From: Flavobacterium sp. ENC
GTDB taxonomy: Bacteria > Bacteroidota > Bacteroidia > Flavobacteriales > Flavobacteriaceae
NCBI RefSeq assembly: GCF_020991415.1
Contig: NZ_JAJMOY010000001.1
Span: forward strand, 248,001 to 312,000
Reading direction: 5' to 3'
Length of the DNA: 64,000 nucleotides
Shown in pieces: positions 1 to 64,000 of the stretch (its first letter is position 1; each line of letters opens with the position of its first letter). The notes beneath the pieces are model-generated. The model did not search any database. It saw nothing but the letters and a program-made list of their open reading frames with translations, and was not told where the DNA came from. The translations under genes were made by a program, and so were the position numbers.

Positions 1-1205
1 ATCCGTTTGAAAAAACAGTTGCTTCAGGTGCCAGCGAACAGGATATTATTGAAAAGATTGATATTGGCGGAATTTCATTAATCCGTGCCGGTGCCAAAAA
101 TTTCAAAGACACTGTAATTGTAGCTTCGGTAAATGAATACAGTCTGCTTCTGGATTTGATTACAGAACAAAACGGAGCAACAACCCTTGAAAACAGAAGA
201 TTGTTTGCTACAAAAGCGTTCCACGTTTCCTCTCATTATGACGGTGCTATTTTTAATTACTTCAATACAGATGAAACCATCTATAAAGAAAGTATTGATA
301 ACGGCCAGATTTTACGTTATGGGGAAAATCCACACCAAAAAGGCTTCTTCTTCGGAGATTTTGACGCGATGTTCAAAAAAGTGCACGGAAAAGAATTATC
401 ATACAACAACCTGCTGGATGTAGATGCTGCCGTAAACTTAATTAATGAGTTTAAAACTGACGGGCCTACTTTCGCTATTTTAAAACATAACAATGCTTGC
501 GGTTTAGCTTCAAGAAAAACGATCAGCGAGGCTTACTTAGCCGCTTTGGCTTGTGATCCTACCTCTGCGTTTGGCGGAGTTTTGATTGCAAATACTAAAA
601 TTGATCTGGCTACTGCTCAGGAAATCAATAAATTATTCTGTGAAGTGGTAATCGCTCCAAGTTATGACGACGAAGCTATTACGGTTTTACAGGAAAAGAA
701 AAACAGAATCATATTAGTTCAGAATGAAGTTGAATTGCCTTCAAGACAAGTGAGAACATGTCTTAACGGTTTGTTAATTCAGGACAGAAATAACATTACG
801 GATACTAAAGAGCATTTAAAAACCGTTACTACTACAGCGCCGACCGCTCAGGAAGTAGAAGATTTGATATTTGCTTCGAAAATCTGCAAGAACACCAAAT
901 CGAATACGATTGTTTTTGCTAAAAACGGAACATTAATCTCGTCAGGAACGGGTCAGACCTCAAGAGTTGATGCTTTAATGCAGGCTATTGACAAGGCTAA
1001 AGCTTTCGGTTTCGACCTGACAGGAGCTTCAATGGCAAGTGATGCATTTTTCCCTTTTCCGGATTGTGTAGAATTAGCCAAAAAAGCCGGAATAACCGCT
1101 GTTATTCAGCCGGGAGGATCAATAAAAGACGAATTAAGCATAAATTATTGCAACGAAAATAATCTTGCAATGGTATTTACAGGAACACGTCATTTTAAAC
1201 ATTAA
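1..1205 (+). CDS. purH: Bifunctional AICAR formyltransferase / IMP cyclohydrolase (3' part)
   Basis: The gene is open from the left edge of the window in the frame that ends at the TAA of 1203-1205, so the 5' part is missing. PurH does the last two steps of purine synthesis in the cytoplasm, formylating AICAR and closing the ring to IMP. The visible part starts in the cyclohydrolase domain (PFEKTV near the edge, then the IEKIDIGG and LIRAGAKN stretch) and runs through the AICAR formyltransferase domain, with LRYGENPHQK, LKHNNACG, SAFGGVL and the C-terminal DAFFPFPDCVE, IQPGGSIKD and MVFTGTRHFKH. These match PurH to the end of the protein. The next gene, mreB, follows after about 55 bp on the same strand; purH in front of mreB is a common flavobacterial order. 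A TTG at 156 is internal, not the real start. Confidence 0.97.
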   Translation, partial: PFEKTVASGASEQDIIEKIDIGGISLIRAGAKNFKDTVIVASVNEYSLLLDLITEQNGATTLENRRLFATKAFHVSSHYDGAIFNYFNTDETIYKESIDNGQILRYGENPHQKGFFFGDFDAMFKKVHGKELSYNNLLDVDAAVNLINEFKTDGPTFAILKHNNACGLASRKTISEAYLAALACDPTSAFGGVLIANTKIDLATAQEINKLFCEVVIAPSYDDEAITVLQEKKNRIILVQNEVELPSRQVRTCLNGLLIQDRNNITDTKEHLKTVTTTAPTAQEVEDLIFASKICKNTKSNTIVFAKNGTLISSGTGQTSRVDALMQAIDKAKAFGFDLTGASMASDAFFPFPDCVELAKKAGITAVIQPGGSIKDELSINYCNENNLAMVFTGTRHFKH

Positions 1206-1259
1206 TTTGTTTAACTTTGTTCAAAATAATTTATAACATTTTAAACCCCTAAAAAACTT

Positions 1260-2288
1260 ATGGGATTTTTTGATTTCATGACCGAGGATATTGCGATAGA
1301 CCTTGGTACCGCAAACACTTTAATCATACATAATGATAAAGTTGTTATTGATAGTCCGTCAATCGTTGCACGTGACAGAATATCAGGCAAAATCATTGCA
1401 GTTGGTAAGGAAGCCAACATGATGCAAGGTAAAACGCATGAAAACATCAAGACCATAAGGCCTTTGAAGGACGGTGTAATTGCCGATTTTGATGCTTCGG
1501 AAAAAATGATCAATATGTTCATTAAAAGTATTCCGGCATTGAAAAAGAGAATGTTTACTCCCGCTTTAAGAATGGTAGTATGTATTCCTTCCGGAATTAC
1601 TGAGGTTGAAATGCGTGCCGTAAAAGAATCTTGTGAACGAGTAAACGGAAAAGAAGTGTATCTGATTCATGAGCCAATGGCAGCTGCAATTGGTATCGGT
1701 ATCGATATCATGCAGCCAAAAGGAAACATGATTGTTGATATTGGTGGTGGAACAACTGAAATTGCGGTTATTGCATTAGGCGGAATTGTATGTGACAAAT
1801 CTGTAAAAATTGCAGGTGACGTTTTCACAAATGATATTGTGTACTACATGCGTACGCAACACAACCTTTTTGTTGGAGAAAGCACTGCTGAGAAAATAAA
1901 AATTCAGATTGGAGCTGCTATTGAAGATTTAGACGGCCCACCGGAAGATATGTCAGTTCAGGGTAGAGATTTACTTACCGGTAAACCTAAACAAGTTGAC
2001 GTTTCGTACCGTGAAATCGCCAAAGCATTAGACAAATCAATTCAGCGTATAGAAGATGCCGTAATGGAGACTTTATCACAAACTCCTCCGGAATTAGCCG
2101 CCGACATTTACAACACAGGTATTTATTTAGCAGGTGGCGGATCGATGTTAAGAGGTCTTGACAAACGTATTTCACAAAAAACAGATTTACCGGTTTACAT
2201 TGCCGAAGATCCATTAAGAGCTGTTGTTCGCGGGACCGGAATGGCACTTAAAAACATTGCAAAATTCAAAAGCATCTTAATAAAATAA
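1260..2288 (+). CDS. mreB: Rod shape-determining protein MreB
   Basis: Actin-like ATPase of 342 aa, the normal length for MreB. It forms filaments under the inner membrane that guide lateral wall synthesis. The N-terminal MGFFDFMTEDIAIDLGTANT contains the phosphate-1 loop, IVDIGGGTTEIAV near residue 160 is the phosphate-2 loop, and GIYLAGGGSMLRGLD near residue 290 is the adenosine-binding loop. It leads the order mreB-mreC-mreD-mrdA-rodA. A hairpin lies between it and mreC, so mreB may be made in larger amounts than the genes behind it. The ATG start gives the usual N-terminus. Confidence 0.98.
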   Translation: MGFFDFMTEDIAIDLGTANTLIIHNDKVVIDSPSIVARDRISGKIIAVGKEANMMQGKTHENIKTIRPLKDGVIADFDASEKMINMFIKSIPALKKRMFTPALRMVVCIPSGITEVEMRAVKESCERVNGKEVYLIHEPMAAAIGIGIDIMQPKGNMIVDIGGGTTEIAVIALGGIVCDKSVKIAGDVFTNDIVYYMRTQHNLFVGESTAEKIKIQIGAAIEDLDGPPEDMSVQGRDLLTGKPKQVDVSYREIAKALDKSIQRIEDAVMETLSQTPPELAADIYNTGIYLAGGGSMLRGLDKRISQKTDLPVYIAEDPLRAVVRGTGMALKNIAKFKSILIK

Positions 2289-2313
2289 GATTCAAAATAA
2301 ACAATTCCTATAT

Positions 2314-2353
2314 TTTTATTAGAGTCAGATTGAATCATTTGACTCTAATAAAA
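2314..2353 (+). other. Perfect hairpin between mreB and mreC
   Basis: A 14-bp perfect inverted repeat (arms 2314-2327 and 2340-2353, loop 12 nt) lies in the 110-bp gap after mreB. No T-run follows the right arm, so it is not a classical intrinsic terminator. It could protect the 3' end of a processed mreB message or weaken read-through into mreC; that role is inferred. Confidence 0.6.
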
Positions 2354-2398
2354 TTTGAACCTAATAGCATATCCTGAAACAAAATAACCGAACAAGAA

Positions 2399-3223
2399 AT
2401 GCAGCAAATTTTTAATTTCATTATAAGAAACAGTAATCGATTGCTGTTTTTGCTGCTTTTAGGTATTTCGTTGGCTCTCACAATTCAATCTCATTCGTAC
2501 CATAGAAGCAGAGTAATCAGTTCGGCAAATTTTTTAAGCGGAGGTGTTTATGAAAGAATTAATCGCGTAAACGAATATTTGAATCTAAGAACACAAAACG
2601 ACGAACTGGTACTTGAAAACGCAAGATTAAAAAGTCTTTTATTCAATAAGGAAGACACCACAAAGGTACCTTTAGCAGACAGCATAAAAGGTGTTAAACC
2701 TGCGGATATTATTGTTTCAAAGGTTATTCACAACTCCTACAATACACATGAAAACTATATCACCTTAAACTCCGGTACAAAAGAAGGAGTGAAACAGGAT
2801 ATGGGAGTTATCAATAGTTTAGGAATTATTGGTGTTGTAGACAATACATCAAAAAACTATTCTACTGTAGTTAGTATTCTGAATATGAAATCGCAGATCA
2901 ATGCCAAAATCAAGAAATCAAATCACTTTGGTTCTTTGACCTGGAATGGCAAAAGTACAGGATTTGTGCAGCTGGAAGACGTTCCAAGATTGGCTTCAAT
3001 CCGAAAAGGAGATACGATTGTGACCGGTGGACAATCTGTAATTTTCCCCGAAGGAATTAACATCGGAACGGTGGACAAAATATACACTAAGGACAAAACC
3101 AGTTTTTATGTGATCAACGTAAAACTGTTTAACGACATGACCAACCTTGGACATGTTTATATTATTAAAAGTAAAGACCGAGAAGAACTTATTAATTTAG
3201 AAAAAAAGGAGAAAGATGAATAG
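2399..3223 (+). CDS. mreC: Rod shape-determining protein MreC
   Basis: MreC is a bitopic inner-membrane protein that links MreB filaments to the periplasmic wall-synthesis enzymes. This 274-aa protein has one N-terminal membrane segment (about residues 14-30), a short coiled coil (ENARLKSLL region, about 55-85) and the beta-rich MreC core with IVSKVIHNSYN, LNSGTKEGV, DMGVINSLGIIGVV and IRKGDTIVTGG. The length is near the family norm. It overlaps mreD by 8 nt, which points to coupled translation. The C-terminus is charged and rich in Lys and Glu. Confidence 0.96.
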   Translation: MQQIFNFIIRNSNRLLFLLLLGISLALTIQSHSYHRSRVISSANFLSGGVYERINRVNEYLNLRTQNDELVLENARLKSLLFNKEDTTKVPLADSIKGVKPADIIVSKVIHNSYNTHENYITLNSGTKEGVKQDMGVINSLGIIGVVDNTSKNYSTVVSILNMKSQINAKIKKSNHFGSLTWNGKSTGFVQLEDVPRLASIRKGDTIVTGGQSVIFPEGINIGTVDKIYTKDKTSFYVINVKLFNDMTNLGHVYIIKSKDREELINLEKKEKDE

Positions 3224-3722
3224 CGCATTGTTAGTCAATATTTTTCGATTTATTATGTTACTGGCAATTCAGGTTGTTATTTTCAATAATATGAATTTCC
3301 TTGGATACATAAGTCCTTTTCCGTACCTGTTGTATATTATTCTTTATCCTGTAAACAGTAATAGATCCGGTTTAATTATTTCAAGTTTCCTGCTTGGATT
3401 AACGATGGACATGTTTTGTAATTCAGGCGGAATTCATGCGACAGCCTGTGTTATTCTAGCCTATTACAGGCCTTATATTTTTAAATTTTCATTTGGATTA
3501 AGTTATGAGTACCAAACTATAAAACTGAATGAATCCCTAACACCGGAAAGGTTCTCCTTTATTTTAGTGTCAGTGATATTACATCATATCATACTATTTA
3601 CACTGGAAGCTTTTCAGTTTAAGTTTATTGGTGACATTTTACTCCGAACTTTATTTAGTTCCATATTTACCATAATCGTTTCAATTATAATAATATATCT
3701 TATTAAGCCCAATAAAAGATGA
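3216..3722 (+). CDS. mreD: Rod shape-determining protein MreD
   Basis: A small, very hydrophobic inner-membrane protein of 168 aa with about five predicted membrane segments. MreD works with MreC in the elongasome. Sequence conservation in this family is low, so the call leans on position between mreC and mrdA, the length and the hydrophobic profile. It overlaps mreC by 8 nt and mrdA by 4 nt (ATGA-type junction at 3719-3722), so the three are very likely translated as a coupled unit. Confidence 0.92.
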   Translation: MNSALLVNIFRFIMLLAIQVVIFNNMNFLGYISPFPYLLYIILYPVNSNRSGLIISSFLLGLTMDMFCNSGGIHATACVILAYYRPYIFKFSFGLSYEYQTIKLNESLTPERFSFILVSVILHHIILFTLEAFQFKFIGDILLRTLFSSIFTIIVSIIIIYLIKPNKR

Positions 3723-5683
3723 GAAAAGTCCTGCTGCCCTCTTTAATTATTATTGCAGCATCTTTGCTAGTGATCAGGGTATTTTATTTGCAGATTATTG
3801 ATGATTCCTTCAAATTAAAATCAGAAAATAATGCAATTAAGAAAGTATATGACTATCCGGAAAGAGGATACATATACGATCGAAATGGTAAATTACTGGT
3901 AGCCAACCAGGCCTCTTATGACATCATGGTGATTCCCCGCGAAATCAAGGAAGACCTGAACGTCGATGAGTTCTGTACTTTACTGAATATCACAAAAGAC
4001 GAATACCAAAAAAGAATCGCAAAGGCCAGAGTATACAGCCCAAGATTGCCTTCTGTTTTCCTGTCACAATTAAACAAGGCCGAATTTGCTGCCTTTCAGG
4101 AGAAAATCCGAAAATATGAAGGCTTCTATTTCCAAAAAAGATCACTTCGTGATTACGAAGTAGACTATGGTGCCAATATTTTTGGTTTTATCACTCAGGT
4201 AAACGAAAGATTAATTGCCAAAAATCCGTACTACAATAGTGGTGATTTAATTGGAAAACAAGGTGTTGAAGAAAGCTACGAAGAAATTTTACGCGGTATA
4301 AAAGGTGTAAAATACATTCAGAAAGACAAATATAACCGGGAAATTGGTTCCTATAAAGAAGGAAAATACGATACGATTGCCGTTGCCGGAGAAGATATTA
4401 ATTTAACGATAGATGCTGAACTTCAAAAGTATGGTGAAGAATTAATGATCAACAAACGAGGCGGAATTGTTGCGATTGAACCGAAATCAGGGGAAATCCT
4501 TGCATTGGTTACGGCTCCATCTTATGATCCCGGTATTTTGGTTGGAAGACAAAGATCTAAAAACTATACGCTTTTGTATCATGATTCTATTGCGAAACCA
4601 TTGTACGACAGGGGACTTCTGGCAGAATATCCTCCGGGATCTCCATTTAAAATCTTAACCGGACTGGTTGCCCTTCAGGAAGGTGTCATTAACGAACAAA
4701 CTACTTTTATGTGCCATCACGGTTTCAGTTATGGTAGAGGCCGTTTTATGAAATGCCACGGTTTTGGCCCGCACCAGTTACACAATGGAATTTACAATTC
4801 GTGTAATACTTATTTTGCCCAGTCGTATATGCTGACCATTAATAAATACAAAAATCCGGCAGAAGCGGTGGATGTATGGAGCAATCACGTAAAAAGTTTC
4901 GGTTTAGGCCAATTTATGGGATACGATTTACCAACGGGTAAAAAAGGAAACATTCCGACTTCAAAAACATATAAAAAAATATATCCTAACGGCGGCTGGA
5001 GAAGTACTACTATTGTATCAAACGCAATCGGACAGGGAGAAGTTTTAATGACTCCAATTCAATTAGCCAACATGATGGCTACCGTTGCCAATCAGGGTTA
5101 TTATTATACGCCTCATATTATTAAAAAAATTGAAGGCAAAAAAATTGATGCAAAATTCACCACGAAACATGAGACTACAATTGACAAAAAGTATTTTCCT
5201 CCGGTTATCAGTGGTTTATTCGACGTATACAACAAGGGAACCGCTTACGCCTTAAGAGTGGAAGGAATCGATATTTGCGGAAAAACGGGAACTGCCGAAA
5301 ACTATGCAAAAATCGATGGTGTCAGAACAAAACTAAAGGATCACTCTATTTTTGTGGCTTTTGCCCCAAAAGACAATCCTAAAATCGCAATTGCTATTAT
5401 GATTGAAAATGGAGGTTTTGGAGCCACTGTTGCAGGTCCAATTGCCAGTTTGATGGTTGAAAAATACCTTAGAAAAAAAATCTCGAGAACCGATTTGGAA
5501 ATTCGGGTTTTAAACAAAAGCTTAGTTAGCGAATATGCAAAAGTTGGAGGAATAAATCCTGCAAGCTTAATTGAATCTACACCTAAAGATTCTGTTTTGA
5601 AAGCTAAGATTATTGTTCCAAAAGCAGGAACTCCAAAAACAGAAATTAAAAAAATTCCGGTAGACACAACAAAAGAAAACTAA
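3719..5683 (+). CDS. mrdA: Penicillin-binding protein 2 (elongation-specific transpeptidase)
   Basis: Class B PBP of 654 aa that crosslinks peptidoglycan during side-wall elongation together with RodA. One N-terminal membrane anchor (about residues 4-22) is followed by the PBP dimerisation domain (about 45-210) and the transpeptidase domain (about 245-585). The three active-site motifs are visible: SxxK in PGSPFK with the nucleophile at Ser308, SxN in NSCNTY, and KTG in CGKTGTAEN. The last 50 residues form a Lys/Pro-rich tail beyond the transpeptidase domain. The gene starts inside the end of mreD and is followed by rodA after 13 bp, as expected for partner enzymes. Confidence 0.97.
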   Translation: MRKVLLPSLIIIAASLLVIRVFYLQIIDDSFKLKSENNAIKKVYDYPERGYIYDRNGKLLVANQASYDIMVIPREIKEDLNVDEFCTLLNITKDEYQKRIAKARVYSPRLPSVFLSQLNKAEFAAFQEKIRKYEGFYFQKRSLRDYEVDYGANIFGFITQVNERLIAKNPYYNSGDLIGKQGVEESYEEILRGIKGVKYIQKDKYNREIGSYKEGKYDTIAVAGEDINLTIDAELQKYGEELMINKRGGIVAIEPKSGEILALVTAPSYDPGILVGRQRSKNYTLLYHDSIAKPLYDRGLLAEYPPGSPFKILTGLVALQEGVINEQTTFMCHHGFSYGRGRFMKCHGFGPHQLHNGIYNSCNTYFAQSYMLTINKYKNPAEAVDVWSNHVKSFGLGQFMGYDLPTGKKGNIPTSKTYKKIYPNGGWRSTTIVSNAIGQGEVLMTPIQLANMMATVANQGYYYTPHIIKKIEGKKIDAKFTTKHETTIDKKYFPPVISGLFDVYNKGTAYALRVEGIDICGKTGTAENYAKIDGVRTKLKDHSIFVAFAPKDNPKIAIAIMIENGGFGATVAGPIASLMVEKYLRKKISRTDLEIRVLNKSLVSEYAKVGGINPASLIESTPKDSVLKAKIIVPKAGTPKTEIKKIPVDTTKEN

Positions 5684-5696
5684 AAGATCATTTCAA

Positions 5697-6932
5697 ATGA
5701 GAAATCAAAGTGTAAAAAATAATATTGACTGGATAAGTGTTATTATCTACGCTGTACTTGTAGTATTGGGGTGGCTAAACATCTATTCTTCTTCATTATT
5801 ATCTACTGATGGTACTTATGAAAAACAATTAATTTTTATTGCCTGTACAATTCCATTAATTTTTATTGTTCTTTTTGTGGATGGTAAATTTTATGAAAAG
5901 TATGCCAGTATTATTTTTGGTGTCTCCTTATTATCGTTGGCTGGTTTGTTTCTTTTTGGAAAAACAATAGCCGGCCAGAGATGCTGGTATGCTATAGGAA
6001 GTTTTACGATACAGCCTTCGGAGTTTGCCAAAGCGGCAACTTCACTGGCATTGGCAAAATACCTGAGTGACAGTCAGATTAACTTAAAAGAAACCAACAG
6101 GCAAATTCAGGCTTTAGCCATTGTGTTTTTACCGGTCCTTCTGATATTACCACAACCCGACCCGGGAAGTGCGCTGATTTACAGTATTTTTATCGTTGTT
6201 TTGTTCAGGGAAGGATTACCGGCATGGTACGTATGGACCGGCTTTTTAGCGATATTACTATTTGTTTTAACGCTTGTCCTGGAACCCTATGTCGTAATTT
6301 TAATCTCCCTGGCAGTATTAACCATCATCTATTTCAAGGGAAGAGTCGTCGATCGAAACCTTCTTTTAAGTGCAATCTTACTGGCCATAATTTCAGGTTT
6401 TGTTCTTTCTGTTGATTATGTATTTGACAATGTTTTCAAACAACACCATAGAGACCGCTTCAATATCCTTTTAGGAAAAAGTGTCGATATGAAAGGTATC
6501 GGATACAACACCAATCAATCTGAAATCGCCATTGGATCCGGTGGCTGGATGGGAAAAGGTTTCCTGGAAGGAACTCAGACCAAAGGCGGATTTGTGCCGG
6601 AACAACATACCGATTACATCTTTACAACTGTTGGTGAGGAATGGGGTTTTCTGGGATCCTTAGTGGTCATTTCCCTTTTCGTTGGATTATTACTGAGAGT
6701 CATTTATTTAGCTGAAAGGCAGAAGACAAAATTCAGTCGGGTGTATGGCTATTGTGTGGCCGGAATTTTATTCACACACTTTTTTGTAAATATTGCCATG
6801 GTTGCCGGGATTTTTCCGACTATTGGAGTGCCGTTGCCTTTCTTTTCTTATGGAGGTTCCGGACTTTGGGGATTCACTATTTTATTGTTTATCTTCTTAA
6901 AAATGGATGCCAATAAGGTTAATGAATGGTAA
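5697..6932 (+). CDS. rodA: Peptidoglycan glycosyltransferase RodA (SEDS family)
   Basis: SEDS-family polytopic membrane protein of 411 aa with about ten membrane segments. SEDS proteins polymerise lipid II into glycan strands and pair with a class B PBP, here the adjacent mrdA product. Family landmarks are WYAIGSFTIQPSEFAK, the DPGSALIY loop, FVPEQHTDYIFTTVGEEWG and the C-terminal GVPLPFFSYGGSG. It is the last gene of the mre run; an AT-rich repeat block and a strong bidirectional terminator follow. Confidence 0.97.
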   Translation: MRNQSVKNNIDWISVIIYAVLVVLGWLNIYSSSLLSTDGTYEKQLIFIACTIPLIFIVLFVDGKFYEKYASIIFGVSLLSLAGLFLFGKTIAGQRCWYAIGSFTIQPSEFAKAATSLALAKYLSDSQINLKETNRQIQALAIVFLPVLLILPQPDPGSALIYSIFIVVLFREGLPAWYVWTGFLAILLFVLTLVLEPYVVILISLAVLTIIYFKGRVVDRNLLLSAILLAIISGFVLSVDYVFDNVFKQHHRDRFNILLGKSVDMKGIGYNTNQSEIAIGSGGWMGKGFLEGTQTKGGFVPEQHTDYIFTTVGEEWGFLGSLVVISLFVGLLLRVIYLAERQKTKFSRVYGYCVAGILFTHFFVNIAMVAGIFPTIGVPLPFFSYGGSGLWGFTILLFIFLKMDANKVNEW

Positions 6933-6944
6933 ACTTTAAAAGTT

Positions 6945-7041
6945 AAATTCCAATTCCGTAGCATGGGCATAAATTCCAAATTCCAATACTGAAACTTGGG
7001 TGTAAATTTTAAATTCCAATACTGAATTCCAAATTCCAATT
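6945..7041. repeat. Short direct-repeat block after rodA
   Basis: About 100 bp hold four to five imperfect copies of AAATTCCAA/AATTCCAAT units separated by short spacers (at 6945, 6971, 7011 and 7025-7041). A related motif occurs in the opposite orientation near 50853-50900. It probably belongs to a dispersed intergenic repeat type. The reading frame that crosses it on the minus strand is only repeat-encoded. Confidence 0.55.
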
Positions 7042-7102
7042 AACACTTAAATAGTATCAAAATAATATAGTAGCTGATCCGTATTTTTATCACTGACTGT
7101 AT

Positions 7103-7147
7103 CACATAAAAAAGTCCGAAGCTTAAAACTTCGGACTTTTTTATGTG
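7103..7147. terminator. Bidirectional intrinsic terminator between rodA and the DedA gene
   Basis: A perfect 19-bp stem (arms 7103-7121 and 7129-7147, loop 7 nt) contains A-runs on the left arm and T-runs on the right arm. It can terminate both the rodA transcript (+) and the convergent DedA transcript (-). Confidence 0.9.
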
Positions 7148-7160
7148 TATATTTTGATGT

Positions 7161-7841
7161 TTATATTTTTTCGCTTGGCCTTTTCTTTAATAATTTAAGT
7201 AAAACCGGAAATGTAGAGATGATTACAATGATAATAATAATGTATTCAATATGTTCCTTTAAATCTATTCCTTCTTTTAGAAAAACACCATATAAATAAT
7301 GCCCTGAAAAGATCAATAAGAATGACCAGAGGAATGAACTCAGAATATTATAAAACATGAATTTCTTTTTATCCATGGAAACTATCCCTGCAATGATTGG
7401 AGCGAAAGTCCTGAAGATCGGAAGAAAACGGGCATAAATAATGGCCTTGCCTCCATATTTCTCAAAGAAATCTTTTGACTGCAGCAGGTATTTCTTTTTA
7501 AACCAGAAGGAATCTTCTTTTTTAAAGAGGTAATAGCCGCTTTTGGCTCCAAACCAATATCCCGTCATATTACCCAAAACTCCCATCACCGCAACCAACG
7601 TTGAAAGCAAAAAGACGTTAATAAAATCGCTTGGAATATATACCACATTCTGAATCAAATCACGACTGTAAATACCCGCTAGAAAAAGCAGGCTGTCTCC
7701 CGGCAGAAAAAAACCTGCAAAAAGTCCTGTCTCAGCAAATACTATAAACAAAACAATATATAATCCAATCTGAAATCCTCCGACACTTAACGTAATATAA
7801 AATTCAGGGTTAATTAATTGGGTCCAGTCGAAATTATTCAT
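7161..7841 (-). CDS. DedA / VTT-domain membrane protein
   Basis: 226-aa inner-membrane protein of the DedA (SNARE-associated, VTT) superfamily. Members act in lipid-carrier (undecaprenyl phosphate or phospholipid) recycling and in envelope homeostasis; the exact substrate here cannot be told. Family landmarks are ETGLFAGFFLPGDSLLFLAG near the N-terminus, the amphipathic KYGGKAIIYARFLPIFRTFAPIIAG stretch with the two conserved arginines, and three or more further membrane segments. It is convergent to rodA and shares its terminator. Confidence 0.93.
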   Translation of the reverse strand: MNNFDWTQLINPEFYITLSVGGFQIGLYIVLFIVFAETGLFAGFFLPGDSLLFLAGIYSRDLIQNVVYIPSDFINVFLLSTLVAVMGVLGNMTGYWFGAKSGYYLFKKEDSFWFKKKYLLQSKDFFEKYGGKAIIYARFLPIFRTFAPIIAGIVSMDKKKFMFYNILSSFLWSFLLIFSGHYLYGVFLKEGIDLKEHIEYIIIIIVIISTFPVLLKLLKKRPSEKI

Positions 7842-7935
7842 AAATGCGTTTGGTTATATTTATAAGTTCGTGAAAGTAACAATAATTTAATTCAACCACA
7901 ATAAAATGCGGTATTTTAAAGATAAATTAACGATT

Positions 7936-7963
7936 CAAAAAAGCCCGGATTCGAACCCGGGCT
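7936..7963 (-). terminator. Intrinsic terminator after the HMA protein gene
   Basis: On the minus strand a perfect 7-bp GC-rich stem (arms 7957-7963 and 7942-7948) is followed by a T-run (7936-7941). It begins 8 nt past the stop codon of the HMA gene. The 8-nt loop contains TTCGAAT and so looks like a tRNA T-loop, but no tRNA body precedes it. Confidence 0.85.
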
Positions 7964-7970
7964 CTTCAAA

Positions 7971-8321
7971 TTATTGTCTTTCGTACTTACAGCAAGAATG
8001 TAAATTATCGTAATCTGCCTGAGCTGCTTTTACCTCTTTGGTATCATGACCGACTTTTGCAATTGCCTTATTCAGATCTGCCGGAGAGGATTTTTCTTCA
8101 TTCAGAATAACGGTAAGCTGGTGCGAACTCATATCCCAGCTGGCTGTCTTTACACCCGGCACGCCAAAAGCTGCTTTTTCGATACGTTTCTTACATTGTT
8201 CACAATTGCCATTTACTTCGGTGGCATATTTTAAATTCTTGTTTTTCTTAGTCTGTGCCTGCGCTGAAAATCCAAAAACAGCAATCAGGGCAATTAAAAT
8301 TATATGTTTCATTTTATTCAA
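7971..8321 (-). CDS. Secreted heavy-metal-associated (HMA) domain protein
   Basis: 116 aa with a Sec signal peptide (about residues 1-22, ending AQA) and one HMA/CopZ-like ferredoxin fold (about 30-100). The metal loop reads GNCEQCKKRIEKA, giving the CxxC pair expected for copper or a similar soft metal ion; GVPGVKTASWD and DLNKAIAKVGHDT are typical HMA strands and helix. A second Cys pair sits near the C-terminus (HSCCKYERQ). It lies 20 bp behind a TonB receptor gene on the same strand and probably works as a periplasmic metal shuttle. The metal is inferred, not shown. Confidence 0.88.
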   Translation of the reverse strand: MNKMKHIILIALIAVFGFSAQAQTKKNKNLKYATEVNGNCEQCKKRIEKAAFGVPGVKTASWDMSSHQLTVILNEEKSSPADLNKAIAKVGHDTKEVKAAQADYDNLHSCCKYERQ

Positions 8322-8341
8322 TATTAAAGTTTATAAAGTTA

Positions 8342-10348
8342 TTATTTTATTTTAAATCGTAATCCCGCGTAATACATTTGCCCAAATATTGGCGCATATG
8401 CTACAGAAGCATCAAAGTTAGGCCCGAAAGGATCATTGGCTCCTAAAATTGCTTTTTCCTGTTTATAATTCCCTATGTTTTCCCCGCCGATATAAACCTC
8501 AAATACCGAAGAGAAAACTCTGGTAACCTGCATATTCATCACTGCATAAGAAGGCGAAAAATCAGGAAACTGATCTACAGCAGGATTTGATTCCGTATAC
8601 GGTAATTGCTGTTTTCCTGACCAGTTAAAGGTATAATCAAACTTCCATTGCCTGTCATCATTGAGATTGGTTTCATATTCAAGATTTCCTAAAAAACGGT
8701 GTTTTGCCTGCAACGGTCGCTGAAAAGTTCCTCTTAGATAATCGGTCTGGATATCGTAATATTTATAAGCCGTTCTCAGATTCAGATTATGAATCAACTC
8801 ATAATTAAACTCTACCTGCAGGCTGTTCGCAAATGAATTTCCTTTAAGATTATAAAACAAAACTTCCTGAGGGCTCTGCATCAGATCGACAACAGCCTGA
8901 TTCTGAAAATCCGTACGATATAAATCAAATCCGGCATCGGCGTTTTTCCCAAACAGTTTGAACTTCTGGGAAAAACTCACACCATAATTCCAGGCTATTT
9001 CAGGATTCAGTCCATAAAGTTTTCCATTATTATCTAAAATTGAAAACGTTCTTGCACTTGCAAAAAGCTGCTGGTTTTCGGCAAAGATATTAGCCGAACG
9101 CTTTCCTCTTCCTGCTGAAAAACGAAGCACCCCATCCTTCCACGGATTGTATCGCATGTGCAAACGCGGTGTTACAAAAAAGCCTAAGCGGTTATGATTA
9201 TCTACCCTTCCGCCTAAAATCAAACTGAAATTATCCGTATTATCATAGGTGTATTCAAAAAATGCTCCCACCGAATTATCAATTCTGCTGTAATCATTTA
9301 CATTTACAAACTCCTGATACTGATCGTACGAAAAATTCAGGCCTGTTGTGAATTTATGCATCGTATTATTGATAATTGAATTGAAAATCAAATTCGAATA
9401 ATAACTGTTTTGTTTGATGTTATACTGATTTAGGCCGAAGTAAGACTGTTGATTATGACTGTTGAAAGCATTCTGAAAACCAATACTCTGATAGGGCATA
9501 TCCGGAAAAACATAGCCTATTTTTGTGGAAACATCAAAGCGTTCTGTATTGATTTCCGAGCCCCAGTAATTAGTGGTTCCTTTATCCCGGTCTTTATCAA
9601 AATTGACCTCACCTGTTTGTTTTTTATCATTCATATACCTGAAATTGATAAAACTCACCAGACCACTTTCGGCATCGTAATACTGATAGCGATTCAGAAT
9701 ATTGATTTGTTTTCCTAAAGGATTGTCGAGAAAACCATCATTATTCATGTCGTTCTTTGCCACACGTGTATTGCCATGAAGGAAGAGGCTCGTTGCCCAT
9801 TTGTCGGATAATTTTTTATTGAAATGCGTATTCAGTTCAAAACGGGAATCAGTAGATCCGTAAGCATTCAGAAAAAACGGAATGTCACTTAACGGTTTTA
9901 AAAGCTCTGTATTTATTTGTCCCGAAATACTTTCGTAACCATTAATAACACTTCCGGCTCCTTTGGTAATCTGTACGCTTTCGATCCAGGTTCCCGGTGT
10001 AAATGATAGCCCGTAAGCCTGGGAAGCACCGCGGACAGAAGGAATATTTTCTTCCGTGATCATTAAATATGGACTCGTTAATCCCAGCATTTTTATTTGT
10101 TTGGTTCCGGTCAGAGCATCCGAAAAATTGACATCAATCGACGGATTTGTCTCGAAACTTTCGGCAAGGTTACAACAAGCGGCTTTTAGTAATTCTTTGC
10201 TTGTAATGAGCGTCGTGTTGGCGGTAACAGTATAGGATTTTTTAATCCCTTTTTGCTTTTTTGTGATTTTTACTTCTTCGAGGTCTTCTTGTGAAAACAC
10301 AGAAACGGAAAGCAAAAGCATCACAAAAAGCATGATATTTTTTTGCAT
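8342..10348 (-). CDS. TonB-dependent outer membrane receptor, probably metal-related
   Basis: 668 aa: signal peptide (1-19), then directly the plug domain (about 35-150) and a 22-strand barrel ending in an aromatic-basic tail (GLRFKIK). Plug landmarks are the TSKELLKAACCNLAESFETNPS stretch (cut here to its role as TonB-proximal region), LGLTSPYLMITEENIPSVRG and ITKGAGSVINGYESISGQIN. There is no STN or carboxypeptidase-like N-terminal extension, unlike the receptors at 16034 and 22702. Neighbours on both sides are cysteine-rich metal-binding proteins, so the cargo is likely copper, another transition metal or a chelate. The exact ligand cannot be read from the sequence. Confidence 0.92.
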   Translation of the reverse strand: MQKNIMLFVMLLLSVSVFSQEDLEEVKITKKQKGIKKSYTVTANTTLITSKELLKAACCNLAESFETNPSIDVNFSDALTGTKQIKMLGLTSPYLMITEENIPSVRGASQAYGLSFTPGTWIESVQITKGAGSVINGYESISGQINTELLKPLSDIPFFLNAYGSTDSRFELNTHFNKKLSDKWATSLFLHGNTRVAKNDMNNDGFLDNPLGKQINILNRYQYYDAESGLVSFINFRYMNDKKQTGEVNFDKDRDKGTTNYWGSEINTERFDVSTKIGYVFPDMPYQSIGFQNAFNSHNQQSYFGLNQYNIKQNSYYSNLIFNSIINNTMHKFTTGLNFSYDQYQEFVNVNDYSRIDNSVGAFFEYTYDNTDNFSLILGGRVDNHNRLGFFVTPRLHMRYNPWKDGVLRFSAGRGKRSANIFAENQQLFASARTFSILDNNGKLYGLNPEIAWNYGVSFSQKFKLFGKNADAGFDLYRTDFQNQAVVDLMQSPQEVLFYNLKGNSFANSLQVEFNYELIHNLNLRTAYKYYDIQTDYLRGTFQRPLQAKHRFLGNLEYETNLNDDRQWKFDYTFNWSGKQQLPYTESNPAVDQFPDFSPSYAVMNMQVTRVFSSVFEVYIGGENIGNYKQEKAILGANDPFGPNFDASVAYAPIFGQMYYAGLRFKIK

Positions 10349-10450
10349 AAAAATGATTTTAATTATTTAGAAAATGCTATTTCTGAAGTTTTGGGAAACA
10401 CAAAAACAGTTCAATACAAGCCTTGAGAGACTTGATTCTAAATAGTAAAA

Positions 10451-10867
10451 TCAGGCGTAAAAAATATATTGTCTGTATAACTGATATAAAGGTGGTGCAT
10501 TTGCATCAGAATAATAGGAAATAATCTGATGGCTTTTAAAATTTGGTACAGCCAGAAAAGTAATCGGCTGGAAATCCTGAATTACAGCAGGAAAAGGAAC
10601 CTGAAAAAAGAATATTTTAAAAGTTGCGTTATCCGATTTTTTTTCGAAATGAACTACTTTATCTTTACAACAGGATGATTTTTTCTCGGATGCTCCACAG
10701 CATTTCTTTTCAGGAGCAGCAGAAACTGTAGTATTTAAAGAAACGGAAGCGATTTTACCTCCGCAATAATGCACATCAAAAGCAAACCCTATGTTGGAAA
10801 CCAACAGCAGGAACGCTAAAAATAATCCGGTGCACTTCTTTACATTCATAGCTGCAAAAATATTCAA
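10451..10867 (-). CDS. HYC_CC_PP-type cysteine-rich secreted protein
   Basis: 138 aa (132 aa if the second Met at 10849 is used, which gives the cleaner signal peptide MNVKKCTGLFLAFLLL). The mature protein has a HYCGGK motif, two CC pairs (KKCCG and SSCCKDK) and a PP pair near the C-terminus (NAPPLYQLYRQY). This is the pattern of the Bacteroidota family known as HYC_CC_PP. The function is not established; Cys and His content plus the neighbouring TonB receptor and HMA protein suggest binding of copper or a related metal. It is 28 bp behind the XrtF-associated gene on the same strand. Confidence 0.8.
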   Translation of the reverse strand: MNIFAAMNVKKCTGLFLAFLLLVSNIGFAFDVHYCGGKIASVSLNTTVSAAPEKKCCGASEKKSSCCKDKVVHFEKKSDNATFKIFFFQVPFPAVIQDFQPITFLAVPNFKSHQIISYYSDANAPPLYQLYRQYIFYA

Positions 10868-10895
10868 AAGACCTTAGAAAAGAACAAATAAAATG

Positions 10896-11342
10896 TTATT
10901 TTTTAAAACCCTGCATCTGATAATAAAAGGCAGGAATAAAAAGCAAAACAAAAATGGGCTGAATAATAAACCTCCTGACGTAAAAAAGCAGCCAGCTCCC
11001 GTCACGATAATAGTGGAGAATTACAAAAAACGCCGCGAAAAGGATCACCAGAAAACAACTATAGAGCAATGCACTGAACTTCACAATTTCCAAATCCTGA
11101 AACAGTACATAAATAAGCAGAAGCGACAAACCGGAGTTTAGAAAATAGCGCACTAAAAGTCCGAAAAAAAGTTTAGACACATCAACTTCAGGAAAAGGCA
11201 GCCCCTTAAAATCGGAATCAAAATAAACCAAAAAAGGATCATAGAACAATGCCTCTTCAAAAGCTCTTATAAGTCCAAAGCACAGTACTATAAGAACCGC
11301 AATGGTGATTTTTCCCTTATTATCCCTTACTTTATTTAGCAT
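10896..11342 (-). CDS. Exosortase F-associated membrane protein
   Basis: 148-aa membrane protein with about four hydrophobic segments. It overlaps the xrtF gene by 11 nt, the same arrangement seen in other flavobacteria where this family is found only next to XrtF. Landmarks include LFYDPFLVYFDSDFKGLPFP near residues 28-50 and the aromatic-rich C-terminal membrane segment. The biochemical role is unknown; it probably helps the exosortase. Confidence 0.85.
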   Translation of the reverse strand: MLNKVRDNKGKITIAVLIVLCFGLIRAFEEALFYDPFLVYFDSDFKGLPFPEVDVSKLFFGLLVRYFLNSGLSLLLIYVLFQDLEIVKFSALLYSCFLVILFAAFFVILHYYRDGSWLLFYVRRFIIQPIFVLLFIPAFYYQMQGFKK

Positions 11343-11868
11343 ACTTAGAAAATTTGTTGACCCAAAAAACCCACAAACTAAAAACCAGTCCGTAGATTAT
11401 TAATGGAAAAAGGACTCCGTGGAGAAGATGTTCCTGCTGATGAAAATGATACAGCAATACTGTCAATAACCCAATTCGGATGACATTCATAACATAAATC
11501 AGCGCAATACCAAACAGAATAAAGAGCAAAGTCGTTTTAAACTTTCCGGAAAATGCTAACACAAAAGAAACAAACAGAATAATAACACTTACAGCATTAC
11601 ACCCTTCTACAATTCGAATTGTAAACCTGTTATTATACCAAACCTCCGTGTAGGGACCTGAGACACTCTTAATAACTTTAATATCAGCAGTGAACAAGTG
11701 CATCAACTGCTCTACATTACGACTAATGATTGTGGTTATTCCATCAATATCATTTGCTACAAAACTGTTTAAGTAAAGTTTATAAATCACCGTCAATCCG
11801 ATATAAGCAGCAAAAAAAGTGCCCATAAAAATCAGAAAAGGTTTAAATTGAAGTAAATATTTTTTCAA
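11332..11868 (-). CDS. xrtF: Exosortase family protein XrtF
   Basis: 178-aa polytopic transpeptidase-like protein of the exosortase/archaeosortase family, which cuts C-terminal sorting signals of exported proteins in the inner membrane. The predicted catalytic residues are all present: Cys90 in IVEGCNAVSV, Arg131 in NVIRIGLL and His150 in HGVLFPL. It is short, as expected for XrtF. It is transcribed away from the GAF gene. No protein with an obvious PEP-CTERM-like C-terminal tail is encoded in this window, so its substrate must lie elsewhere. Confidence 0.92.
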   Translation of the reverse strand: MKKYLLQFKPFLIFMGTFFAAYIGLTVIYKLYLNSFVANDIDGITTIISRNVEQLMHLFTADIKVIKSVSGPYTEVWYNNRFTIRIVEGCNAVSVIILFVSFVLAFSGKFKTTLLFILFGIALIYVMNVIRIGLLTVLLYHFHQQEHLLHGVLFPLIIYGLVFSLWVFWVNKFSKYAK

Positions 11869-11881
11869 GTGAAATTTTTAA

Positions 11882-11889
11882 CAAATTTA
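11882..11889 (-). promoter_or_regulatory. Candidate -7 box for xrtF
   Basis: On the minus strand the sequence reads TAAATTTG, fitting the Bacteroidota TAnnTTTG box, 13 nt before the xrtF ATG. No clear -33 TTG is seen, so the call is weak. Confidence 0.35.
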
Positions 11890-11914
11890 TGTATTTTTTA
11901 AATTCAGTATTAAA

Positions 11915-11922
11915 TACTTTTG
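11915..11922 (+). promoter_or_regulatory. Candidate -7 box for the GAF protein gene
   Basis: TACTTTTG fits the TAnnTTTG box and lies 16 nt before the ATG at 11939, in the short divergent gap with xrtF. A -33 element is not obvious. Confidence 0.5.
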
Positions 11923-11938
11923 CATAAAATTTTGCATT

Positions 11939-12394
11939 ATGACATTTCAGGAATTACAACCAAAAATAAGCGCTATTATTGCTGACACCAATACTGTTAG
12001 GGACGAAAAATTATTAGCTGTCTGCCAATTGTTAAATGAACACGTTGAATATTACAATTGGGTTGGATTTTATTTTGCGAATCACGAAAACAAAACTCTT
12101 CATTTAGGTCCTTATGTCGGGGCAGAAACTGATCACACCGTGATTCCTTTTGGGAAAGGAATCTGTGGCCAGGTTGCGGAAAGCAATGCCAACTTTGTAG
12201 TACCGGATGTTGCTGCACAGGACAATTATATTGCCTGCAGTTTTACGGTGAAGTCAGAAATCGTTGTTCCTTTATTTGTTAACGGACAAAACATTGGTCA
12301 GATTGACATTGACAGTCACGTTATCGATCCGTTTACAGAAGCCGACGAAAGGTTTTTAGAATTTGTAAACCAGGAAGTTGCTAAATTATTTTAA
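11939..12394 (+). CDS. GAF domain protein, free methionine-(R)-sulfoxide reductase type
   Basis: A single-GAF protein of 151 aa. The closest functional family is fRMsr (E. coli YebR/MsrC), which reduces free methionine-R-sulfoxide in the cytoplasm. Landmarks are YNWVGFYF, IPFGKGICGQVA, VVPDV, YIACS, KSEIVVPL and IGQIDIDS. Cys76 and Cys100 are 24 residues apart, as are the resolving and catalytic cysteines of YebR (94 and 118), so the enzyme is probably active. The first of the three YebR cysteines is absent. It is divergent from xrtF. Confidence 0.85.
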   Translation: MTFQELQPKISAIIADTNTVRDEKLLAVCQLLNEHVEYYNWVGFYFANHENKTLHLGPYVGAETDHTVIPFGKGICGQVAESNANFVVPDVAAQDNYIACSFTVKSEIVVPLFVNGQNIGQIDIDSHVIDPFTEADERFLEFVNQEVAKLF

Positions 12395-12496
12395 AAAACA
12401 ACATAGTAAAGAATTACCAGAAAGGCATTTTTTTGCCTAAATTATTGGAACTTTAAATTTTTCAGTCTTTAAATTTATTTTTTCGAAAAAAAAATG

Positions 12497-12504
12497 TAAT
12501 TTTG
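12497..12504 (+). promoter_or_regulatory. Candidate -7 box for rpsO
   Basis: TAATTTTG matches TAnnTTTG 53 nt before the rpsO start. It follows a T/A-rich stretch in the 160-bp gap after the GAF gene. No clear -33 TTG is seen. Confidence 0.5.
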
Positions 12505-12557
12505 CACCGTCTTACAAAAGATGTACGACTACATAAAAATCATTAAATAATATTGGA

Positions 12558-12824
12558 ATGTATTTAACTAAAGAAAAAAAAGAAGAGATTTTTGCACAAC
12601 ACGGTGAAGCAACAAACACTGGAAAAGCAGAAGCTCAAATTGCATTGTTCACTTACAGAATTTCACACTTAACTGAGCACTTGAAAAAAAATCGTCACGA
12701 TTACAACACTGAGCGTTCTCTTGTACTGTTAGTAGGTAAAAGAAGATCTTTGTTGGATTACTTGAAAAAGAAAGAGATCAACAGATATCGTGAGATTATC
12801 AAAGTATTGAATATCAGAAAATAA
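12558..12824 (+). CDS. rpsO: 30S ribosomal protein S15
   Basis: S15 binds the central domain of 16S rRNA and helps start 30S platform assembly. At 88 aa it has the standard length, with GEANTGKAEAQIALFTYRI, the HLKKNRHDYNTERSL rRNA-contact helix and LLVGKRRSLLDYLKKK. A short terminator follows and then pnp, the same rpsO-pnp order known from many bacteria. Confidence 0.98.
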   Translation: MYLTKEKKEEIFAQHGEATNTGKAEAQIALFTYRISHLTEHLKKNRHDYNTERSLVLLVGKRRSLLDYLKKKEINRYREIIKVLNIRK

Positions 12825-12833
12825 TCAATATAG

Positions 12834-12860
12834 AAAAGAGGTGCGAAAGTGCCTCTTTTT
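12834..12860 (+). terminator. Intrinsic terminator after rpsO
   Basis: An 8-bp stem with complementary arms (12834-12841 and 12852-12859), a GAAA-containing loop and a following T-run end the rpsO message 10 nt past the stop codon. Confidence 0.85.
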
Positions 12861-12909
12861 GTTTTTTACGGAATATATTTATTACAAGCATTTTATAAGA
12901 AAAAAAGTT

Positions 12910-12987
12910 TGGTTTTTCATTGGGTTTTAGAATAAACAACAACTACACACAACAACTACAACACAACTAAAACCCATTGTATAACCA
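12910..12987 (+). promoter_or_regulatory. Long leader hairpin in front of pnp
   Basis: Two 21-nt arms (12910-12930 and 12967-12987) are complementary at 18 of 21 positions and enclose a 36-nt loop that is almost only A and C. The right arm ends 15 nt before the pnp ATG. Long leader hairpins in front of pnp mediate RNase III/PNPase autoregulation in E. coli. A similar role here is an inference from position and shape. Confidence 0.6.
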
Positions 12988-13002
12988 ATAAGGAAAAAAT
13001 TT

Positions 13003-15138
13003 ATGATTCCACAATTATTTGTAGAAAGTATCGATTTAGGTGATGGCAGAAGCATCACAATCGAGACAGGCCGTTTAGCAAAACAAGCGGATGGTTCTGT
13101 AGTAGTAAGAATTGGTAAAACTGTTATTTTAGGAACAGTTGTATCATCAAGAAAAGCAAGTCCTGGTATTGACTTTTTACCATTAACGGTAGATTACCGT
13201 GAAAAATTTGCAGCAGCAGGTCGTTTCCCTGGTGGTTTCTTCAAAAGAGAAGCTCGTCCTAGTGATAGCGAAGTATTAACAATGAGATTAGTTGACCGTG
13301 TTTTACGTCCGCTTTTCCCAAGTGATTATCACGCAGAAGTTCAGGTTATGATTCAGCTTATGTCTCATGACGATGAAGTTATGCCGGATGCATTAGCAGG
13401 ATTAGCCGCTTCGGCAGCACTTGCTTTGTCTGATATTCCTTTTGAAACTTTAATTTCTGAAGCCAGAGTTGGAAGAATTGACGGTAAATTTATCATCAAT
13501 CCATCCCGCGCACAATTAGAATTATCTGATATTGATATGATGATTGGAGCTTCGACTGATTCTATCGCAATGGTAGAAGGAGAGATGAAAGAAATCTCAG
13601 AAGCTGAAATGTTAGAAGCGATTAAATTTGCACACGAGCATATTAAAGTACAAATTGCTGCTCAGGAAAGACTGGCAGCTGCTTTTGGAAAAAAAGAAGT
13701 TCGTACTTATGAAACTGAAAAAACAGACGATGCTATTTACGCAAAAGTAAAAGCAGCAGCTTACGATAAAATTTACGCCATTGCAAGCAAAGGTTCGGCG
13801 AAACACGAACGTTCTGCTGCATTTGATGCCGTAAAAGAAGAAGTAAAAGCCTTATTTACTGAAGAAGAATTGGCAGAAAATGGAGATTTAGTTGCTAAAT
13901 ATTTCTACAAAACCAATAAAGAAGCGGTTCGTAATGTAACTTTAGATTTAGGAACCCGTCTTGACGGAAGAAAAACTACAGAAATCAGACCAATCTGGTG
14001 TGAAGTAGATTACTTACCATCTGTTCACGGTTCTGCATTGTTTACACGTGGAGAAACCCAGGCTTTGGCAACAGCAACTTTAGGAACATCCAGAGAAGCA
14101 AACCAAATCGATTCACCTTCTGAACAAGGAGAAGAAAAATTCTATTTACATTATAACTTCCCACCCTTTTCTACAGGTGAAGCTCGTCCGTTAAGAGGAA
14201 CTTCAAGAAGAGAAGTTGGACACGGAAATCTGGCACAAAGAGCGTTGAAAAACATGATTCCTGCTGAAAATCCATATACTATCAGAGTTGTTTCTGAAGT
14301 ACTGGAATCAAATGGTTCCTCTTCTATGGCTACCGTTTGTGCGGGAACATTAGCTTTAATGGATGCCGGTATTCAAATGATTCGTCCGGTTTCAGGAATT
14401 GCAATGGGATTGATTACAGACGGAGAGCGTTTTGCTGTTTTATCTGATATTTTAGGTGATGAAGATCACTTAGGGGATATGGATTTCAAAGTAACCGGAA
14501 CTTCTGAAGGTATTACAGCTTGTCAGATGGACATCAAAATTGACGGATTGAAATACGAAATCATGGAGCAGGCTTTGGCTCAGGCCCGTGAAGGACGTTT
14601 GCATATTTTAGGAAAATTACTTGAAACTCTTGCAAAACCAAATGCAGATGTTAAAGCACACTCTCCTAAAATCATCACCAGAACTATTCCTGGAAGCTTT
14701 ATCGGAGCGTTGATCGGACCTGGTGGAAAAGTAATTCAGGAATTACAAAAAGCTACCGGAACAACTATCGTGATCAACGAAGTAAACGAAGAAGGTGTTA
14801 TTGAAATCTTAGGTACAGACCCTGCAGGAATTGAGGCAGTATTGGCTAAAATTAAGTCGATCACTTTCAAACCGCAAATGGGAGAAGCTTACGAAGTTAA
14901 AGTAATCAAAATGCTTGACTTTGGAGCTGTAGTAGAATATACTGCTGCACCAGGAAATGAAGTTTTACTGCACGTATCCGAGCTAGCCTGGGAACGTACT
15001 GAAAATGTTACCGATGTTGTAAACATGGGAGATGTTTTTGAAGTAAAATATTTAGGTCTTGATCCTAAAACAAGAAAAGAAAAAGTGTCCAGAAAAGCGC
15101 TTTTACAAAGACCTCCGCGTGAGGACAAAAAAGAGTAA
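13003..15138 (+). CDS. pnp: Polyribonucleotide nucleotidyltransferase (PNPase)
   Basis: 711-aa phosphorolytic 3'-5' exoribonuclease. Domains in order: first RNase PH domain (about 10-145), alpha-helical linker, second RNase PH domain (about 320-470, with [14 protein letters not shown] and [17 protein letters not shown] cut at the catalytic Asp region), KH domain (about 560-615, [16 protein letters not shown]) and S1 domain (about 630-695, ending in KVSRKALL). The length is normal. PNPase degrades mRNA in the cytoplasm. The leader carries a long hairpin and a strong terminator follows. Confidence 0.98.
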
Positions 15139-15171
15139 TCAGATCTTAGTTTACTAAAGGTTTATTCATAG

Positions 15172-15206
15172 AAAACCCCAATTCATTTATTTGAATTGGG
15201 GTTTTT
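15172..15206 (+). terminator. Intrinsic terminator after pnp
   Basis: A perfect 14-bp stem (arms 15172-15185 and 15192-15205) with a 6-nt loop and flanking A- and T-runs lies about 35 nt after pnp. Confidence 0.92.
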
Positions 15207-15250
15207 CGTTTGAAAGAATAAATAAAAATGGTTTTATAATATTTTTTTGA

Positions 15251-15258
15251 TACTTTTG
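15251..15258 (+). promoter_or_regulatory. Candidate -7 box of the first surface module
   Basis: TACTTTTG fits TAnnTTTG and lies 39 nt before the TTG start at 15297. The same octamer stands 38 nt before the paralogous gene at 21927, so the element is conserved between the two module copies. A -33 TTG is not evident. Confidence 0.6.
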
Positions 15259-15296
15259 GAAACACCCAAACCAAAAACACAAAAACCAAAAATCCT

Positions 15297-16022
15297 TTGA
15301 AAAGACTTCAAAAAAACCTGTATTTTTTAATTTTATTTGGATTATTCCTAAACATTTATAATATTCACAGCCAAACCAACAATGAAGTTTCTACTTATAA
15401 CTGGTTTGATAAAAATCTTGGAATAGAATCTTTAGACTTCAAAAACGGACCCGCCCATTTAAACTTTGATAAAACAGCCAATAATCAGAATCGCTATTAT
15501 ATTGATGATTTTAAAAACGGCAGTATTATGTACAATGGCCAGCACTATTTCGATTTATACTTAAAGTATGACATCTATGCCGATGAATTAGTATTAAGGC
15601 CGTATGCCGAATCTAACACTACAAAAATAAATATCATTAAGGATTATGTCAGTTCTTTTAAAATTGGCAATCAAAAATTTACCAACCTAAAAGAACTAAG
15701 TTCGCCGAATCTCAAAAAAGGCTATTACGAAGAAGTGATTCTTGCTAACAACACCATTCTTTACATCAAATATTACAAGGAGAGAAACAATGTCGTGGGA
15801 GAGAACGCTTTTTACATCGGGTATCTTCTTAAATATGATTATATTCTTTTTAAGGACAACGACTTCCATTTAATAAATGATAAGAAAGAAATCATAAAAT
15901 TATATCCTGAAGACAAAAGAAAAATAAATGATTTTTATTTTAAGAACCGAAACTTAAAAAAGGAAGACCCCTCATTATTTATCAAAAATCTAATGAGATA
16001 CATTAACAATTTAAATCTGTAG
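15297..16022 (+). CDS. Unrecognised secreted protein, first copy
   Basis: 241 aa with a signal peptide (about residues 1-26, ending IHSQ). I do not recognise the family. It is paralogous to the protein at 21927: both share a WFDK motif after the signal peptide, an NGPxHxN motif, a YxxLxLKYDI motif and a C-terminal helix region with (Y/F)PExKxxI and NL-to-NL hydrophobic spacing. There is no lipobox, so the protein is periplasmic or is passed on to the surface. The start is TTG, chosen because it gives the signal peptide and aligns with the TTG start of the paralogue. It is 11 bp in front of a TonB receptor, so a joint role in uptake or sensing is likely but unproven. Confidence 0.75.
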   Translation: MKRLQKNLYFLILFGLFLNIYNIHSQTNNEVSTYNWFDKNLGIESLDFKNGPAHLNFDKTANNQNRYYIDDFKNGSIMYNGQHYFDLYLKYDIYADELVLRPYAESNTTKINIIKDYVSSFKIGNQKFTNLKELSSPNLKKGYYEEVILANNTILYIKYYKERNNVVGENAFYIGYLLKYDYILFKDNDFHLINDKKEIIKLYPEDKRKINDFYFKNRNLKKEDPSLFIKNLMRYINNLNL

Positions 16023-16033
16023 AAATTATCCCA

Positions 16034-18784
16034 ATGAGAATATTTACTATTATTTTATTATTTTTTGGTTTAAATCAATTCATGTATGCGCAGGGTCAAC
16101 AAACAAAAATAAGCATCAGTTACAGTAATGTTAACAGGGTCGAGGTTTTAAAAAAAATAGAAGCTTCAACCCATTATACGTTTTATTTTCAGGAGGACTG
16201 GTTTGATAAAACCGTTCTGATATCAGGAAATTATTCCAATGAAACCATCGGGGAAGTATTGTCAAAAGTTTTTGAAGATACAGAGCTTAATTTTTTTATT
16301 GATGATACTAAAATCATACTAACGAAAAACAGTATTATTTACGACAAATACAAAGGAAAAACCGCAAAAGGCACTGAAAAATCCAAAACTCCAATCTTTT
16401 TCCAACAATATGATTCGGTTAAAAAAGACAAGACAGATACCACCGCTCCAATTGCCTTAATTGGAAAAGAAGCCGTAGCTTCTGAAATTGATTTCTATAC
16501 GCTTTCAGGACATATTACGGACTTAAAAGACAATAAACCTCTGGCAGATATTACGGTAAAAGCAAAAAACACTTCTATCAGTACCATTACAAATGCAGAG
16601 GGGTTTTACAGCTTAAAGCTTCCAACCGGAATAAGTACTATCGAAATTGAATCTGTTTTTTACCGATCTGCCTCACGAAAAATAATGATTTACAGCAATG
16701 GTAATCTTGACTTTTCGACCACTGAAAAAATAAACCAACTGGATGAAGTTGTCGTAAAAGGAAAAGGCAATCAGAATGTCAGGACTGCTATAACAGGCGT
16801 TACCACTATTGAAGCAGAAGGAGTAAAAACGATTCCTTTGGTTCTTGGAGAAAGGGACATTCTTAAAGTTGCGCTGACAATTCCCGGAGTAAAAACGGCA
16901 GGTGAAGGTTCGTCCGGTTTTAATGTGCGTGGAGGAAAAGAAGATCAGAATCTTGTATTATTAGACAATGCAACGCTATACAATCCCACTCACCTATTCG
17001 GGTTCTTCTCTTCTCTCAACCCTTATACCATTAACAAAGTAGACATTTATAAAGGAGGAATTCCTTCCGAATATGGCGGCAGATTATCCTCTGTTTTTGA
17101 TATTGTTTCTAAAAATGGAAACACAGAAAAATTTTCCGGTGAAGGAGGTTTAGGTCCCGTAACAAGCAATCTTACTGCTTCAATTCCTGTTGTAAAAGGA
17201 AAAGCCAGCTTATTGGTTGGAGGAAGAGCCACTTATTCTGACTGGATTTTAAAAACCCTGGACGATGAAAACCTAAAAAACAGCCATGCCTCTTTTTATG
17301 ATTTAATTGCGAAATACAGTCATAAAATAAACAAAAACAATACTGTTGAAGGAACTGTATACTATAGCAAAGACGCTTACACAATAACGCCTGACTCTTT
17401 ATATAAGTACAGTAACAGGCTGGTTTCTCTGAAATGGAAACATGCTTTTAATGAAAAAACAAGCAGCGAATTTAACGTAACCAACAGCGAATATAAATTC
17501 AGTATTGATTATGAATCCACTACTCCTGAATCATTTTTATTTAAATATAAAATTGACGAAACTCAGGTCAATGTAAAATTTAATACGCTGTATACTGATA
17601 AACATAAATTTACTTACGGACTTTCGAGCAAACTTTATAAAATTAATCCCGGACAATTAAACCCAAATGGCGAATCTTCATTAATAGCTCCGATACGGAT
17701 TGATGACGAAAAAGGCTGGGAATCAGCATTATTTTTCTCGGATAAGTTTGAAATTACAGATCAATTATTGCTCGATATTGGCGCAAGATATTCGTTTTAT
17801 GCCCCTTTGGGAGCAGCAACCCAAAAGATTTATCAGGATGGGGTGCCAAAAACACCATCAACAGTAATAGAGGAAAAAAAATATGGTACTAATGAGGTTA
17901 TTAATTCCTCCGGAGGTTTTGAACCCAGAATTGGATTACGCTATATTGTTGATGACAGTTTCTTTATAAAAGCCGGCTTCGACAAAAATTTTCAATACAT
18001 TCATTTACTATCCAACAATACCACACAATCGCCAACAGATACCTGGAAATTATCGGATCTGAATGTTAAACCGCAAAGCGGATTACAGTATTCATTAGGT
18101 CTTTTTAAAACATTAGATTACGAACATTTAGAACTAAGCCTTGAAGGGTATTATAAAACTTCCAAGAACATTTTAGACTACAAAGTTGGAGCCAACATAC
18201 TTTTAAATCAAAATCTGGAAACCGAATTACTTCAGGGGGAAGGAAAAGCCTACGGGGTAGAATTTTTATTAAAAAAACCATACGGAAGACTTAACGGATG
18301 GATTGGCTACACCTACTCTAGAGCTTTTATAAAACTGGACAGTCAGTTTAATGATGAAAAGGTGAATGGCGGAAATTATTTCCCTGCCAATTTTGACAAA
18401 CCTCATGATGTAAGTATTGTGATGAATTACAAATTTACACATCGTTACAGCTTTTCTTCTAATTTTGTTTATCAAACCGGGAGGCCAGTTACCTATCCTA
18501 TTGGAAAATACACCTATGAAGGAGCAGAATATACGCTTTACAGTGACCGAAATAAATTTAGAATTCCTGATTATTACAGACTCGATATCGGGTTAAATAT
18601 TGAGGGAAATCATAAGATAAAGAAACTGGCACATAGTTTTTGGAACATTTCAGTATACAATGTATTGGGAAGAAACAATCCGTATTCCATCTTTTTTGTA
18701 ACGAAAGAAGGACAGGTAAAGGCGTACCAAACTTCTATTTTTGGAATGCCGATACCTACTATTACTTATAATTTTAAATTTTAA
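16034..18784 (+). CDS. STN-domain TonB-dependent receptor, first copy
   Basis: 916-aa outer-membrane transporter. In order: signal peptide (1-19), STN (secretin/TonB short N-terminal) domain (about 24-95) as in receptors that signal to anti-sigma factors, a 60-residue linker, a carboxypeptidase-regulatory-like beta-sandwich (about 155-235, TLSGHITDLKDNKPLADITV), plug (about 255-365, with GERDILKVALTIPGV, NVRGGKEDQNLVLLDNA and YGGRLSSVFDI) and barrel to the C-terminal Phe. It differs from SusC in the plug wording and is followed by DUF4249 rather than SusD genes. It is clearly paralogous, over its full length, to the receptor at 22702. Ligand unknown. Confidence 0.93.
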   Translation: MRIFTIILLFFGLNQFMYAQGQQTKISISYSNVNRVEVLKKIEASTHYTFYFQEDWFDKTVLISGNYSNETIGEVLSKVFEDTELNFFIDDTKIILTKNSIIYDKYKGKTAKGTEKSKTPIFFQQYDSVKKDKTDTTAPIALIGKEAVASEIDFYTLSGHITDLKDNKPLADITVKAKNTSISTITNAEGFYSLKLPTGISTIEIESVFYRSASRKIMIYSNGNLDFSTTEKINQLDEVVVKGKGNQNVRTAITGVTTIEAEGVKTIPLVLGERDILKVALTIPGVKTAGEGSSGFNVRGGKEDQNLVLLDNATLYNPTHLFGFFSSLNPYTINKVDIYKGGIPSEYGGRLSSVFDIVSKNGNTEKFSGEGGLGPVTSNLTASIPVVKGKASLLVGGRATYSDWILKTLDDENLKNSHASFYDLIAKYSHKINKNNTVEGTVYYSKDAYTITPDSLYKYSNRLVSLKWKHAFNEKTSSEFNVTNSEYKFSIDYESTTPESFLFKYKIDETQVNVKFNTLYTDKHKFTYGLSSKLYKINPGQLNPNGESSLIAPIRIDDEKGWESALFFSDKFEITDQLLLDIGARYSFYAPLGAATQKIYQDGVPKTPSTVIEEKKYGTNEVINSSGGFEPRIGLRYIVDDSFFIKAGFDKNFQYIHLLSNNTTQSPTDTWKLSDLNVKPQSGLQYSLGLFKTLDYEHLELSLEGYYKTSKNILDYKVGANILLNQNLETELLQGEGKAYGVEFLLKKPYGRLNGWIGYTYSRAFIKLDSQFNDEKVNGGNYFPANFDKPHDVSIVMNYKFTHRYSFSSNFVYQTGRPVTYPIGKYTYEGAEYTLYSDRNKFRIPDYYRLDIGLNIEGNHKIKKLAHSFWNISVYNVLGRNNPYSIFFVTKEGQVKAYQTSIFGMPIPTITYNFKF

Positions 18785-18786
18785 AG

Positions 18787-20001
18787 ATGATGAAAAAGAT
18801 CTTTCTGTATAGCTTTCCCGGAATTGCACTCTTAGCATCAATTTTCGGCTGCACTACGCCCTATAATTACCAAAACAATGACTTTGAAGATGTTATAATA
18901 GTAGAAGCTACCTTAACAAACGAATATAAAAACCACGAAGTAAAAATTTCCAGAACGTATTCTCTGGAAGAAAGCTTTCCGCAATTTGAATCTCAGGCTA
19001 TTGTAAATGTAACCGATGATTTAGGAAACAAATACGATTTTGCCGAGACTGGTTCTTCCTACGTATCTGTCGATAAATTTCAGGCAGTCCCGGAGCGGCA
19101 ATACCAATTACATATTATAACCAAAAACGGAAGAACATATGTTTCGGGTACAGAAAAACTGACCACTCAGACGCAGATTGGAAGTGTAGTACCAAATGTA
19201 ATAACCAAAAATGGAATACGCGGAGTAGAAATTGAAGTAAACAGTTCGGACCCCACGGGTACATCCAGATATTACAGGTATAAATATGACGAAACCTATA
19301 AAGTTGTAGCGCCTATGTGGTTTTCCCAGGAAGCTGTTCCTGCTGGCAATGTGGTCACTCTTAGTCCAAGAACCACAGAAGCACGAACTTGCTATTCAGA
19401 TCAAAAATCGAATGAAATAATACTAACAAGCACCAACGACTTATCTGAAGACCGGGTGAGCAATTTCCCTGTTAAGTTCATCAGCAGCAAAGACCCCATC
19501 ATTAGAAACAGATATAGTATTCTGGTAAAACAATATGTACAAACTCTTGCTGCCCATACGTATTATGAAACGCTAAAAGAAATATCAGATAACGGAAGCA
19601 TTTTGTCCCAGACCCAACCCGGTTTCTTTCGTGGAAATATCAAATCTGTTGATGATTCGCGTGAAAAAGTAATTGGTTTTTTTGAAGTGTCGTCTTATTC
19701 CGAAAAAAGAATATTTTTTAATTTTAATGATCTTTTTCCCAAAACATCATCTCCGGAATACCAATATTACTGCCCAATAGTAATTCCCGAAGGTGAAGCT
19801 GCCAATTTTTACTTTAATAATTGCTACAGTACAAGCCCAAATTCAACTTGTCAGGGCCCAACTATAGTAGAATTAATCAAAACCCGGGCAAGAGTGTTTT
19901 TCCCAACCGACGACTCTCAAAAAATTATATTATATACTATACAATGCGGAGATTGTACCTCCTTTTCCTCAAACATAAAACCATCATTTTGGATAGATTA
20001 A
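18787..20001 (+). CDS. DUF4249 lipoprotein, first copy
   Basis: 404 aa with a lipoprotein signal (IFGC, Cys near residue 22), so it is probably anchored in the outer membrane. The DUF4249 family is commonly encoded next to TonB receptors in Bacteroidota, in the place taken by SusD in sugar systems; its function is unknown. Landmarks are VVEATLTNEYKNHEVKISR-like N-terminal strands, YYRYKYDETYKVVAP, and a Cys-framed C-terminal part ending in CGDCTSFSSNIKPSFWID. The gene starts 2 nt after the receptor stop, and its last 13 nt overlap the next gene. Confidence 0.88.
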   Translation: MMKKIFLYSFPGIALLASIFGCTTPYNYQNNDFEDVIIVEATLTNEYKNHEVKISRTYSLEESFPQFESQAIVNVTDDLGNKYDFAETGSSYVSVDKFQAVPERQYQLHIITKNGRTYVSGTEKLTTQTQIGSVVPNVITKNGIRGVEIEVNSSDPTGTSRYYRYKYDETYKVVAPMWFSQEAVPAGNVVTLSPRTTEARTCYSDQKSNEIILTSTNDLSEDRVSNFPVKFISSKDPIIRNRYSILVKQYVQTLAAHTYYETLKEISDNGSILSQTQPGFFRGNIKSVDDSREKVIGFFEVSSYSEKRIFFNFNDLFPKTSSPEYQYYCPIVIPEGEAANFYFNNCYSTSPNSTCQGPTIVELIKTRARVFFPTDDSQKIILYTIQCGDCTSFSSNIKPSFWID

Positions 20002-21731
20002 GATATTTATTGGGTTTAACTTTACTACTAAGTTATCAGCAAATTGTATTTGCTCAGAAAAATAATGCTTTAGCGGAACTTAAAACTATCGACAAAAATT
20101 TAAACGAGTCGGTTTTCATCAGCACCAACACGAACTCTTTCTTAACAGGTGAGACGTTGTACTATAAAATATTTTGTGTTGACAAAACCACAAATGCACC
20201 CACAAAATACACCAAAGTCGCTTATTTTGAACTCATTGACAATAATAAAAAACCCGTTGTCACTCATAAACTATTTCTGGAAAACGGTAGCGGGAATGGC
20301 GATTTTTTTATTCCAACTACCTTAGAAACCGGAACTTATAAAATTATTGGGTATACAAACTGGATGTTGTCAAATAATGGCGCTGAAGAATTTTTCAATA
20401 CTGATATCTATATTGTAAATCCTTATAGGGAAAAGGCAGTTTCTACTCCTGATCCGGTTACCGATCCACAAGAGATCGTGCTGTCAAGTACAACTAATGA
20501 CAATATTTCTTTTGATTTAAAGAACAAAATATTTAATAATCGGGAGCAAGTCGAGCTAAAAGTCAATGCCGGTTCTGATGATTTTTTAAAAGGAAATTAT
20601 ATGATTTCGGTTAGAAAAACGGATGGTTTTTTAGCGCAAAACAAAATAATTTTTAGCGATTATCAGGCAACACATCAGAGTACTTCTTACAGTAATATCG
20701 TTAATAACTCAAATTTAGTTTTGCCTGAATTGAGAGGAGAGATAATCTCCGGCAGAATAACATCTGCAACAGAAGAAATTAAAAATAAACAAATTGGCCT
20801 TTCGCTTGTAGGGAAGAATTATGATGCGAAAATTAGCAAAACAGACGAGCAAGGGAGATTTATCTTTAATATAGAAAAAGCAAATCCAAACCCTAATATT
20901 ATCGTTCAGGTACTGGAATATAACAAAGAAAGTTATAGCATCGAAATGGACAAACAGAAGGAAGCGGATCTTTCTAACCTAAAATTTCCTGATTTGAAAT
21001 TCAACCCCGACTCCGACAAAAATATAACCGAAAGACTGGTTTCAAGTCAGGTAGAAAACGCCTATTACAACATCAAAAAAGACAGTTTGCTTTCTCCTGC
21101 TAATTTTACTCCGTTTTATGGTTCTTTGTCTAAAGAATATAAACTTGATGATTTTACAAGATTTCCAACCATGGAAGAAACCATTACAGAAGTGATAAGT
21201 GGAGTGGTTTTCAGAAAAAACAATCAAAACTATTCTTTGCATGTATATGATTATGATGAAAATTACGAATCCTCATCGCAACCATTAGTTGTTGTTGACG
21301 GGCTTATTCTTGACGATTTAAACGAATTTTTCACCTACAACCCTAAGAATATTTATAAAGTCAATGTGGTAAAAGGACTTTATTATTATGGTTCAAAATC
21401 ATTTAACGGAGTGGTGGCGTTTACTACAAAAAATGGAGATTATAAAACTAAACTAAAAGGTAATTTTATAATAACACCGGAACTTTTGAGGCCTCAGGGT
21501 AAAAAACAACACTTTCAACCGGATTATTCAGACAATAAAAATACCAGAATCCCAGATTACAGGCATCAGCTTTTATGGGTACCCAATGCCGATTTAAGTG
21601 TTTCCAGTATTAAATTTTACACATCCGATATATCCGGAAAATTTGAGGTATTGTTAGAAGGATTTTCAGCAAGTGGAAAGCCTGTTTATATAAGGGAAAT
21701 TATCGAAGTGAAAAAATCCAATTCCAATTAA
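19989..21731 (+). CDS. Secreted MG2-like protein with a barrel-less TonB plug segment, first copy
   Basis: 580 aa if started at the TTG inside the end of the DUF4249 gene, which gives the signal peptide MDRLRYLLGLTLLLSYQQ and matches the start of the paralogue at 28024. After cleavage (FAQ) comes a macroglobulin-like beta domain (about 35-135, TGETLYYKIFC and LETGTYKIIGYTNWM), a carboxypeptidase-regulatory-like domain (about 240-330, PELRGEIISGRI) and a segment near residues 445-500 that reads like the core of a TonB plug (VVVDGLILDDLNEF, YKVNVVKGLYYYGSKSFNGV, TKNG). No barrel follows; the protein ends in another beta domain. An ATG at 19944 would add 15 residues and spoil the signal peptide. 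Function unknown. Confidence 0.8.
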   Translation: MDRLRYLLGLTLLLSYQQIVFAQKNNALAELKTIDKNLNESVFISTNTNSFLTGETLYYKIFCVDKTTNAPTKYTKVAYFELIDNNKKPVVTHKLFLENGSGNGDFFIPTTLETGTYKIIGYTNWMLSNNGAEEFFNTDIYIVNPYREKAVSTPDPVTDPQEIVLSSTTNDNISFDLKNKIFNNREQVELKVNAGSDDFLKGNYMISVRKTDGFLAQNKIIFSDYQATHQSTSYSNIVNNSNLVLPELRGEIISGRITSATEEIKNKQIGLSLVGKNYDAKISKTDEQGRFIFNIEKANPNPNIIVQVLEYNKESYSIEMDKQKEADLSNLKFPDLKFNPDSDKNITERLVSSQVENAYYNIKKDSLLSPANFTPFYGSLSKEYKLDDFTRFPTMEETITEVISGVVFRKNNQNYSLHVYDYDENYESSSQPLVVVDGLILDDLNEFFTYNPKNIYKVNVVKGLYYYGSKSFNGVVAFTTKNGDYKTKLKGNFIITPELLRPQGKKQHFQPDYSDNKNTRIPDYRHQLLWVPNADLSVSSIKFYTSDISGKFEVLLEGFSASGKPVYIREIIEVKKSNSN

Positions 21732-21857
21732 TCTTTAGAATATCCGGATAATAAACTGTTCTAATTACTAAATCGGCCTTTTGGAAACCTTTCTTTGAAT
21801 AAAACAAACTATTATACTAAAAAATTAAAAGAAAATAGTATGTTTTAACAGTTACTG

Positions 21858-21873
21858 TGTGATTTTTATCACA
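21858..21873 (+). promoter_or_regulatory. CRP/FNR-like palindrome upstream of the second module
   Basis: TGTGA-N6-TCACA, a perfect 5+5 inverted repeat with the spacing of CRP-family sites. It covers the expected -33 region of the promoter whose -7 box is at 21882. The first module has no such site. A role as an operator is inferred. Confidence 0.4.
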
Positions 21874-21881
21874 TTTTTTAA

Positions 21882-21889
21882 TACTTTTG
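21882..21889 (+). promoter_or_regulatory. Candidate -7 box of the second surface module
   Basis: TACTTTTG fits TAnnTTTG, 37 nt before the TTG start at 21927. It is the same octamer at nearly the same distance as in front of the first module. The 195-bp gap after 21731 holds this box and the palindrome and no clear terminator, so some read-through from the first module is possible. Confidence 0.6.
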
Positions 21890-21926
21890 AAATCATCAAA
21901 TCAAATCCTTAAAATCACACAATATT

Positions 21927-22697
21927 TTGAAAAATTATCAAAATAAATCTATTTTCCTTATCTTATTTGGATTATTCTTACATATTCAAGCCATACACAG
22001 TCAGACAAACAATACTACATCCTTACACAGCTGGTTTGATAAATCAGTGGGGAAACAAAATTTAGAACTGTATAATGGCCCGCGTCATGTTAATCTCTAC
22101 AGGACGCTGGATAAAAGTCATAGTTACTATTTCTCCAATAACTACAGCAAAGGAGATCTTAAATATCAGGATCAGAATTATTACAATCTGGATCTTAAAT
22201 ATGATATCAATAATGACATCATAGTTTTGAAGGCTACTGGCGAATATGATTATCTGGGCATTAATCTGATTAAAGAGAAAACAGCCTGGTTTACCCTGAA
22301 CAACAAAAAATTTATTAATATAAATTTCAATAACCCTGCAAGTCCGGCTTACATGAGTGGTTATTACCAGGAAATCCTTTTTTCAAAAAACATTACACTT
22401 TATATCAAACATCATAAAAACAGAACAAAAGTTATTGATACCAAGGCTATTTCTGACGGAACCAATCAGAATAGCTCTGATGAATTCAAAGAAAAAAATG
22501 AATATGTCTTAAAATACAAAGATGCCTACTACAAAATAAGTTCAAAAAGTGACGTTATTGAAATTTTTCCGGAGCAAAAAAGCGAAATAAAAAGATACTA
22601 TAACTCTAATACTCAATTAGAAGAATACGATAAGAAAGTTTTTATTGAAAATTTAATAAAAGAAATCAACAGCCTTATCCCTAATGAAGTCAATTAA
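21927..22697 (+). CDS. Unrecognised secreted protein, second copy
   Basis: 256 aa, paralogue of the protein at 15297, with the same signal peptide style (LFGLFLHIQAIHSQ), WFDK, NGPxHxN and LKYDI motifs. It carries an extra segment of about 15 residues near 175-190 (TNQNSSDEFKEKNEY). Start is TTG, as in the first copy. Its end is 4 nt before the chosen start of the TonB receptor. No known domain recognised. The conserved place at the head of both modules suggests a dedicated partner of the receptor. Confidence 0.75.
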   Translation: MKNYQNKSIFLILFGLFLHIQAIHSQTNNTTSLHSWFDKSVGKQNLELYNGPRHVNLYRTLDKSHSYYFSNNYSKGDLKYQDQNYYNLDLKYDINNDIIVLKATGEYDYLGINLIKEKTAWFTLNNKKFININFNNPASPAYMSGYYQEILFSKNITLYIKHHKNRTKVIDTKAISDGTNQNSSDEFKEKNEYVLKYKDAYYKISSKSDVIEIFPEQKSEIKRYYNSNTQLEEYDKKVFIENLIKEINSLIPNEVN

Positions 22698-22701
22698 AGA
22701 A

Positions 22702-25479
22702 ATGAGAAAAATTATATTAGCCCTGTTTTTATTAGCTTTTCATACGTTATCGTTTAGTCAGGAAAAAAAGAACAACATATCAATTGAATTTAAAAATGCC
22801 GACTTAAAAACAGCTATAGAAAGTCTCGAAAAAGCGGCAGGTTACAAATTTTATTTTGATGAAAACTGGATCAAATCTGAAACTGTTGTAATAAACGGGA
22901 CTTTCACAGATACTTCCATTGATGAAGTGCTTAATGTCATTTTCGAAAAAACAAACCTGAATTACTTCATTACCAATAAAAAAATAATACTGACAAAAAA
23001 TACTATCATCCACAGTTCCCTGCCCGATAATTATTTTGAACCTGCCACTACTGCGCAAATAATTACCGAAAACAAGGAAAAAGCAAAACCTTTGTTTCAC
23101 CAACAACTCGATAGCAAAAAACAAAATACTACCAGTAACGGCATAACCTATATTGGGAAAGAGAAAAAAGAAGAAGAATTAAAATCATACACCTTATCCG
23201 GCACCATAAAGAATGAGAAAACTAAAAAACCTCTTTCTAACGTAACCATTAAAGTGCGTGATAAAAACATCAGTACCACAACTGACGAACAGGGTTATTA
23301 TAAAATTGATGTTCCTTACGGCCTCAATTATATAGAGATAGAATCTATCAACCATAGAAAAGACACACAACCGATTATGGTTTATGACGATGGCAAGCTG
23401 GACGTAACGCTTTACGAAAGCATCAATGAGCTGGACGAAGTAGTCATTAATAAGAACGCCAATCGAAATGTAAAAACTGCCGTAGCCGGGGTTTCCAGTA
23501 TAGATGTCGAAGGAATAAAAAACATTCCGCTGGTCCTGGGAGAACGTGATATTTTTAGGGTTGCCACTACCTTACCCGGGATTAAAACTACTGGTGAAGG
23601 CTCTGCAGGATTTAATGTGCGTGGAGGAAAAGACGATCAGAACCTGATACTTTTAGACAATGCTGTTTTATACAATACCTCGCATTTCCTTGGATTTTTC
23701 TCTGCTGTTAATCCATACACCACCAGTAAAGTAGATATTTATAAAGGAAGTATTCCCGCAAGATTTGGCGGAAGATTATCTTCTGTTTTTGATATTACCA
23801 CAAAAAATGGCAATCCTGAAAAATTCTCAGGTGAAGGAGGAATCGGATCTGTAACAAGTAACCTTTCGATAAGCACGCCTATAATAAAAAACAAATCTAG
23901 CTTATTAGTCGGTGTCAGAGGAACCTATTCAGAATGGATTCTAAAACGTTTAAAAGATGAATCTTTAAAAAACAGTGAAGCCTCATTTTTTGATGGAATT
24001 CTAAAATACAATCACAAAATAAGCGACAACAATAATATTGAGACAACTTTATATTACAGTAAAGATCGTTTTAGCATTTCTTCGGATTCTGTCTATAAAT
24101 ACAGTAATGCATTGGTTTCATTAAAATGGAATCACTCTTTTAACGCGAAAAGTAAGGCGGATCTGATATTTACGAATAGTGAATACAAATTCAATATTGA
24201 CTATGACAACGGAGGAATCAATTCGTTTGATTACGGATATAAACTAAATGAAACCCAGGGTATCCTAAATGGAAATTATACCTTAAATAAAAAGCACGCT
24301 TTTAACTATGGTGTTTCAAGCAAACTTTACAATGTTGATCCGGGATACCTGCATCCTAAAAAACCGGAAGATGCCACTTTAATTCCCGTAAATATAGACG
24401 GGGAAAAAGCATTAGAATCAGCGGTTTATTTTTCAGACAATTATAATGTTACTGAAAAATTACTGATCACTATGGGTTTACGCTATTCGAGTTATTCTGC
24501 ACTGGGGGAAGCCACGGAAAGAATTTACCAAAGTAATGCCCCCATTAATGACAACACGGTAATTGGAACCCAATATTACAAGAAAAATGAAGCGATTAAA
24601 ACATACGGTGGATTTGAACCCCGAATTGCAGCCCGTTATTTATTTACAGATGATTTCTCTGTAAAAGCCAGCTATGACAAAACATATCAATACATTCACC
24701 TGTTAACCAGCAATACAACACAATCGCCTACCGATGCCTGGAAGTTGTCTGATTTAAATATAGCGCCTCAAAAAGCACAGCAATTTTCATTAGGTTTTTA
24801 TAAAAACCTAGACGATGACAAATTAGAACTTAGTTTAGAAGGATATTATAAAAAATCTGATAACTTATTAGACTACAAGGTTGGCGCTGAATTGCTATTG
24901 AATAAAAATCCTGAAACGCAGCTGCTTCAGGGAGAAGGAAAAGCTTACGGAGTAGAGTTGTTAATCAAAAAAAATACAGGCAGCCTTAATGGCTGGTTAG
25001 GCTATACCTATGCCCGAACTTTTATTAAATCAGACAGTCAGTTTGCAGAAGAAAAGGTAAACAATGGCCATTATTTCCCGACAAACTTTGACAAACCACA
25101 CGAAGTAAGTGCTGTATTAAATTATAAATTCACAAAAAGATACAGTCTTTCCGGTAATTTTGTATACCAATCCGGAAGACCAATTACCTATCCGATAGGA
25201 AGCTATGTCTATAATGGTTTGGAATATACCTTGTATAGTGACAGGAATAAATTTAGAATCCCTGATTACTACCGATTAGATCTTGGATTTAACATTGAAG
25301 GAAACCATAAAATCAAAAAGCTGTCGCATAGTTTCTGGAACATATCGATTTATAATGTTTTAGGAAGAAACAATCCGTATTCTATCTTTTTTGTAACAAC
25401 TAATGGCGAGATAAAAGCATATAAAACGTCTATATTTTCGGTGCCTATTCCTACCATAACTTACAATGTCAAATTTTAA
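22702..25479 (+). CDS. STN-domain TonB-dependent receptor, second copy
   Basis: 925 aa from the ATG at 22702, which starts a good signal peptide (MRKIILALFLLAFHTLSFS) and aligns with the first copy; an ATG at 22684 overlaps the previous gene and is less likely. Domain order equals that of the receptor at 16034: STN (about 20-95), linker, carboxypeptidase-regulatory-like domain (about 160-240, TLSGTIKNEKTKKPLSNVTI), plug (GERDIFRVATTLPGI, NVRGGKDDQNLILLDNA, FGGRLSSVFDI) and barrel to a C-terminal Phe. The C-terminal barrel half is the most similar part between the copies. It is followed by two DUF4249 genes. Ligand unknown. Confidence 0.93.
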   Translation: MRKIILALFLLAFHTLSFSQEKKNNISIEFKNADLKTAIESLEKAAGYKFYFDENWIKSETVVINGTFTDTSIDEVLNVIFEKTNLNYFITNKKIILTKNTIIHSSLPDNYFEPATTAQIITENKEKAKPLFHQQLDSKKQNTTSNGITYIGKEKKEEELKSYTLSGTIKNEKTKKPLSNVTIKVRDKNISTTTDEQGYYKIDVPYGLNYIEIESINHRKDTQPIMVYDDGKLDVTLYESINELDEVVINKNANRNVKTAVAGVSSIDVEGIKNIPLVLGERDIFRVATTLPGIKTTGEGSAGFNVRGGKDDQNLILLDNAVLYNTSHFLGFFSAVNPYTTSKVDIYKGSIPARFGGRLSSVFDITTKNGNPEKFSGEGGIGSVTSNLSISTPIIKNKSSLLVGVRGTYSEWILKRLKDESLKNSEASFFDGILKYNHKISDNNNIETTLYYSKDRFSISSDSVYKYSNALVSLKWNHSFNAKSKADLIFTNSEYKFNIDYDNGGINSFDYGYKLNETQGILNGNYTLNKKHAFNYGVSSKLYNVDPGYLHPKKPEDATLIPVNIDGEKALESAVYFSDNYNVTEKLLITMGLRYSSYSALGEATERIYQSNAPINDNTVIGTQYYKKNEAIKTYGGFEPRIAARYLFTDDFSVKASYDKTYQYIHLLTSNTTQSPTDAWKLSDLNIAPQKAQQFSLGFYKNLDDDKLELSLEGYYKKSDNLLDYKVGAELLLNKNPETQLLQGEGKAYGVELLIKKNTGSLNGWLGYTYARTFIKSDSQFAEEKVNNGHYFPTNFDKPHEVSAVLNYKFTKRYSLSGNFVYQSGRPITYPIGSYVYNGLEYTLYSDRNKFRIPDYYRLDLGFNIEGNHKIKKLSHSFWNISIYNVLGRNNPYSIFFVTTNGEIKAYKTSIFSVPIPTITYNVKF

Positions 25480-25490
25480 TACTCATTACA

Positions 25491-26711
25491 ATGAAGTTCA
25501 TGATTCGACATATTCGTTTTCTTTGTAAAGCACTTGTTTTAGTACTTTTTTGCCTTTCTACGGGCAGTTGTACGGAGCAATACGCTTTTCAGACCAATAC
25601 ATTTGAAAACATACTTGTTGTTCAGGCAAGCATTACCAATGAGTTAAAAAAACAGGAAATTAAGATTACGAGATCCTATCGTCTGGAGGAAAACTTACCA
25701 ACTCCCGAAAAAGGAGCTATCGTTTACGTAACCGACAGCGAAAACAACAGCTACGAATTTGAATTTGAAGACTTCTCCGGTCTGTATGTTTCCAGCAATC
25801 CTTTTCAGGCAGTCGCCGGGAGATCCTACCAGTTGAATTTCTCCACCAAAGACGGGAAATCATATTCGTCCGAAATGGAAACCCTGACTCCTGTTAGTGA
25901 AATTGAAGTAGAGCCAAAAATCGAAACCATTGACGGAGAAAAAGGGGTACAAATAAGGGTAACCAGTTTTGATCCCAGCTCAAAATCACAATTTTACAGA
26001 TTCGAATATGACGAAACATATAAAATAGTAGCGCCCGACTGGAAACCTAATAAACTTATTGTAGACCCAAGCAACCCGGGTCCGGAATACACTTTCCTGA
26101 CTGTTCCCAGAAATAATGGCGAATCAAGAATATGCTACACCACAAAAAAATCAGATGATTTAATGTTAATAAGCAATGTAGGCCTTAGTGAAGACCGTAT
26201 CAATCTGCCCATCCGTTTCATAAACATCAAGGATCCCGTTATTATGCAGCGTTACAGCATTATAGTCCGCCAATATGTTCAGAATTTAGCTTCTTATACG
26301 TATTACAAAACCTTAAAAAATCTTTCTACTTCTGCCAGTCTGCTTTCACAAGTACAACCAGGGTTTAATTATGGCAATTTAAAATCAAATGATGATCCGA
26401 ATGAGAAAATAATTGGCCTCTTTGAGGTATCATCAATTTCATCAAAAAGAATATTTTTCAATTTCAGGGATATCTTTATAACGGAACAGCATCCTTCATT
26501 TTTTTTCAGTTGTGCTCCACTTGAATTATTAAATTGCTGGGGTTTGGGTTGCGGCGGACCAAAAATATATTCCATAGTTACGGGATTAGGGCGAGAGTTT
26601 ATATTTTACGGATCTCAGGACTATATGGAAAGAATTATATTTGTTCCGTCACCTTGTGGTGATTGTACACAAATTTCATCTAACATCAGGCCTTTATTCT
26701 GGATAGACTAA
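25491..26711 (+). CDS. DUF4249 lipoprotein, second module copy A
   Basis: 406 aa, lipoprotein signal ending TGSC (Cys about residue 27). Very similar to the next gene through most of its length (EQYAFQTNTFE, ITRSYRLEEN, PFQAV, FYRFEYDETYKIV, WKPNKLI, NLPIRFI, VQPGFNYGNLKS). The similarity breaks in the segment between FRDIF and CGDCT, where only the cysteines, a GP and a YSIVTG motif are kept. It ends CGDCTQISSNIRPLFWID. Unlike the other two DUF4249 genes, it is not followed by the plug protein gene; a short dead frame starts at the corresponding place. Confidence 0.88.
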   Translation: MKFMIRHIRFLCKALVLVLFCLSTGSCTEQYAFQTNTFENILVVQASITNELKKQEIKITRSYRLEENLPTPEKGAIVYVTDSENNSYEFEFEDFSGLYVSSNPFQAVAGRSYQLNFSTKDGKSYSSEMETLTPVSEIEVEPKIETIDGEKGVQIRVTSFDPSSKSQFYRFEYDETYKIVAPDWKPNKLIVDPSNPGPEYTFLTVPRNNGESRICYTTKKSDDLMLISNVGLSEDRINLPIRFINIKDPVIMQRYSIIVRQYVQNLASYTYYKTLKNLSTSASLLSQVQPGFNYGNLKSNDDPNEKIIGLFEVSSISSKRIFFNFRDIFITEQHPSFFFSCAPLELLNCWGLGCGGPKIYSIVTGLGREFIFYGSQDYMERIIFVPSPCGDCTQISSNIRPLFWID

Positions 26712-26809
26712 AAAATAACAAATAAAATAATTAGCAGTACCTGACACATTTAGTTACTATACCAAATATGTCGGTAAGAATAAAAAAAGAGAATACAAAT
26801 TACCTACTT

Positions 26810-28036
26810 ATGAAATTTATAATTCAACATATCAACTTTTTAGGCAGGACAATTGCTTTAGTACTTTTTTGCCTTTTTATGAGCAGTTGTACCGAGCAAT
26901 ATGCTTTTCAAACCAACACCTTTGAAAGCATACCGGTTGTTCAGGCAATCCTTACCAATGAATTAAAAAAACAGGAAGTAAAAATCACCCGATCCTATCG
27001 TCTGGAGGAAAATGGCCCAACTCCTGAAAAAGGAGCAACTGTCTTCATCACCGATAGCGATAATAATACGTATGAATTTGAATTTGAAGAATTCTCTGGT
27101 CTTTATGTTTCAAACACTGCTTTTCAGGCGGTTCCCGGAAAATCATACCAACTGAATATAACAACCCCTGACGGAAAATCGTACTCGTCTGAACCAGAAA
27201 CCTTAACTCCTATTACTGAAGTACAGGTGGAACCTAAAATCGAAACAATCGATGGCCAAAAAGGGGTACAGATAGTAGTGACCAGTTATGACCCGGCTTC
27301 AAAATCACAATTTTACAGATTCGAATATGACGAAACTTATAAAATAGTATCTCCCGACTGGAAACCCAATAAACTAATCTTAGACCCAAGCAATCCGGGT
27401 CCTGATTTTACGTATCTGACGGTGCCCAGAGATAATGGAGAATCAAGAGTTTGTTATACCACTAAAAAATCAGATGATTTGCTGTTAATCAGCAACGTAG
27501 GCCTTGGTGAGGACCGAATCAATCTGCCAATCCGTTTTATAGATGTAAAAAGTCCGATCCTGTACGAGCGATACAGCATTGTAGTCCGTGAATATGTTCA
27601 GAATCTGGCCTCATATACCTATTATAAAACTTTAAAAAACCTTTCCACCTCCTCAAGTCTTTTATCACAAGTTCAGCCGGGTTTTAATTATGGTAATTTA
27701 AAATCAAATGATAATTCCGACGACAAAATAATTGGCTATTTTGAAGTATCGTCCGTTTCATCAAAAAGAATCTTTTTTAATTTCAGGGATATCTTTAAAG
27801 ACGATCCTTACCCGCCTTTTATTGCAGATTGCAGTCAGACAATATCATTGGCTAACTGTTTTACAGACAAATTCTGCAGAGGGCCGCAAATATATTCGAT
27901 AGTTACAGGGGCCGGAACAGAGTATGTGTTTTTTGCCGCTCTTAATAATAACACTACCTATGTTTTTACTCCTGCACCTTGTGGTGACTGTACTAAAATT
28001 TCATCTAACATTAAACCTTTATTTTGGATAGATTAA
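26810..28036 (+). CDS. DUF4249 lipoprotein, second module copy B
   Basis: 408 aa from the ATG at 26810, which aligns with the start of copy A (MKFIIQHINF against MKFMIRHIRF); an upstream start at 26768 would put a charged extension before the signal peptide. Lipobox FMSSC. It is the closest relative of copy A and a more distant one of the gene at 18787, so copies A and B come from a later duplication. It ends CGDCTKISSNIKPLFWID, and its last 13 nt overlap the plug protein gene. The gap to copy A is about 98 bp without a clear promoter or terminator. Confidence 0.88.
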   Translation: MKFIIQHINFLGRTIALVLFCLFMSSCTEQYAFQTNTFESIPVVQAILTNELKKQEVKITRSYRLEENGPTPEKGATVFITDSDNNTYEFEFEEFSGLYVSNTAFQAVPGKSYQLNITTPDGKSYSSEPETLTPITEVQVEPKIETIDGQKGVQIVVTSYDPASKSQFYRFEYDETYKIVSPDWKPNKLILDPSNPGPDFTYLTVPRDNGESRVCYTTKKSDDLLLISNVGLGEDRINLPIRFIDVKSPILYERYSIVVREYVQNLASYTYYKTLKNLSTSSSLLSQVQPGFNYGNLKSNDNSDDKIIGYFEVSSVSSKRIFFNFRDIFKDDPYPPFIADCSQTISLANCFTDKFCRGPQIYSIVTGAGTEYVFFAALNNNTTYVFTPAPCGDCTKISSNIKPLFWID

Positions 28037-29811
28037 AACGAATAACCAGCACAATAATGCTAATAGCAATAAATACTTTTGCTATTGCTCAAAATAGTTC
28101 ATTAAACAAAAATGAAACTATTAGTACAGCTACGACTGAAAATATATTTGTTCATTTAAACAACACAACATTAATTACCGGAGAGACACTGCATTGCAAA
28201 TTGTATTGTACCAATCCGGCCAATAATGCTTTGAGCAAAATCAGCAAAATTGCTTATGTTGATCTTATCAACAGTGACAATCAGGTTGTTTTTACCAATA
28301 AAATTTATCTGGATAACGGAAAAGGACAGGGCGAATTTTTCATTCCGGCCACAATTGAAACAGGCAACTATAGACTTATTGCCTACACCAAATGGATGTT
28401 GAATAAAAATGATTTTAAAACTTCTAAAACGGATCTTTTAGTAATAAATCCTTATTTAGCTGCTAAAAAATCTAACCCAAATAAAAATTATAACTCCCAG
28501 AGCCAGGAAACAAAAGCATTAGAGAGTGCATCTGTTGCAGAAAATCAAATTAAGGATAAAAATTTCGCAATAACATTAGATAAAAATACATTTCAGGAAA
28601 GAGAACTGGTTCAGTTAAAAATAAACTCTTTAACTCCTGAAATCAAAAAAGGAAGTTTTTCTCTTTCGGTAAAGAAAATTGACAATTTGCCTGCGAAAAG
28701 ACAAATAAACGCTTCAGAGTTTGTAAAATTAAATTCTACTAATGAAATCACAAACCGAATAAATGATTCGATCCAGTTTCTTCCTGAGCTTAGAGGAGAA
28801 ATTATTTCCGGCACTATTACAAATAGCAAAGACCCTAAACAGGTAAGCTATAAAAACGTAGCATTATCTATTCCCGGTAAGGAATTTGCCTTTAAAATAG
28901 TTCAAACCAATCAATCCGGAAGATTCAACTTTGTTCTGGATAAAAATCCAAATTATTCTAACGTTGTGGTTCAGGTATTGGAAAATGATAAGAACGACTA
29001 TAAAATAGAAATCGATAAAAAGACAGGCTACAGTTTTTCCGATTTAAAAACGAACGATGAGCTATCCCTGACTGCAGATTACAAAGAAGCTATCGAACAA
29101 AGATCCGTTGCCAACCAGATAGAGAATTCGTATTACCCGCTAAAAAAAGACAGTATAGCGGCAAATCAGAGTACTTTTCCGTTTTATCATCCGCTGGAAA
29201 AAGAATATGTACTGGCTGACTATACAAAATTCCCTACCCTAAAAGAAACTATCACAGAAGTTGTAAAAGAGATGTATTATCGCGAAAAGGACAATAATTA
29301 TTCTTTAAATCTAAGAGATATCAATTACGACCTGGAATATTTTTCGGAACCGGCTTTGGTATTGGTGGACGGGCTTTTAATTCAGAATGTAAATGAATTA
29401 TTTACTTACAAAACAGAAAACATCTATAAAGTAAGCATTGTTCCGGGCGTCTATTTTTATGGTCCAAAAGCTTTTAATGGCGTAATCAATTTCACTACTA
29501 AAAACACTGATTATGTAACATCGGCAAGTGGCAGTTATATTTTGAAAACGGAGATTCAAAGACCTCAGAATAAAATCATCGCTTTCAAAGAAGATTACAC
29601 CGATAAAAGCAAATACGAAAGAATTCCGGATTTCAGATATCAATTGCTTTGGCAGCCGGAATTAACTTTAGAAAACAAAGAAAACATAATCTCCTTTTTT
29701 ACTTCTGATGTTTCAGGAAAATACGAAGTAAACCTGGAAGGATTTACAAATGAAGGAACTCCTGTTTCCTTAAAAGAAACTTTTGAAGTAAAAGATTCAA
29801 CGGTAAATTAA
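28024..29811 (+). CDS. Secreted MG2-like protein with a barrel-less TonB plug segment, second copy
   Basis: 595 aa, paralogue of the protein at 19989. It starts at a TTG within the last codons of DUF4249 copy B; no other start exists upstream in this frame, which supports the same TTG for the first copy. Signal peptide about residues 1-22 (ending AIAQ), macroglobulin-like domain (TGETLHCKLYC, IETGNYRLIAYTKWM), carboxypeptidase-regulatory-like domain (PELRGEIISGTI) and plug-like segment (LVLVDGLLIQNVNELF, YKVSIVPGVYFYGPKAFNGV, TKNTDY). The C-terminal domain (FFTSDVSGKYEVNLEGF) is shared too. It is the last gene of the module and is closed by a terminator. Function unknown. Confidence 0.82.
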   Translation: MDRLKRITSTIMLIAINTFAIAQNSSLNKNETISTATTENIFVHLNNTTLITGETLHCKLYCTNPANNALSKISKIAYVDLINSDNQVVFTNKIYLDNGKGQGEFFIPATIETGNYRLIAYTKWMLNKNDFKTSKTDLLVINPYLAAKKSNPNKNYNSQSQETKALESASVAENQIKDKNFAITLDKNTFQERELVQLKINSLTPEIKKGSFSLSVKKIDNLPAKRQINASEFVKLNSTNEITNRINDSIQFLPELRGEIISGTITNSKDPKQVSYKNVALSIPGKEFAFKIVQTNQSGRFNFVLDKNPNYSNVVVQVLENDKNDYKIEIDKKTGYSFSDLKTNDELSLTADYKEAIEQRSVANQIENSYYPLKKDSIAANQSTFPFYHPLEKEYVLADYTKFPTLKETITEVVKEMYYREKDNNYSLNLRDINYDLEYFSEPALVLVDGLLIQNVNELFTYKTENIYKVSIVPGVYFYGPKAFNGVINFTTKNTDYVTSASGSYILKTEIQRPQNKIIAFKEDYTDKSKYERIPDFRYQLLWQPELTLENKENIISFFTSDVSGKYEVNLEGFTNEGTPVSLKETFEVKDSTVN

Positions 29812-29837
29812 AAAATAAAGCAATGTTTTTCTCCGAA

Positions 29838-29876
29838 AAAAACCCTTGTTTCTAAATCTGGAAACAAGGGTTTTTC
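29838..29876 (+). terminator. Intrinsic terminator closing the second module
   Basis: A perfect 15-bp stem (arms 29838-29852 and 29861-29875) with an 8-nt loop and a T-run. It separates the surface modules from the sigma factor gene, which must have its own promoter. Confidence 0.92.
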
Positions 29877-29918
29877 ATTTATTTTCAATTTCACCACGCA
29901 ACCTTTTTATCATTTTAA

Positions 29919-29926
29919 TACTATTG
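29919..29926 (+). promoter_or_regulatory. Weak -7-like box before the ECF sigma gene
   Basis: TACTATTG differs by one base from TAnnTTTG and lies 34 nt before the TTG start. The flanking ATTTTAATACT context resembles that of the promoter at 21882. An ECF-type autoregulated promoter is equally possible. Confidence 0.3.
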
Positions 29927-29960
29927 ATTATAAAACGTAAGTTAGAATAAAAAATAAAAT

Positions 29961-30512
29961 TTGAATTTAGACCAACTCATCAAGGACTGTTGCAGGCAAA
30001 ACAGAAAAGCACAAGAAGCGTTATACGAAATGTATAAAAAGACTCTTTTTGTGTTAAGTCTCAAATATTGCCCCAATGCTGCAGAAGCAGAAGACAATCT
30101 TCACGACTCTTTTATTGAAATTTTTACCAATATAAAAAAATATAAAGGAGATGGAAGTTTTGAGGGCTGGATTAAAAGAATCACCATCAACAAGGCAATA
30201 ACCCGGTACAAGCAATCGTATACGCTCACTGCTATCAAAGACGATTATCCTGAGGACCATACTATCAATGAAACTGAAATTGATTTGCCTCTGGAAACTA
30301 TTTTATCTTTTGTTCAGGAGCTGCCTCACCAATATCGTCTGGTTTTCAATTTATACGAACTGGATGATTACTCCCATCAGGAAATCGCAGCAATGTTATC
30401 AATATCCGAAAGTACCTCAAAATCAAACTTACACAGGGCAAAACAGATTTTGAAAGAAAAAATCAAATCAAAAAGCACATTTTATTATTCTAAACGGAAA
30501 AATGGAAAATAG
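29961..30512 (+). CDS. ECF-type RNA polymerase sigma factor
   Basis: 183 aa with sigma region 2 (about residues 22-90, EALYEMYKKTLFVLSLKY, AEDNLHDSFIEIF, FEGWIKRITINKA) and region 4 (about 115-170, ELPHQYRLVFNLYELDDYSHQEIAAML, then the SESTSKSNLHRAKQIL helix-turn-helix). Start is TTG. It overlaps the next gene by 11 nt. The pairing with a transenvelope partner downstream suggests that the partner is its anti-sigma factor. Regulon unknown; the adjacent surface modules are candidates. Confidence 0.93.
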   Translation: MNLDQLIKDCCRQNRKAQEALYEMYKKTLFVLSLKYCPNAAEAEDNLHDSFIEIFTNIKKYKGDGSFEGWIKRITINKAITRYKQSYTLTAIKDDYPEDHTINETEIDLPLETILSFVQELPHQYRLVFNLYELDDYSHQEIAAMLSISESTSKSNLHRAKQILKEKIKSKSTFYYSKRKNGK

Positions 30513-31977
30513 AACTGAAATAGGAAAGAAAATCAAAGGCAAGTTAGCTGATTTGGATAAAAATCCAAGTGAATTTGTCTGGTCCAAGATTGAAACCGAT
30601 CTTAATAAAAAAAGGAACAAAAGAATTTTATCCTGGATATTTTCAGGCGCAATTGCTATTGCGTTTATTGCTGCAATATTCTATTTTAATTCAGATTTTC
30701 AGGACAAAACTCAAAAAACGGCAGCTCATGCAAAACAAGAAACTAAAACTTCTACAGCAAAATCAGATCTTGTATCAGATCAAAAACAAAATCAGGGATC
30801 AAATCCAAAACTGCAAAAATCAGGATCTGATATCGTTACCCGAGTTAAAAAAACCAAAAGTGTAAAACTAGTTAAGGAATCGAGCAAACTGGTGACTTCT
30901 ACAAATGAGTACGAAGAATACGAAGTCGTAAAAAAATACAAAGTCATACTTAAAAAAGAACAGGTAACCACGAAACTATTAAAGTCGGGAACCGTAAAAA
31001 AAACGATTCAGCCAAAAGCTCAGGAAAATAAACTACTGGTAAAAAAAAACAAAACTACAGACCCAAAGTCTAAAAAAAAGACCAAAAATCATAGTACAAA
31101 AGCCGAAAAAACTGTCTATAAACCCCTAGTCAACGAAATTCCTAAAAAGAACGCTACGGAAAAAGACGCTGCAACACCAACAAAAACGGAAAACATTCCA
31201 CGAATAATTGAAGTAAAAACCGATACCATTGCAAAAATTGACAGTCTCAAATTAAACAAAGGCACACTTCCGAAAAGAGCCTATAAAAAAACCGTTTATA
31301 CTACTGAAAGCAAAGAATCAGATCCGGAAGTGAGTATATCCATTTTTTACGGTCCCGCCATTTCAGGATCTTTAAACAGTGCCTCAATGATCGATCCATC
31401 TATGGATAACTTGGCTAAAAAACACCCAATCACTTCGCATTATGGTATCTATGTAAAAACCATGTACGACAGAATCGGTTTTAGGGCGGGATTTTCTAAA
31501 ATAAACTTAAAAAATTCAACCCGATTAGATAAAGATGAATTAATAGCAAATTATAACAATATCGCATTAAAGTCTGAAATTAATATAAAACAAACCTTTG
31601 CCGGTTCAAATGAAGTGGACTTAGTACAAAAGCTATCCTACTATGAACTTCCAATAGAATTTGTATATGCTTTCAAAAAAGAGGAAAGTAAAATCGGAAT
31701 GGAAGCTTTTACGGGATGCAGCTTCTTAATTTCAGACAAAAACCAGCTTTCCCTACAATCTGAAAAAGTTGCTATGCAAAATATCGGGGAAGCAAAAAAT
31801 ATTTCAGGCATCAATTTTTCATACAATTTAGGAATAGGAATCAGCTATAAATTAAATTCAAAATTTAATCTGGACATCAATCCTCTCTTCAAATATTATT
31901 TAAGTACTTTCAAAGAAAGCGGCGACGCTAAACCGTATAGTTTCTCACTTCAATCCGGCGTTAGTTATAAATTTTAA
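30502..31977 (+). CDS. Putative dual membrane-spanning anti-sigma factor (Dma-like)
   Basis: 491 aa in four parts: a short cytoplasmic N-terminus with a PSEFVWSKIETDL motif (about 1-41), one inner-membrane segment (about 42-62), a very Lys/Thr-rich disordered linker (about 63-275) and a C-terminal outer-membrane beta-barrel-like domain (about 280-491) that ends in YKF. This layout matches the Dma proteins described in Bacteroides thetaiotaomicron, single-chain anti-sigma factors that cross both membranes and are encoded with an ECF sigma gene. The 11-nt overlap with the sigma gene fits such a pair. Anti-sigma activity is inferred. Alternatively it is just a membrane-anchored OmpA/PorT-like barrel protein. 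Confidence 0.75.
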   Translation: MENRTEIGKKIKGKLADLDKNPSEFVWSKIETDLNKKRNKRILSWIFSGAIAIAFIAAIFYFNSDFQDKTQKTAAHAKQETKTSTAKSDLVSDQKQNQGSNPKLQKSGSDIVTRVKKTKSVKLVKESSKLVTSTNEYEEYEVVKKYKVILKKEQVTTKLLKSGTVKKTIQPKAQENKLLVKKNKTTDPKSKKKTKNHSTKAEKTVYKPLVNEIPKKNATEKDAATPTKTENIPRIIEVKTDTIAKIDSLKLNKGTLPKRAYKKTVYTTESKESDPEVSISIFYGPAISGSLNSASMIDPSMDNLAKKHPITSHYGIYVKTMYDRIGFRAGFSKINLKNSTRLDKDELIANYNNIALKSEINIKQTFAGSNEVDLVQKLSYYELPIEFVYAFKKEESKIGMEAFTGCSFLISDKNQLSLQSEKVAMQNIGEAKNISGINFSYNLGIGISYKLNSKFNLDINPLFKYYLSTFKESGDAKPYSFSLQSGVSYKF

Positions 31978-32061
31978 AAATATTTTTCAATTCGTTGTAA
32001 CTTTTTCTCCACTTCTTACGTATAACTATTTGTACACTTTAAAAAATAGGGAGACAACAAC

Positions 32062-32925
32062 ATGAGACAACTTAAAATCACCAAGCAGGTAACCAATCGT
32101 GAAACTGCATCGTTAGATAAATATCTACAAGAAATCGGAAAAGTTGACCTGATTACCGCTGATGAAGAGGTAGAATTAGCACAAAGAATAAAGGCCGGTG
32201 ATCAAAGAGCTTTAGAAAAATTAACAAAAGCCAACCTACGTTTCGTAGTATCTGTGGCAAAACAATATCAAAATCAAGGATTAACACTTCCTGATTTAAT
32301 TAACGAAGGAAACTTAGGTCTGATTAAAGCGGCTCAGCGTTTTGATGAAACACGTGGTTTCAAATTTATCTCTTACGCAGTTTGGTGGATTCGTCAATCG
32401 ATCCTTCAGGCTTTGGCAGAACAATCACGTATTGTACGTTTACCATTAAACAAAATTGGTTCTATCAATAAAATCAACAAAATGTACGCTTTATTAGAGC
32501 AATCTAACGAGCGTCCGCCTTCTGCTGAGGAAATTGCAAAAGAACTTGACATGACCGTAAATGATGTAAAAGAGTCCATGAAAAACTCTGGCCGTCACTT
32601 ATCTATGGATGCACCTCTTGTTGAAGGTGAAGATTCTAACCTTTATGACGTTTTACGTTCCGGAGAATCTCCAAATCCTGACAGAGAATTAATCCACGAA
32701 TCCCTTCGTACTGAAATTGAACGTTCGTTAGAAACATTAACTCCAAGAGAGGCAGATGTAGTTCGTTTGTATTTTGGACTTGGCGATCAGCATCCAATGA
32801 CATTAGAAGAAATTGGAGAAACTTTTGACTTAACCCGTGAACGTGTACGCCAGATTAAGGAAAAAGCGATCCGCAGATTAAAACATACTTCAAGAAGTAA
32901 AATCCTTAAAACTTACTTAGGATAA
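32062..32925 (+). CDS. rpoD: Primary RNA polymerase sigma factor RpoD/SigA
   Basis: 287 aa, the short form typical of Bacteroidota, without the large region 1.1 of proteobacterial RpoD. Region 1.2 ([20 protein letters not shown]), region 2 ([48 protein letters not shown]), region 3 and region 4 ([33 protein letters not shown]) are complete. It recognises the TAnnTTTG promoters noted elsewhere in the window. It stands alone, 84 bp after the Dma-like gene. Confidence 0.98.
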
Positions 32926-32934
32926 CATATATTT

Positions 32935-32991
32935 GTTTCAGGTTTAAAGTTTCAGGTTGATCAAAACAACTTGAAACCTTAAACTTGAAAC
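32935..32991 (+). other. Long G-U tolerant hairpin after rpoD
   Basis: Two 25-nt arms (32935-32959 and 32967-32991) form an inverted repeat in which the three differences are all transitions, so every position can pair in RNA with G-U wobbles. The loop is 7 nt. It begins 10 nt after the rpoD stop and probably stabilises or ends the message. Confidence 0.65.
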
Positions 32992-33045
32992 AATTTTAAC
33001 GCAAACAACAGTTTGATTGACTGTTCGTTTTTTGATTGATGATTG

Positions 33046-33076
33046 AAACTCCGGCTGATTACCGGAGTTTTTTATT
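33046..33076 (+). terminator. Intrinsic terminator downstream of rpoD
   Basis: A 9-bp stem (33046-33054 and 33062-33070) with a 7-nt loop is followed by a T-rich run. Confidence 0.88.
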
Positions 33077-33082
33077 TTATTT

Positions 33083-33234
33083 TTTAACCGAAAAGCACAC
33101 AAGGGGTTTACGCAAAGTTCGCCAGATTTTTTTGCTGTTTATTTTAAAAATATATGAAAAGCACAAGCTTTGCGAACTTTGCATTTTTCACAAAATCTTA
33201 TAAGCCAAAAATCTTTGCGTGCTTTGCGGTTAAA
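33083..33234. repeat. Nested inverted repeat with CGCAAAG motifs
   Basis: An outer pair of 16-nt arms (33083-33098 and 33219-33234, one mismatch) encloses an inner pair built on GCAAAGTTCGC (33112-33122 and 33172-33182). The CGCAAAG and CTTTGCG words are the same as in the tandem repeats at 59334-60001 and in the degenerate stretch from 59070, so this is one member of a dispersed family. The 365-bp gap between rpoD and rpe holds this repeat, the terminator and the hairpin, and no gene. Confidence 0.6.
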
Positions 33235-33291
33235 TTTTACTGCAAATCATAAAAAATTTATCTTTGTAAAAAAACAACACACCACTACACA

Positions 33292-33954
33292 ATGAAAAAT
33301 ACACTTATTGCACCTTCTGTTTTAGCAGCTGATTTTGCCAATTTACAACGTGATATCGAAATGATCAATAACAGCGAGGCTGACTGGTTTCATATCGATA
33401 TTATGGACGGTGTTTTTGTTCCCAACATTTCTTTTGGAATGCCTGTTTTGGAAGCTATTTCGAAACATACTAAAAAATATATTGATGTACATTTAATGAT
33501 TATCGATCCGGATCGTTACATCAAAACTTTTGCTGATTTAGGAGCAAATGGATTAACCGTTCATTACGAAGCCTGCCCACACCTGCACAGAACATTACAG
33601 GCTATAAAAGCCGAAGGAATGAAAGCCGGAGTAGCGATTAACCCTCATACCAATATTGATTTATTAGAAGACGTTATCAATGACATTGATCTTGTCTGCG
33701 TGATGAGTGTCAATCCCGGATTTGGCGGACAATCCTTTATTGAAAATACCTATGCCAAAGTAAAAAAACTAAAAGAACTGATTACCCGCAAAAATGCTTC
33801 TACAATTATTGAAATTGATGGTGGTGTAACCAATAAAAATGCAAAACAACTAGTAGAAGCCGGAGCAGATGTTTTGGTTGCCGGAAGCTTTGTTTTTAAA
33901 GCCGAAAACCCCACAGCAACTATTGCTGATTTAAAAGTCCTGACTGCTTTTTAA
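33292..33954 (+). CDS. rpe: Ribulose-phosphate 3-epimerase
   Basis: 220-aa TIM-barrel enzyme of the pentose phosphate pathway that interconverts ribulose 5-phosphate and xylulose 5-phosphate. Family motifs are IAPSVLAADFANL, WFHIDIMDGVFVPNISFG (metal-binding His and catalytic Asp), VHLMI, SVNPGFGGQSFI and IEIDGGV with the second catalytic Asp. Length is normal. Its end overlaps the convergent nuclease gene by 24 nt. Confidence 0.97.
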   Translation: MKNTLIAPSVLAADFANLQRDIEMINNSEADWFHIDIMDGVFVPNISFGMPVLEAISKHTKKYIDVHLMIIDPDRYIKTFADLGANGLTVHYEACPHLHRTLQAIKAEGMKAGVAINPHTNIDLLEDVINDIDLVCVMSVNPGFGGQSFIENTYAKVKKLKELITRKNASTIIEIDGGVTNKNAKQLVEAGADVLVAGSFVFKAENPTATIADLKVLTAF

Positions 33955-34710
33955 ATTTTTCAAATTCGGGAAAAAATCAATTCCTGTTTTGTTTTCGATA
34001 GTTTCAACAGGAACTACAAAATCGTAAAGCGAATTATCACTGTCTTCATTTGGCACTAAAAATGCAATGGCTTTGTGTTTATTGCCTGATTTAGCCAGAA
34101 TGATTTTATAAAAATACTTAGGAACAGCAACCTCTTCTGTTCCTATTTTTTTATCTGAATCTTTCAAAACTCCTCCCGTTACGATGTAAATATCATTATA
34201 TTTTTCTGCCCAATAACGTGTTTTCTGCTCTATTCTATTCCAGATACCACTATTAAAATCATGCTTTTGGGGTGAAATATTTGAGGTATAAAAAGTGTCA
34301 GTATAGGCATTAACATCAAACTCCATATCGCCCGCCGGACAAAGATGGCCTTTGTCATATCCTGATTTTTTATAATTTCTCCAATCGGCAGAACCTGTCG
34401 TTACCTTAGGGTCTGCAATAAAATACGGACGCTTATAATTCCCGTTTTTTAAATATTCTTTTTTTAATTCATAAGCAACCCATTCCGCCTGCTCGAACTT
34501 TTCGTTATAAGAAAGTGTGTAATATTTATGATTCACAATCTGTTTCGTTGTAGATGTTGGCAAATAAGCCACTGTGTACAATGAATCAGAACTACTTTGA
34601 TCAGACGTAAAATGGGGCTGCTTTTCTACCACTGCCTTCTTGATTTCCACTTCATTTTTACAGGAAAAAAACACAAAATTCATCAAAACCAAAACAAGAA
34701 ATTTTCTCAT
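33931..34710 (-). CDS. DNA/RNA non-specific endonuclease, predicted lipoprotein
   Basis: 259 aa from the ATG at 34710, giving a lipoprotein signal (MRKFLVLVLMNFVFFSC). A longer frame exists up to 34779, but it would start inside a terminator. The NUC1-type nuclease fold (about 60-250) shows the beta-beta-alpha-Me motif DKGHLCPAG with the catalytic His, WVAYELKKEY, and IWNRIEQKTRYWAEKY where the Asn binds the metal. Such enzymes cut extracellular or periplasmic nucleic acids for nutrient use. Convergent overlap with rpe. Confidence 0.92.
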   Translation of the reverse strand: MRKFLVLVLMNFVFFSCKNEVEIKKAVVEKQPHFTSDQSSSDSLYTVAYLPTSTTKQIVNHKYYTLSYNEKFEQAEWVAYELKKEYLKNGNYKRPYFIADPKVTTGSADWRNYKKSGYDKGHLCPAGDMEFDVNAYTDTFYTSNISPQKHDFNSGIWNRIEQKTRYWAEKYNDIYIVTGGVLKDSDKKIGTEEVAVPKYFYKIILAKSGNKHKAIAFLVPNEDSDNSLYDFVVPVETIENKTGIDFFPNLKNLKSSQDF

Positions 34711-34731
34711 ATTCTTATACTTAAAATCCAT

Positions 34732-34771
34732 AAAAAAAACGCTCCGTAAATATAAACTTTCGGAGCGTTTT
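34732..34771 (-). terminator. Intrinsic terminator after the tail-specific protease gene
   Basis: Minus-strand hairpin with an 11-bp perfect stem (34761-34771 and 34736-34746) followed by a T-run. It lies between the protease gene and the nuclease gene and rules out the longest nuclease start. Confidence 0.9.
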
Positions 34772-34797
34772 AATAACAAATTAATCTTCTGTAAAAA

Positions 34798-36987
34798 TTA
34801 AGATTTTACTAATTTATCTTTTTTTAATTTCGAAGAATTATTTTTAACCATAGAGGATTTATTAGTCTGTAAATCATCTAAAACATTTAAGGCTTCTTCT
34901 ACATAAACATCTTTTGATAATGCCTGGTGCCAGGCCTCTCTTTTCTCTTTTAAGGTAGCATCGTTTTTAATTTCAAGCTCTTCATAAGGTAAAGACTTAA
35001 ACACTAAATTATTTTTATACTCTGAAATTGGTTTGTATTTTTTACCTTCATTTTCAACCTGCTCCTGAGTTGCCTTAAAGCTTGTAATATTTAAGCTATA
35101 CGTATTCTCTTTACTTTTAATATCAATCCATTTTGCATTATCTTCAATTAATTTAAATTGAGAATTCTGAGCAATTCTGCTGGTACTGTTTGCGATAGCC
35201 TGATTGAATTTTTCATTTGAAGTCCAGGTACTGTAATCAGCCGGATCTATTTTATCCCATGGCATTGCATTATCAATATCACGTTCTCCCATTTTCAGGT
35301 AAGCATAACGATCTGGCATAACAACGTCACTATGAACACCTTCTAATTGTGTTGAACCTCCGTTGATTCTGTAAAACTTTTGTCCTGTAATTTTCAAAGC
35401 ACCTAAGTCTCCGTAATTGGCATTACGAACAAACTGGTTCAGATCAAGTACATTTTGTACCGTTCCTTTTCCGTACGTTTGTTTACTTCCAATAATAACG
35501 CCACGTTTGTAATCCTGAATTGCGGCAGCCAAAATTTCCGATGCAGAAGCAGAGAAACTGTTTACCATAATTACCAACGGTCCATCCCACTCGATTTTTT
35601 TATCTTTATCGTATAGCACTTCTTTCTTTTTACCGGCAGATTTTACCTGAACAATTGGTCCTTCCTCGATAAATAAACCGGCAATATCAACTACTGTAGA
35701 TAAAGACCCTCCTCCATCATCACGAACATCAAGTACGATTCCGTTGATATCTTCTTTTTTAAGTCTTTCTACTTCAAGAGCAATATCTTTTCCGGCATCA
35801 CGGCCATCTTTATTTTCAAAATCGATATAAAATTTAGGCAAATAAATCACCCCGTATTTCAATCCGTTTTTCTCTACAATACTGGATTTAGCGTAGGTTT
35901 CCTCTATTTCGACTACGTCTCTTATAATAGAAATAACCTTGATGCTTCCGTCTACTTTTTTAACGGTAAGTTTAACCTCAGTACCTTTATGCCCTTTAAT
36001 TTTCTTCACAACATCATCCAGACGCATACCTACAACATCTACAGGCTCTTCATTTCCTTGTGCTACTTTCAAAATTAAATCACCGGCTTCCAGTTGTTTT
36101 CCTTTCCAGGCAGGTCCGCCTGAAATCAATTCATCAATCTGGGTAAAGTCATTTTTCTTTGTCAGTCTCGCTCCGATCCCTTCCAGTTTTCCACTGATAT
36201 TCACATCAAAACGGTCCTTTTCTTCCGGTGCAAAATAACTTGTATGCGGATCAAAACGTGTCATGATAGAATTTACATACACAGAAAACCAATCTTCCTT
36301 ATTCAAATCCTTGATCAGGCTGAAATTATCATCGAGGGATTTCAAAGAACTCTCACGGGTTTCTTTTTCTAAAGTTTCAAAAGATTTTGCTTTATAAGCA
36401 GGATCTGTTTTCTTTTTATCCTCTTCTAATTTTTGCTTTGTCACAAGAGAAGAAAGCGTTGAAAGTTTAATTTGCTTTCTCCATCTTTCGTTGATTTCAA
36501 CTGCATTTTTAGCATAAGGCAAATGCTCATAATCAGCATTAAAAGTCTCATCAACATTGTAGTTGAAGGGCTGTGCTAAAATAGTCTTATAACGTTTTTT
36601 GCTTTCTTCCATACGTTTCATCAATCTTGTATAGGTAAGATTGAAAAAAGTAAGGTCCTTATTTAGGAACTGATCGTCCAGCATCAGCTCATATTGCTTG
36701 AATTCATCAATATCAGACTGAAGGAAGAATCTTTTTGAGGGATCCAGCGCGTCTATATAATCTTTAAAAATTCCCTTAGAAAACTCATCGTTAATTTCTG
36801 CAGGACTGTAATGTCCTTTTTCAATAACAAAGGCAAGTAATTCTAACAGGGTTTTATCTCTGTTTGGATCCGGATCAACTGTCTTATCGGCATTTATTTT
36901 AAAAGCAAATAAGGTCAACGACAAGCATAATACGGCTATAAGTATTTTATAATTTCTTTTCATAAATTTAATAATAGCATTCATCAA
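34798..36987 (-). CDS. Carboxy-terminal processing (tail-specific) protease, S41 family
   Basis: 729-aa periplasmic protease of the Prc/Tsp type. N-terminal signal or anchor (about 9-32), helical N-terminal domain (about 45-230), PDZ domain (about 245-335, GIGARLTKKNDFTQI, GPAWKGKQLEAGDLIL), S41 catalytic core (about 350-565) with the Ser in VNSFSASASEILAAAIQDY and the Lys in SKQTYGKGTVQ, and the C-terminal Prc domain (about 580-715). Prc proteases trim and degrade envelope proteins, including wall hydrolases. The first two Met codons are both possible starts. Its possible promoter has TAACTTTG at 37077-37084 on the minus strand. Confidence 0.95.
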   Translation of the reverse strand: MMNAIIKFMKRNYKILIAVLCLSLTLFAFKINADKTVDPDPNRDKTLLELLAFVIEKGHYSPAEINDEFSKGIFKDYIDALDPSKRFFLQSDIDEFKQYELMLDDQFLNKDLTFFNLTYTRLMKRMEESKKRYKTILAQPFNYNVDETFNADYEHLPYAKNAVEINERWRKQIKLSTLSSLVTKQKLEEDKKKTDPAYKAKSFETLEKETRESSLKSLDDNFSLIKDLNKEDWFSVYVNSIMTRFDPHTSYFAPEEKDRFDVNISGKLEGIGARLTKKNDFTQIDELISGGPAWKGKQLEAGDLILKVAQGNEEPVDVVGMRLDDVVKKIKGHKGTEVKLTVKKVDGSIKVISIIRDVVEIEETYAKSSIVEKNGLKYGVIYLPKFYIDFENKDGRDAGKDIALEVERLKKEDINGIVLDVRDDGGGSLSTVVDIAGLFIEEGPIVQVKSAGKKKEVLYDKDKKIEWDGPLVIMVNSFSASASEILAAAIQDYKRGVIIGSKQTYGKGTVQNVLDLNQFVRNANYGDLGALKITGQKFYRINGGSTQLEGVHSDVVMPDRYAYLKMGERDIDNAMPWDKIDPADYSTWTSNEKFNQAIANSTSRIAQNSQFKLIEDNAKWIDIKSKENTYSLNITSFKATQEQVENEGKKYKPISEYKNNLVFKSLPYEELEIKNDATLKEKREAWHQALSKDVYVEEALNVLDDLQTNKSSMVKNNSSKLKKDKLVKS

Positions 36988-37143
36988 TTTTTTAATCTAA
37001 GTTACGGTAAAAACTATGCCAGTTAAGCCAAGTTCACTATAATTTTTTGTTAAAGATATAAAAATGTTTTACTTCCCAAAGTTAACTTTTATTTAGTTGA
37101 CAAATTTTATTTTATTTGTTACTATTCTAAGAAATTCTGTCAC

Positions 37144-37151
37144 TACATTTG
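37144..37151 (+). promoter_or_regulatory. Candidate -7 box for surE
   Basis: TACATTTG fits TAnnTTTG 37 nt before the surE ATG, in the divergent gap with the protease gene. Confidence 0.5.
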
Positions 37152-37188
37152 CTTTTCTTATCGTTTAAACTGACAAATATTTGCCACC

Positions 37189-37968
37189 ATGAAACAAGAA
37201 AAACCACTTATATTAGTCACCAACGATGATGGTATTCTCGCTCCGGGAATCAGAGCTTTGATAAGTGTTATGGAAACCATTGGAGAAGTGCTGGTTGTTG
37301 CACCGGACAAACCGCAAAGTGCCATGGGGCATGCCATCACCATCAACAATACGCTGTACCTCGATAAAATTTCAGGAGAAAATGACCCTATTGCAGAATA
37401 TAGCTGTTCCGGAACCCCGGTCGACTGCGTAAAACTGGCCGTTAATGAAATCCTGAAAAGAAAACCGGATCTTTGTGTTTCCGGAGTGAATCACGGTTCA
37501 AACTCTTCTATAAATGTAATTTATTCCGGAACCATGAGTGCCGCGGTTGAGGCAGGAATCGAAGGAATCCCGGCCATCGGATTTTCTTTATTAGATTATG
37601 ACTGGAATGCGGATTTTGAACCTATAAAGTCCTTTATAAAAAGAATAACTCTCGAAACTCTTGAGAATAAACTTCCCAAAGGAATCGTTTTAAATGTCAA
37701 TTTTCCGAAATTAAAGGAAAATGAAATCAAAGGAATAAAAATCTGCCGTCAGGCGAAAGCGTATTATGCCCAAAAATTCGACAAAAGACAAACGCCCTTC
37801 GGCAAAGACTATTACTGGCTGACAGGGAAATTTGTAAACGAAGACAAAGGGGAAGACACCGACGAATGGGCACTGGAAAACGGATACATTTCGGTCGTTC
37901 CTGTTCAATTTGACTTAACGGCCCACCATTCTATACAACAACTTAACACCTGGAATTTAAATGAATAA
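37189..37968 (+). CDS. surE: 5'/3'-nucleotidase SurE
   Basis: 259 aa metal-dependent phosphatase acting on nucleoside monophosphates. The metal site is in LVTNDDGILAPGIRAL (two Asp), and further landmarks are VVAPDKPQSAMGHAIT, CSGTPVDCVKLA and SGVNHGSNSS with the conserved Asn. The length matches the family. It overlaps the next small gene by 8 nt. Confidence 0.97.
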   Translation: MKQEKPLILVTNDDGILAPGIRALISVMETIGEVLVVAPDKPQSAMGHAITINNTLYLDKISGENDPIAEYSCSGTPVDCVKLAVNEILKRKPDLCVSGVNHGSNSSINVIYSGTMSAAVEAGIEGIPAIGFSLLDYDWNADFEPIKSFIKRITLETLENKLPKGIVLNVNFPKLKENEIKGIKICRQAKAYYAQKFDKRQTPFGKDYYWLTGKFVNEDKGEDTDEWALENGYISVVPVQFDLTAHHSIQQLNTWNLNE

Positions 37969-38233
37969 AAAAGAACTGCTCATCGGTTTTATCGTTGGAA
38001 TTTTTACTTCTCTTTTAGGAAGTTATTTATTTATTACGTTCTTCACTCAGTTTGATCTGGCAACAGGATTCAAGACTATTAAAGATCATGGTTATTTAGG
38101 AAAAATTATCACTTTGGGAACTATTTTAGACCTTGCCGTTTTTGCCATTCTTTTAAAAAAAGACAAGGAATTTATGGCTCGTGGCGTTATCTTAGCGGTG
38201 ATTGTACTGGCAATTTCTACTATGTTTATTTAA
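37961..38233 (+). CDS. Small membrane protein of unknown function
   Basis: 90 aa with three predicted membrane segments (about 6-28, 47-64, 72-90) and a charged KKDKEF turn between the second and third. It overlaps surE by 8 nt and precedes lpxB. I recognise no named family. Translation coupling with surE suggests it is a real gene. Confidence 0.75.
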   Translation: MNKKELLIGFIVGIFTSLLGSYLFITFFTQFDLATGFKTIKDHGYLGKIITLGTILDLAVFAILLKKDKEFMARGVILAVIVLAISTMFI

Positions 38234-38237
38234 ATCT

Positions 38238-38245
38238 TATCTTTG
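38238..38245 (+). promoter_or_regulatory. Candidate -7 box for lpxB
   Basis: TATCTTTG fits TAnnTTTG 53 nt before the lpxB ATG at 38299. Because it lies just upstream of the in-frame TTG at 38248, that longer start is unlikely. Confidence 0.5.
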
Positions 38246-38298
38246 CGTTGCAAAAGTTAGTTTTAAAAAAAGCAGAACACATCCTCAAAAATACGAAT

Positions 38299-39417
38299 AT
38301 GAAATACTATATAATAGCCGGTGAAGCTTCGGGAGACCTGCATGGTTCTAATTTAATGAAAGCCCTTTATGAGGAAGATCCCCAGGCTGAAATTAGATTC
38401 TGGGGCGGTGATTTGATGCAGAAAGCAGGAGGAACTTTAGTAAAACACTACCGGGAATTGGCTTTTATGGGTTTTATTGAAGTTGTTTTCAATTTAAAAA
38501 CCATTTTATCGAACATTACTTTCTGCAAAAAAGACATTACGGCCTTTAAGCCCGATGTGATTGTTTTTATTGATTATCCGGGTTTTAATATGCGTATTGC
38601 AAAATGGGCCAAAGCGCTTAATTACAAAACGCATTATTATATTTCCCCGCAAATATGGGCCTGGAAAGAAAACAGGATTAAGGCTATCAAGCAAGATGTT
38701 GACAAAATGTTTGTCATCTTACCTTTTGAGAAAAGTTTCTATGAAGATAAACATCATTTTCCCGTTGATTTTGTGGGACATCCTTTAATTGATGCTATTC
38801 AGAACCAGCCTCCTTTTGATGAAGCTGTTTTTAGAAGAGAAAATCATTTAAGCAACAAACCAATTATAGCCGTTTTACCGGGAAGCCGTCAGCAGGAAAT
38901 TATCAAGATGCTGAGCGTAATGCTGAGTGTTGTAGATGATTTTCAGGAGTATGAATTTGTAATTGCAGGTGCCCCAAGTCAGGATTTTGAATTTTACCAG
39001 CAATTTATCACCAACAAAAACATCAAATTTATTTCCAATAAGACCTACGATTTACTTCGGTCTTCAACAGCGGCCTTGGTGACATCAGGTACGGCAACGT
39101 TGGAAACAGCTTTATTTAAAGTTCCGGAAGTAGTTTGTTACAAAGGAAGCAACATTTCCTATCAGATTGCAAAACGTATTATTACCTTAAAATACATTTC
39201 TCTTGTCAACTTAATTATGGATCAGGAAGTGGTAACGGAATTAATTCAGAGTGAGTGTACTACCAAACGCATTAAAGAAGAATTACAAAAATTACTGGAG
39301 CCTGCCTATCGCGAAAAACTGCTGAAAAATTATGACATTTTAGAGCAGAAATTAGGCGGAATCGGTGCCAGTAAAAAAACAGCAAAACTTATTGTTGCTG
39401 ATTTAAAACAACTTTAA
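38299..39417 (+). CDS. lpxB: Lipid-A-disaccharide synthase
   Basis: 372-aa glycosyltransferase (GT19) that joins UDP-diacylglucosamine and lipid X in lipid A synthesis at the inner membrane. Start MKYYIIAGEASGDLHGSNLM is the family N-terminus, chosen over the TTG 51 nt upstream. Other landmarks are FWGGDLMQKAGG, MGFIEVV, DVIVFIDYPGFNMRIA, YYISPQIWAWKENR, FVGHPL, VLPGSRQQEI and TSGTATLETAL. It is followed by a peptidase lipoprotein gene after 10 bp. Confidence 0.97.
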   Translation: MKYYIIAGEASGDLHGSNLMKALYEEDPQAEIRFWGGDLMQKAGGTLVKHYRELAFMGFIEVVFNLKTILSNITFCKKDITAFKPDVIVFIDYPGFNMRIAKWAKALNYKTHYYISPQIWAWKENRIKAIKQDVDKMFVILPFEKSFYEDKHHFPVDFVGHPLIDAIQNQPPFDEAVFRRENHLSNKPIIAVLPGSRQQEIIKMLSVMLSVVDDFQEYEFVIAGAPSQDFEFYQQFITNKNIKFISNKTYDLLRSSTAALVTSGTATLETALFKVPEVVCYKGSNISYQIAKRIITLKYISLVNLIMDQEVVTELIQSECTTKRIKEELQKLLEPAYREKLLKNYDILEQKLGGIGASKKTAKLIVADLKQL

Positions 39418-39427
39418 AATTTTTGTT

Positions 39428-39913
39428 TTGAAAAAATTACTCGTTTTAGCTCTATTATCTATCATATTTGCTTCCTGCAAATCAGGTTCGGCAACCGTAG
39501 ACAGAAATGAACCGAAACGGGAAAACAAAAGTACGGTGAAGCATTTAATTGATACCGCCACCGATAATATTGGTGTGCGGTACAAAGCAGGAGGTACAAC
39601 TAAAAGTGGCTATGACTGCTCGGGCTTAGTTTTTACTACGTTTCAAAGTGAAAACATTACAATGCCCCGAAGTTCCTACGAGCAATCAAAAATTGGAAAA
39701 ATAATATCTTTTGATGATGCCCGAAAAGGAGATTTGATTTTCTTTAAAACCAACAAAAGCAAACAAATCAATCACGTTGGCCTTATTACGGAAAGGACAG
39801 GCGCTGAAATAAAATTTGTACATTCTTCAACCTCAAAAGGCGTTATAATTTCATCAACCAAAGAACCGTATTATCAAAATTCCTTTGTTCAGATCAACAG
39901 GGTTATTGAATAA
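39428..39913 (+). CDS. NlpC/P60 (C40) family lipoprotein, putative wall endopeptidase
   Basis: 161 aa with a lipoprotein signal (LLSIIFASC) and one NlpC/P60 domain (about 40-155). The Cys of the catalytic triad is in YDCSGLV, the His in INHVGLI, and the third residue in the FVHSSTSKGV strand. Such enzymes cut stem peptides of peptidoglycan. Start is TTG, giving MKKLLVLALLSIIF. It probably shares the lpxB transcript. Confidence 0.93.
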   Translation: MKKLLVLALLSIIFASCKSGSATVDRNEPKRENKSTVKHLIDTATDNIGVRYKAGGTTKSGYDCSGLVFTTFQSENITMPRSSYEQSKIGKIISFDDARKGDLIFFKTNKSKQINHVGLITERTGAEIKFVHSSTSKGVIISSTKEPYYQNSFVQINRVIE

Positions 39914-39966
39914 TTATTTTTCGATATAATATTATTTTTCTTACAAAATTTTAATACTTTTAGACC

Positions 39967-42027
39967 ATGAAAGTATTAGATTTCCCGTTGGCTAAAGTTA
40001 CCATCAGTTTTATATTAGGCATATTGGCTTGTTATTATTGGCAACCAACAATTTTTATGGCCGGCTGTATTTTAATAATTACAGGACTTGTTTTTTCTGT
40101 TCTGTATTTCTTGTCCGGGAAAAGCAAAAGACTACTCCTTTTTTTCGGAATAAGTAGCTGCCTTGTTTCCTTTTGGTTTGGCATTATTACCTTATTACTG
40201 CATAAAGATTCTTTAAAGCCATCCAATTATATCCATTATAAAAAAGCTTTCGAAAACGAACAACCTATTTCTTTCACTTTAACGGAACAATTAAAAAGCA
40301 ATACCTATAATGATCGATATGTTGCTTCTTTAAACTATATTAACAGCATTACTTACACTGGAAAAATTATTGTGAATATCAAAAAAGACAATACCCGGAA
40401 TACACTGCTTATCGGGAATACGATTCAGACTGACGCTATTTTACAGCATGCAAAATCCCCAAAAAATCCCAATCAATTTGATTATGCCAAATATCTTTCT
40501 AACAAGAACATTTATGCGCAGCTATATATTTCAAGATCCGAAATAAAGGTCAGTAAAAAGATCAAAAAAGACATTTGGTTTTATGCTGCAGGAATACATT
40601 CAAGAATAATTCATAATCTTGAGAAAGCACATTTCAATAAAACGGAAATGAATGTCGCAATGGCATTGATTTTAGGGCAGCGCCAGGAAATATCATCCGA
40701 TATCATCAAGGATTATCAGTATTCCGGAGCAACACATATTTTGTCTGTTTCGGGGCTTCATGTTGGTTTTATAATGTTATTTATATTATTTATTTTAAAG
40801 CCAATACCCAATACAAGAAAAGGTTCCTTTATAAAATTAATCGCCATATTAGTTTCCTTAAGTCTTTTCGGGATTATTTCAGGACTTTCGCCTCCGGTTT
40901 TACGTTCGGTTATCATGTTCTCTTTTCTTGCAATCGGAAATCATCTGAGAAGAGGCAGTAATATTTACCATACTTTACTGGTTTCTGTTTTGCTGATCTT
41001 ATTATTCGAGCCTTATTTTTTATTTGATGTTGGTTTTCAGCTGAGTTACATTGCCTTATTTTCTATTCTCTGGATACAGCCCTTACTAAAAGAGCTTTGG
41101 AAACCGAAAAACAAAATTTACAATTACATTTGGGAAGCTTTAGTGGTTTCATTTGCCGCTCAGATTGGAACTTTTCCGATTTGTTTGTACTATTTTCATC
41201 AATTTCCCTGTCTGTTTTTTGTGACCAACATTCTTATTCTTCCGATTTTGTCTTTTATAATGATTACAGGAATTGTGGTAATGATAATTTCCGCGTTTTA
41301 CAGCTGTCCTGTTTTATTAATTAAAATTTTCGAAAAGAGTATTTACATTCTAAACCTCATTACACATGGTGTAGCTTCGCTGGAATCCTTCGTAATTCGT
41401 GACATTGGCTTCAATTCTTATTATCTCCTTGCTTTTTATGCACTGACCGTTACTACTGTCTTTTGGTTCAAAAAACCAAGTTACCCTAAATTGATCGCCA
41501 TTTTTATTTCTGTAATTTTTGTACAGATCACCTTTATTATGACCAAAAAAGATCTTGAACAAAGGCAGGAACTAATCGTATATCATGTCAAGGGAAAGAC
41601 GGTTATTACAGAAAGAAACGGAAAAGACATCTTTCTTTTTTCGAATGAGAATGTCGGGAATAAAAGTTCTGAAAAGTATCGACTGAATCCTGCTATAATT
41701 GAAAATTCCGATTCCATAAAATCCCTAAGCAAAATTAAAAATACCTTCTTTTTTAACCACCACAAAATCCTGTTGATTGATAGTAGCGGTGTTTACAAAA
41801 AAAATAGCTGTCCCGATATTTTGATTCTTACCCAATCGCCAAAGATTAATTTAGATCGCCTGTTACTTGATTTAAAACCCAAACTAATAATTGCTGATGC
41901 ATCAAACTCGTACTCAATTCAAAAACACTGGAAGATGAGCTGTGCAAAAAAAAGAATCCCATTTCACTCAACCGGCGAAATGGGATTCTATAAATTAAAC
42001 CAGGAAATTACTACTGGTTTATTCTGA
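39967..42027 (+). CDS. comEC: ComEC/Rec2 family competence membrane protein
   Basis: 686 aa. N-terminal membrane segments and the DUF4131 OB-like domain (about 25-195) come first, then the competence channel domain (about 225-500) with ALILGQRQEISSDIIKDYQYSG, THILSVSGLHVGF, SPPVLRSVIMF and DVGFQLSYIALFSIL. ComEC carries single-stranded DNA through the inner membrane during transformation. The C-terminal 180 residues resemble a beta-lactamase-fold nuclease domain that has lost its HxHxDH metal motif. The last 9 nt overlap the convergent gene at 42019, and its terminator is embedded in the coding end. Confidence 0.92.
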   Translation: MKVLDFPLAKVTISFILGILACYYWQPTIFMAGCILIITGLVFSVLYFLSGKSKRLLLFFGISSCLVSFWFGIITLLLHKDSLKPSNYIHYKKAFENEQPISFTLTEQLKSNTYNDRYVASLNYINSITYTGKIIVNIKKDNTRNTLLIGNTIQTDAILQHAKSPKNPNQFDYAKYLSNKNIYAQLYISRSEIKVSKKIKKDIWFYAAGIHSRIIHNLEKAHFNKTEMNVAMALILGQRQEISSDIIKDYQYSGATHILSVSGLHVGFIMLFILFILKPIPNTRKGSFIKLIAILVSLSLFGIISGLSPPVLRSVIMFSFLAIGNHLRRGSNIYHTLLVSVLLILLFEPYFLFDVGFQLSYIALFSILWIQPLLKELWKPKNKIYNYIWEALVVSFAAQIGTFPICLYYFHQFPCLFFVTNILILPILSFIMITGIVVMIISAFYSCPVLLIKIFEKSIYILNLITHGVASLESFVIRDIGFNSYYLLAFYALTVTTVFWFKKPSYPKLIAIFISVIFVQITFIMTKKDLEQRQELIVYHVKGKTVITERNGKDIFLFSNENVGNKSSEKYRLNPAIIENSDSIKSLSKIKNTFFFNHHKILLIDSSGVYKKNSCPDILILTQSPKINLDRLLLDLKPKLIIADASNSYSIQKHWKMSCAKKRIPFHSTGEMGFYKLNQEITTGLF
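41946..41989 (-). terminator. Terminator for the 42019 gene, inside the end of comEC
   Basis: A perfect 13-bp stem (41953-41965 and 41977-41989) with an 11-nt loop, followed on the minus strand by seven T. It serves the minus-strand gene and at the same time encodes comEC residues. Confidence 0.85.
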
Positions 42028-42468
42028 TGGATTTAAAATCATTTCCGATTGAGATATCCAGCTTTTTGCGCCTTCATTTTTATAGGATAATTTTCCAAGT
42101 GCCTGAAACATTGTCTTTCCATTCCTGGTGTTAGCAAAGGCAAAACACACTTCCGGTAACTCGATAATATTAAAAGCATTTTTTAATTTAATACTTTGCT
42201 CTTTTATCTCGCTTGAAGTCTCAGCAGATAAATCCAGTTTTACTAATATCACTTTTTTGCGGGACCAGTTCTGAAATTCGATCGTATTAAAAACCTCTCT
42301 CTGGATACTTTCAGAGGCACCTGTTCCGGTAAATAAAATTAGCAGGGGTTTTCTTTGTTCATTACTCAGTGCAATTGCATCAGTCACGTTTGTGGTCCAA
42401 ACTACATTCTGTGCCTTTGTCAAAAATGTAACTAAAAAAAATAGTAGGATAAGTAGTTTTCTATTCAT
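42019..42468 (-). CDS. Thioredoxin-fold secreted protein without CxxC (copy 1)
   Basis: 149 aa with a signal peptide (about 1-19, ending TKAQ). It is a paralogue of the protein at 43411 with the same thioredoxin-like fold (KPLLILFTGTGASESIQREVF, VILVKLDLS, AFNIIELPEVCFAFA), but the CxxC positions are replaced. A single Cys stands just after the presumed cis-Pro (LPEVC). It is therefore probably not a classical disulfide oxidoreductase. Function unknown. Confidence 0.8.
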   Translation of the reverse strand: MNRKLLILLFFLVTFLTKAQNVVWTTNVTDAIALSNEQRKPLLILFTGTGASESIQREVFNTIEFQNWSRKKVILVKLDLSAETSSEIKEQSIKLKNAFNIIELPEVCFAFANTRNGKTMFQALGKLSYKNEGAKSWISQSEMILNPSE

Positions 42469-42661
42469 GGAATTCAGTCAATTAAGTTAACAAATAAAAA
42501 CTAAATTAACATAATGGACATAAAAAACAATAAATATTATCACTAAAAACGAACTAAACATGAAGTAAAATGATATTTATTATTAAAACGTTAAATATTT
42601 TATATAATAAAAAAAATAAGGACTTTAAATAACAATACTTCATGTGCTGTTTCTAAAATGT

Positions 42662-42699
42662 AAAAAAATATCCCTTTTTGCTTTGCGGCAAAAAGGGAT
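42662..42699 (-). terminator. Terminator after the 42738 gene
   Basis: An 11-bp stem (42670-42680 and 42689-42699) with an 8-nt loop, followed on the minus strand by a T-run (42662-42668). Confidence 0.8.
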
Positions 42700-42737
42700 T
42701 CTACAAATTAAACTAAGAAACTTAATTTAAATTTTAT

Positions 42738-43190
42738 TCATTCGCTTGGATGCAAAATAGCATCTGATTCTGAAATCCAGGATCGTGCACCTCCAGGCTT
42801 GTATGCAATTTTCCCTAATGCACTAAAAGTAGTTTTGTTTTTCCTGATCGAAGCACTTGCATAACATACTTCCGGTAAATCTACAACCCCAAAAGCATTT
42901 TTTAATCTAAGATTTTGCTCTTTATCACTATCAGATGCATTAATGTCTGATAAATCCAATTTTACAAGAACAACATTGTCTCTTGACCAGACAGCAAAAT
43001 CCGGTGTCTTAAATATTTCATTTTGAAGATTATCCGGCACACCTGCGGCGGTGAATAATATCAACATTGGTTTTCTTTGTTCATTACTTATTGCAATGGC
43101 ATCGGTCATATTAGTTCTCCAGACTAAATTTTGAGACTGCATTAAAAATGAACCTAAAAAGAACAGTAGGATAAGTAATTTTTTGGTCAT
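42738..43190 (-). CDS. Thioredoxin-fold secreted protein without CxxC (copy 2)
   Basis: 150 aa, signal peptide ending MQSQ. Closest to copy 1 at 42019. The active-site region reads LFTAAGVPDNLQNEIF where the intact paralogue has DWCGWC, and the cis-Pro region reads DLPEVCYA, again with the single Cys. Each of the three paralogous genes has its own terminator, so they are probably expressed separately. Function unknown. Confidence 0.8.
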   Translation of the reverse strand: MTKKLLILLFFLGSFLMQSQNLVWRTNMTDAIAISNEQRKPMLILFTAAGVPDNLQNEIFKTPDFAVWSRDNVVLVKLDLSDINASDSDKEQNLRLKNAFGVVDLPEVCYASASIRKNKTTFSALGKIAYKPGGARSWISESDAILHPSE

Positions 43191-43351
43191 ATCGATAGGT
43201 TTTGGTTAGATTAGCATAACGAAATTAACATAATATTTTAATTTTCCAACTTTTATTAATACAAAAAATACACTATTTGTTTTTTTTACTATAATTAAAT
43301 ATTAAACTAATAATTACACAAAACACAAGTGGATACTTTTTCTTACTAAAC

Positions 43352-43386
43352 AAAAAAACTCCTTACGTTACCGTAAGGAGTTTTTT
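43352..43386 (-). terminator. Terminator after the 43411 gene
   Basis: A perfect 15-bp stem (43353-43367 and 43372-43386) with a 4-nt loop, with A- and T-runs so that it can work on both strands. Confidence 0.9.
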
Positions 43387-43410
43387 AAAAAATTATAAGG
43401 ATTTATTCTT

Positions 43411-43878
43411 TTAAGATTTATTTGGATGTACAATTCCGTCAGCAACTGCTAACCATGCAGATGGTCCTCCGGCAACATATCCTGTCTGACCAAGGCCTTT
43501 AAAATTAACTTTTCCGTCTTTGGCTTCAGCACTTGTGAAATAAATGGTCGGGAAACCCTGTATTCCGAAAGCCTGCTGCAATTCGTTATTCTGATTTTTT
43601 AATTCAGGAGTCTGAGGCGTTCTTCTTGGATAATCCAATTCAACTAAAACAACATTCTGACTTGCCCATTTTGTAAATTCAGGTGTTTTCAAAACTTCAT
43701 TTTGCAATCGGATACACCAGCCACACCAGTCGCTTCCTGTAAAAAACAACAGCATAGGCTTGTTTTCCTTATTGCTTATTGTAATGGCTTCTTTGACATC
43801 AGTGTACCATTTTAATTCCTGTGCCTGTGAAGTAAAAGCACCCACTATAAACAGGGCAACTAAAAATATTTTTTTCAT
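43411..43878 (-). CDS. Secreted thioredoxin-family protein with CGWC site
   Basis: 155 aa with signal peptide (1-19, SQAQ) and a thioredoxin-like domain. The redox site is DWCGWC with Cys52 and Cys55, and cis-Pro is in GFPTIYF. It resembles DUF255/thioredoxin_7-type periplasmic reductases. It likely reduces or isomerises disulfides of exported proteins. Two degenerate paralogues lie downstream on the same strand. A candidate promoter stands just upstream. Confidence 0.9.
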   Translation of the reverse strand: MKKIFLVALFIVGAFTSQAQELKWYTDVKEAITISNKENKPMLLFFTGSDWCGWCIRLQNEVLKTPEFTKWASQNVVLVELDYPRRTPQTPELKNQNNELQQAFGIQGFPTIYFTSAEAKDGKVNFKGLGQTGYVAGGPSAWLAVADGIVHPNKS

Positions 43879-43896
43879 GATCGTTTTAATTTTTTA

Positions 43897-43904
43897 CAAA
43901 TCTA
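43897..43904 (-). promoter_or_regulatory. Candidate -7 box for the CGWC thioredoxin gene
   Basis: On the minus strand TAGATTTG fits TAnnTTTG, 18 nt before the ATG; a TTG lies 16 nt further upstream (43921-43923). Confidence 0.5.
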
Positions 43905-43931
43905 AACAAAATTTGAATTGCAAAATGTCGT

Positions 43932-45431
43932 CTATTTTACTTCTTGCATTAATTTTCTAATAATTGGCGAAATTGCAATTAAAATAACTCCGGCAACAAC
44001 AGAATAAATAGCCAGCTGATAATATCCTTCCGTGTAAGACTGCAGCTTAGAAAGCAAGGTAACACCCGTATTTGACCTGGATATTTCAGCACCTAATTTT
44101 CCGGCGAATAGTTGTCCAAACGCACTGGCCAGAAACCAAAGCCCCATCATCATACCAAATAATCTTTTTGGCGATAACTTCGTAATAATGGACATTCCGA
44201 TTGGTCCTAAACAAAGTTCTCCAATAGTAGTTACCAGATAAGCAAAAGTAAACACATTTAAAGAGGCAATACCTTCAGAATTTGCGAAGAATTTCGTGAG
44301 ATAAAAAATATAAAAAGAAGCTCCCAAAAACAAGAATCCAATTCCGAATTTAATTAAAGTATTAGGTTCAATTCTTTTCTTTCCAAGCCAGATCCATAAG
44401 AGACCAATAAGCGGACTTAACACGACCACAAAGAAGGTGTTCGAACTATTATTTACAACATTGGGATCAATGTTAAAAAACAACAGTTTATTACTTAAGT
44501 TATCTTTAGCAAAAAGAGATAACGAACCACCACTTTGCTCATAGATTGCATTAAACAACAAATAGAAGAATACAAACAAAAAGGCTGCAAAGAGCTTTTT
44601 CTGCAGTTTCACATCCCCTAACTTAATTAGTTCATATGTAAAATAAAGAACAGCAATGATACCGATTGTATACATGAAATAATCTGTATAATCTGTATTT
44701 TTTACCATTATAAAAATAAACGGCAAGCTTAAAATTGATACGGCATAAACTGCTATCTCGCGAATTCTTCTTTTACCGGGCTCTAAATTTAATAATGGAG
44801 AATCTCCAATCGGGCCTAAATATTTTTTGGTAAATAAAAACGTAACCAAACCTAAAAACATGACTATTGCTGCAGACAAAAAGCACAATTGCCAGGAATA
44901 ATATTTCCCGAGATAAATACATAAGGCACCTCCTAAAAGACCTCCTACATTGATCCCGGCATAAAACATTCCGTAACCTGCGTCCCGTCTGTGATCATCT
45001 TCGTGATATAATTCCCCTACCATTGAAGAAACATTCGGTTTAAAAAAACCTGTTCCAATAATAGAAAATGCAATCCCGTAGTAAAACAGCACCTGTGGTG
45101 AAAAAGCAATCAAAAGATTTCCTAGAATCATGACGATTCCACCGAAGAATAATGATTTTTTGAACCCTAATACTTTATCGGCAAAAATACCTCCGATAAA
45201 AGTAAAAGCATATACAAAAGCCTGAATAGCCCCATATTGTAAATTAGCATGTTCATCTTTCAGTAAAAGCTGATCTACCATAAAAAATGTAAGCACTCCG
45301 CGCATTCCGTAAAAACAGAAACGTTCCCACATTTCAACAAAAAACAAATACCACAATTGTTTTGGATAATTGCCCTTAAAATTCTGAATTTCTTCTAACG
45401 TAATTGTTTTCTCCATTTTATCTGACTCCAT
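43932..45431 (-). CDS. POT family proton-dependent oligopeptide transporter (second)
   Basis: 499-aa inner-membrane transporter of the PTR2/POT group with about 12-14 segments. Signature parts are EMWERFCFYGMRGVLTFF (ExxER motif for proton coupling), GFFKPNVSSMVGELY and FYAGINVGGLLGGALC. It imports di- and tripeptides. It starts 14 nt inside the end of the other POT gene and follows a dipeptidyl peptidase, so the three probably form an operon for peptide use. An alternative ATG lies 5 codons downstream. Confidence 0.95.
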   Translation of the reverse strand: MESDKMEKTITLEEIQNFKGNYPKQLWYLFFVEMWERFCFYGMRGVLTFFMVDQLLLKDEHANLQYGAIQAFVYAFTFIGGIFADKVLGFKKSLFFGGIVMILGNLLIAFSPQVLFYYGIAFSIIGTGFFKPNVSSMVGELYHEDDHRRDAGYGMFYAGINVGGLLGGALCIYLGKYYSWQLCFLSAAIVMFLGLVTFLFTKKYLGPIGDSPLLNLEPGKRRIREIAVYAVSILSLPFIFIMVKNTDYTDYFMYTIGIIAVLYFTYELIKLGDVKLQKKLFAAFLFVFFYLLFNAIYEQSGGSLSLFAKDNLSNKLLFFNIDPNVVNNSSNTFFVVVLSPLIGLLWIWLGKKRIEPNTLIKFGIGFLFLGASFYIFYLTKFFANSEGIASLNVFTFAYLVTTIGELCLGPIGMSIITKLSPKRLFGMMMGLWFLASAFGQLFAGKLGAEISRSNTGVTLLSKLQSYTEGYYQLAIYSVVAGVILIAISPIIRKLMQEVK

Positions 45432-47103
45432 GCATCATTTTTTTCAGGAACGGAGTCAATGCAAACAATACAAGTGCCGCGATACCTGTAAGAACAACAA
45501 ATACCATAAAAAACTCATATAAGTTATGAATTTCAAAACCGGCAAAAAAGTGATTGTGTGCACTAATCTGATGTTGATCCAACAAAGCCAGTTGCTCTGC
45601 AGTTGGTGTTATTTTATTATCTAAAACTGCCTGAAGGTCAATTCCTAATTCCTTTGCTTTTTCAAATTTATCGCCTGTTGCTGGCAAAATAGATCCTAAA
45701 GTTCCTCCTAAGGCATACCCTGACGCATTAGACAGGAAGAAAACCCCGTATAACAATGAGGCAAAACGCTTTGGAGATAATTTACCTACCAATGATAAAC
45801 CAATTGGAGACAAGCACAATTCTGCACATGTATTTAAGAAATACAATAAAATAAGCCATTTTACCAATAACAAACCAGAAGTTCCGATATAGGAAACCTG
45901 TGTTGCAATCATAAAGAAACTCACGGAAATAATAACCAGACCAACGGCCAGCTTAACCGGTGAAATCGGCTCTCTGTTATTAGCTCTCAAAGAATCCCAT
46001 AAAATACTAAACGGCACGGCCATTACTACCACGAACAAACCATTAAAAATCTGCACCATCGACGGAGGCATTTGCCAGCCGAAGAAATGTCTGTCTGTCT
46101 GATTATCGGCAATAAAAGTCAATGAAGAACCAGCCTGCTCAAATGCAGCCCAAAAGAAAATAATAAAGAACGAAACAATATAAATTACAATAATTCTGTC
46201 TCTTTCGATCTTTGTCAACGAAGTATCGGATATAATTAATCCTGCCAATGACAATCCACTGGAGTAAATCAACGTATAAATTAAATTCTGACCTACCGCA
46301 TAATGAAAAAAGAATCCTAATGCTATAAAGGCAATTCCCGCAATAGTCAGTGCTTTACCGGAAAAATTAGCTTTTTGAGCTTCTCCTTCTTCAAAATCTT
46401 CCGCCACATTTTTAGATGGAAGACCTCCTAACGGTCTTCCTTCCGGAGAAACCACATATTTATTTTTCAGGAAATAGAAAAGAACTGTTCCGATAAGCAT
46501 AGCTCCGGAAGCTGCCATAAATCCCCATCTGAAAGCGTGTATATCTCTAATTCCACCAGAATCCTTAACGTCTCCCAACAAAGGACAAATAGATTGCCCT
46601 AAGAAAGCTCCAATATTAATTCCCATGTAGAAAATAGTAAAAGCAGTATCCAGTTTTGTTTTTTCCTGTTTTGGGTACAAACTTCCCACCATACTTGAAA
46701 TGTTCGGCTTAAAGAATCCGTTACCAAAAACAATAACCCCCAAACCACAGTACATGATAATTTTAGCCAGAGGTAAATTACCCTCAAACAAACTACCGCT
46801 GGTAAACAATAACATTTGTCCTGTTGCCATCAATAATCCGCCTAAAAGGATACAATTTCTATTCCCTAAAAAACGATCGGCCACAAAACCACCCAACATT
46901 GGCGTCAGGTAACAAAGTCCAAGGAAACCTCCATAAATTAAAGACGCTTCTTCTTCCTTCATCAATAATGAATTCACAAGAAATAAAGTTAATAAAGCTC
47001 GCATTCCATAAAAGTTGAATCGCTCCCACATCTCCGTTCCAAACAATACCCAAAGTCCTTTTGGATGCCCAGTTTTTACTTGAGTTTCTCCCATATTATT
47101 CAT
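45418..47103 (-). CDS. POT family proton-dependent oligopeptide transporter (first)
   Basis: 561-aa paralogue of the downstream transporter, with EMWERFNFYGMRALLTLF, GFFKPNISSMVGSLY and FYMGINIGAFLGQSIC. It is longer through a loop near residues 495-525 (ATGDKFEKAKELGIDL and following). It lies 27 bp behind the dipeptidyl peptidase gene, which supports a role in taking up the released dipeptides. Confidence 0.95.
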   Translation of the reverse strand: MNNMGETQVKTGHPKGLWVLFGTEMWERFNFYGMRALLTLFLVNSLLMKEEEASLIYGGFLGLCYLTPMLGGFVADRFLGNRNCILLGGLLMATGQMLLFTSGSLFEGNLPLAKIIMYCGLGVIVFGNGFFKPNISSMVGSLYPKQEKTKLDTAFTIFYMGINIGAFLGQSICPLLGDVKDSGGIRDIHAFRWGFMAASGAMLIGTVLFYFLKNKYVVSPEGRPLGGLPSKNVAEDFEEGEAQKANFSGKALTIAGIAFIALGFFFHYAVGQNLIYTLIYSSGLSLAGLIISDTSLTKIERDRIIVIYIVSFFIIFFWAAFEQAGSSLTFIADNQTDRHFFGWQMPPSMVQIFNGLFVVVMAVPFSILWDSLRANNREPISPVKLAVGLVIISVSFFMIATQVSYIGTSGLLLVKWLILLYFLNTCAELCLSPIGLSLVGKLSPKRFASLLYGVFFLSNASGYALGGTLGSILPATGDKFEKAKELGIDLQAVLDNKITPTAEQLALLDQHQISAHNHFFAGFEIHNLYEFFMVFVVLTGIAALVLFALTPFLKKMMHGVR

Positions 47104-47130
47104 TATTTTTAAAGGTTAATAAGATTTAGA

Positions 47131-49302
47131 TTATAAATTTTCTTTGATAAAGTTAGTCATTTTATTATAAAGCTGAATTCTGGTCTTTCCACCATAAATA
47201 CCATGATTTTTATCCGGATATATCTGAGAATCAAACTGTTTGTTTGCCTGAATTAAAGCTTCCATCATTTGCATTGAATTTTGCACATGAACGTTATCAT
47301 CACCGGATCCGTGAATCAATAGAAATTTACCTTTTAACTTATCAACATGATTGATAGGAGAATTTTGATCATATCCGCCTGCATTTTCCTGAGGCGTCTG
47401 CATGTATCTTTCCGTGTAAACACTGTCATAAAAACGCCAGTTGGTTACCGGTGCAACAGCGATGGCCATTTTGAAAACATCATTCCCCTGAAAAATACAG
47501 TTTGAAGCCATAAAACCTCCATAACTCCATCCGAAGATTCCAATTCTTGAAGGATCCACATACGGATAAGCACCAATTACTTTGGCAGCATCAATCTGAT
47601 CTTCCACTTCGTATTTTCCTAATTGTAATTGTGTTACTTTTTTGAAATCAGCACCTTTAAAACCAGTTCCTCTTCCATCCACACAAACTACAATATAACC
47701 TTGTTGTGTAAGTGATAAAAACCAGTAATCATCTGTATTGTTCCAGTCATTGTTTACCTGTTGAGATCCCGGACCAGAATATTGGTACATGAAAACAGGA
47801 TATTTTTTCGAGGCATCAAAATCTTTTGGTTTTAAAATCCATGCATTAAGTTCGTTTCCTTTAGCGGTTTTTAGAACTAAGAATTCTTTGGCAGGAAGAT
47901 TATACCCTTTCAATTTGTCAGCAAGTGCCTGATTGTTTTCGATAACCTGAATTTCTTTTCCTGTTTTTGACTCATTTAAAGTATAAGTCGTTGGTACTAA
48001 ATTACTGGAAAAAGTAGTAATGAAATATTGGAAATTTGGACTAAAAGTCGCAACACTTGTTCCCACTTTTGAAGTTAAACGTACTTTGTTTTTTCCATCT
48101 AAACCAATTCTGTAAATATCTCTGTTAATGGAACCATTCTCCGTAGACTGATAGAAAACAGTTTTTGACTTTTCGTCGAAACCGTAGTAGGAAGTTACTT
48201 CCCAGTTTCCTTTTGTAACCTGATTTTTTAATTTTCCGGCTTTATCATACACATAGATATGATTAAAACCGTCTTTTTCGCTTGTCCAGATAAAACTATT
48301 GTCTTTCAGGAAAGTCAAATTATCCGTAACATCTACATAAGCTTTGTCTTTTTCATTCAAAACTACTTTTGCGGCAGCCGTTGTTCCATCTACAAACAAC
48401 AAATCTAAATTGTCCTGATGGCGGTTTAAAACCTGAGCCGATAATACATTAGCATCATTTGTCCACTGTAATCTGGCAATATAAAAATCATTGTAGTTTC
48501 CTAAATCAACTTTTTTACCTGTATTTGCTGCAGCATCATAAATATGCAATGAAACCAGTGAATTTTTCTCTCCTGCTTTCGGATATTTAAAAGTCTCAAT
48601 TGTCGGATATAAATCTTTATGAAACATGGACATCGAGAATTCCGGAACGGCACTTTCGTCAAAACGGATATACGCTAATTTTTTACTGTCTTTACTCCAG
48701 TCAAATGCTCGTACAAAAGCAAACTCTTCTTCATAAACCCAGTCGGTAATACCATTAATGACTGCATTTTTCTTACCGTCAGTTGTAACAGCGGTTGCTT
48801 TTTTTGAAGCTACGTCGTAAATGTATAAGTTGTTTTCTCTGGCGTAAGCTATTTTGGTTCCATCAGGAGAAAAAGTAGGCTCCTGAATTTGAAAGTCAAA
48901 CAATTTGGTTAGTGACTTCGAAGTGATATCGTATAAAAAATAATCTGCGGTAAAAGAGTGGCGGAAAATTTTATTGGAGTTGCAGGCAATTAAAATCTTT
49001 TTTTCTGAAGCATCAAAGGTATAGCTGTCGATACCGTCTGCAAGTTCCTTATGATTTTTGGTATCAATTAAATTGGATACTTTTTTCAGCGTTGCAAAAT
49101 CATATAAGTCAATCTGCATACTCCGGCTGGCCTGATCAACATTCAACACCGTATACTGATCTGTATTTTTCAGGGATTGCAGTTCATCCATCCCCTTGGC
49201 GCGGAAAGTCCCGCCATAAATATTCTCAACAGTGATTTTTTGTTGTCCGAAAACGGTACCAACTAATAACAAAAATATTACAGTAATTTTACTTGCATTC
49301 AT
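47131..49302 (-). CDS. Dipeptidyl peptidase IV (S9B) family protease
   Basis: 723 aa from the ATG at 49302, which starts a signal peptide (MNASKITVIFLLLVGTVFGQ); the frame is open 63 nt further but gives an implausible N-terminus. The beta-propeller DPPIV N-terminal domain (about 70-440, with WVYEEEFAF carrying the double-Glu motif that binds the substrate amino group) is followed by the alpha/beta hydrolase domain (about 480-723) with Ser in GWSYGGF, Asp in GSGDDNVH and His in KNHGIYGG. It removes N-terminal dipeptides, often Xaa-Pro, in the periplasm and feeds the POT transporters. Confidence 0.96.
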   Translation of the reverse strand: MNASKITVIFLLLVGTVFGQQKITVENIYGGTFRAKGMDELQSLKNTDQYTVLNVDQASRSMQIDLYDFATLKKVSNLIDTKNHKELADGIDSYTFDASEKKILIACNSNKIFRHSFTADYFLYDITSKSLTKLFDFQIQEPTFSPDGTKIAYARENNLYIYDVASKKATAVTTDGKKNAVINGITDWVYEEEFAFVRAFDWSKDSKKLAYIRFDESAVPEFSMSMFHKDLYPTIETFKYPKAGEKNSLVSLHIYDAAANTGKKVDLGNYNDFYIARLQWTNDANVLSAQVLNRHQDNLDLLFVDGTTAAAKVVLNEKDKAYVDVTDNLTFLKDNSFIWTSEKDGFNHIYVYDKAGKLKNQVTKGNWEVTSYYGFDEKSKTVFYQSTENGSINRDIYRIGLDGKNKVRLTSKVGTSVATFSPNFQYFITTFSSNLVPTTYTLNESKTGKEIQVIENNQALADKLKGYNLPAKEFLVLKTAKGNELNAWILKPKDFDASKKYPVFMYQYSGPGSQQVNNDWNNTDDYWFLSLTQQGYIVVCVDGRGTGFKGADFKKVTQLQLGKYEVEDQIDAAKVIGAYPYVDPSRIGIFGWSYGGFMASNCIFQGNDVFKMAIAVAPVTNWRFYDSVYTERYMQTPQENAGGYDQNSPINHVDKLKGKFLLIHGSGDDNVHVQNSMQMMEALIQANKQFDSQIYPDKNHGIYGGKTRIQLYNKMTNFIKENL

Positions 49303-49422
49303 TAGAATTATTTTAAATATAAAAAAGAGCCCAATTTTAGTAAAAAAAATAAACATAATACACATTTCAAGTGTTAAATGTTAAAAAAAATAACGATTGC
49401 GTACTTTTCAATTTTCAAATAG

Positions 49423-49455
49423 ATTGCAAACAAAACCCCAGAATTGGTATATTTG
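49423..49455 (+). promoter_or_regulatory. Promoter of the HMG-CoA reductase gene
   Basis: TTG near 49424 and TATATTTG at 49448-49455 are about 21 nt apart, matching TTG-N17-23-TAnnTTTG. The -7 box lies 29 nt before the ATG at 49485 and argues against longer starts. Confidence 0.6.
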
Positions 49456-49484
49456 CGGCAACATTACTATTTAATATACTGAGA

Positions 49485-50798
49485 ATGAACAACGCCGTTG
49501 CCGGATTTTCGAAATTATCCAAAAAAGAAAAAGTAAACTGGATTGCAGAAACCTATTTTTCAACGCCTGAGGAGGCCCTTAAAATAATAGGAAATTACTG
49601 GAATTCAGACGACAAGCTCCAGCAACTGCACGATGAATTCATTGAAAACACCATTACCAATTTATATATACCACTCGGAGTTGCCCCTAATTTTTTAATT
49701 AACGGGAAGTACAAAACAATTCCAATGGCAATTGAAGAAAGTTCCGTGGTGGCAGCGGCTTCAAAATCGGCAAAATACTGGGCAACACGCGGCGGATTTA
49801 AAGCAACTGTTTTAGATACGCAAAAAATTGGTCAGGTTCATTTTACTTTTAATGGAGATGCACAAAAATTACAATCTTTCTTTGATAAAATAAAACCGCT
49901 GTTTTTCTCCGGCACACAGGGCATTACAAAAAACATGCAACAACGCGGCGGCGGAATTCTCGACATCCAGCTCAAAGACAAACGTAACCTGCTGGAACAT
50001 TACTTTCAGCTGCATGCTACTTTCAAAACCAAAGACAGCATGGGGGCCAACTTTATCAATTCCTGTCTCGAGCAATTTGCGTCGACCCTGAAAGAGGAAT
50101 TTCAGAATTCTGATGCGTTTGATGAAAATGAAAACATTAATGTCATCATGAGTATTCTGTCCAATTATGTACCCAACTGCATCGTTAGGGCTGAAGTTTC
50201 CTGCCCTGTTGAAGATTTAACTGAGAAACATATTGCAAATCCACAGGATTTTGCGGAACGATTTGTACAAGCCGTTCAGATTGCCGAAGTGGAACCTTTC
50301 AGAGCAGTCACGCACAACAAGGGTATTATGAATGGTGTTGACGCAGTCATTCTGGCTACCGGAAATGACTTTAGGGCTGTAGAAGCCGGCGTGCACGCCT
50401 ACGCAGCAAAAAATGGTCAGTATGCAAGTTTATCGCATGCTAAAATCGAAAACGGAATTTTCACCTTCTGGCTTGAAATCCCACTGGCTTTAGGTACTGT
50501 CGGCGGATTAACTTCCTTACATCCTTTGGTAAAATTATGTTTAGACATACTCGAAAAACCTTCAGCGGAAGAATTAATGCAAATTGTTGCGGTTGCCGGA
50601 CTGGCTCAAAACTTTGCCGCTTTGCGTTCGCTGACTACAACCGGAATCCAGGAAGGGCATATGAAAATGCACCTGAACAACATCATCAATCAATTTGAAG
50701 CAAACGAAGAAGAACGTCATTTAATTAAAGCTCATTTTAAGAAAAATGCGATTTCTCACAGCGCCGTAGTCGAATTTATCGAAAATCTAAGAAAATAA
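49485..50798 (+). CDS. Hydroxymethylglutaryl-CoA reductase (class II type)
   Basis: 437 aa. It reduces HMG-CoA to mevalonate for isoprenoid synthesis in the cytoplasm; the class II proteins are often labelled degradative, but flavobacteria with a mevalonate pathway use them for synthesis. Landmarks are MAIEESSVVAAASKSAKYW with the catalytic Glu, ATGNDFRAVEAGVHAYA with the catalytic Asn/Asp region, PLALGTVGGLTSLHP, and the C-terminal EGHMKMHLNN with the catalytic His. The ATG at 49485 was chosen because the promoter lies inside the longer frame. A GHMP kinase gene follows. Confidence 0.94.
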   Translation: MNNAVAGFSKLSKKEKVNWIAETYFSTPEEALKIIGNYWNSDDKLQQLHDEFIENTITNLYIPLGVAPNFLINGKYKTIPMAIEESSVVAAASKSAKYWATRGGFKATVLDTQKIGQVHFTFNGDAQKLQSFFDKIKPLFFSGTQGITKNMQQRGGGILDIQLKDKRNLLEHYFQLHATFKTKDSMGANFINSCLEQFASTLKEEFQNSDAFDENENINVIMSILSNYVPNCIVRAEVSCPVEDLTEKHIANPQDFAERFVQAVQIAEVEPFRAVTHNKGIMNGVDAVILATGNDFRAVEAGVHAYAAKNGQYASLSHAKIENGIFTFWLEIPLALGTVGGLTSLHPLVKLCLDILEKPSAEELMQIVAVAGLAQNFAALRSLTTTGIQEGHMKMHLNNIINQFEANEEERHLIKAHFKKNAISHSAVVEFIENLRK

Positions 50799-50812
50799 AA
50801 TAAATAAAAATT

Positions 50813-50905
50813 CCAAGTATTATAGCTTCTGAATAAATTGCAAATCCCAATTGTTGAAATTTGGAATTTATCCTGAGGCTTCGGAATTGGAATTTATTTT
50901 AAATT
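50813..50905. repeat. AT-rich intergenic repeat, relative of 6945-7041
   Basis: The 112-bp gap holds AATTCCAA/TTGGAATTT words (50813, 50858-50870, 50887-50900) similar to those after rodA but partly in the other orientation. No terminator with a T-run is evident. Confidence 0.4.
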
Positions 50906-50910
50906 GAAGC

Positions 50911-51825
50911 ATGAAAACAACCTATTATAGTAACGGAAAACTCCTAATTACAGGCGAATATTTAGTTTTGGACGGCGCCGAGGCACTTGCTTTGCCAACC
51001 AAATTTGGTCAGAACTTAATCATTGAAAACGATTCTGATCCCGAAATTAAATGGAAAAGTTTTGACTTTGATAATCACCTCTGGTTTGAAGACACGATTA
51101 CTTTTTCTGAAATCAGAAACAATACGGAATCTAAAATCGAAAATGTAAAAACGACATTAATCAATATTTTACACGAGGCCTATCTTCTTAATCCTGCTTT
51201 TATTGACTCTTCGGAAGGCTATAAAGCAAGTACGCACCTTACATTTCCCAAAAACTGGGGATTGGGGACTTCTTCCACTTTATTGAACAATATTGCACAA
51301 TGGGCCAAAATTGATGCCTTTACACTGCTTAAAAACAGTTTTGGCGGCAGTGGCTACGATATTGCCTGCGCGCAAAACAATACTCCAATTATGTACCGTT
51401 TAGATCAGAACTCCCCTGTTGTAGATAAAATTGATTTCCATCCTGAATTTAGGGAAAATATTCACTTTGTTTACCTTAATAAAAAGCAAAGCAGTAAAGC
51501 AGCCATCAGTTCGTATTATAATAACAGGAATGAACATTTAGCACAAAATATTGCACACAATAATAAAATTACCGCCGCTGTTATAAACGCTAAAACGCTA
51601 AAAGAATTTGCTTCCGCTGTAGAGAAACATGAAATTCATTTAAGTAACATCTTAGAAATACAAACTATAAAAGAGATTGCTTTTCCTGATTTTAATGGTG
51701 TTGTTAAAAGTCTTGGAGCCTGGGGAGGCGATTTTGTAATGGCAATTTCGAAAGAAAATCCGAGGGACTATTTCGTTTCAAGGGGCTATGAAACTATTCT
51801 TTCGTATGATGAAATGATCTTGTAG
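50911..51825 (+). CDS. GYDIA-family GHMP kinase, probable mevalonate pathway
   Basis: 304 aa kinase of the GHMP superfamily. N-terminal SNGKLLITGEYLVLDGAEAL, the ATP-binding glycine-rich loop WGLGTSSTLLNNIAQW (with Ser-Ser-Thr), and the GGSGYDIACA motif that names the GYDIA family are visible. The C-terminal glycine motif reads KSLGAWGGDFVMA. The neighbour HMG-CoA reductase suggests a mevalonate or phosphomevalonate kinase role; the substrate cannot be told from the sequence. Confidence 0.9.
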   Translation: MKTTYYSNGKLLITGEYLVLDGAEALALPTKFGQNLIIENDSDPEIKWKSFDFDNHLWFEDTITFSEIRNNTESKIENVKTTLINILHEAYLLNPAFIDSSEGYKASTHLTFPKNWGLGTSSTLLNNIAQWAKIDAFTLLKNSFGGSGYDIACAQNNTPIMYRLDQNSPVVDKIDFHPEFRENIHFVYLNKKQSSKAAISSYYNNRNEHLAQNIAHNNKITAAVINAKTLKEFASAVEKHEIHLSNILEIQTIKEIAFPDFNGVVKSLGAWGGDFVMAISKENPRDYFVSRGYETILSYDEMIL

Positions 51826-51858
51826 GTAAATCATTTTTATTTTAAACAAAAAGCCTTT

Positions 51859-52311
51859 TTAATAATTTACTTTTTTATTTTTCACATGTTTCGTCTCAAG
51901 TAGCCGGACTATTTGATTTTCCTGTTCACCTAAATCCACAACAGAATTAGACTCGATAAGCGTGTTGTGCAAGCGCTCTGCCATCTTTTCGATACTGTTG
52001 GTTATAGAATCGTAAACAACCTCCATTCTTCGGTGCTTTTCTTCCTTTACAGCTCTTAAAACATCCTCAACAAAAATCTTATCGTATTTTTCTGCAACGG
52101 AATCCCGGGTGTTAGTCAGCCTGATCACATTATCGTTTCCTAATATAGTAACTTTAAAGTGTTGTTCCTCGTTACTTAAGTAATACTTCCCTCCCAATTC
52201 ATCACAATTGATGTCGGTACTACCCACTTTTAATAGTTCTGTGATGATTCCGAAAATATGATTTTCAATTTTGGAATAAACTCTGGGTTTCTTTTTAAAC
52301 AACTTAAACAT
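51859..52311 (-). CDS. Unrecognised small cytoplasmic protein
   Basis: 150 aa from the ATG at 52311 (MFKLFKKKPRVYSKIENHIF); a start three codons earlier is possible. It has no signal peptide or membrane segment. The first half looks like a small alpha/beta domain (FGIITELL, HFKVTILGNDNVIRLTN), the second is a long, probably coiled helix (about 85-150). I do not recognise the family. It is convergent with the GHMP kinase gene and separated from the PpiD-like gene by about 285 bp. Confidence 0.65.
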   Translation of the reverse strand: MFKLFKKKPRVYSKIENHIFGIITELLKVGSTDINCDELGGKYYLSNEEQHFKVTILGNDNVIRLTNTRDSVAEKYDKIFVEDVLRAVKEEKHRRMEVVYDSITNSIEKMAERLHNTLIESNSVVDLGEQENQIVRLLETKHVKNKKVNY

Positions 52312-52526
52312 AAAAAGCATTAAACACTTGATTATTAAAGTATTTGTTCATCATAGTCTCTTTTATTTATTAAACCTGTTTAATGATTTAGACCATTTGC
52401 TAAAACAAAAAATCAGACAAATTAACATTAATATTTTCAATAACCCAAATTTTTTAGATCGTATTTATATTATTTCTATATAATTAAGCAAAATTTGAGG
52501 GGTTATTATTACAAATAAATCAAAAA

Positions 52527-52564
52527 TAAAAAAGCCCGAAACATTCAAAAGAACATTTCGGGCT
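52527..52564 (-). terminator. Terminator after the PpiD-like gene
   Basis: A 9-bp stem (52556-52564 and 52533-52541) with a T-run on the minus strand closes the long minus-strand run that begins at coaX. Confidence 0.85.
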
Positions 52565-52596
52565 ATCTATTTTTTATTTAAATACTACACTAAAAA

Positions 52597-54696
52597 CTAG
52601 TAGTTAAATTGCAATCTGTTGTCTTCAATTTTGGCATTGTTTTTTAACGCTGGTAAAATTCTGCTTGCATCAGATGCGCTTTGTGCTTTTACTTTTGCTA
52701 CATACTCAGCGTGGTTAGTAATAGCCGGAGCTTTTACTACACTAATGTTTTTAACAACATAAACACCTGTATTTCCTTCAATTGGAGCAGAAATTTTATT
52801 AGCTGTTAAAGCAAATGCATTTCCTACCACTTTTGGCTCTTGTCCAACTCCTCCAGGAAGAACCGGGTTGTCCATAGTTACATTGGTAGCCTGCTGAACA
52901 GCAACACCTGCACTTTTAGCAATTGCCTCAAGGCTTGAACCTGTCATTTTAGCTTTTAGCATTTCAGCTTTTTTCTTGTTTTTTAAGATTGGCTCAACAT
53001 AAGGTCTTGCTAAACTTACAGATACTAAACCTGATTTGTTTTCGCTTTTGTATTGTGCAATTACGTGCCCGATATTTGCTAATTCAAATCTTTTTACATC
53101 ACCTGTATTAGTTTCTTTATCAAATGCCCATCTTATAATGTTACGTTGGTTTCCTAAAGATCCAAACGCTTCATCCATTGCTTTTGCAGTTACAGGAGGA
53201 GCAACTTTCAATCCTAATTCTTTTGCCGTAGCATTAAAATCTTTATCAGCAGCTTCCATTTCAAATTTGGTAGCTAAAGTAAATACTTTATCAGAAGTAG
53301 CTTCAGAAGGCTCAATTTTCTGAGCAATTGTAGCTAAACGAATTCCGTCCTGTTTGTCTGTAATTTTGATAATATGAAATCCGAAAGGAGTTTCAACTAA
53401 ACCAACTTTACCAATTCCGTTACTGAATACAAAGTCATTGAATGGTTTTACCATCTGGTTTGGACCAAAATATCCTAAATCACCACCTTGTTGTGCAGAT
53501 GAATCATCAGAGCTTGTAAAAGCCAGCATCATGAAACTATCCGGATTTGCCTGAACCTGAGCCAGAATTTCTTCTGCTTTGGCTTTAGCTTCTTCTTTCG
53601 TTCTTTTTTCTTTTGTATTTGGAGTCTGAGATCCTGTATATCCTATTAAGATATGACTTGCTTTTGCATTAACTCCTGCTTTAAATCCCTGAGATTTAGA
53701 AATACAGTAGTATTTACCGTAAACATAAGGTCCGTAGATTTCACCCGGAGCCAGACTGAATAATTTATCAGCATCAACTGCAGGTAAATTGTTTTTAGCC
53801 ACATAAGTCGAATCGTAAGGAATATCAGAGTTTGCGTTTACAAATTCAGCAATGTTAGTTGCATTTCTGAAACCTGGCAAAGTATCATTCTTAGCTGTTT
53901 TTGCATTGTAAACAACGCTTCCTGATAATAATGAAGTGATTTTCGCTTTGATTTCAGCTTCGTCTTCTTTTGAAGCTTTATCTTCAATTAAAACGTATTG
54001 AATTTCACGAGTTTCATCTGCTTTGAATTTTTTCTCGTTTTTCTTCATATAATCAACAATGTCAGAATCAGAAATTTTCACTTCGCTGTCTTTAATAGAA
54101 GAATATAATCCGGCAGCATAAGCAAAGTTTACTTTGTTCGCTTCCATTTCATATTTCAGTTTTCCTTCACTAGCAGTTGTGTAAAGTCCTGATTTTACTA
54201 ATGTATTGTAGATTTGAAATTTTGCATTTAAAGTAGCATCTTTTTCTTTCTCAGAAATATATTGTGCTGCTTCCGGGTTTGTTTTAATGTATTCTTTGAA
54301 TTTAGCAATATCAAACATACCGGCTGCATTCAGGAACATTGGGTTTTTACCAATATTCGGATCTGCTTTTAAAACTTCCAAAAGGTGTTTTTCACCTACT
54401 CTCAATCCTAATTTATCAAACTGAGATGACAATAAAGCGATTGAAACCTCTTGATCCCAAACTCTGTTTGCAGCTTCAGTGGAAGAAATCCCTTGCCCAC
54501 TTTTTTCAACATTACTAACTTTAACTCTAAAGTCTTCAAATGAAATATCTTTTCCATCGATGCTTCCCACATCTTTTGAACTTTGACCGAAAGTCCCTCT
54601 TGTGAACAGATCTTGTATTATAAATGCAAATAATGCAAGTGCAATAACTCCTATCAATAAAGCGGAACGCTGTCTAATTTTTGCTAAAACTGCCAT
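52597..54696 (-). CDS. PpiD/SurA-like peptidylprolyl isomerase
   Basis: 699 aa with one N-terminal inner-membrane anchor (about 12-30), a SurA_N-type chaperone domain (about 35-230) and a parvulin rotamase domain (about 340-450, AKASHILIGY, GGDLGYFGPNQMVKPFNDFVF, VETPFGFHIIKI). A second, degenerate parvulin-like part follows to the C-terminus. It is a periplasmic folding factor for outer-membrane and secreted proteins. Its place behind lptC and the CNNM gene fits an envelope-biogenesis run. Confidence 0.94.
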   Translation of the reverse strand: MAVLAKIRQRSALLIGVIALALFAFIIQDLFTRGTFGQSSKDVGSIDGKDISFEDFRVKVSNVEKSGQGISSTEAANRVWDQEVSIALLSSQFDKLGLRVGEKHLLEVLKADPNIGKNPMFLNAAGMFDIAKFKEYIKTNPEAAQYISEKEKDATLNAKFQIYNTLVKSGLYTTASEGKLKYEMEANKVNFAYAAGLYSSIKDSEVKISDSDIVDYMKKNEKKFKADETREIQYVLIEDKASKEDEAEIKAKITSLLSGSVVYNAKTAKNDTLPGFRNATNIAEFVNANSDIPYDSTYVAKNNLPAVDADKLFSLAPGEIYGPYVYGKYYCISKSQGFKAGVNAKASHILIGYTGSQTPNTKEKRTKEEAKAKAEEILAQVQANPDSFMMLAFTSSDDSSAQQGGDLGYFGPNQMVKPFNDFVFSNGIGKVGLVETPFGFHIIKITDKQDGIRLATIAQKIEPSEATSDKVFTLATKFEMEAADKDFNATAKELGLKVAPPVTAKAMDEAFGSLGNQRNIIRWAFDKETNTGDVKRFELANIGHVIAQYKSENKSGLVSVSLARPYVEPILKNKKKAEMLKAKMTGSSLEAIAKSAGVAVQQATNVTMDNPVLPGGVGQEPKVVGNAFALTANKISAPIEGNTGVYVVKNISVVKAPAITNHAEYVAKVKAQSASDASRILPALKNNAKIEDNRLQFNY

Positions 54697-54805
54697 TTTT
54701 ATTATCGTTAATTTTTATATTCAGTTTGCGAAAATACAATTATCTAGTTAATAACAATACAACTAGTGTTTTATTTTGCACATTTTTTTTTAATTACTAA
54801 AAAAA

Positions 54806-56065
54806 TTACTCTTTTATAGTCATTTTTACTAATTCAATTTTCTTGTTTGACGCTTCCTCTATCACAAAATAATAGCGCCCAATAACGATTTCTACTCCTT
54901 TTTGCGGAATCTCCTTCGTCGAATTCACAATAAAACCTCCTAAAGTTCCGTAAGAATCTTCTTCCGGAATAGCCAGTTTATAAACTTCATTCAGATACTC
55001 CACATCCAGGCGTGTCGAAAACAAATATTTACCTTCTCCCAGCTCCTGTTCTATCAGTTCTTCGTCTAAGTCATGCTCATCTTCTATTTCCCCAAAAAGC
55101 TCTTCTACGATATCCTCGATGGTTATGATACCTGAAGTACCTCCGTGTTCATCCAGCACCACAGCTACATTTCTCCTTTTTTTGATCAGCAGGTTCAGGG
55201 CATCTTTTATCGAAATGGTTTCCGGTACAAACTCAACGGTCATCAAAACAGATTTAATGGTTTTGGGCTTTTTAAACAAGTCGAAAGAGTGTACATAACC
55301 CACAATATCATCCAGTGAGTTTTGGCTCACTACAATTTTAGAATAACCGGTTTCTACAAACAAATCCTTAAGCTCCTCAACGCTGTCAAATAAATCTATA
55401 TCGACAATTTCTGTGCGCGGTGTCATAATATCACGTGCTTTTACACCTGAAAACTCTAAAGCATTCTGAAAAATCTGAATCTCGGAATCGACTTCTTCAT
55501 TATCCTCAACAGAACTCATTTGCTCGGTGATATAATTGCCCAGCTCTATTTTACTGAAGTACAATTGCACCTGATCTCCTTCTGTTTTGAAAAACTTTCT
55601 TAAAATAAAGTCTGAAATCCAGATAAAGAAGGTCGAGATATAGTAAAACAACCTATAAAACAGATAGGCCGGAATGGCAAAAATGCGAATTAATGAATTG
55701 GCATAAATCTGAAAAAAGACTTTCGGAAAAAACTCTGCCGTTATTAAAACGATAAAAGTAGAAAGGGCGGTCTGAACCAGCAAACTGGTAAGGCTAGAAA
55801 AATGGAACCCAAATTTCGCAATCTGAGCCAGAATAAGATCCCCCATATAAAAACCATAAACTACAAGTGCCACGTTGTTACCAATAAGCATTGCAGCAAT
55901 AAACTTGGAAGGATTCTCTGTAAGTCTGGTCAGGATCTGGGAAACAAAATTGTCTTGTTTTTTTTCTATTTCAAGATAAATTTTGTTTGAGGAAATAAAA
56001 GCTATTTCCATTCCTGAAAAAAAGGCTGATAGTATTAAACATAGTATTATAATACTAATCTCCAT
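54806..56065 (-). CDS. CNNM/CBS domain membrane protein (hemolysin C / CorC type)
   Basis: 419 aa. An N-terminal CNNM (DUF21) membrane domain with about three to four segments (1-140), a CBS pair (about 205-325, VKARDIMTPRTEIVDID, RNVAVVLDEHGGTSGIITIEDIVEELFG) and a C-terminal CorC/HlyC transporter-associated domain (about 340-419). The family is linked to magnesium or cobalt export and ion homeostasis. It is similar to GldE but not next to gldD, so I do not use that name. It starts 3 nt after the small gene upstream. Confidence 0.92.
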   Translation of the reverse strand: MEISIIILCLILSAFFSGMEIAFISSNKIYLEIEKKQDNFVSQILTRLTENPSKFIAAMLIGNNVALVVYGFYMGDLILAQIAKFGFHFSSLTSLLVQTALSTFIVLITAEFFPKVFFQIYANSLIRIFAIPAYLFYRLFYYISTFFIWISDFILRKFFKTEGDQVQLYFSKIELGNYITEQMSSVEDNEEVDSEIQIFQNALEFSGVKARDIMTPRTEIVDIDLFDSVEELKDLFVETGYSKIVVSQNSLDDIVGYVHSFDLFKKPKTIKSVLMTVEFVPETISIKDALNLLIKKRRNVAVVLDEHGGTSGIITIEDIVEELFGEIEDEHDLDEELIEQELGEGKYLFSTRLDVEYLNEVYKLAIPEEDSYGTLGGFIVNSTKEIPQKGVEIVIGRYYFVIEEASNKKIELVKMTIKE

Positions 56066-56068
56066 TTT

Positions 56069-56263
56069 TTATTGTTTTTTGTTACGATCGTCAAATTTCT
56101 TAGCATATTTCCTTCTGAAGAAAAACATAAAAACCGCTAAGCCGGCGATTATAAAGCTTAATGTAGAAGTGTCATTTCCTTCATTCACTTTTATAATTCC
56201 ATCGTAAATAAAGAAAACCGCAAACAATATGTAAACGTATTGTGTATATTTTAATATGCCCAT
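56069..56263 (-). CDS. Small membrane protein between lptC and the CNNM gene
   Basis: 64 aa with two membrane segments (about 7-24 and 33-50) and a basic tail (RRKYAKKFDDRNKKQ). Spacing to both neighbours is under 11 bp, which supports a real gene. No family recognised. Confidence 0.7.
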   Translation of the reverse strand: MGILKYTQYVYILFAVFFIYDGIIKVNEGNDTSTLSFIIAGLAVFMFFFRRKYAKKFDDRNKKQ

Positions 56264-56273
56264 AAATCTGTAT

Positions 56274-56825
56274 TTATTCTTCGGCTTCTAATTCGCCTGT
56301 TATTCGTTGTGAATTGATGACTTTAAAGTCTTTACTAAAATCTATTCCCTGCCCGTAAGAAACTCCCTTTGCATCGGTAAGCTTGAATTTTCTTTCGGTA
56401 TAAAACCATTCGTTTTTCTGATCAAAATACAATTGCTCTGTTTCAAGCATCTGACCTGTTTCAGAAGTAATTTTTACTTTTCCCTGCAAATCAATAATTC
56501 CGGTTTGTTTGTATGAAACCGCATAATTGGACCTTATAAAAGTACGCTTTTGTTTTTTATCATATAAGGTAACATCGATGCCTTTCGGAAATTCTGTAAA
56601 CGGGAATTCAAGATTAGAATAATCCAGCATTTTTGAACTGATCAGTACTCCGGTTATGCGTCCGGAATCTGTATATTTTATATTAACCGTATCGGCATCA
56701 CTTCCGGGAACAAACTCTGAAAAGTTGATTTTCTGAACTTCTTTAAAATTACTTTCGCATCCAAAAAACATTGTCACAGCTAGCACTGTGACAATGGTAA
56801 TTATATATTTCTTTGGTAAATTCAT
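56274..56825 (-). CDS. lptC: LPS export ABC transporter periplasmic protein LptC
   Basis: 183 aa with a lipoprotein-like N-terminus (VTMFFGCESN). LptC bridges the inner-membrane LptBFG exporter and the periplasmic LptA-type bridge. The LptC/OstA-like beta-jellyroll covers about 45-165 (GRITGVLISSKMLDYSNL, FPKGIDVTLYD, YAVSYKQTGIIDLQGKVKI, LETEQLYFDQKNEWFYTE). It sits 51 bp behind an outer-membrane protein gene. The lipoprotein form is usual in Bacteroidota, while proteobacterial LptC has a membrane helix. Confidence 0.9.
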   Translation of the reverse strand: MNLPKKYIITIVTVLAVTMFFGCESNFKEVQKINFSEFVPGSDADTVNIKYTDSGRITGVLISSKMLDYSNLEFPFTEFPKGIDVTLYDKKQKRTFIRSNYAVSYKQTGIIDLQGKVKITSETGQMLETEQLYFDQKNEWFYTERKFKLTDAKGVSYGQGIDFSKDFKVINSQRITGELEAEE

Positions 56826-56875
56826 TTGCCAAATGTAGTAAATTGTAATGAGCTTAAAAAAATATTAAGTTCTGC

Positions 56876-58105
56876 TTAGTTGTATTTACTTTTCACGAAC
56901 CATTTGTCGTTGAAAGAAAAACCTACACTAAAGTTTAGATAATTTTCCTGAACTAAACCTGAATTAGTGGTTCCTCTTTTACCAAACTCAATTCCAAAAT
57001 TTACATTTGAAAAAGACCCGGTAATCGGTAAACCTGCCCCTAAACTCATCCCTACATCATTAACTGATTCGTTTTTTATTACTAAACCAATTTTTTCGTA
57101 TTTAAGACCTGCTCTGTAGGTGATTCTGCTAAAGTAACTTGAGAAAGAGGTATAGTTCGGAATGTAATAACCTCCAATAGCATATTTTGCATAATTTTCA
57201 TAACGCACATTACTTACTGTATTGTAGTGATTATTCAGTTTTCCTTCTCCCTGAAAAGCCAGCGTAGTACCAATCAGCCATTTTCTTGCTTCTCCAATAC
57301 CTGCGCCAATGGTAAATTTACCAGGCAATTTCAACTCGGTTGCAGCAACAGGGTACGTATAGGAATCTGCATCACCGTCAACCTGAGCTGTTCTCGTATT
57401 ATCAGAATTTAAATTACCTGAAAAGTTATAACTTAAGCTGGTATATAAATTCGTTTTCTTATAAATTTTGGTTTGATACATGGTACCAATGTTGAAAGTA
57501 GCACCCGATATTTTAGAAATATTCTCTTCTCTTGTGGCATTTTGAACATCTGTTACAAGTTCTATACTAGTGGTCGTAATTTTACCAAAATTATATTGTA
57601 CATCAGCTCCGATGTTCCATTTAGGCGTAATTTTATATCCTAAACCAAAGAACACTTTATTAACGCCGCCTTTTCCTTCTAACTGACTGCTTACAGCTCC
57701 GGGAGTATCCGTATTATCATTTGCAATTCTATATCCTACAGCCGACAAAGGAACCAGACCAAATGCTGCACCAAATTTTCCCATAGGAATTCCTACTGCC
57801 AGATAATCAAAAGTTGTTCTTTGTGCTTTTGAAGTTTCGCCTTCTGTTTTGATCTTGGAAGTTCCAAAAGTTCCCCCCACAGAAAAAGTGGTTTGTCCCA
57901 AACTGGCATAACTTGCCGGATTTTCAATATTCAAATGTATACTATCCTGTTCTACCGCAACACCTGCCATAGACCTGAATTCAAGAGTTCCTTTGAACTT
58001 TACATCTCCAATTCCGTAGAAAGAATATGGGGAAGCAGTACCTTGTTGCGCGAATGAAACGAACGATATAAGTAAACAGGTACTTATTATAATTTTTTTA
58101 ATCAT
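56876..58105 (-). CDS. Outer-membrane beta-barrel protein of unknown role
   Basis: 409 aa with a signal peptide (1-19, ending SFAQ) and repeated amphipathic beta-strands throughout, e.g. TFSVGGTFGTSKI, WNIGADVQYNFGKI, FTIGAGIGEARKW and a C-terminal YLNFSVGFSFNDKWF. The start of the mature part (GTASPYSFYGIGDVKF) is typical for a flavobacterial outer-membrane family that I cannot name with certainty; FadL/PorV-like barrels are the nearest comparison. It overlaps coaX by 8 nt and precedes lptC. Confidence 0.8.
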   Translation of the reverse strand: MIKKIIISTCLLISFVSFAQQGTASPYSFYGIGDVKFKGTLEFRSMAGVAVEQDSIHLNIENPASYASLGQTTFSVGGTFGTSKIKTEGETSKAQRTTFDYLAVGIPMGKFGAAFGLVPLSAVGYRIANDNTDTPGAVSSQLEGKGGVNKVFFGLGYKITPKWNIGADVQYNFGKITTTSIELVTDVQNATREENISKISGATFNIGTMYQTKIYKKTNLYTSLSYNFSGNLNSDNTRTAQVDGDADSYTYPVAATELKLPGKFTIGAGIGEARKWLIGTTLAFQGEGKLNNHYNTVSNVRYENYAKYAIGGYYIPNYTSFSSYFSRITYRAGLKYEKIGLVIKNESVNDVGMSLGAGLPITGSFSNVNFGIEFGKRGTTNSGLVQENYLNFSVGFSFNDKWFVKSKYN

Positions 58106-58832
58106 TGTCGATTTTATATTGAAATGTTTGGTTCAAACTTTCCAAAAGGAAATTTGAATTGGCAAATATGGTATTTTTTAATCGTTTAGCCAAAAAATCT
58201 GCATCGCCACCCGTTAAAATTATTATAAAATTTGAAAAGTTTGCCCGATATTCATCGATAAAACCATCAATCTCATAGACGAACCCATTCACAACACCAG
58301 AGTGAATCGCCTCTTTTGTAGAATTTCCTATATAGTGTTCCGGAACTTCCAAAGTTAGTAAAGGCAGTCTGGCCGTGAAATTATGCAAAGCCTCATATCG
58401 CAATCTTAAGCCAGGAGAAATGGCCCCGCCCAGATAATTGTCCTTTTCGTCGATAAAATCGTAGGTAATACAAGTTCCCGCATCGATTACTAATCTGTTT
58501 TGTTTTGGAAACTGCAAAGTGGCGCCCGCCGCCAAAACCATTCTGTCAATTCCCAAAGTTTTTGGGGTGGAATATTGATTCGTAAAAGGAAAAATATCCT
58601 CATGTGTTAAAAAATGAATATTGAGTTCCTTTTCGAAAGCCAAAAAAGACTGTTTTTCTATATTTCCGACCGAAGCAACGACCAAATCGGAGCAATTTTG
58701 AAATTTTTTTAAAATTTTTTTAATTTTTTTTTCAAGCTCATTTTTCTCAAAAACAAAATTTTCAACAACAGTACTTCCCTCAAAGACAGCAGCTTTAATT
58801 CTGGTATTCCCAACATCAACAGTTAAAATCAT
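58098..58832 (-). CDS. coaX: Type III pantothenate kinase
   Basis: 244 aa ASKHA-fold kinase that phosphorylates pantothenate, the first step of coenzyme A synthesis. MILTVDVGNTRIKAAVFEG is the phosphate-binding start, with TLGIDRMVLAAGA, VIDAGTCITYDFID and GGAISPGLRLRYEAL as further motifs. The ATG at 58832 is chosen over a frame extending to 58931 because the promoter lies between. It heads the minus-strand run down to the PpiD-like gene. Confidence 0.96.
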   Translation of the reverse strand: MILTVDVGNTRIKAAVFEGSTVVENFVFEKNELEKKIKKILKKFQNCSDLVVASVGNIEKQSFLAFEKELNIHFLTHEDIFPFTNQYSTPKTLGIDRMVLAAGATLQFPKQNRLVIDAGTCITYDFIDEKDNYLGGAISPGLRLRYEALHNFTARLPLLTLEVPEHYIGNSTKEAIHSGVVNGFVYEIDGFIDEYRANFSNFIIILTGGDADFLAKRLKNTIFANSNFLLESLNQTFQYKIDND

Positions 58833-58851
58833 GTTTGCTTTTTTATAAATG

Positions 58852-58859
58852 CAAAGATA
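58852..58859 (-). promoter_or_regulatory. Candidate -7 box for coaX
   Basis: On the minus strand TATCTTTG fits TAnnTTTG, 19 nt upstream of the coaX ATG. It is divergent from the tRNA promoter. Confidence 0.6.
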
Positions 58860-58885
58860 CGAATTGATTTTTTTTAAAAAATGTT

Positions 58886-58915
58886 TTGGATAAACGAAAA
58901 ATGATTCTATCTTTG
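58886..58915 (+). promoter_or_regulatory. Promoter of tRNA-Phe
   Basis: TTG at 58886-58888 and TATCTTTG at 58908-58915 are separated by 19 nt, a textbook Bacteroidota promoter, 16 nt before the tRNA. Confidence 0.8.
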
Positions 58916-58931
58916 CACCCGCAATCAGCAC

Positions 58932-59004
58932 GGTGCCTTAGCTCAGATGGTAGAGCAATGGACTGAAAATCCATGTGTCCCTGGTTCGATCCCTGGAGGC
59001 ACCA
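58932..59004 (+). tRNA. tRNA-Phe (GAA)
   Basis: A 73-nt cloverleaf: acceptor stem 58932-58938 with 58997-59003, D-arm with GCTC/GAGC, anticodon stem ATGGA/TCCAT around the anticodon GAA at 58965-58967, T-loop TTCGATC and discriminator A. The 3' CCA is not fully encoded (CCG follows). The T-stem has a central T-T mismatch. A terminator follows directly. Confidence 0.96.
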
Positions 59005-59009
59005 CCGTT

Positions 59010-59039
59010 AAAACCCGAATAGAAATATTCGGGTTTTTT
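59010..59039 (+). terminator. Terminator after tRNA-Phe
   Basis: A perfect 12-bp stem (59010-59021 and 59026-59037) with a GAAA loop and a T-run. Confidence 0.92.
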
Positions 59040-59069
59040 GTTTTTAATACTTTCCTTAAGTATTTAACC

Positions 59070-59333
59070 GCAAGGTGCACTAAGGTTTACGCAATGGTTC
59101 GCAAAGTCTAGTTTAAGCTTTGCTCCCAATAGCTATCGGGATTGCATTTTTTTCTTTGTGTCTTTTCATTAAATAAATTCACTTCCTTTATTTGAACATA
59201 GTTTTCACGCAAAGGCGCAAAAGCGCAAAGAAAAAAAACTTAAATAACTTTGCGCCTTTGCGACTTTGCGTGCAATTCCAGACGCTTGGGAAGACCAGCT
59301 TTTTGTTTCTCTCTATCGGGAAATCGCTTCATA
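59070..59333. repeat. Degenerate CGCAAAG-type repeat region
   Basis: This stretch contains broken copies of the unit that follows (for example CACGCAAAGGCGCAAAAGCG from 59206 and CTTTGCGCCTTTGCG near 59248) mixed with unrelated sequence, including a TAGCTATCGGGA word. No gene is seen. Confidence 0.6.
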
Positions 59334-60001
59334 CAGAGGCGCAAAGAAAACTTAAATAAACTTTGCGTGCCTTGCGTTTTTTTCTTTGTGCCTTTGCGTT
59401 TAAATTAAATTTCAATTCCTTCTTTCGAACATCTTTTTTTCACGCAAAGTCGCAGAGTCGCAAAGAAAACTTAAATAAACTTTGCGTGCCCTGCGTTTTT
59501 TTCTTTGTGTCTTTGCGTTTAAATTAAACTTCAATTCCTTCTTTCGAACATCATTTTTTTCACGCAAAGTCGCGGAGTCGCAAGGAAAACTTAAATAAAC
59601 TTTGCGCGCCCTGCACTTTTTTCTTTGTGTCTTTGCTTTTAAATTAAATTTCAATTCCTTCTTTCGAACATCTTTTTTTCACGCAAAGTCGCGGAGTCGC
59701 AAAGAAAACTTAAATAAACTTTGCGTGCACTGCGTTTTTTTCTTTGTGCCTTTGCGTTTAAATTAAATTTCAATTCCTTCTTTCAAACATCGTTTTTTCA
59801 CGCAAAGTCGCGGAGTCGCAAAGAAAACTTAAAATAAACTTTGCATGCCCTGCGTTTTTTTCTTTGTGTCTTTGCTTTTAAAATTTCAATTCCTTCTTTC
59901 TAACATCTTTTTTTCACGCAAAGTCGCGGAGTCGCAAAGAAAACTTAAATAAACTTTGCGTGTACTGCGTTTTTTCTTTGTGTCTTTGCGTTTAAATTAT
60001 A
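59334..60001. repeat. Tandem repeat array, unit about 119 bp
   Basis: The word CACGCAAAGTCGC recurs at 59441, 59561, 59680, 59799 and 59915, i.e. every 116-120 bp, and a partial unit precedes at 59334. Each unit holds a GCAAAG...CTTTGC inverted repeat and ends in TTCAATTCCTTCTTTC-like spacer sequence. Copies are nearly identical. No spacers of a CRISPR kind occur. Apparent reading frames across it are periodic and not real genes. The remaining 60002-60152 is AT-rich leader sequence of the MFS gene. Confidence 0.9.
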
Positions 60002-60152
60002 ATTTTAACAAGGTTTATTACTGTTAAAAACACACTTGTTTTAAAATAATGCGCTTTTGTTAAAAAAGTATTAACTAAATAAAAAAATATCTCATATATT
60101 CGTGAAATGATACCTTATGATTTCATTTGTTATTAAAACCACAAAATATTTT

Positions 60153-61649
60153 ATGAGTAAAAATTCTACAAAAGGCATTTGGAAAGTAATTTCAGCCTCC
60201 TCAATGGGAACTATGATAGAATGGTATGACTTCTATATTTTCGGAAGTCTGGCTGTTGTAATCTCAACCAAATTCTTTCCGACTGATAATCCGACTGCAG
60301 CTTTTTTATCCACTTTAGCCACTTTTGCCGCCGGATTTGTAGTGCGCCCTTTTGGTGCTTTATTTTTTGGAAGACTCGGAGATATCATTGGCCGTAAATA
60401 TACGTTTATGGCTACCTTATTATTAATGGGCGGTTCGACCTTTTTAATCGGCTGTATTCCCAGTTATGAGACAATCGGTTTTTTAGCGCCTTTATTGGTG
60501 TTGATCCTGCGTTTACTGCAAGGACTTGCTCTTGGCGGAGAATATGGAGGCGCAGCCACTTATGTTGCCGAGCATGCTCCTAAAGGGCAGAAAGGCTATT
60601 GGACTTCCTGGATTCAGACTACTGCAACTGTTGGTTTATTTATCTCTTTGATGGTCATCTTAGCCACAAAAAATGTACTCTCTGCCGAAGACTTTGACTC
60701 CTGGGGATGGCGTGTACCGTTTTGGGTTTCTATTGTTATGGTTGGCGTCTCTTATCTGATTCGAAAAAACATGGATGAATCCCCTGTTTTTGCTAAAGCT
60801 AAAAAAGAAGGCACTACCAGTACAAATCCGCTAAAAGAAAGCTTTGGTAACCGGTATAATTTAAAATTTGTTTTACTGGCCTTATTTGGCGCGACAATGG
60901 GACAAGGGGTTGTCTGGTACACCGGACAATTTTATGCCATGAGTTTTATGAAAACGGTAATGAATATTGACTCCTCGCAAGTCGATGGATTACTGGGAAT
61001 TGCATTATTACTGGGAACACCTTTTTTTATTGTCTTTGGATGGTTAAGCGACAAAATAGGACGAAAATACATTATGATGGGCGGAATGCTGCTTGCCATT
61101 TTATGCTACAGACCCATTTACAAAACCATGTATACAACTACAGATGTTAGTACCAAAACTGAAATTGTAGAAAAAAGAAGTCAAAACACAGCAATAGCAA
61201 AAAATAATGACGTAATCACCACAATTTCAAAAACCTATAGTGACGGAACTTCGTATGTAGAAAAACGAACGGCATATAATACGAAGAAAGAACCCCAGAC
61301 TACCGTCTCCATCCTTATTAATTCCAATGATGAATGGACCTTGATTTTACTGGTGTTCATTCAGGTTTTATTTGTCACGATGGTATACGGTCCAATTGCA
61401 GCATTTTTGGTGGAAATGTTTCCAGCCAAAATCAGATATACGTCGATGTCTTTGCCTTATCATGTTGGAAACGGAATTTTTGGAGGATTGCTTCCCGCCA
61501 TATCCACTTATTTCGTAACACATGCCAAAGAAACAGCAAAAACTGATTTTTATCTGGACGGATTATGGTACCCTATTATTATTGCTTCGGTAAGCTTTAT
61601 AATTGGAATGATTTACATTGATAATAAAAACAAAATTAATCACCTTTAA
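60153..61649 (+). CDS. MHS-type MFS transporter
   Basis: 498 aa from the ATG at 60153 (MSKNSTKGIWKVISASSMG). It belongs to the metabolite:H+ symporter group of the major facilitator superfamily (ProP/KgtP/ShiA relatives). Landmarks are GTMIEWYDFYIFGSLA, RPFGALFFGRLGDIIGRKYTF (motif between segments 2 and 3), LQGLALGGEYGGAATYVAEHAP and GWLSDKIGRKYIMMGGM. Between segments about 8 and 9 there is a hydrophilic insert of some 70 residues (about 325-395, Thr/Lys-rich). The substrate may be an organic acid, proline or betaine; this cannot be decided. Confidence 0.93.
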   Translation: MSKNSTKGIWKVISASSMGTMIEWYDFYIFGSLAVVISTKFFPTDNPTAAFLSTLATFAAGFVVRPFGALFFGRLGDIIGRKYTFMATLLLMGGSTFLIGCIPSYETIGFLAPLLVLILRLLQGLALGGEYGGAATYVAEHAPKGQKGYWTSWIQTTATVGLFISLMVILATKNVLSAEDFDSWGWRVPFWVSIVMVGVSYLIRKNMDESPVFAKAKKEGTTSTNPLKESFGNRYNLKFVLLALFGATMGQGVVWYTGQFYAMSFMKTVMNIDSSQVDGLLGIALLLGTPFFIVFGWLSDKIGRKYIMMGGMLLAILCYRPIYKTMYTTTDVSTKTEIVEKRSQNTAIAKNNDVITTISKTYSDGTSYVEKRTAYNTKKEPQTTVSILINSNDEWTLILLVFIQVLFVTMVYGPIAAFLVEMFPAKIRYTSMSLPYHVGNGIFGGLLPAISTYFVTHAKETAKTDFYLDGLWYPIIIASVSFIIGMIYIDNKNKINHL

Positions 61650-61659
61650 ATTTAAAAAA

Positions 61660-61884
61660 ATGAATACAATCAAACAGGCGTTAGGTGTTCTATGGGTGAT
61701 ACTGGCAATTGCAGCTGCCTATTTTTGCGTTTTTGAATTTGGCTTACCAAAACTACTGTCAGACAAACAGGATGATCTTGTCTTTGGGATTATAATCCTA
61801 TTTATTCTCACTCCCTTAATTGTGCTGGGTTTGGGAACTTTTGGTTATTTCGCCGTTATTGGGGAATACAACGAAAAGAAATAA
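61660..61884 (+). CDS. Small membrane protein following the MFS gene
   Basis: 74 aa from the ATG at 61660 with two membrane segments (about 8-28 and 42-66). It is 10 bp after the MFS transporter and probably co-transcribed. A longer frame reaches into the MFS end, but this ATG gives a natural N-terminus. Small two-helix proteins of this kind (possibly DUF6814) accompany MFS genes in Bacteroidota; role unknown. Confidence 0.72.
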   Translation: MNTIKQALGVLWVILAIAAAYFCVFEFGLPKLLSDKQDDLVFGIIILFILTPLIVLGLGTFGYFAVIGEYNEKK

Positions 61885-61904
61885 ATTAGAAAAAACATTA
61901 AAAG

Positions 61905-61937
61905 AAAAAGGCTGCCTATTTACAGACAGCCCTTTTA
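61905..61937. terminator. Possible bidirectional terminator
   Basis: An imperfect hairpin (GGCTG/CAGCC core with flanking A- and T-runs) stands between the convergent small membrane protein gene and the amylase gene. Confidence 0.55.
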
Positions 61938-61953
61938 CCTAACTAACAAACCA

Positions 61954-64000
61954 TTATTTCTTGATGAATTTCATCACTTGTGTTTTATTGTTTTCATCAA
62001 CAGCTTTCACAAGATACAATCCTGTTGTGAGGTCTGTTACCGAAAACTGAAAATCTGCATTTCCATTCGTTACAAAACTTTTTACCAATTGCCCTGAAAC
62101 AGAATATATCTGCACTTTTGATGTGGTTACATTTAAGGTAAAATAATCTGAAACCGGGTTTGGATACAGATTTACCATATTTCCTTTTTCAAAATCAGCT
62201 ATTGCCAGACTTGCCTGTTTGTTACCGTAAATTCGGTATTCTCCTGCCGGAATATTTATCGGTGCTGCAGCATCAGTAACATTTATGGTGGTATTATCCA
62301 TTAGATTATACCAGGTTCCTGTGTACTGAAAACCTGTTGCGACATTTTGAGCCGTCAGTCCAAAGTTGGCCAGAATCAACACATCTTTCAGTTGTGTTGA
62401 CGCTAAATTTGCATTGGTGATTTTTATGTTGACACTTAACGAACTTGCATTAGCAATTGTCGGTGTTCCCAAAAATACCGGTTCTGTAGTTTTTAGCGTA
62501 ATCATTTTAGCCCAGTCATTGTAGATTTTATTTCTGTTTGAATTCCCCAGCCAGTTCTCCACCCATTGCGGTTGCGGTTTTGTATCTAATTTACAATCTC
62601 CCGAAATGGTTGCAGAAGCATCATTTACCGTACCATTATTACAGGTAAAAATTGAATCATCCCATCCTAATTCTCCAAAATGCCAGATCATTTTCGGGCC
62701 CGGCACCAATAAAGAAACTGCTCCAATAGCAGACATTCTTGATAAGGCTGTATTTAATGTCTTCACATTGTACGTTCCGTTTGAAGCTCCGTATTGTATA
62801 TTTTTATACATCAGGCGTTCTTCATCATGACTTTCTGCATAACCCATTAATCGATTAGCCGTAAAACCACGACTGCCGCTGGTCATTCTTGAAATATTGC
62901 TCACATAGCCCATTGACAATTCATTATAGGGATCTGTCATTTTTCCCCACATCATAACTCCCTTGCTTGGAGTTTCATTCACTCTGTAATTGGCCCATTG
63001 CTGCTCTTCCGAATCTGAACCTAAATGTTCGAAAATCGTATAATGCGTAGGATCCAGGCTCCAGGAATAATCGGCATATTTTCTCAAAACATCAACTCTG
63101 TCCTGTTGGTAACCATTAGTACAGGGCTCATCACTGGCTGTACAGGCTTGTGTAAATCCTTTGGTCAAATCCCAACGGAATCCATCTATTTTGTATTCCT
63201 GAATCCATTGTTTGATCACACGGTCTACATAATTCTGCGTTTTTAGCGATTGATGGTTAAAATCTTCCCCAACGCTGTAAGTATGTTTGGCAACCATATT
63301 AAAATACGGATTTTCGGCTGTTGGCGAACCAAAACCATCTCCGTCAGGATCATTCATCCACATTCTCACCATCGGATTTCTTCCGAAGGCATGATTTAAA
63401 GCTACATCGAGAATAACTGCAATTCCGTTTTGGTGACATAAATCGATCAGCTCTTTTAATTTATCTGATGTTCCGTAAAATTTATCCAAGGCCATATGAA
63501 ATGAAGTATTATACCCCCAGCTTTCATTGCCTTCAAATTCCATTACCGGCATTAATTCGATCGCATTTATTTTAAGATTTTTAAAATAATCTATTTTATC
63601 AATCAAACTTTGATAATTTCTGGCAGCATCAAAATCGCGAACCAAAACTTCATACACGACCAATTTATCTTTCTCCGGTTTTGTAAAATTAGTCACCTGC
63701 CAATTGTAAGGCGCCTGACCTGTTTTAAGTACGGTAACTTCAAAATTTTGACCTGTCGGATAAACCGGCATATTCGGATAAGAAGCCGATGGAATTCCGG
63801 CATCATCATAAGGAGATAACACCAAAGTAGAATACGGATCAGCCGTTTTTACCAGGGAAGGTGAATTAGCAAGCGGTGTTGCATCAACTACCCAATATTG
63901 ATAGGTATTGTTTACTCCGGAAACCAAACCTGTAATTTCGAGCCAGAATTTCCCGGAAGTGGGATCTTTTTTCATGGCGTATGCCGATGAAGGCTGCCAG
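61954..64000 (-). CDS. GH13 alpha-amylase family protein with T9SS sorting domain (C-terminal part)
   Basis: The gene enters from the right edge; the frame is open there and a Met at 63975 is internal. The visible 682 aa hold the end of an N-terminal E-set-like domain, the GH13 barrel with its four conserved regions (DVALNHAFG; GFRWDLTKG with the nucleophile Asp; TIFEHLG with the acid Glu; AESHDEER), a beta-sandwich domain, and a C-terminal type A sorting domain (NLYPNPVSDYFTLNV ... GLYLVKAVDENNKTQVMKFIKK). It should be exported through the Sec and type IX systems and act on alpha-glucans at the cell surface or outside. Confidence 0.95.
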   Translation of the reverse strand, partial: WQPSSAYAMKKDPTSGKFWLEITGLVSGVNNTYQYWVVDATPLANSPSLVKTADPYSTLVLSPYDDAGIPSASYPNMPVYPTGQNFEVTVLKTGQAPYNWQVTNFTKPEKDKLVVYEVLVRDFDAARNYQSLIDKIDYFKNLKINAIELMPVMEFEGNESWGYNTSFHMALDKFYGTSDKLKELIDLCHQNGIAVILDVALNHAFGRNPMVRMWMNDPDGDGFGSPTAENPYFNMVAKHTYSVGEDFNHQSLKTQNYVDRVIKQWIQEYKIDGFRWDLTKGFTQACTASDEPCTNGYQQDRVDVLRKYADYSWSLDPTHYTIFEHLGSDSEEQQWANYRVNETPSKGVMMWGKMTDPYNELSMGYVSNISRMTSGSRGFTANRLMGYAESHDEERLMYKNIQYGASNGTYNVKTLNTALSRMSAIGAVSLLVPGPKMIWHFGELGWDDSIFTCNNGTVNDASATISGDCKLDTKPQPQWVENWLGNSNRNKIYNDWAKMITLKTTEPVFLGTPTIANASSLSVNIKITNANLASTQLKDVLILANFGLTAQNVATGFQYTGTWYNLMDNTTINVTDAAAPINIPAGEYRIYGNKQASLAIADFEKGNMVNLYPNPVSDYFTLNVTTSKVQIYSVSGQLVKSFVTNGNADFQFSVTDLTTGLYLVKAVDENNKTQVMKFIKK

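Follow-up and report, generated by a model that had tools for sequence, protein, structure and literature searches.

A conserved gene module joins an STN-type TonB-dependent receptor and a DUF4249 lipoprotein to a predicted macroglobulin-fold protein in Flavobacteriaceae

Introduction

To our knowledge, many TonB-dependent receptors of Bacteroidota have neither a known substrate nor known partners. In a 64,000-nt stretch of the Flavobacterium sp. ENC genome (hereafter the window; GCF_020991415.1, contig NZ_JAJMOY010000001.1, positions 248,001-312,000 of the forward strand), a receptor gene of this class occurs twice in a row, each time in the company of the same three kinds of gene. This raises the question of whether the four parts belong together beyond this locus and, if so, what kind of machine they encode.

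Results

The locus spans positions 15297-29811 of the window and consists of two tandem module copies in the order A-B-C-D, where A is a secreted protein of no known family, B an STN-type TonB-dependent receptor, C a DUF4249 lipoprotein and D the fourth part; C is doubled in copy 2. Open reading frames and Pfam matches agree with the tandem order, the domains and the DUF4249 doubling given in a preliminary description of the window. All genes lie on the forward strand. Copy 1 comprises A1 (15297..16022, 241 aa; apparent signal peptide on inspection, neither lipobox pattern nor Pfam family), B1 (16034..18784, 916 aa), C1 (18787..20001; Cys-rich tail, ending in FWID) and D1 (19989..21731, 580 aa), and copy 2 comprises A2 (21927..22697, 256 aa), B2 (22684..25479, 931 aa; start possibly at 22702 instead), C2a (25491..26711), C2b (26768..28036; start possibly at 26810 instead) and D2 (28024..29811, 595 aa). 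As had been proposed, all four parts are paralogous in pairs, with identities between the copies of 38-58.5% (A1/A2 38%, B1/B2 58.5%, C1 versus C2a or C2b 44%, D1/D2 42%); C2a and C2b are 74% identical. The C/D junction is likewise kept: in each copy the two genes overlap by the 13 bases TTGGATAGATTAA. Since this overlap is identical, D1 most likely starts at 19989, with a TTG codon overlapping the C1 stop, and not at 19821 as in the ORF list.

In receptor B a CarbopepD_reg domain precedes the plug (Pfam reports CarbopepD_reg_2, Plug and barrel in B1). The label STN-type holds by Pfam for B2, where STN (PF07660) reaches 29.4 bits (cut-off 28.4) and the N-terminus also matches FecR_C (25.4 bits, cut-off 24.4); in B1, STN is unreported by Pfam at E up to 1, and the STN-like part is seen by homology to B2. 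When an STN model built from the module's own receptors was applied to 103 stretches without doubles, the STN part was found in 66 of 70 receptor frames of other module loci, three of the four misses being cut by the stretch end and the fourth being the rear half of a split gene. Every module receptor with a whole N-terminus thus carries STN (66/66, at least 35.5 bits). Of the whole receptors that lie near non-module DUF4249 genes, 16 in number, 11 had no match to this model and five gave weak scores (12 to 30 bits). The SusC/RagA model TIGR04056 gave 49.8 and 33.1 bits with the two window receptors and did not reach its cut-off of 368.25.

The three window C proteins match DUF4249 at 153.7, 128.5 and 119.1 bits (cut-off 28.5), and no SusD family member was found among the nine proteins of the locus (Pfam, E up to 1). 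A CxxC motif marks the tail of 106 of 110 module C proteins versus 6 of 18 others. One operon holds five lid-type C genes for a single receptor. Special diversification of lids within operons was considered and is not supported: across 58 co-operonic pairs, the variability of the C tail was not above what core identity predicts. Against PDB sequences, the best match to C had an E value of 0.27.

Part D had been described as a barrel-less plug protein, which captures a plug-like part seen via long relatives and misses the main fold. At E up to 1, Pfam finds a Plug domain in neither D protein of the window; among the better matches was MG2, at 25.3 bits under its cut-off of 32.8, and the best match to PDB sequences had E 0.43. 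A model of D2 (mean pLDDT 83.9) gave a best Foldseek E value of 3.0e-13 and aligned to complement C3 (8oq3_A; Z 18.7, rmsd 3.0, 227 of 595 residues) and to E. coli A2M (4rtd; Z 17.9, rmsd 2.5, 214 residues). Because the match with the best Z covers only 227 of 595 residues and the whole-chain TM-scores from Foldseek are low (0.15-0.25), the domains match but the whole arrangement does not. The main fold of D, as modelled, is a macroglobulin chain with an embedded plug-like part that becomes visible through longer relatives. These long relatives have a regulatory-domain/plug pair in common with receptor B, and Pfam reports Plug at E 0.01 in 5 of 12 of them and in none of 49 short D proteins. 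When short D profiles are compared with B directly, little similarity is seen (hhalign probability 17.8%, E 0.0014); by way of the long relatives the link reaches 88.8%. Like alpha-2-macroglobulin and complement, D has macroglobulin domains; unlike them, it has only about 590 residues, an embedded plug-like part and, in D1 and D2, no CGEQ motif. CGEQ is the thioester motif of alpha-2-macroglobulin, reportedly missing from some of the bacterial members. By pattern, a TonB-box-like motif occurs in 39 of 51 B and 0 of 49 D proteins, an absence made less telling by the pattern's failures elsewhere: it also misses 12 of the 51 B proteins and, among the long relatives of D, 11 of 12. One published candidate for D, the gene of a hemolysis mutant annotated 'TonB-dependent receptor plug', was ruled out, since the available text of that report places a RagA/SusC domain there (PMC7881567).

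Part A resisted assignment. Nothing consistent emerged from Pfam across 34 members at E up to 1, no PDB sequence matched better than E 0.28, and structure searches (A2 model from AlphaFold2, mean pLDDT 76.9) gave a best Foldseek E of 0.044 and a best VIA Z of 2.8, so that no identity can be assigned. Weak relatives of A on two stretches (L087 and L158) gave no lead through their neighbours, which are two glycosyltransferase-type proteins, a LysR regulator and a CotH-type protein. Judged by eye and pattern, both A and D resemble signal-peptide proteins without an anchor; the lipobox pattern matches two of the 34 A proteins and one of the 49 D proteins.

The preliminary description had called for a search of Flavobacteriaceae genomes for the four-gene order and held that families found mostly apart would make the module an accident of local duplication. 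In 199 genomes of the family, with the window's own genes excluded, each of the 38 close D matches has C as its neighbour, and 36 also have B on the same stretch, the remaining two sitting at contig ends; all 24 strong A matches belong to such modules. Across the phylum, 28 of 28 strong A matches other than the window's own have a D match no more than about 8 kb away, and in the other families of the class that were reached, all four parts are present at 12 of 15 fetched loci. The close D and strong A matches examined are found with B and C, contig ends apart; the wider families do live separately, as most DUF4249 genes and long D-like paralogues occur without the module, and 19 other DUF4249 loci had neither A nor D. 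Four parts is the full form and not the minimal one: A is absent for 13 of the 38 D genes in the family (one further A is cut by a contig end), so A is dispensable and B-C-D can occur without it.

Could the module nevertheless be an accident of local duplication with no functional linkage? The copies in the window stand side by side and are paralogous, and pnp is the neighbour of 10 of the 13 module loci in Flavobacterium, as it is of one locus in another genus. Several loci are flanked by penicillin amidase, Mg-chelatase-type and DsbD-type genes, the first two away from the pnp loci; we considered these genes as a clue to the substrate and set them aside, as they look like chromosomal position only. 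Since the flanks differ between loci, the order has been kept against reshuffling. The two module types of the window form clades with 100% bootstrap that match in all four gene trees, and two modules from different genera (L092 of genome G077 and L093 of G091) are nearest neighbours in all four genes. These two genomes each have further modules. Distance correlations are 0.85-0.93, values inflated by shared ancestry. Because the module is conserved across many genera, several families and different flanks, we reject an accident of duplication, which we regard as barely conceivable.

The promoter-like octamer TACTTTTG precedes both A1 (15251..15258, 46 bases before the start) and A2 (21882..21889, 45 bases before the start), as had been pointed out, but it does not mark the module. 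In the 150 bases before A it is found in 8 of the 10 modules from Flavobacterium, a count that includes both window copies, but in only 3 of the 24 from other genera; the total, 11 of 34, compares with 3.9 expected from shuffles. It is a mark of the genus; TAnnTTTG is a general promoter element of Flavobacterium.

Discussion

Our preferred reading, to which we give middling confidence, is that the module encodes an uptake machine of the outer membrane, lidded by a lipoprotein and reaching across both membrane faces, with two periplasmic partners. On the outside, the DUF4249 lipoprotein C would close over receptor B as a lid, as SusD, BtuG and XusB do, and B, powered by TonB, would import the bound substrate. 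A and D would sit on the inner side as soluble periplasmic partners: D, a reduced macroglobulin chain whose embedded carboxypeptidase-regulatory-like and plug-like domains appear related to those of the receptor and carry no TonB-box-like motif, would dock under the barrel on the STN/plug side of B, where it would receive or gate incoming cargo, and A may assist this step. In a bolder and rather doubtful version, D would act as a soluble second plug, its regulatory-domain/plug pair derived from the receptor and stripped of the TonB box, and would dock into or under the barrel while TonB pulls B's own plug, gating the pore or taking the cargo.

Several known systems resemble this arrangement in part. 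SusCD and RagAB likewise encode receptor and lipoprotein in one operon; the module differs in having no SusD family member and a B far under the SusC/RagA cut-off. DUF4249 fits in SusD's place, as the preliminary description had suggested, but this idea is not new: in the available text of PMC11003636, a DUF4249 protein is proposed to function with a TonB-dependent receptor in BT2172/BT2173 (Price and colleagues), and the word 'lid' is from the title of a preprint cited there (10.1101/2023.03.17.533168). As in that pair, the module's receptor, with plug and barrel, is encoded next to a DUF4249 protein; compared with the pair as presented there, the module adds STN on the receptor, a tail on C that contains Cys and ends in FW, and the operon members A and D. 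XusAB (PMC13142918) and BtuBG (PMC10404256) also place a non-SusD lipoprotein lid on a TonB-dependent transporter, a role that we propose for C; the XusB lid belongs to DUF4374 instead of DUF4249, and the available text of these reports describes no macroglobulin-plug partner for either system. What is new here is A; D as a macroglobulin-fold protein that shows no TonB-box-like motif and has long relatives with the receptor's regulatory-domain/plug pair; and the STN of B and CxxC tail of C as module-specific marks. No description of the four-gene set was found in literature titles and the beginnings of abstracts, a scope that does not establish its absence from print.

STN is a known signalling domain of FecA-type receptors, a likeness that B shares (above the cut-off in B2, unreported by Pfam in B1), and the module could instead be a sensing machine, in which C and B detect a ligand and the STN of B, with A and D, signals through the periplasm to an anti-sigma factor, uptake being secondary. 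The FecR_C match at the B2 N-terminus, just above cut-off, is in keeping with this, as are an ECF sigma factor gene and a gene for a protein laid out like the Dma anti-sigma factor (available text of PMC13088901), which follow the module at 29961-31977. However, only 5 of the 13 other loci in Flavobacterium show such a pair clustered, and no locus of another genus does, and the Pfam matches of its second gene are barrel domains below cut-off, with FecR not among them; we consider sensing unlikely as the main role. Oar-like receptors, too, have a CarbopepD_reg domain before the plug, and A and D appear to have signal peptides but no anchor, both of which would suit an export or assembly device, with B assisting the release of D, A or some other protein from the cell or its insertion into the outer membrane. 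The precedent is Myxococcus, where PopC secretion requires Oar, according to the available text of PMC6434023. A lipoprotein encoded with the receptor suits uptake lids, however, and Pfam listed no sorting domain of the type IX system in 49 D (E up to 0.01) or 34 A (E up to 1) proteins, leaving export quite improbable.

The module ties two uncharacterised protein families, by gene order over many genera, to one receptor type and so offers a concrete complex to purify. We know of no double-gated outer-membrane transporter, yet this is what a lipoprotein lid outside and D inside would amount to if the second-plug reading were true. A macroglobulin containing a receptor-type plug would represent a new way of handling cargo at the periplasmic side of the outer membrane.

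Results

The module in the window and its genus

On the + strand at 15297-29811, the window carries the gene set A1-B1-C1-D1 followed by A2-B2-C2a-C2b-D2, where A is a secreted protein, B an STN-type TonB-dependent receptor, C a DUF4249 lipoprotein and D a macroglobulin-fold protein with a plug-like part. Pfam detected DUF4249 in all three C proteins, CarbopepD_reg, Plug and barrel domains in both receptors, STN above the cut-off in B2, and a sub-threshold MG2 match in each of D1 and D2; a scan of A1 and A2 gave no match. The paralogues are 38% (A1/A2), 58.5% (B1/B2) and 42% (D1/D2) identical, with C2a and C2b 74% identical to each other and 44% to C1. Gene calls, Pfam and these identities confirm the gene order, the paralogous pairs and the doubled DUF4249 of copy 2 noted in the preliminary description, and both copies do share the promoter-like octamer before A and the 13-base C/D overlap. 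Between C2a and C2b (25491-28036) the DUF4249 core is 77-85% identical, and the region matching C1 residues 309-350 just 39%. Two of the genome's five DUF4249 genes lie outside the window; they encode proteins of 280 and 283 aa, each accompanied by a receptor, and the retrieved stretches of 9 to 10 kb that surround these genes contain neither A nor D.

Searching 60 relatives (36 of them Flavobacterium) with D2, we found a close D (E <= 5e-120) in eight other genomes, at eight out of eight loci arranged A-B-C(1 to 3)-D. The order of copy 2 recurs in Flavobacterium circumlabens, F. cupreum, F. poyangense and Flavobacterium sp. LC2016-13 and LC2016-23; in F. cupreum and LC2016-23 this copy is preceded by the closing part of a type-1 copy, running from the rear of B through C to D, the remainder falling beyond the fetched stretch. 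In genome G421 A and D matches alternate, two of each. The F. circumlabens locus has B in two overlapping frames of 194 and 753 aa (4648-7463 of the fetched stretch), a frameshift or sequencing error. As in the window, a gene of one cluster, whose scanned member is a polynucleotide phosphorylase, adjoins 10 of 13 Flavobacterium loci. Since this position is shared, the order within the genus could be explained by position alone, and it is the wider survey that decides.

Conservation across the family and phylum

We ran a D profile against 199 Flavobacteriaceae genomes (198 genera), scoring at most six candidates per genome, so that D counts are lower bounds. At least 38 matches from other genomes (33 of them) reached E <= 1.4e-73; the next stood at 2.9e-27, and frames past this gap mostly span 780 to 1550 residues. 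All 38 listed close matches were fetched, as 37 stretches. The four-gene order sought in other Flavobacteriaceae was recovered: the nearest same-strand module gene to D is C in 38/38, and B lies within the stretch for 36, the other two stretches stopping at contig ends in genomes where a second contig ends with A-B-C. The proposed four-part set held for the B-C-D company of D, constant bar contig ends, and not for A, which accompanies D in 24 cases (22 in the same stretch, two through split contigs) and is absent for 13, the remaining locus being truncated at a contig end. At two loci the order is B-D-C; some loci have an extra C after D, and flanking genes vary from locus to locus. Three loci (L095, L075, L089) combine one receptor gene with four or five DUF4249 genes. 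The A search returned 30 matches from other genomes: all 24 strong ones (E <= 2.9e-35) lie inside these modules, and six weak ones (8.4e-15 to 4.7e-4), of which one was inspected, lie outside.

Among 345 genomes of the phylum, all 28 strong A matches from other genomes (E <= 1.7e-18) have a D match on the same contig, no more than about 8 kb away; for one of three such matches in genome G091, the D partner came from the family survey. We fetched 15 class-level loci (ten with D at E <= 1.8e-41, three with A near a weaker D, two with a weaker D alone). Twelve, from 11 genomes and five families, hold all four parts, 11 as A-B-C-D and one as A-B-D-C, with D of 547 to 882 residues; the others comprise two B-C-D loci without A and one contig end with C and D. 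At locus L132, the A gene is broken into frames of 160 and 96 aa and the B, C, C and D frames are whole.

No A, B or C was found in ten stretches around long D-like paralogues. Tandem arrays of two or three genes for macroglobulin-plug proteins of about 800 aa occur outside receptor modules at L047, L048 and L051. The control consisted of 19 stretches, each built around another DUF4249 gene hand-picked among the matches listed: A and D were absent from all 19, and a receptor was present in 14. Receptor plus DUF4249 is a general pair already published (PMC11003636), and A and D thus mark one branch of it.

Marks and inheritance of the branch

Once duplicates had been removed, module loci gave 70 receptor frames, and an STN model built from the module's own receptors matched 66 of them. 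Three of the remaining four are truncated where the stretch ends, and the fourth covers the rear half of a gene that is split. Among 17 non-module receptor frames near DUF4249, 11 gave no match, one is cut, and five matched weakly, at 12 to 30 bits versus at least 35.5 bits in modules. The module C proteins carry, past the Pfam domain, a tail with a CxxC (106/110) and an aromatic-W end (107/110), two of the exceptions being cut by contig ends. Both marks occur in 6 of 18 other C proteins, four in module-holding genomes and two at a receptor-DUF4249 locus without A or D in a further module-holding genome. The lipobox cysteine is invariant across 16 aligned C proteins. In stretches L142, L143 and L144 (two genomes, G436 and G351), the CxxC...FW tail of the module type occurs on DUF4249 proteins, and no receptor was recognised there; the module lies elsewhere in both genomes.

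In gene trees of 18 modules, copy 1 with L041 and copy 2 with six relatives form clades at 100% bootstrap for all four genes. For each of A, B, C and D, L092 and L093 are each other's nearest neighbours; they come from two genera, both of which hold additional modules. L086 and L074 pair in the same way for B, C and D, not A. Distance correlations over 51 modules are 0.85 to 0.93, part of which comes from common descent.

Proteins D and A

The model of D2, computed from an alignment of 49 sequences (mean pLDDT 83.9, pTM 0.81), resembles complement and alpha-2-macroglobulin chains domain-wise (Z 18.7, 227 residues), with low whole-chain TM-scores. In profile comparisons the short, module-type D matches the long relatives with 100% probability over nearly its entire length. 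The long relatives match B with 88.8% probability (E 2.5e-6), through a carboxypeptidase-regulatory part and a plug part whose order is shared, and short D matches B directly only weakly (17.8%). Between these two parts, 39/51 B and 1/12 long relatives carry an LDEVVV-type motif, which we take to be the TonB box; a pattern search found it in 0/49 D. One macroglobulin-plug protein of the L047 array has an LDEVVV motif. Since an anchor signal was found by pattern in just 1/49 D and 2/34 A, both proteins are probably periplasmic. Structure comparison of the A model (mean pLDDT 76.9) gave no clear match.

Discussion

The module is real and widely conserved, and would be a new variant of lipoprotein-lidded receptors. 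Most economically, it would be a lidded TonB-dependent uptake machine with A and D as inner-face partners. The role of C as the lid follows a published proposal (PMC11003636) and the analogues XusAB and BtuBG (PMC13142918 and PMC10404256), and we infer that D would serve as an acceptor or gate beneath the barrel of B.

The module may instead have a role in sensing. In the window it is adjoined at 29961-31977 by an ECF sigma factor and, after it, a protein of 491 aa. This protein combines an N-terminal part with a hydrophobic segment, an extended low-complexity region and, at the C-terminus, a barrel-like domain (below the Pfam cut-off), which is the layout described for Bacteroides Dma anti-sigma factors (PMC13088901). 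However, this pair accompanies only 5 of 13 Flavobacterium loci and is not a conserved part. A role in export may also be considered. Elsewhere in the window (11332-11868, - strand) an exosortase model matches weakly, its 24.2 bits falling short of the 25.7-bit cut-off.

What is surprising about the putative uptake machine is its company: a macroglobulin-plug protein as the constant companion of receptor and lipoprotein, and a secreted protein of no known family, A, as a frequent one.
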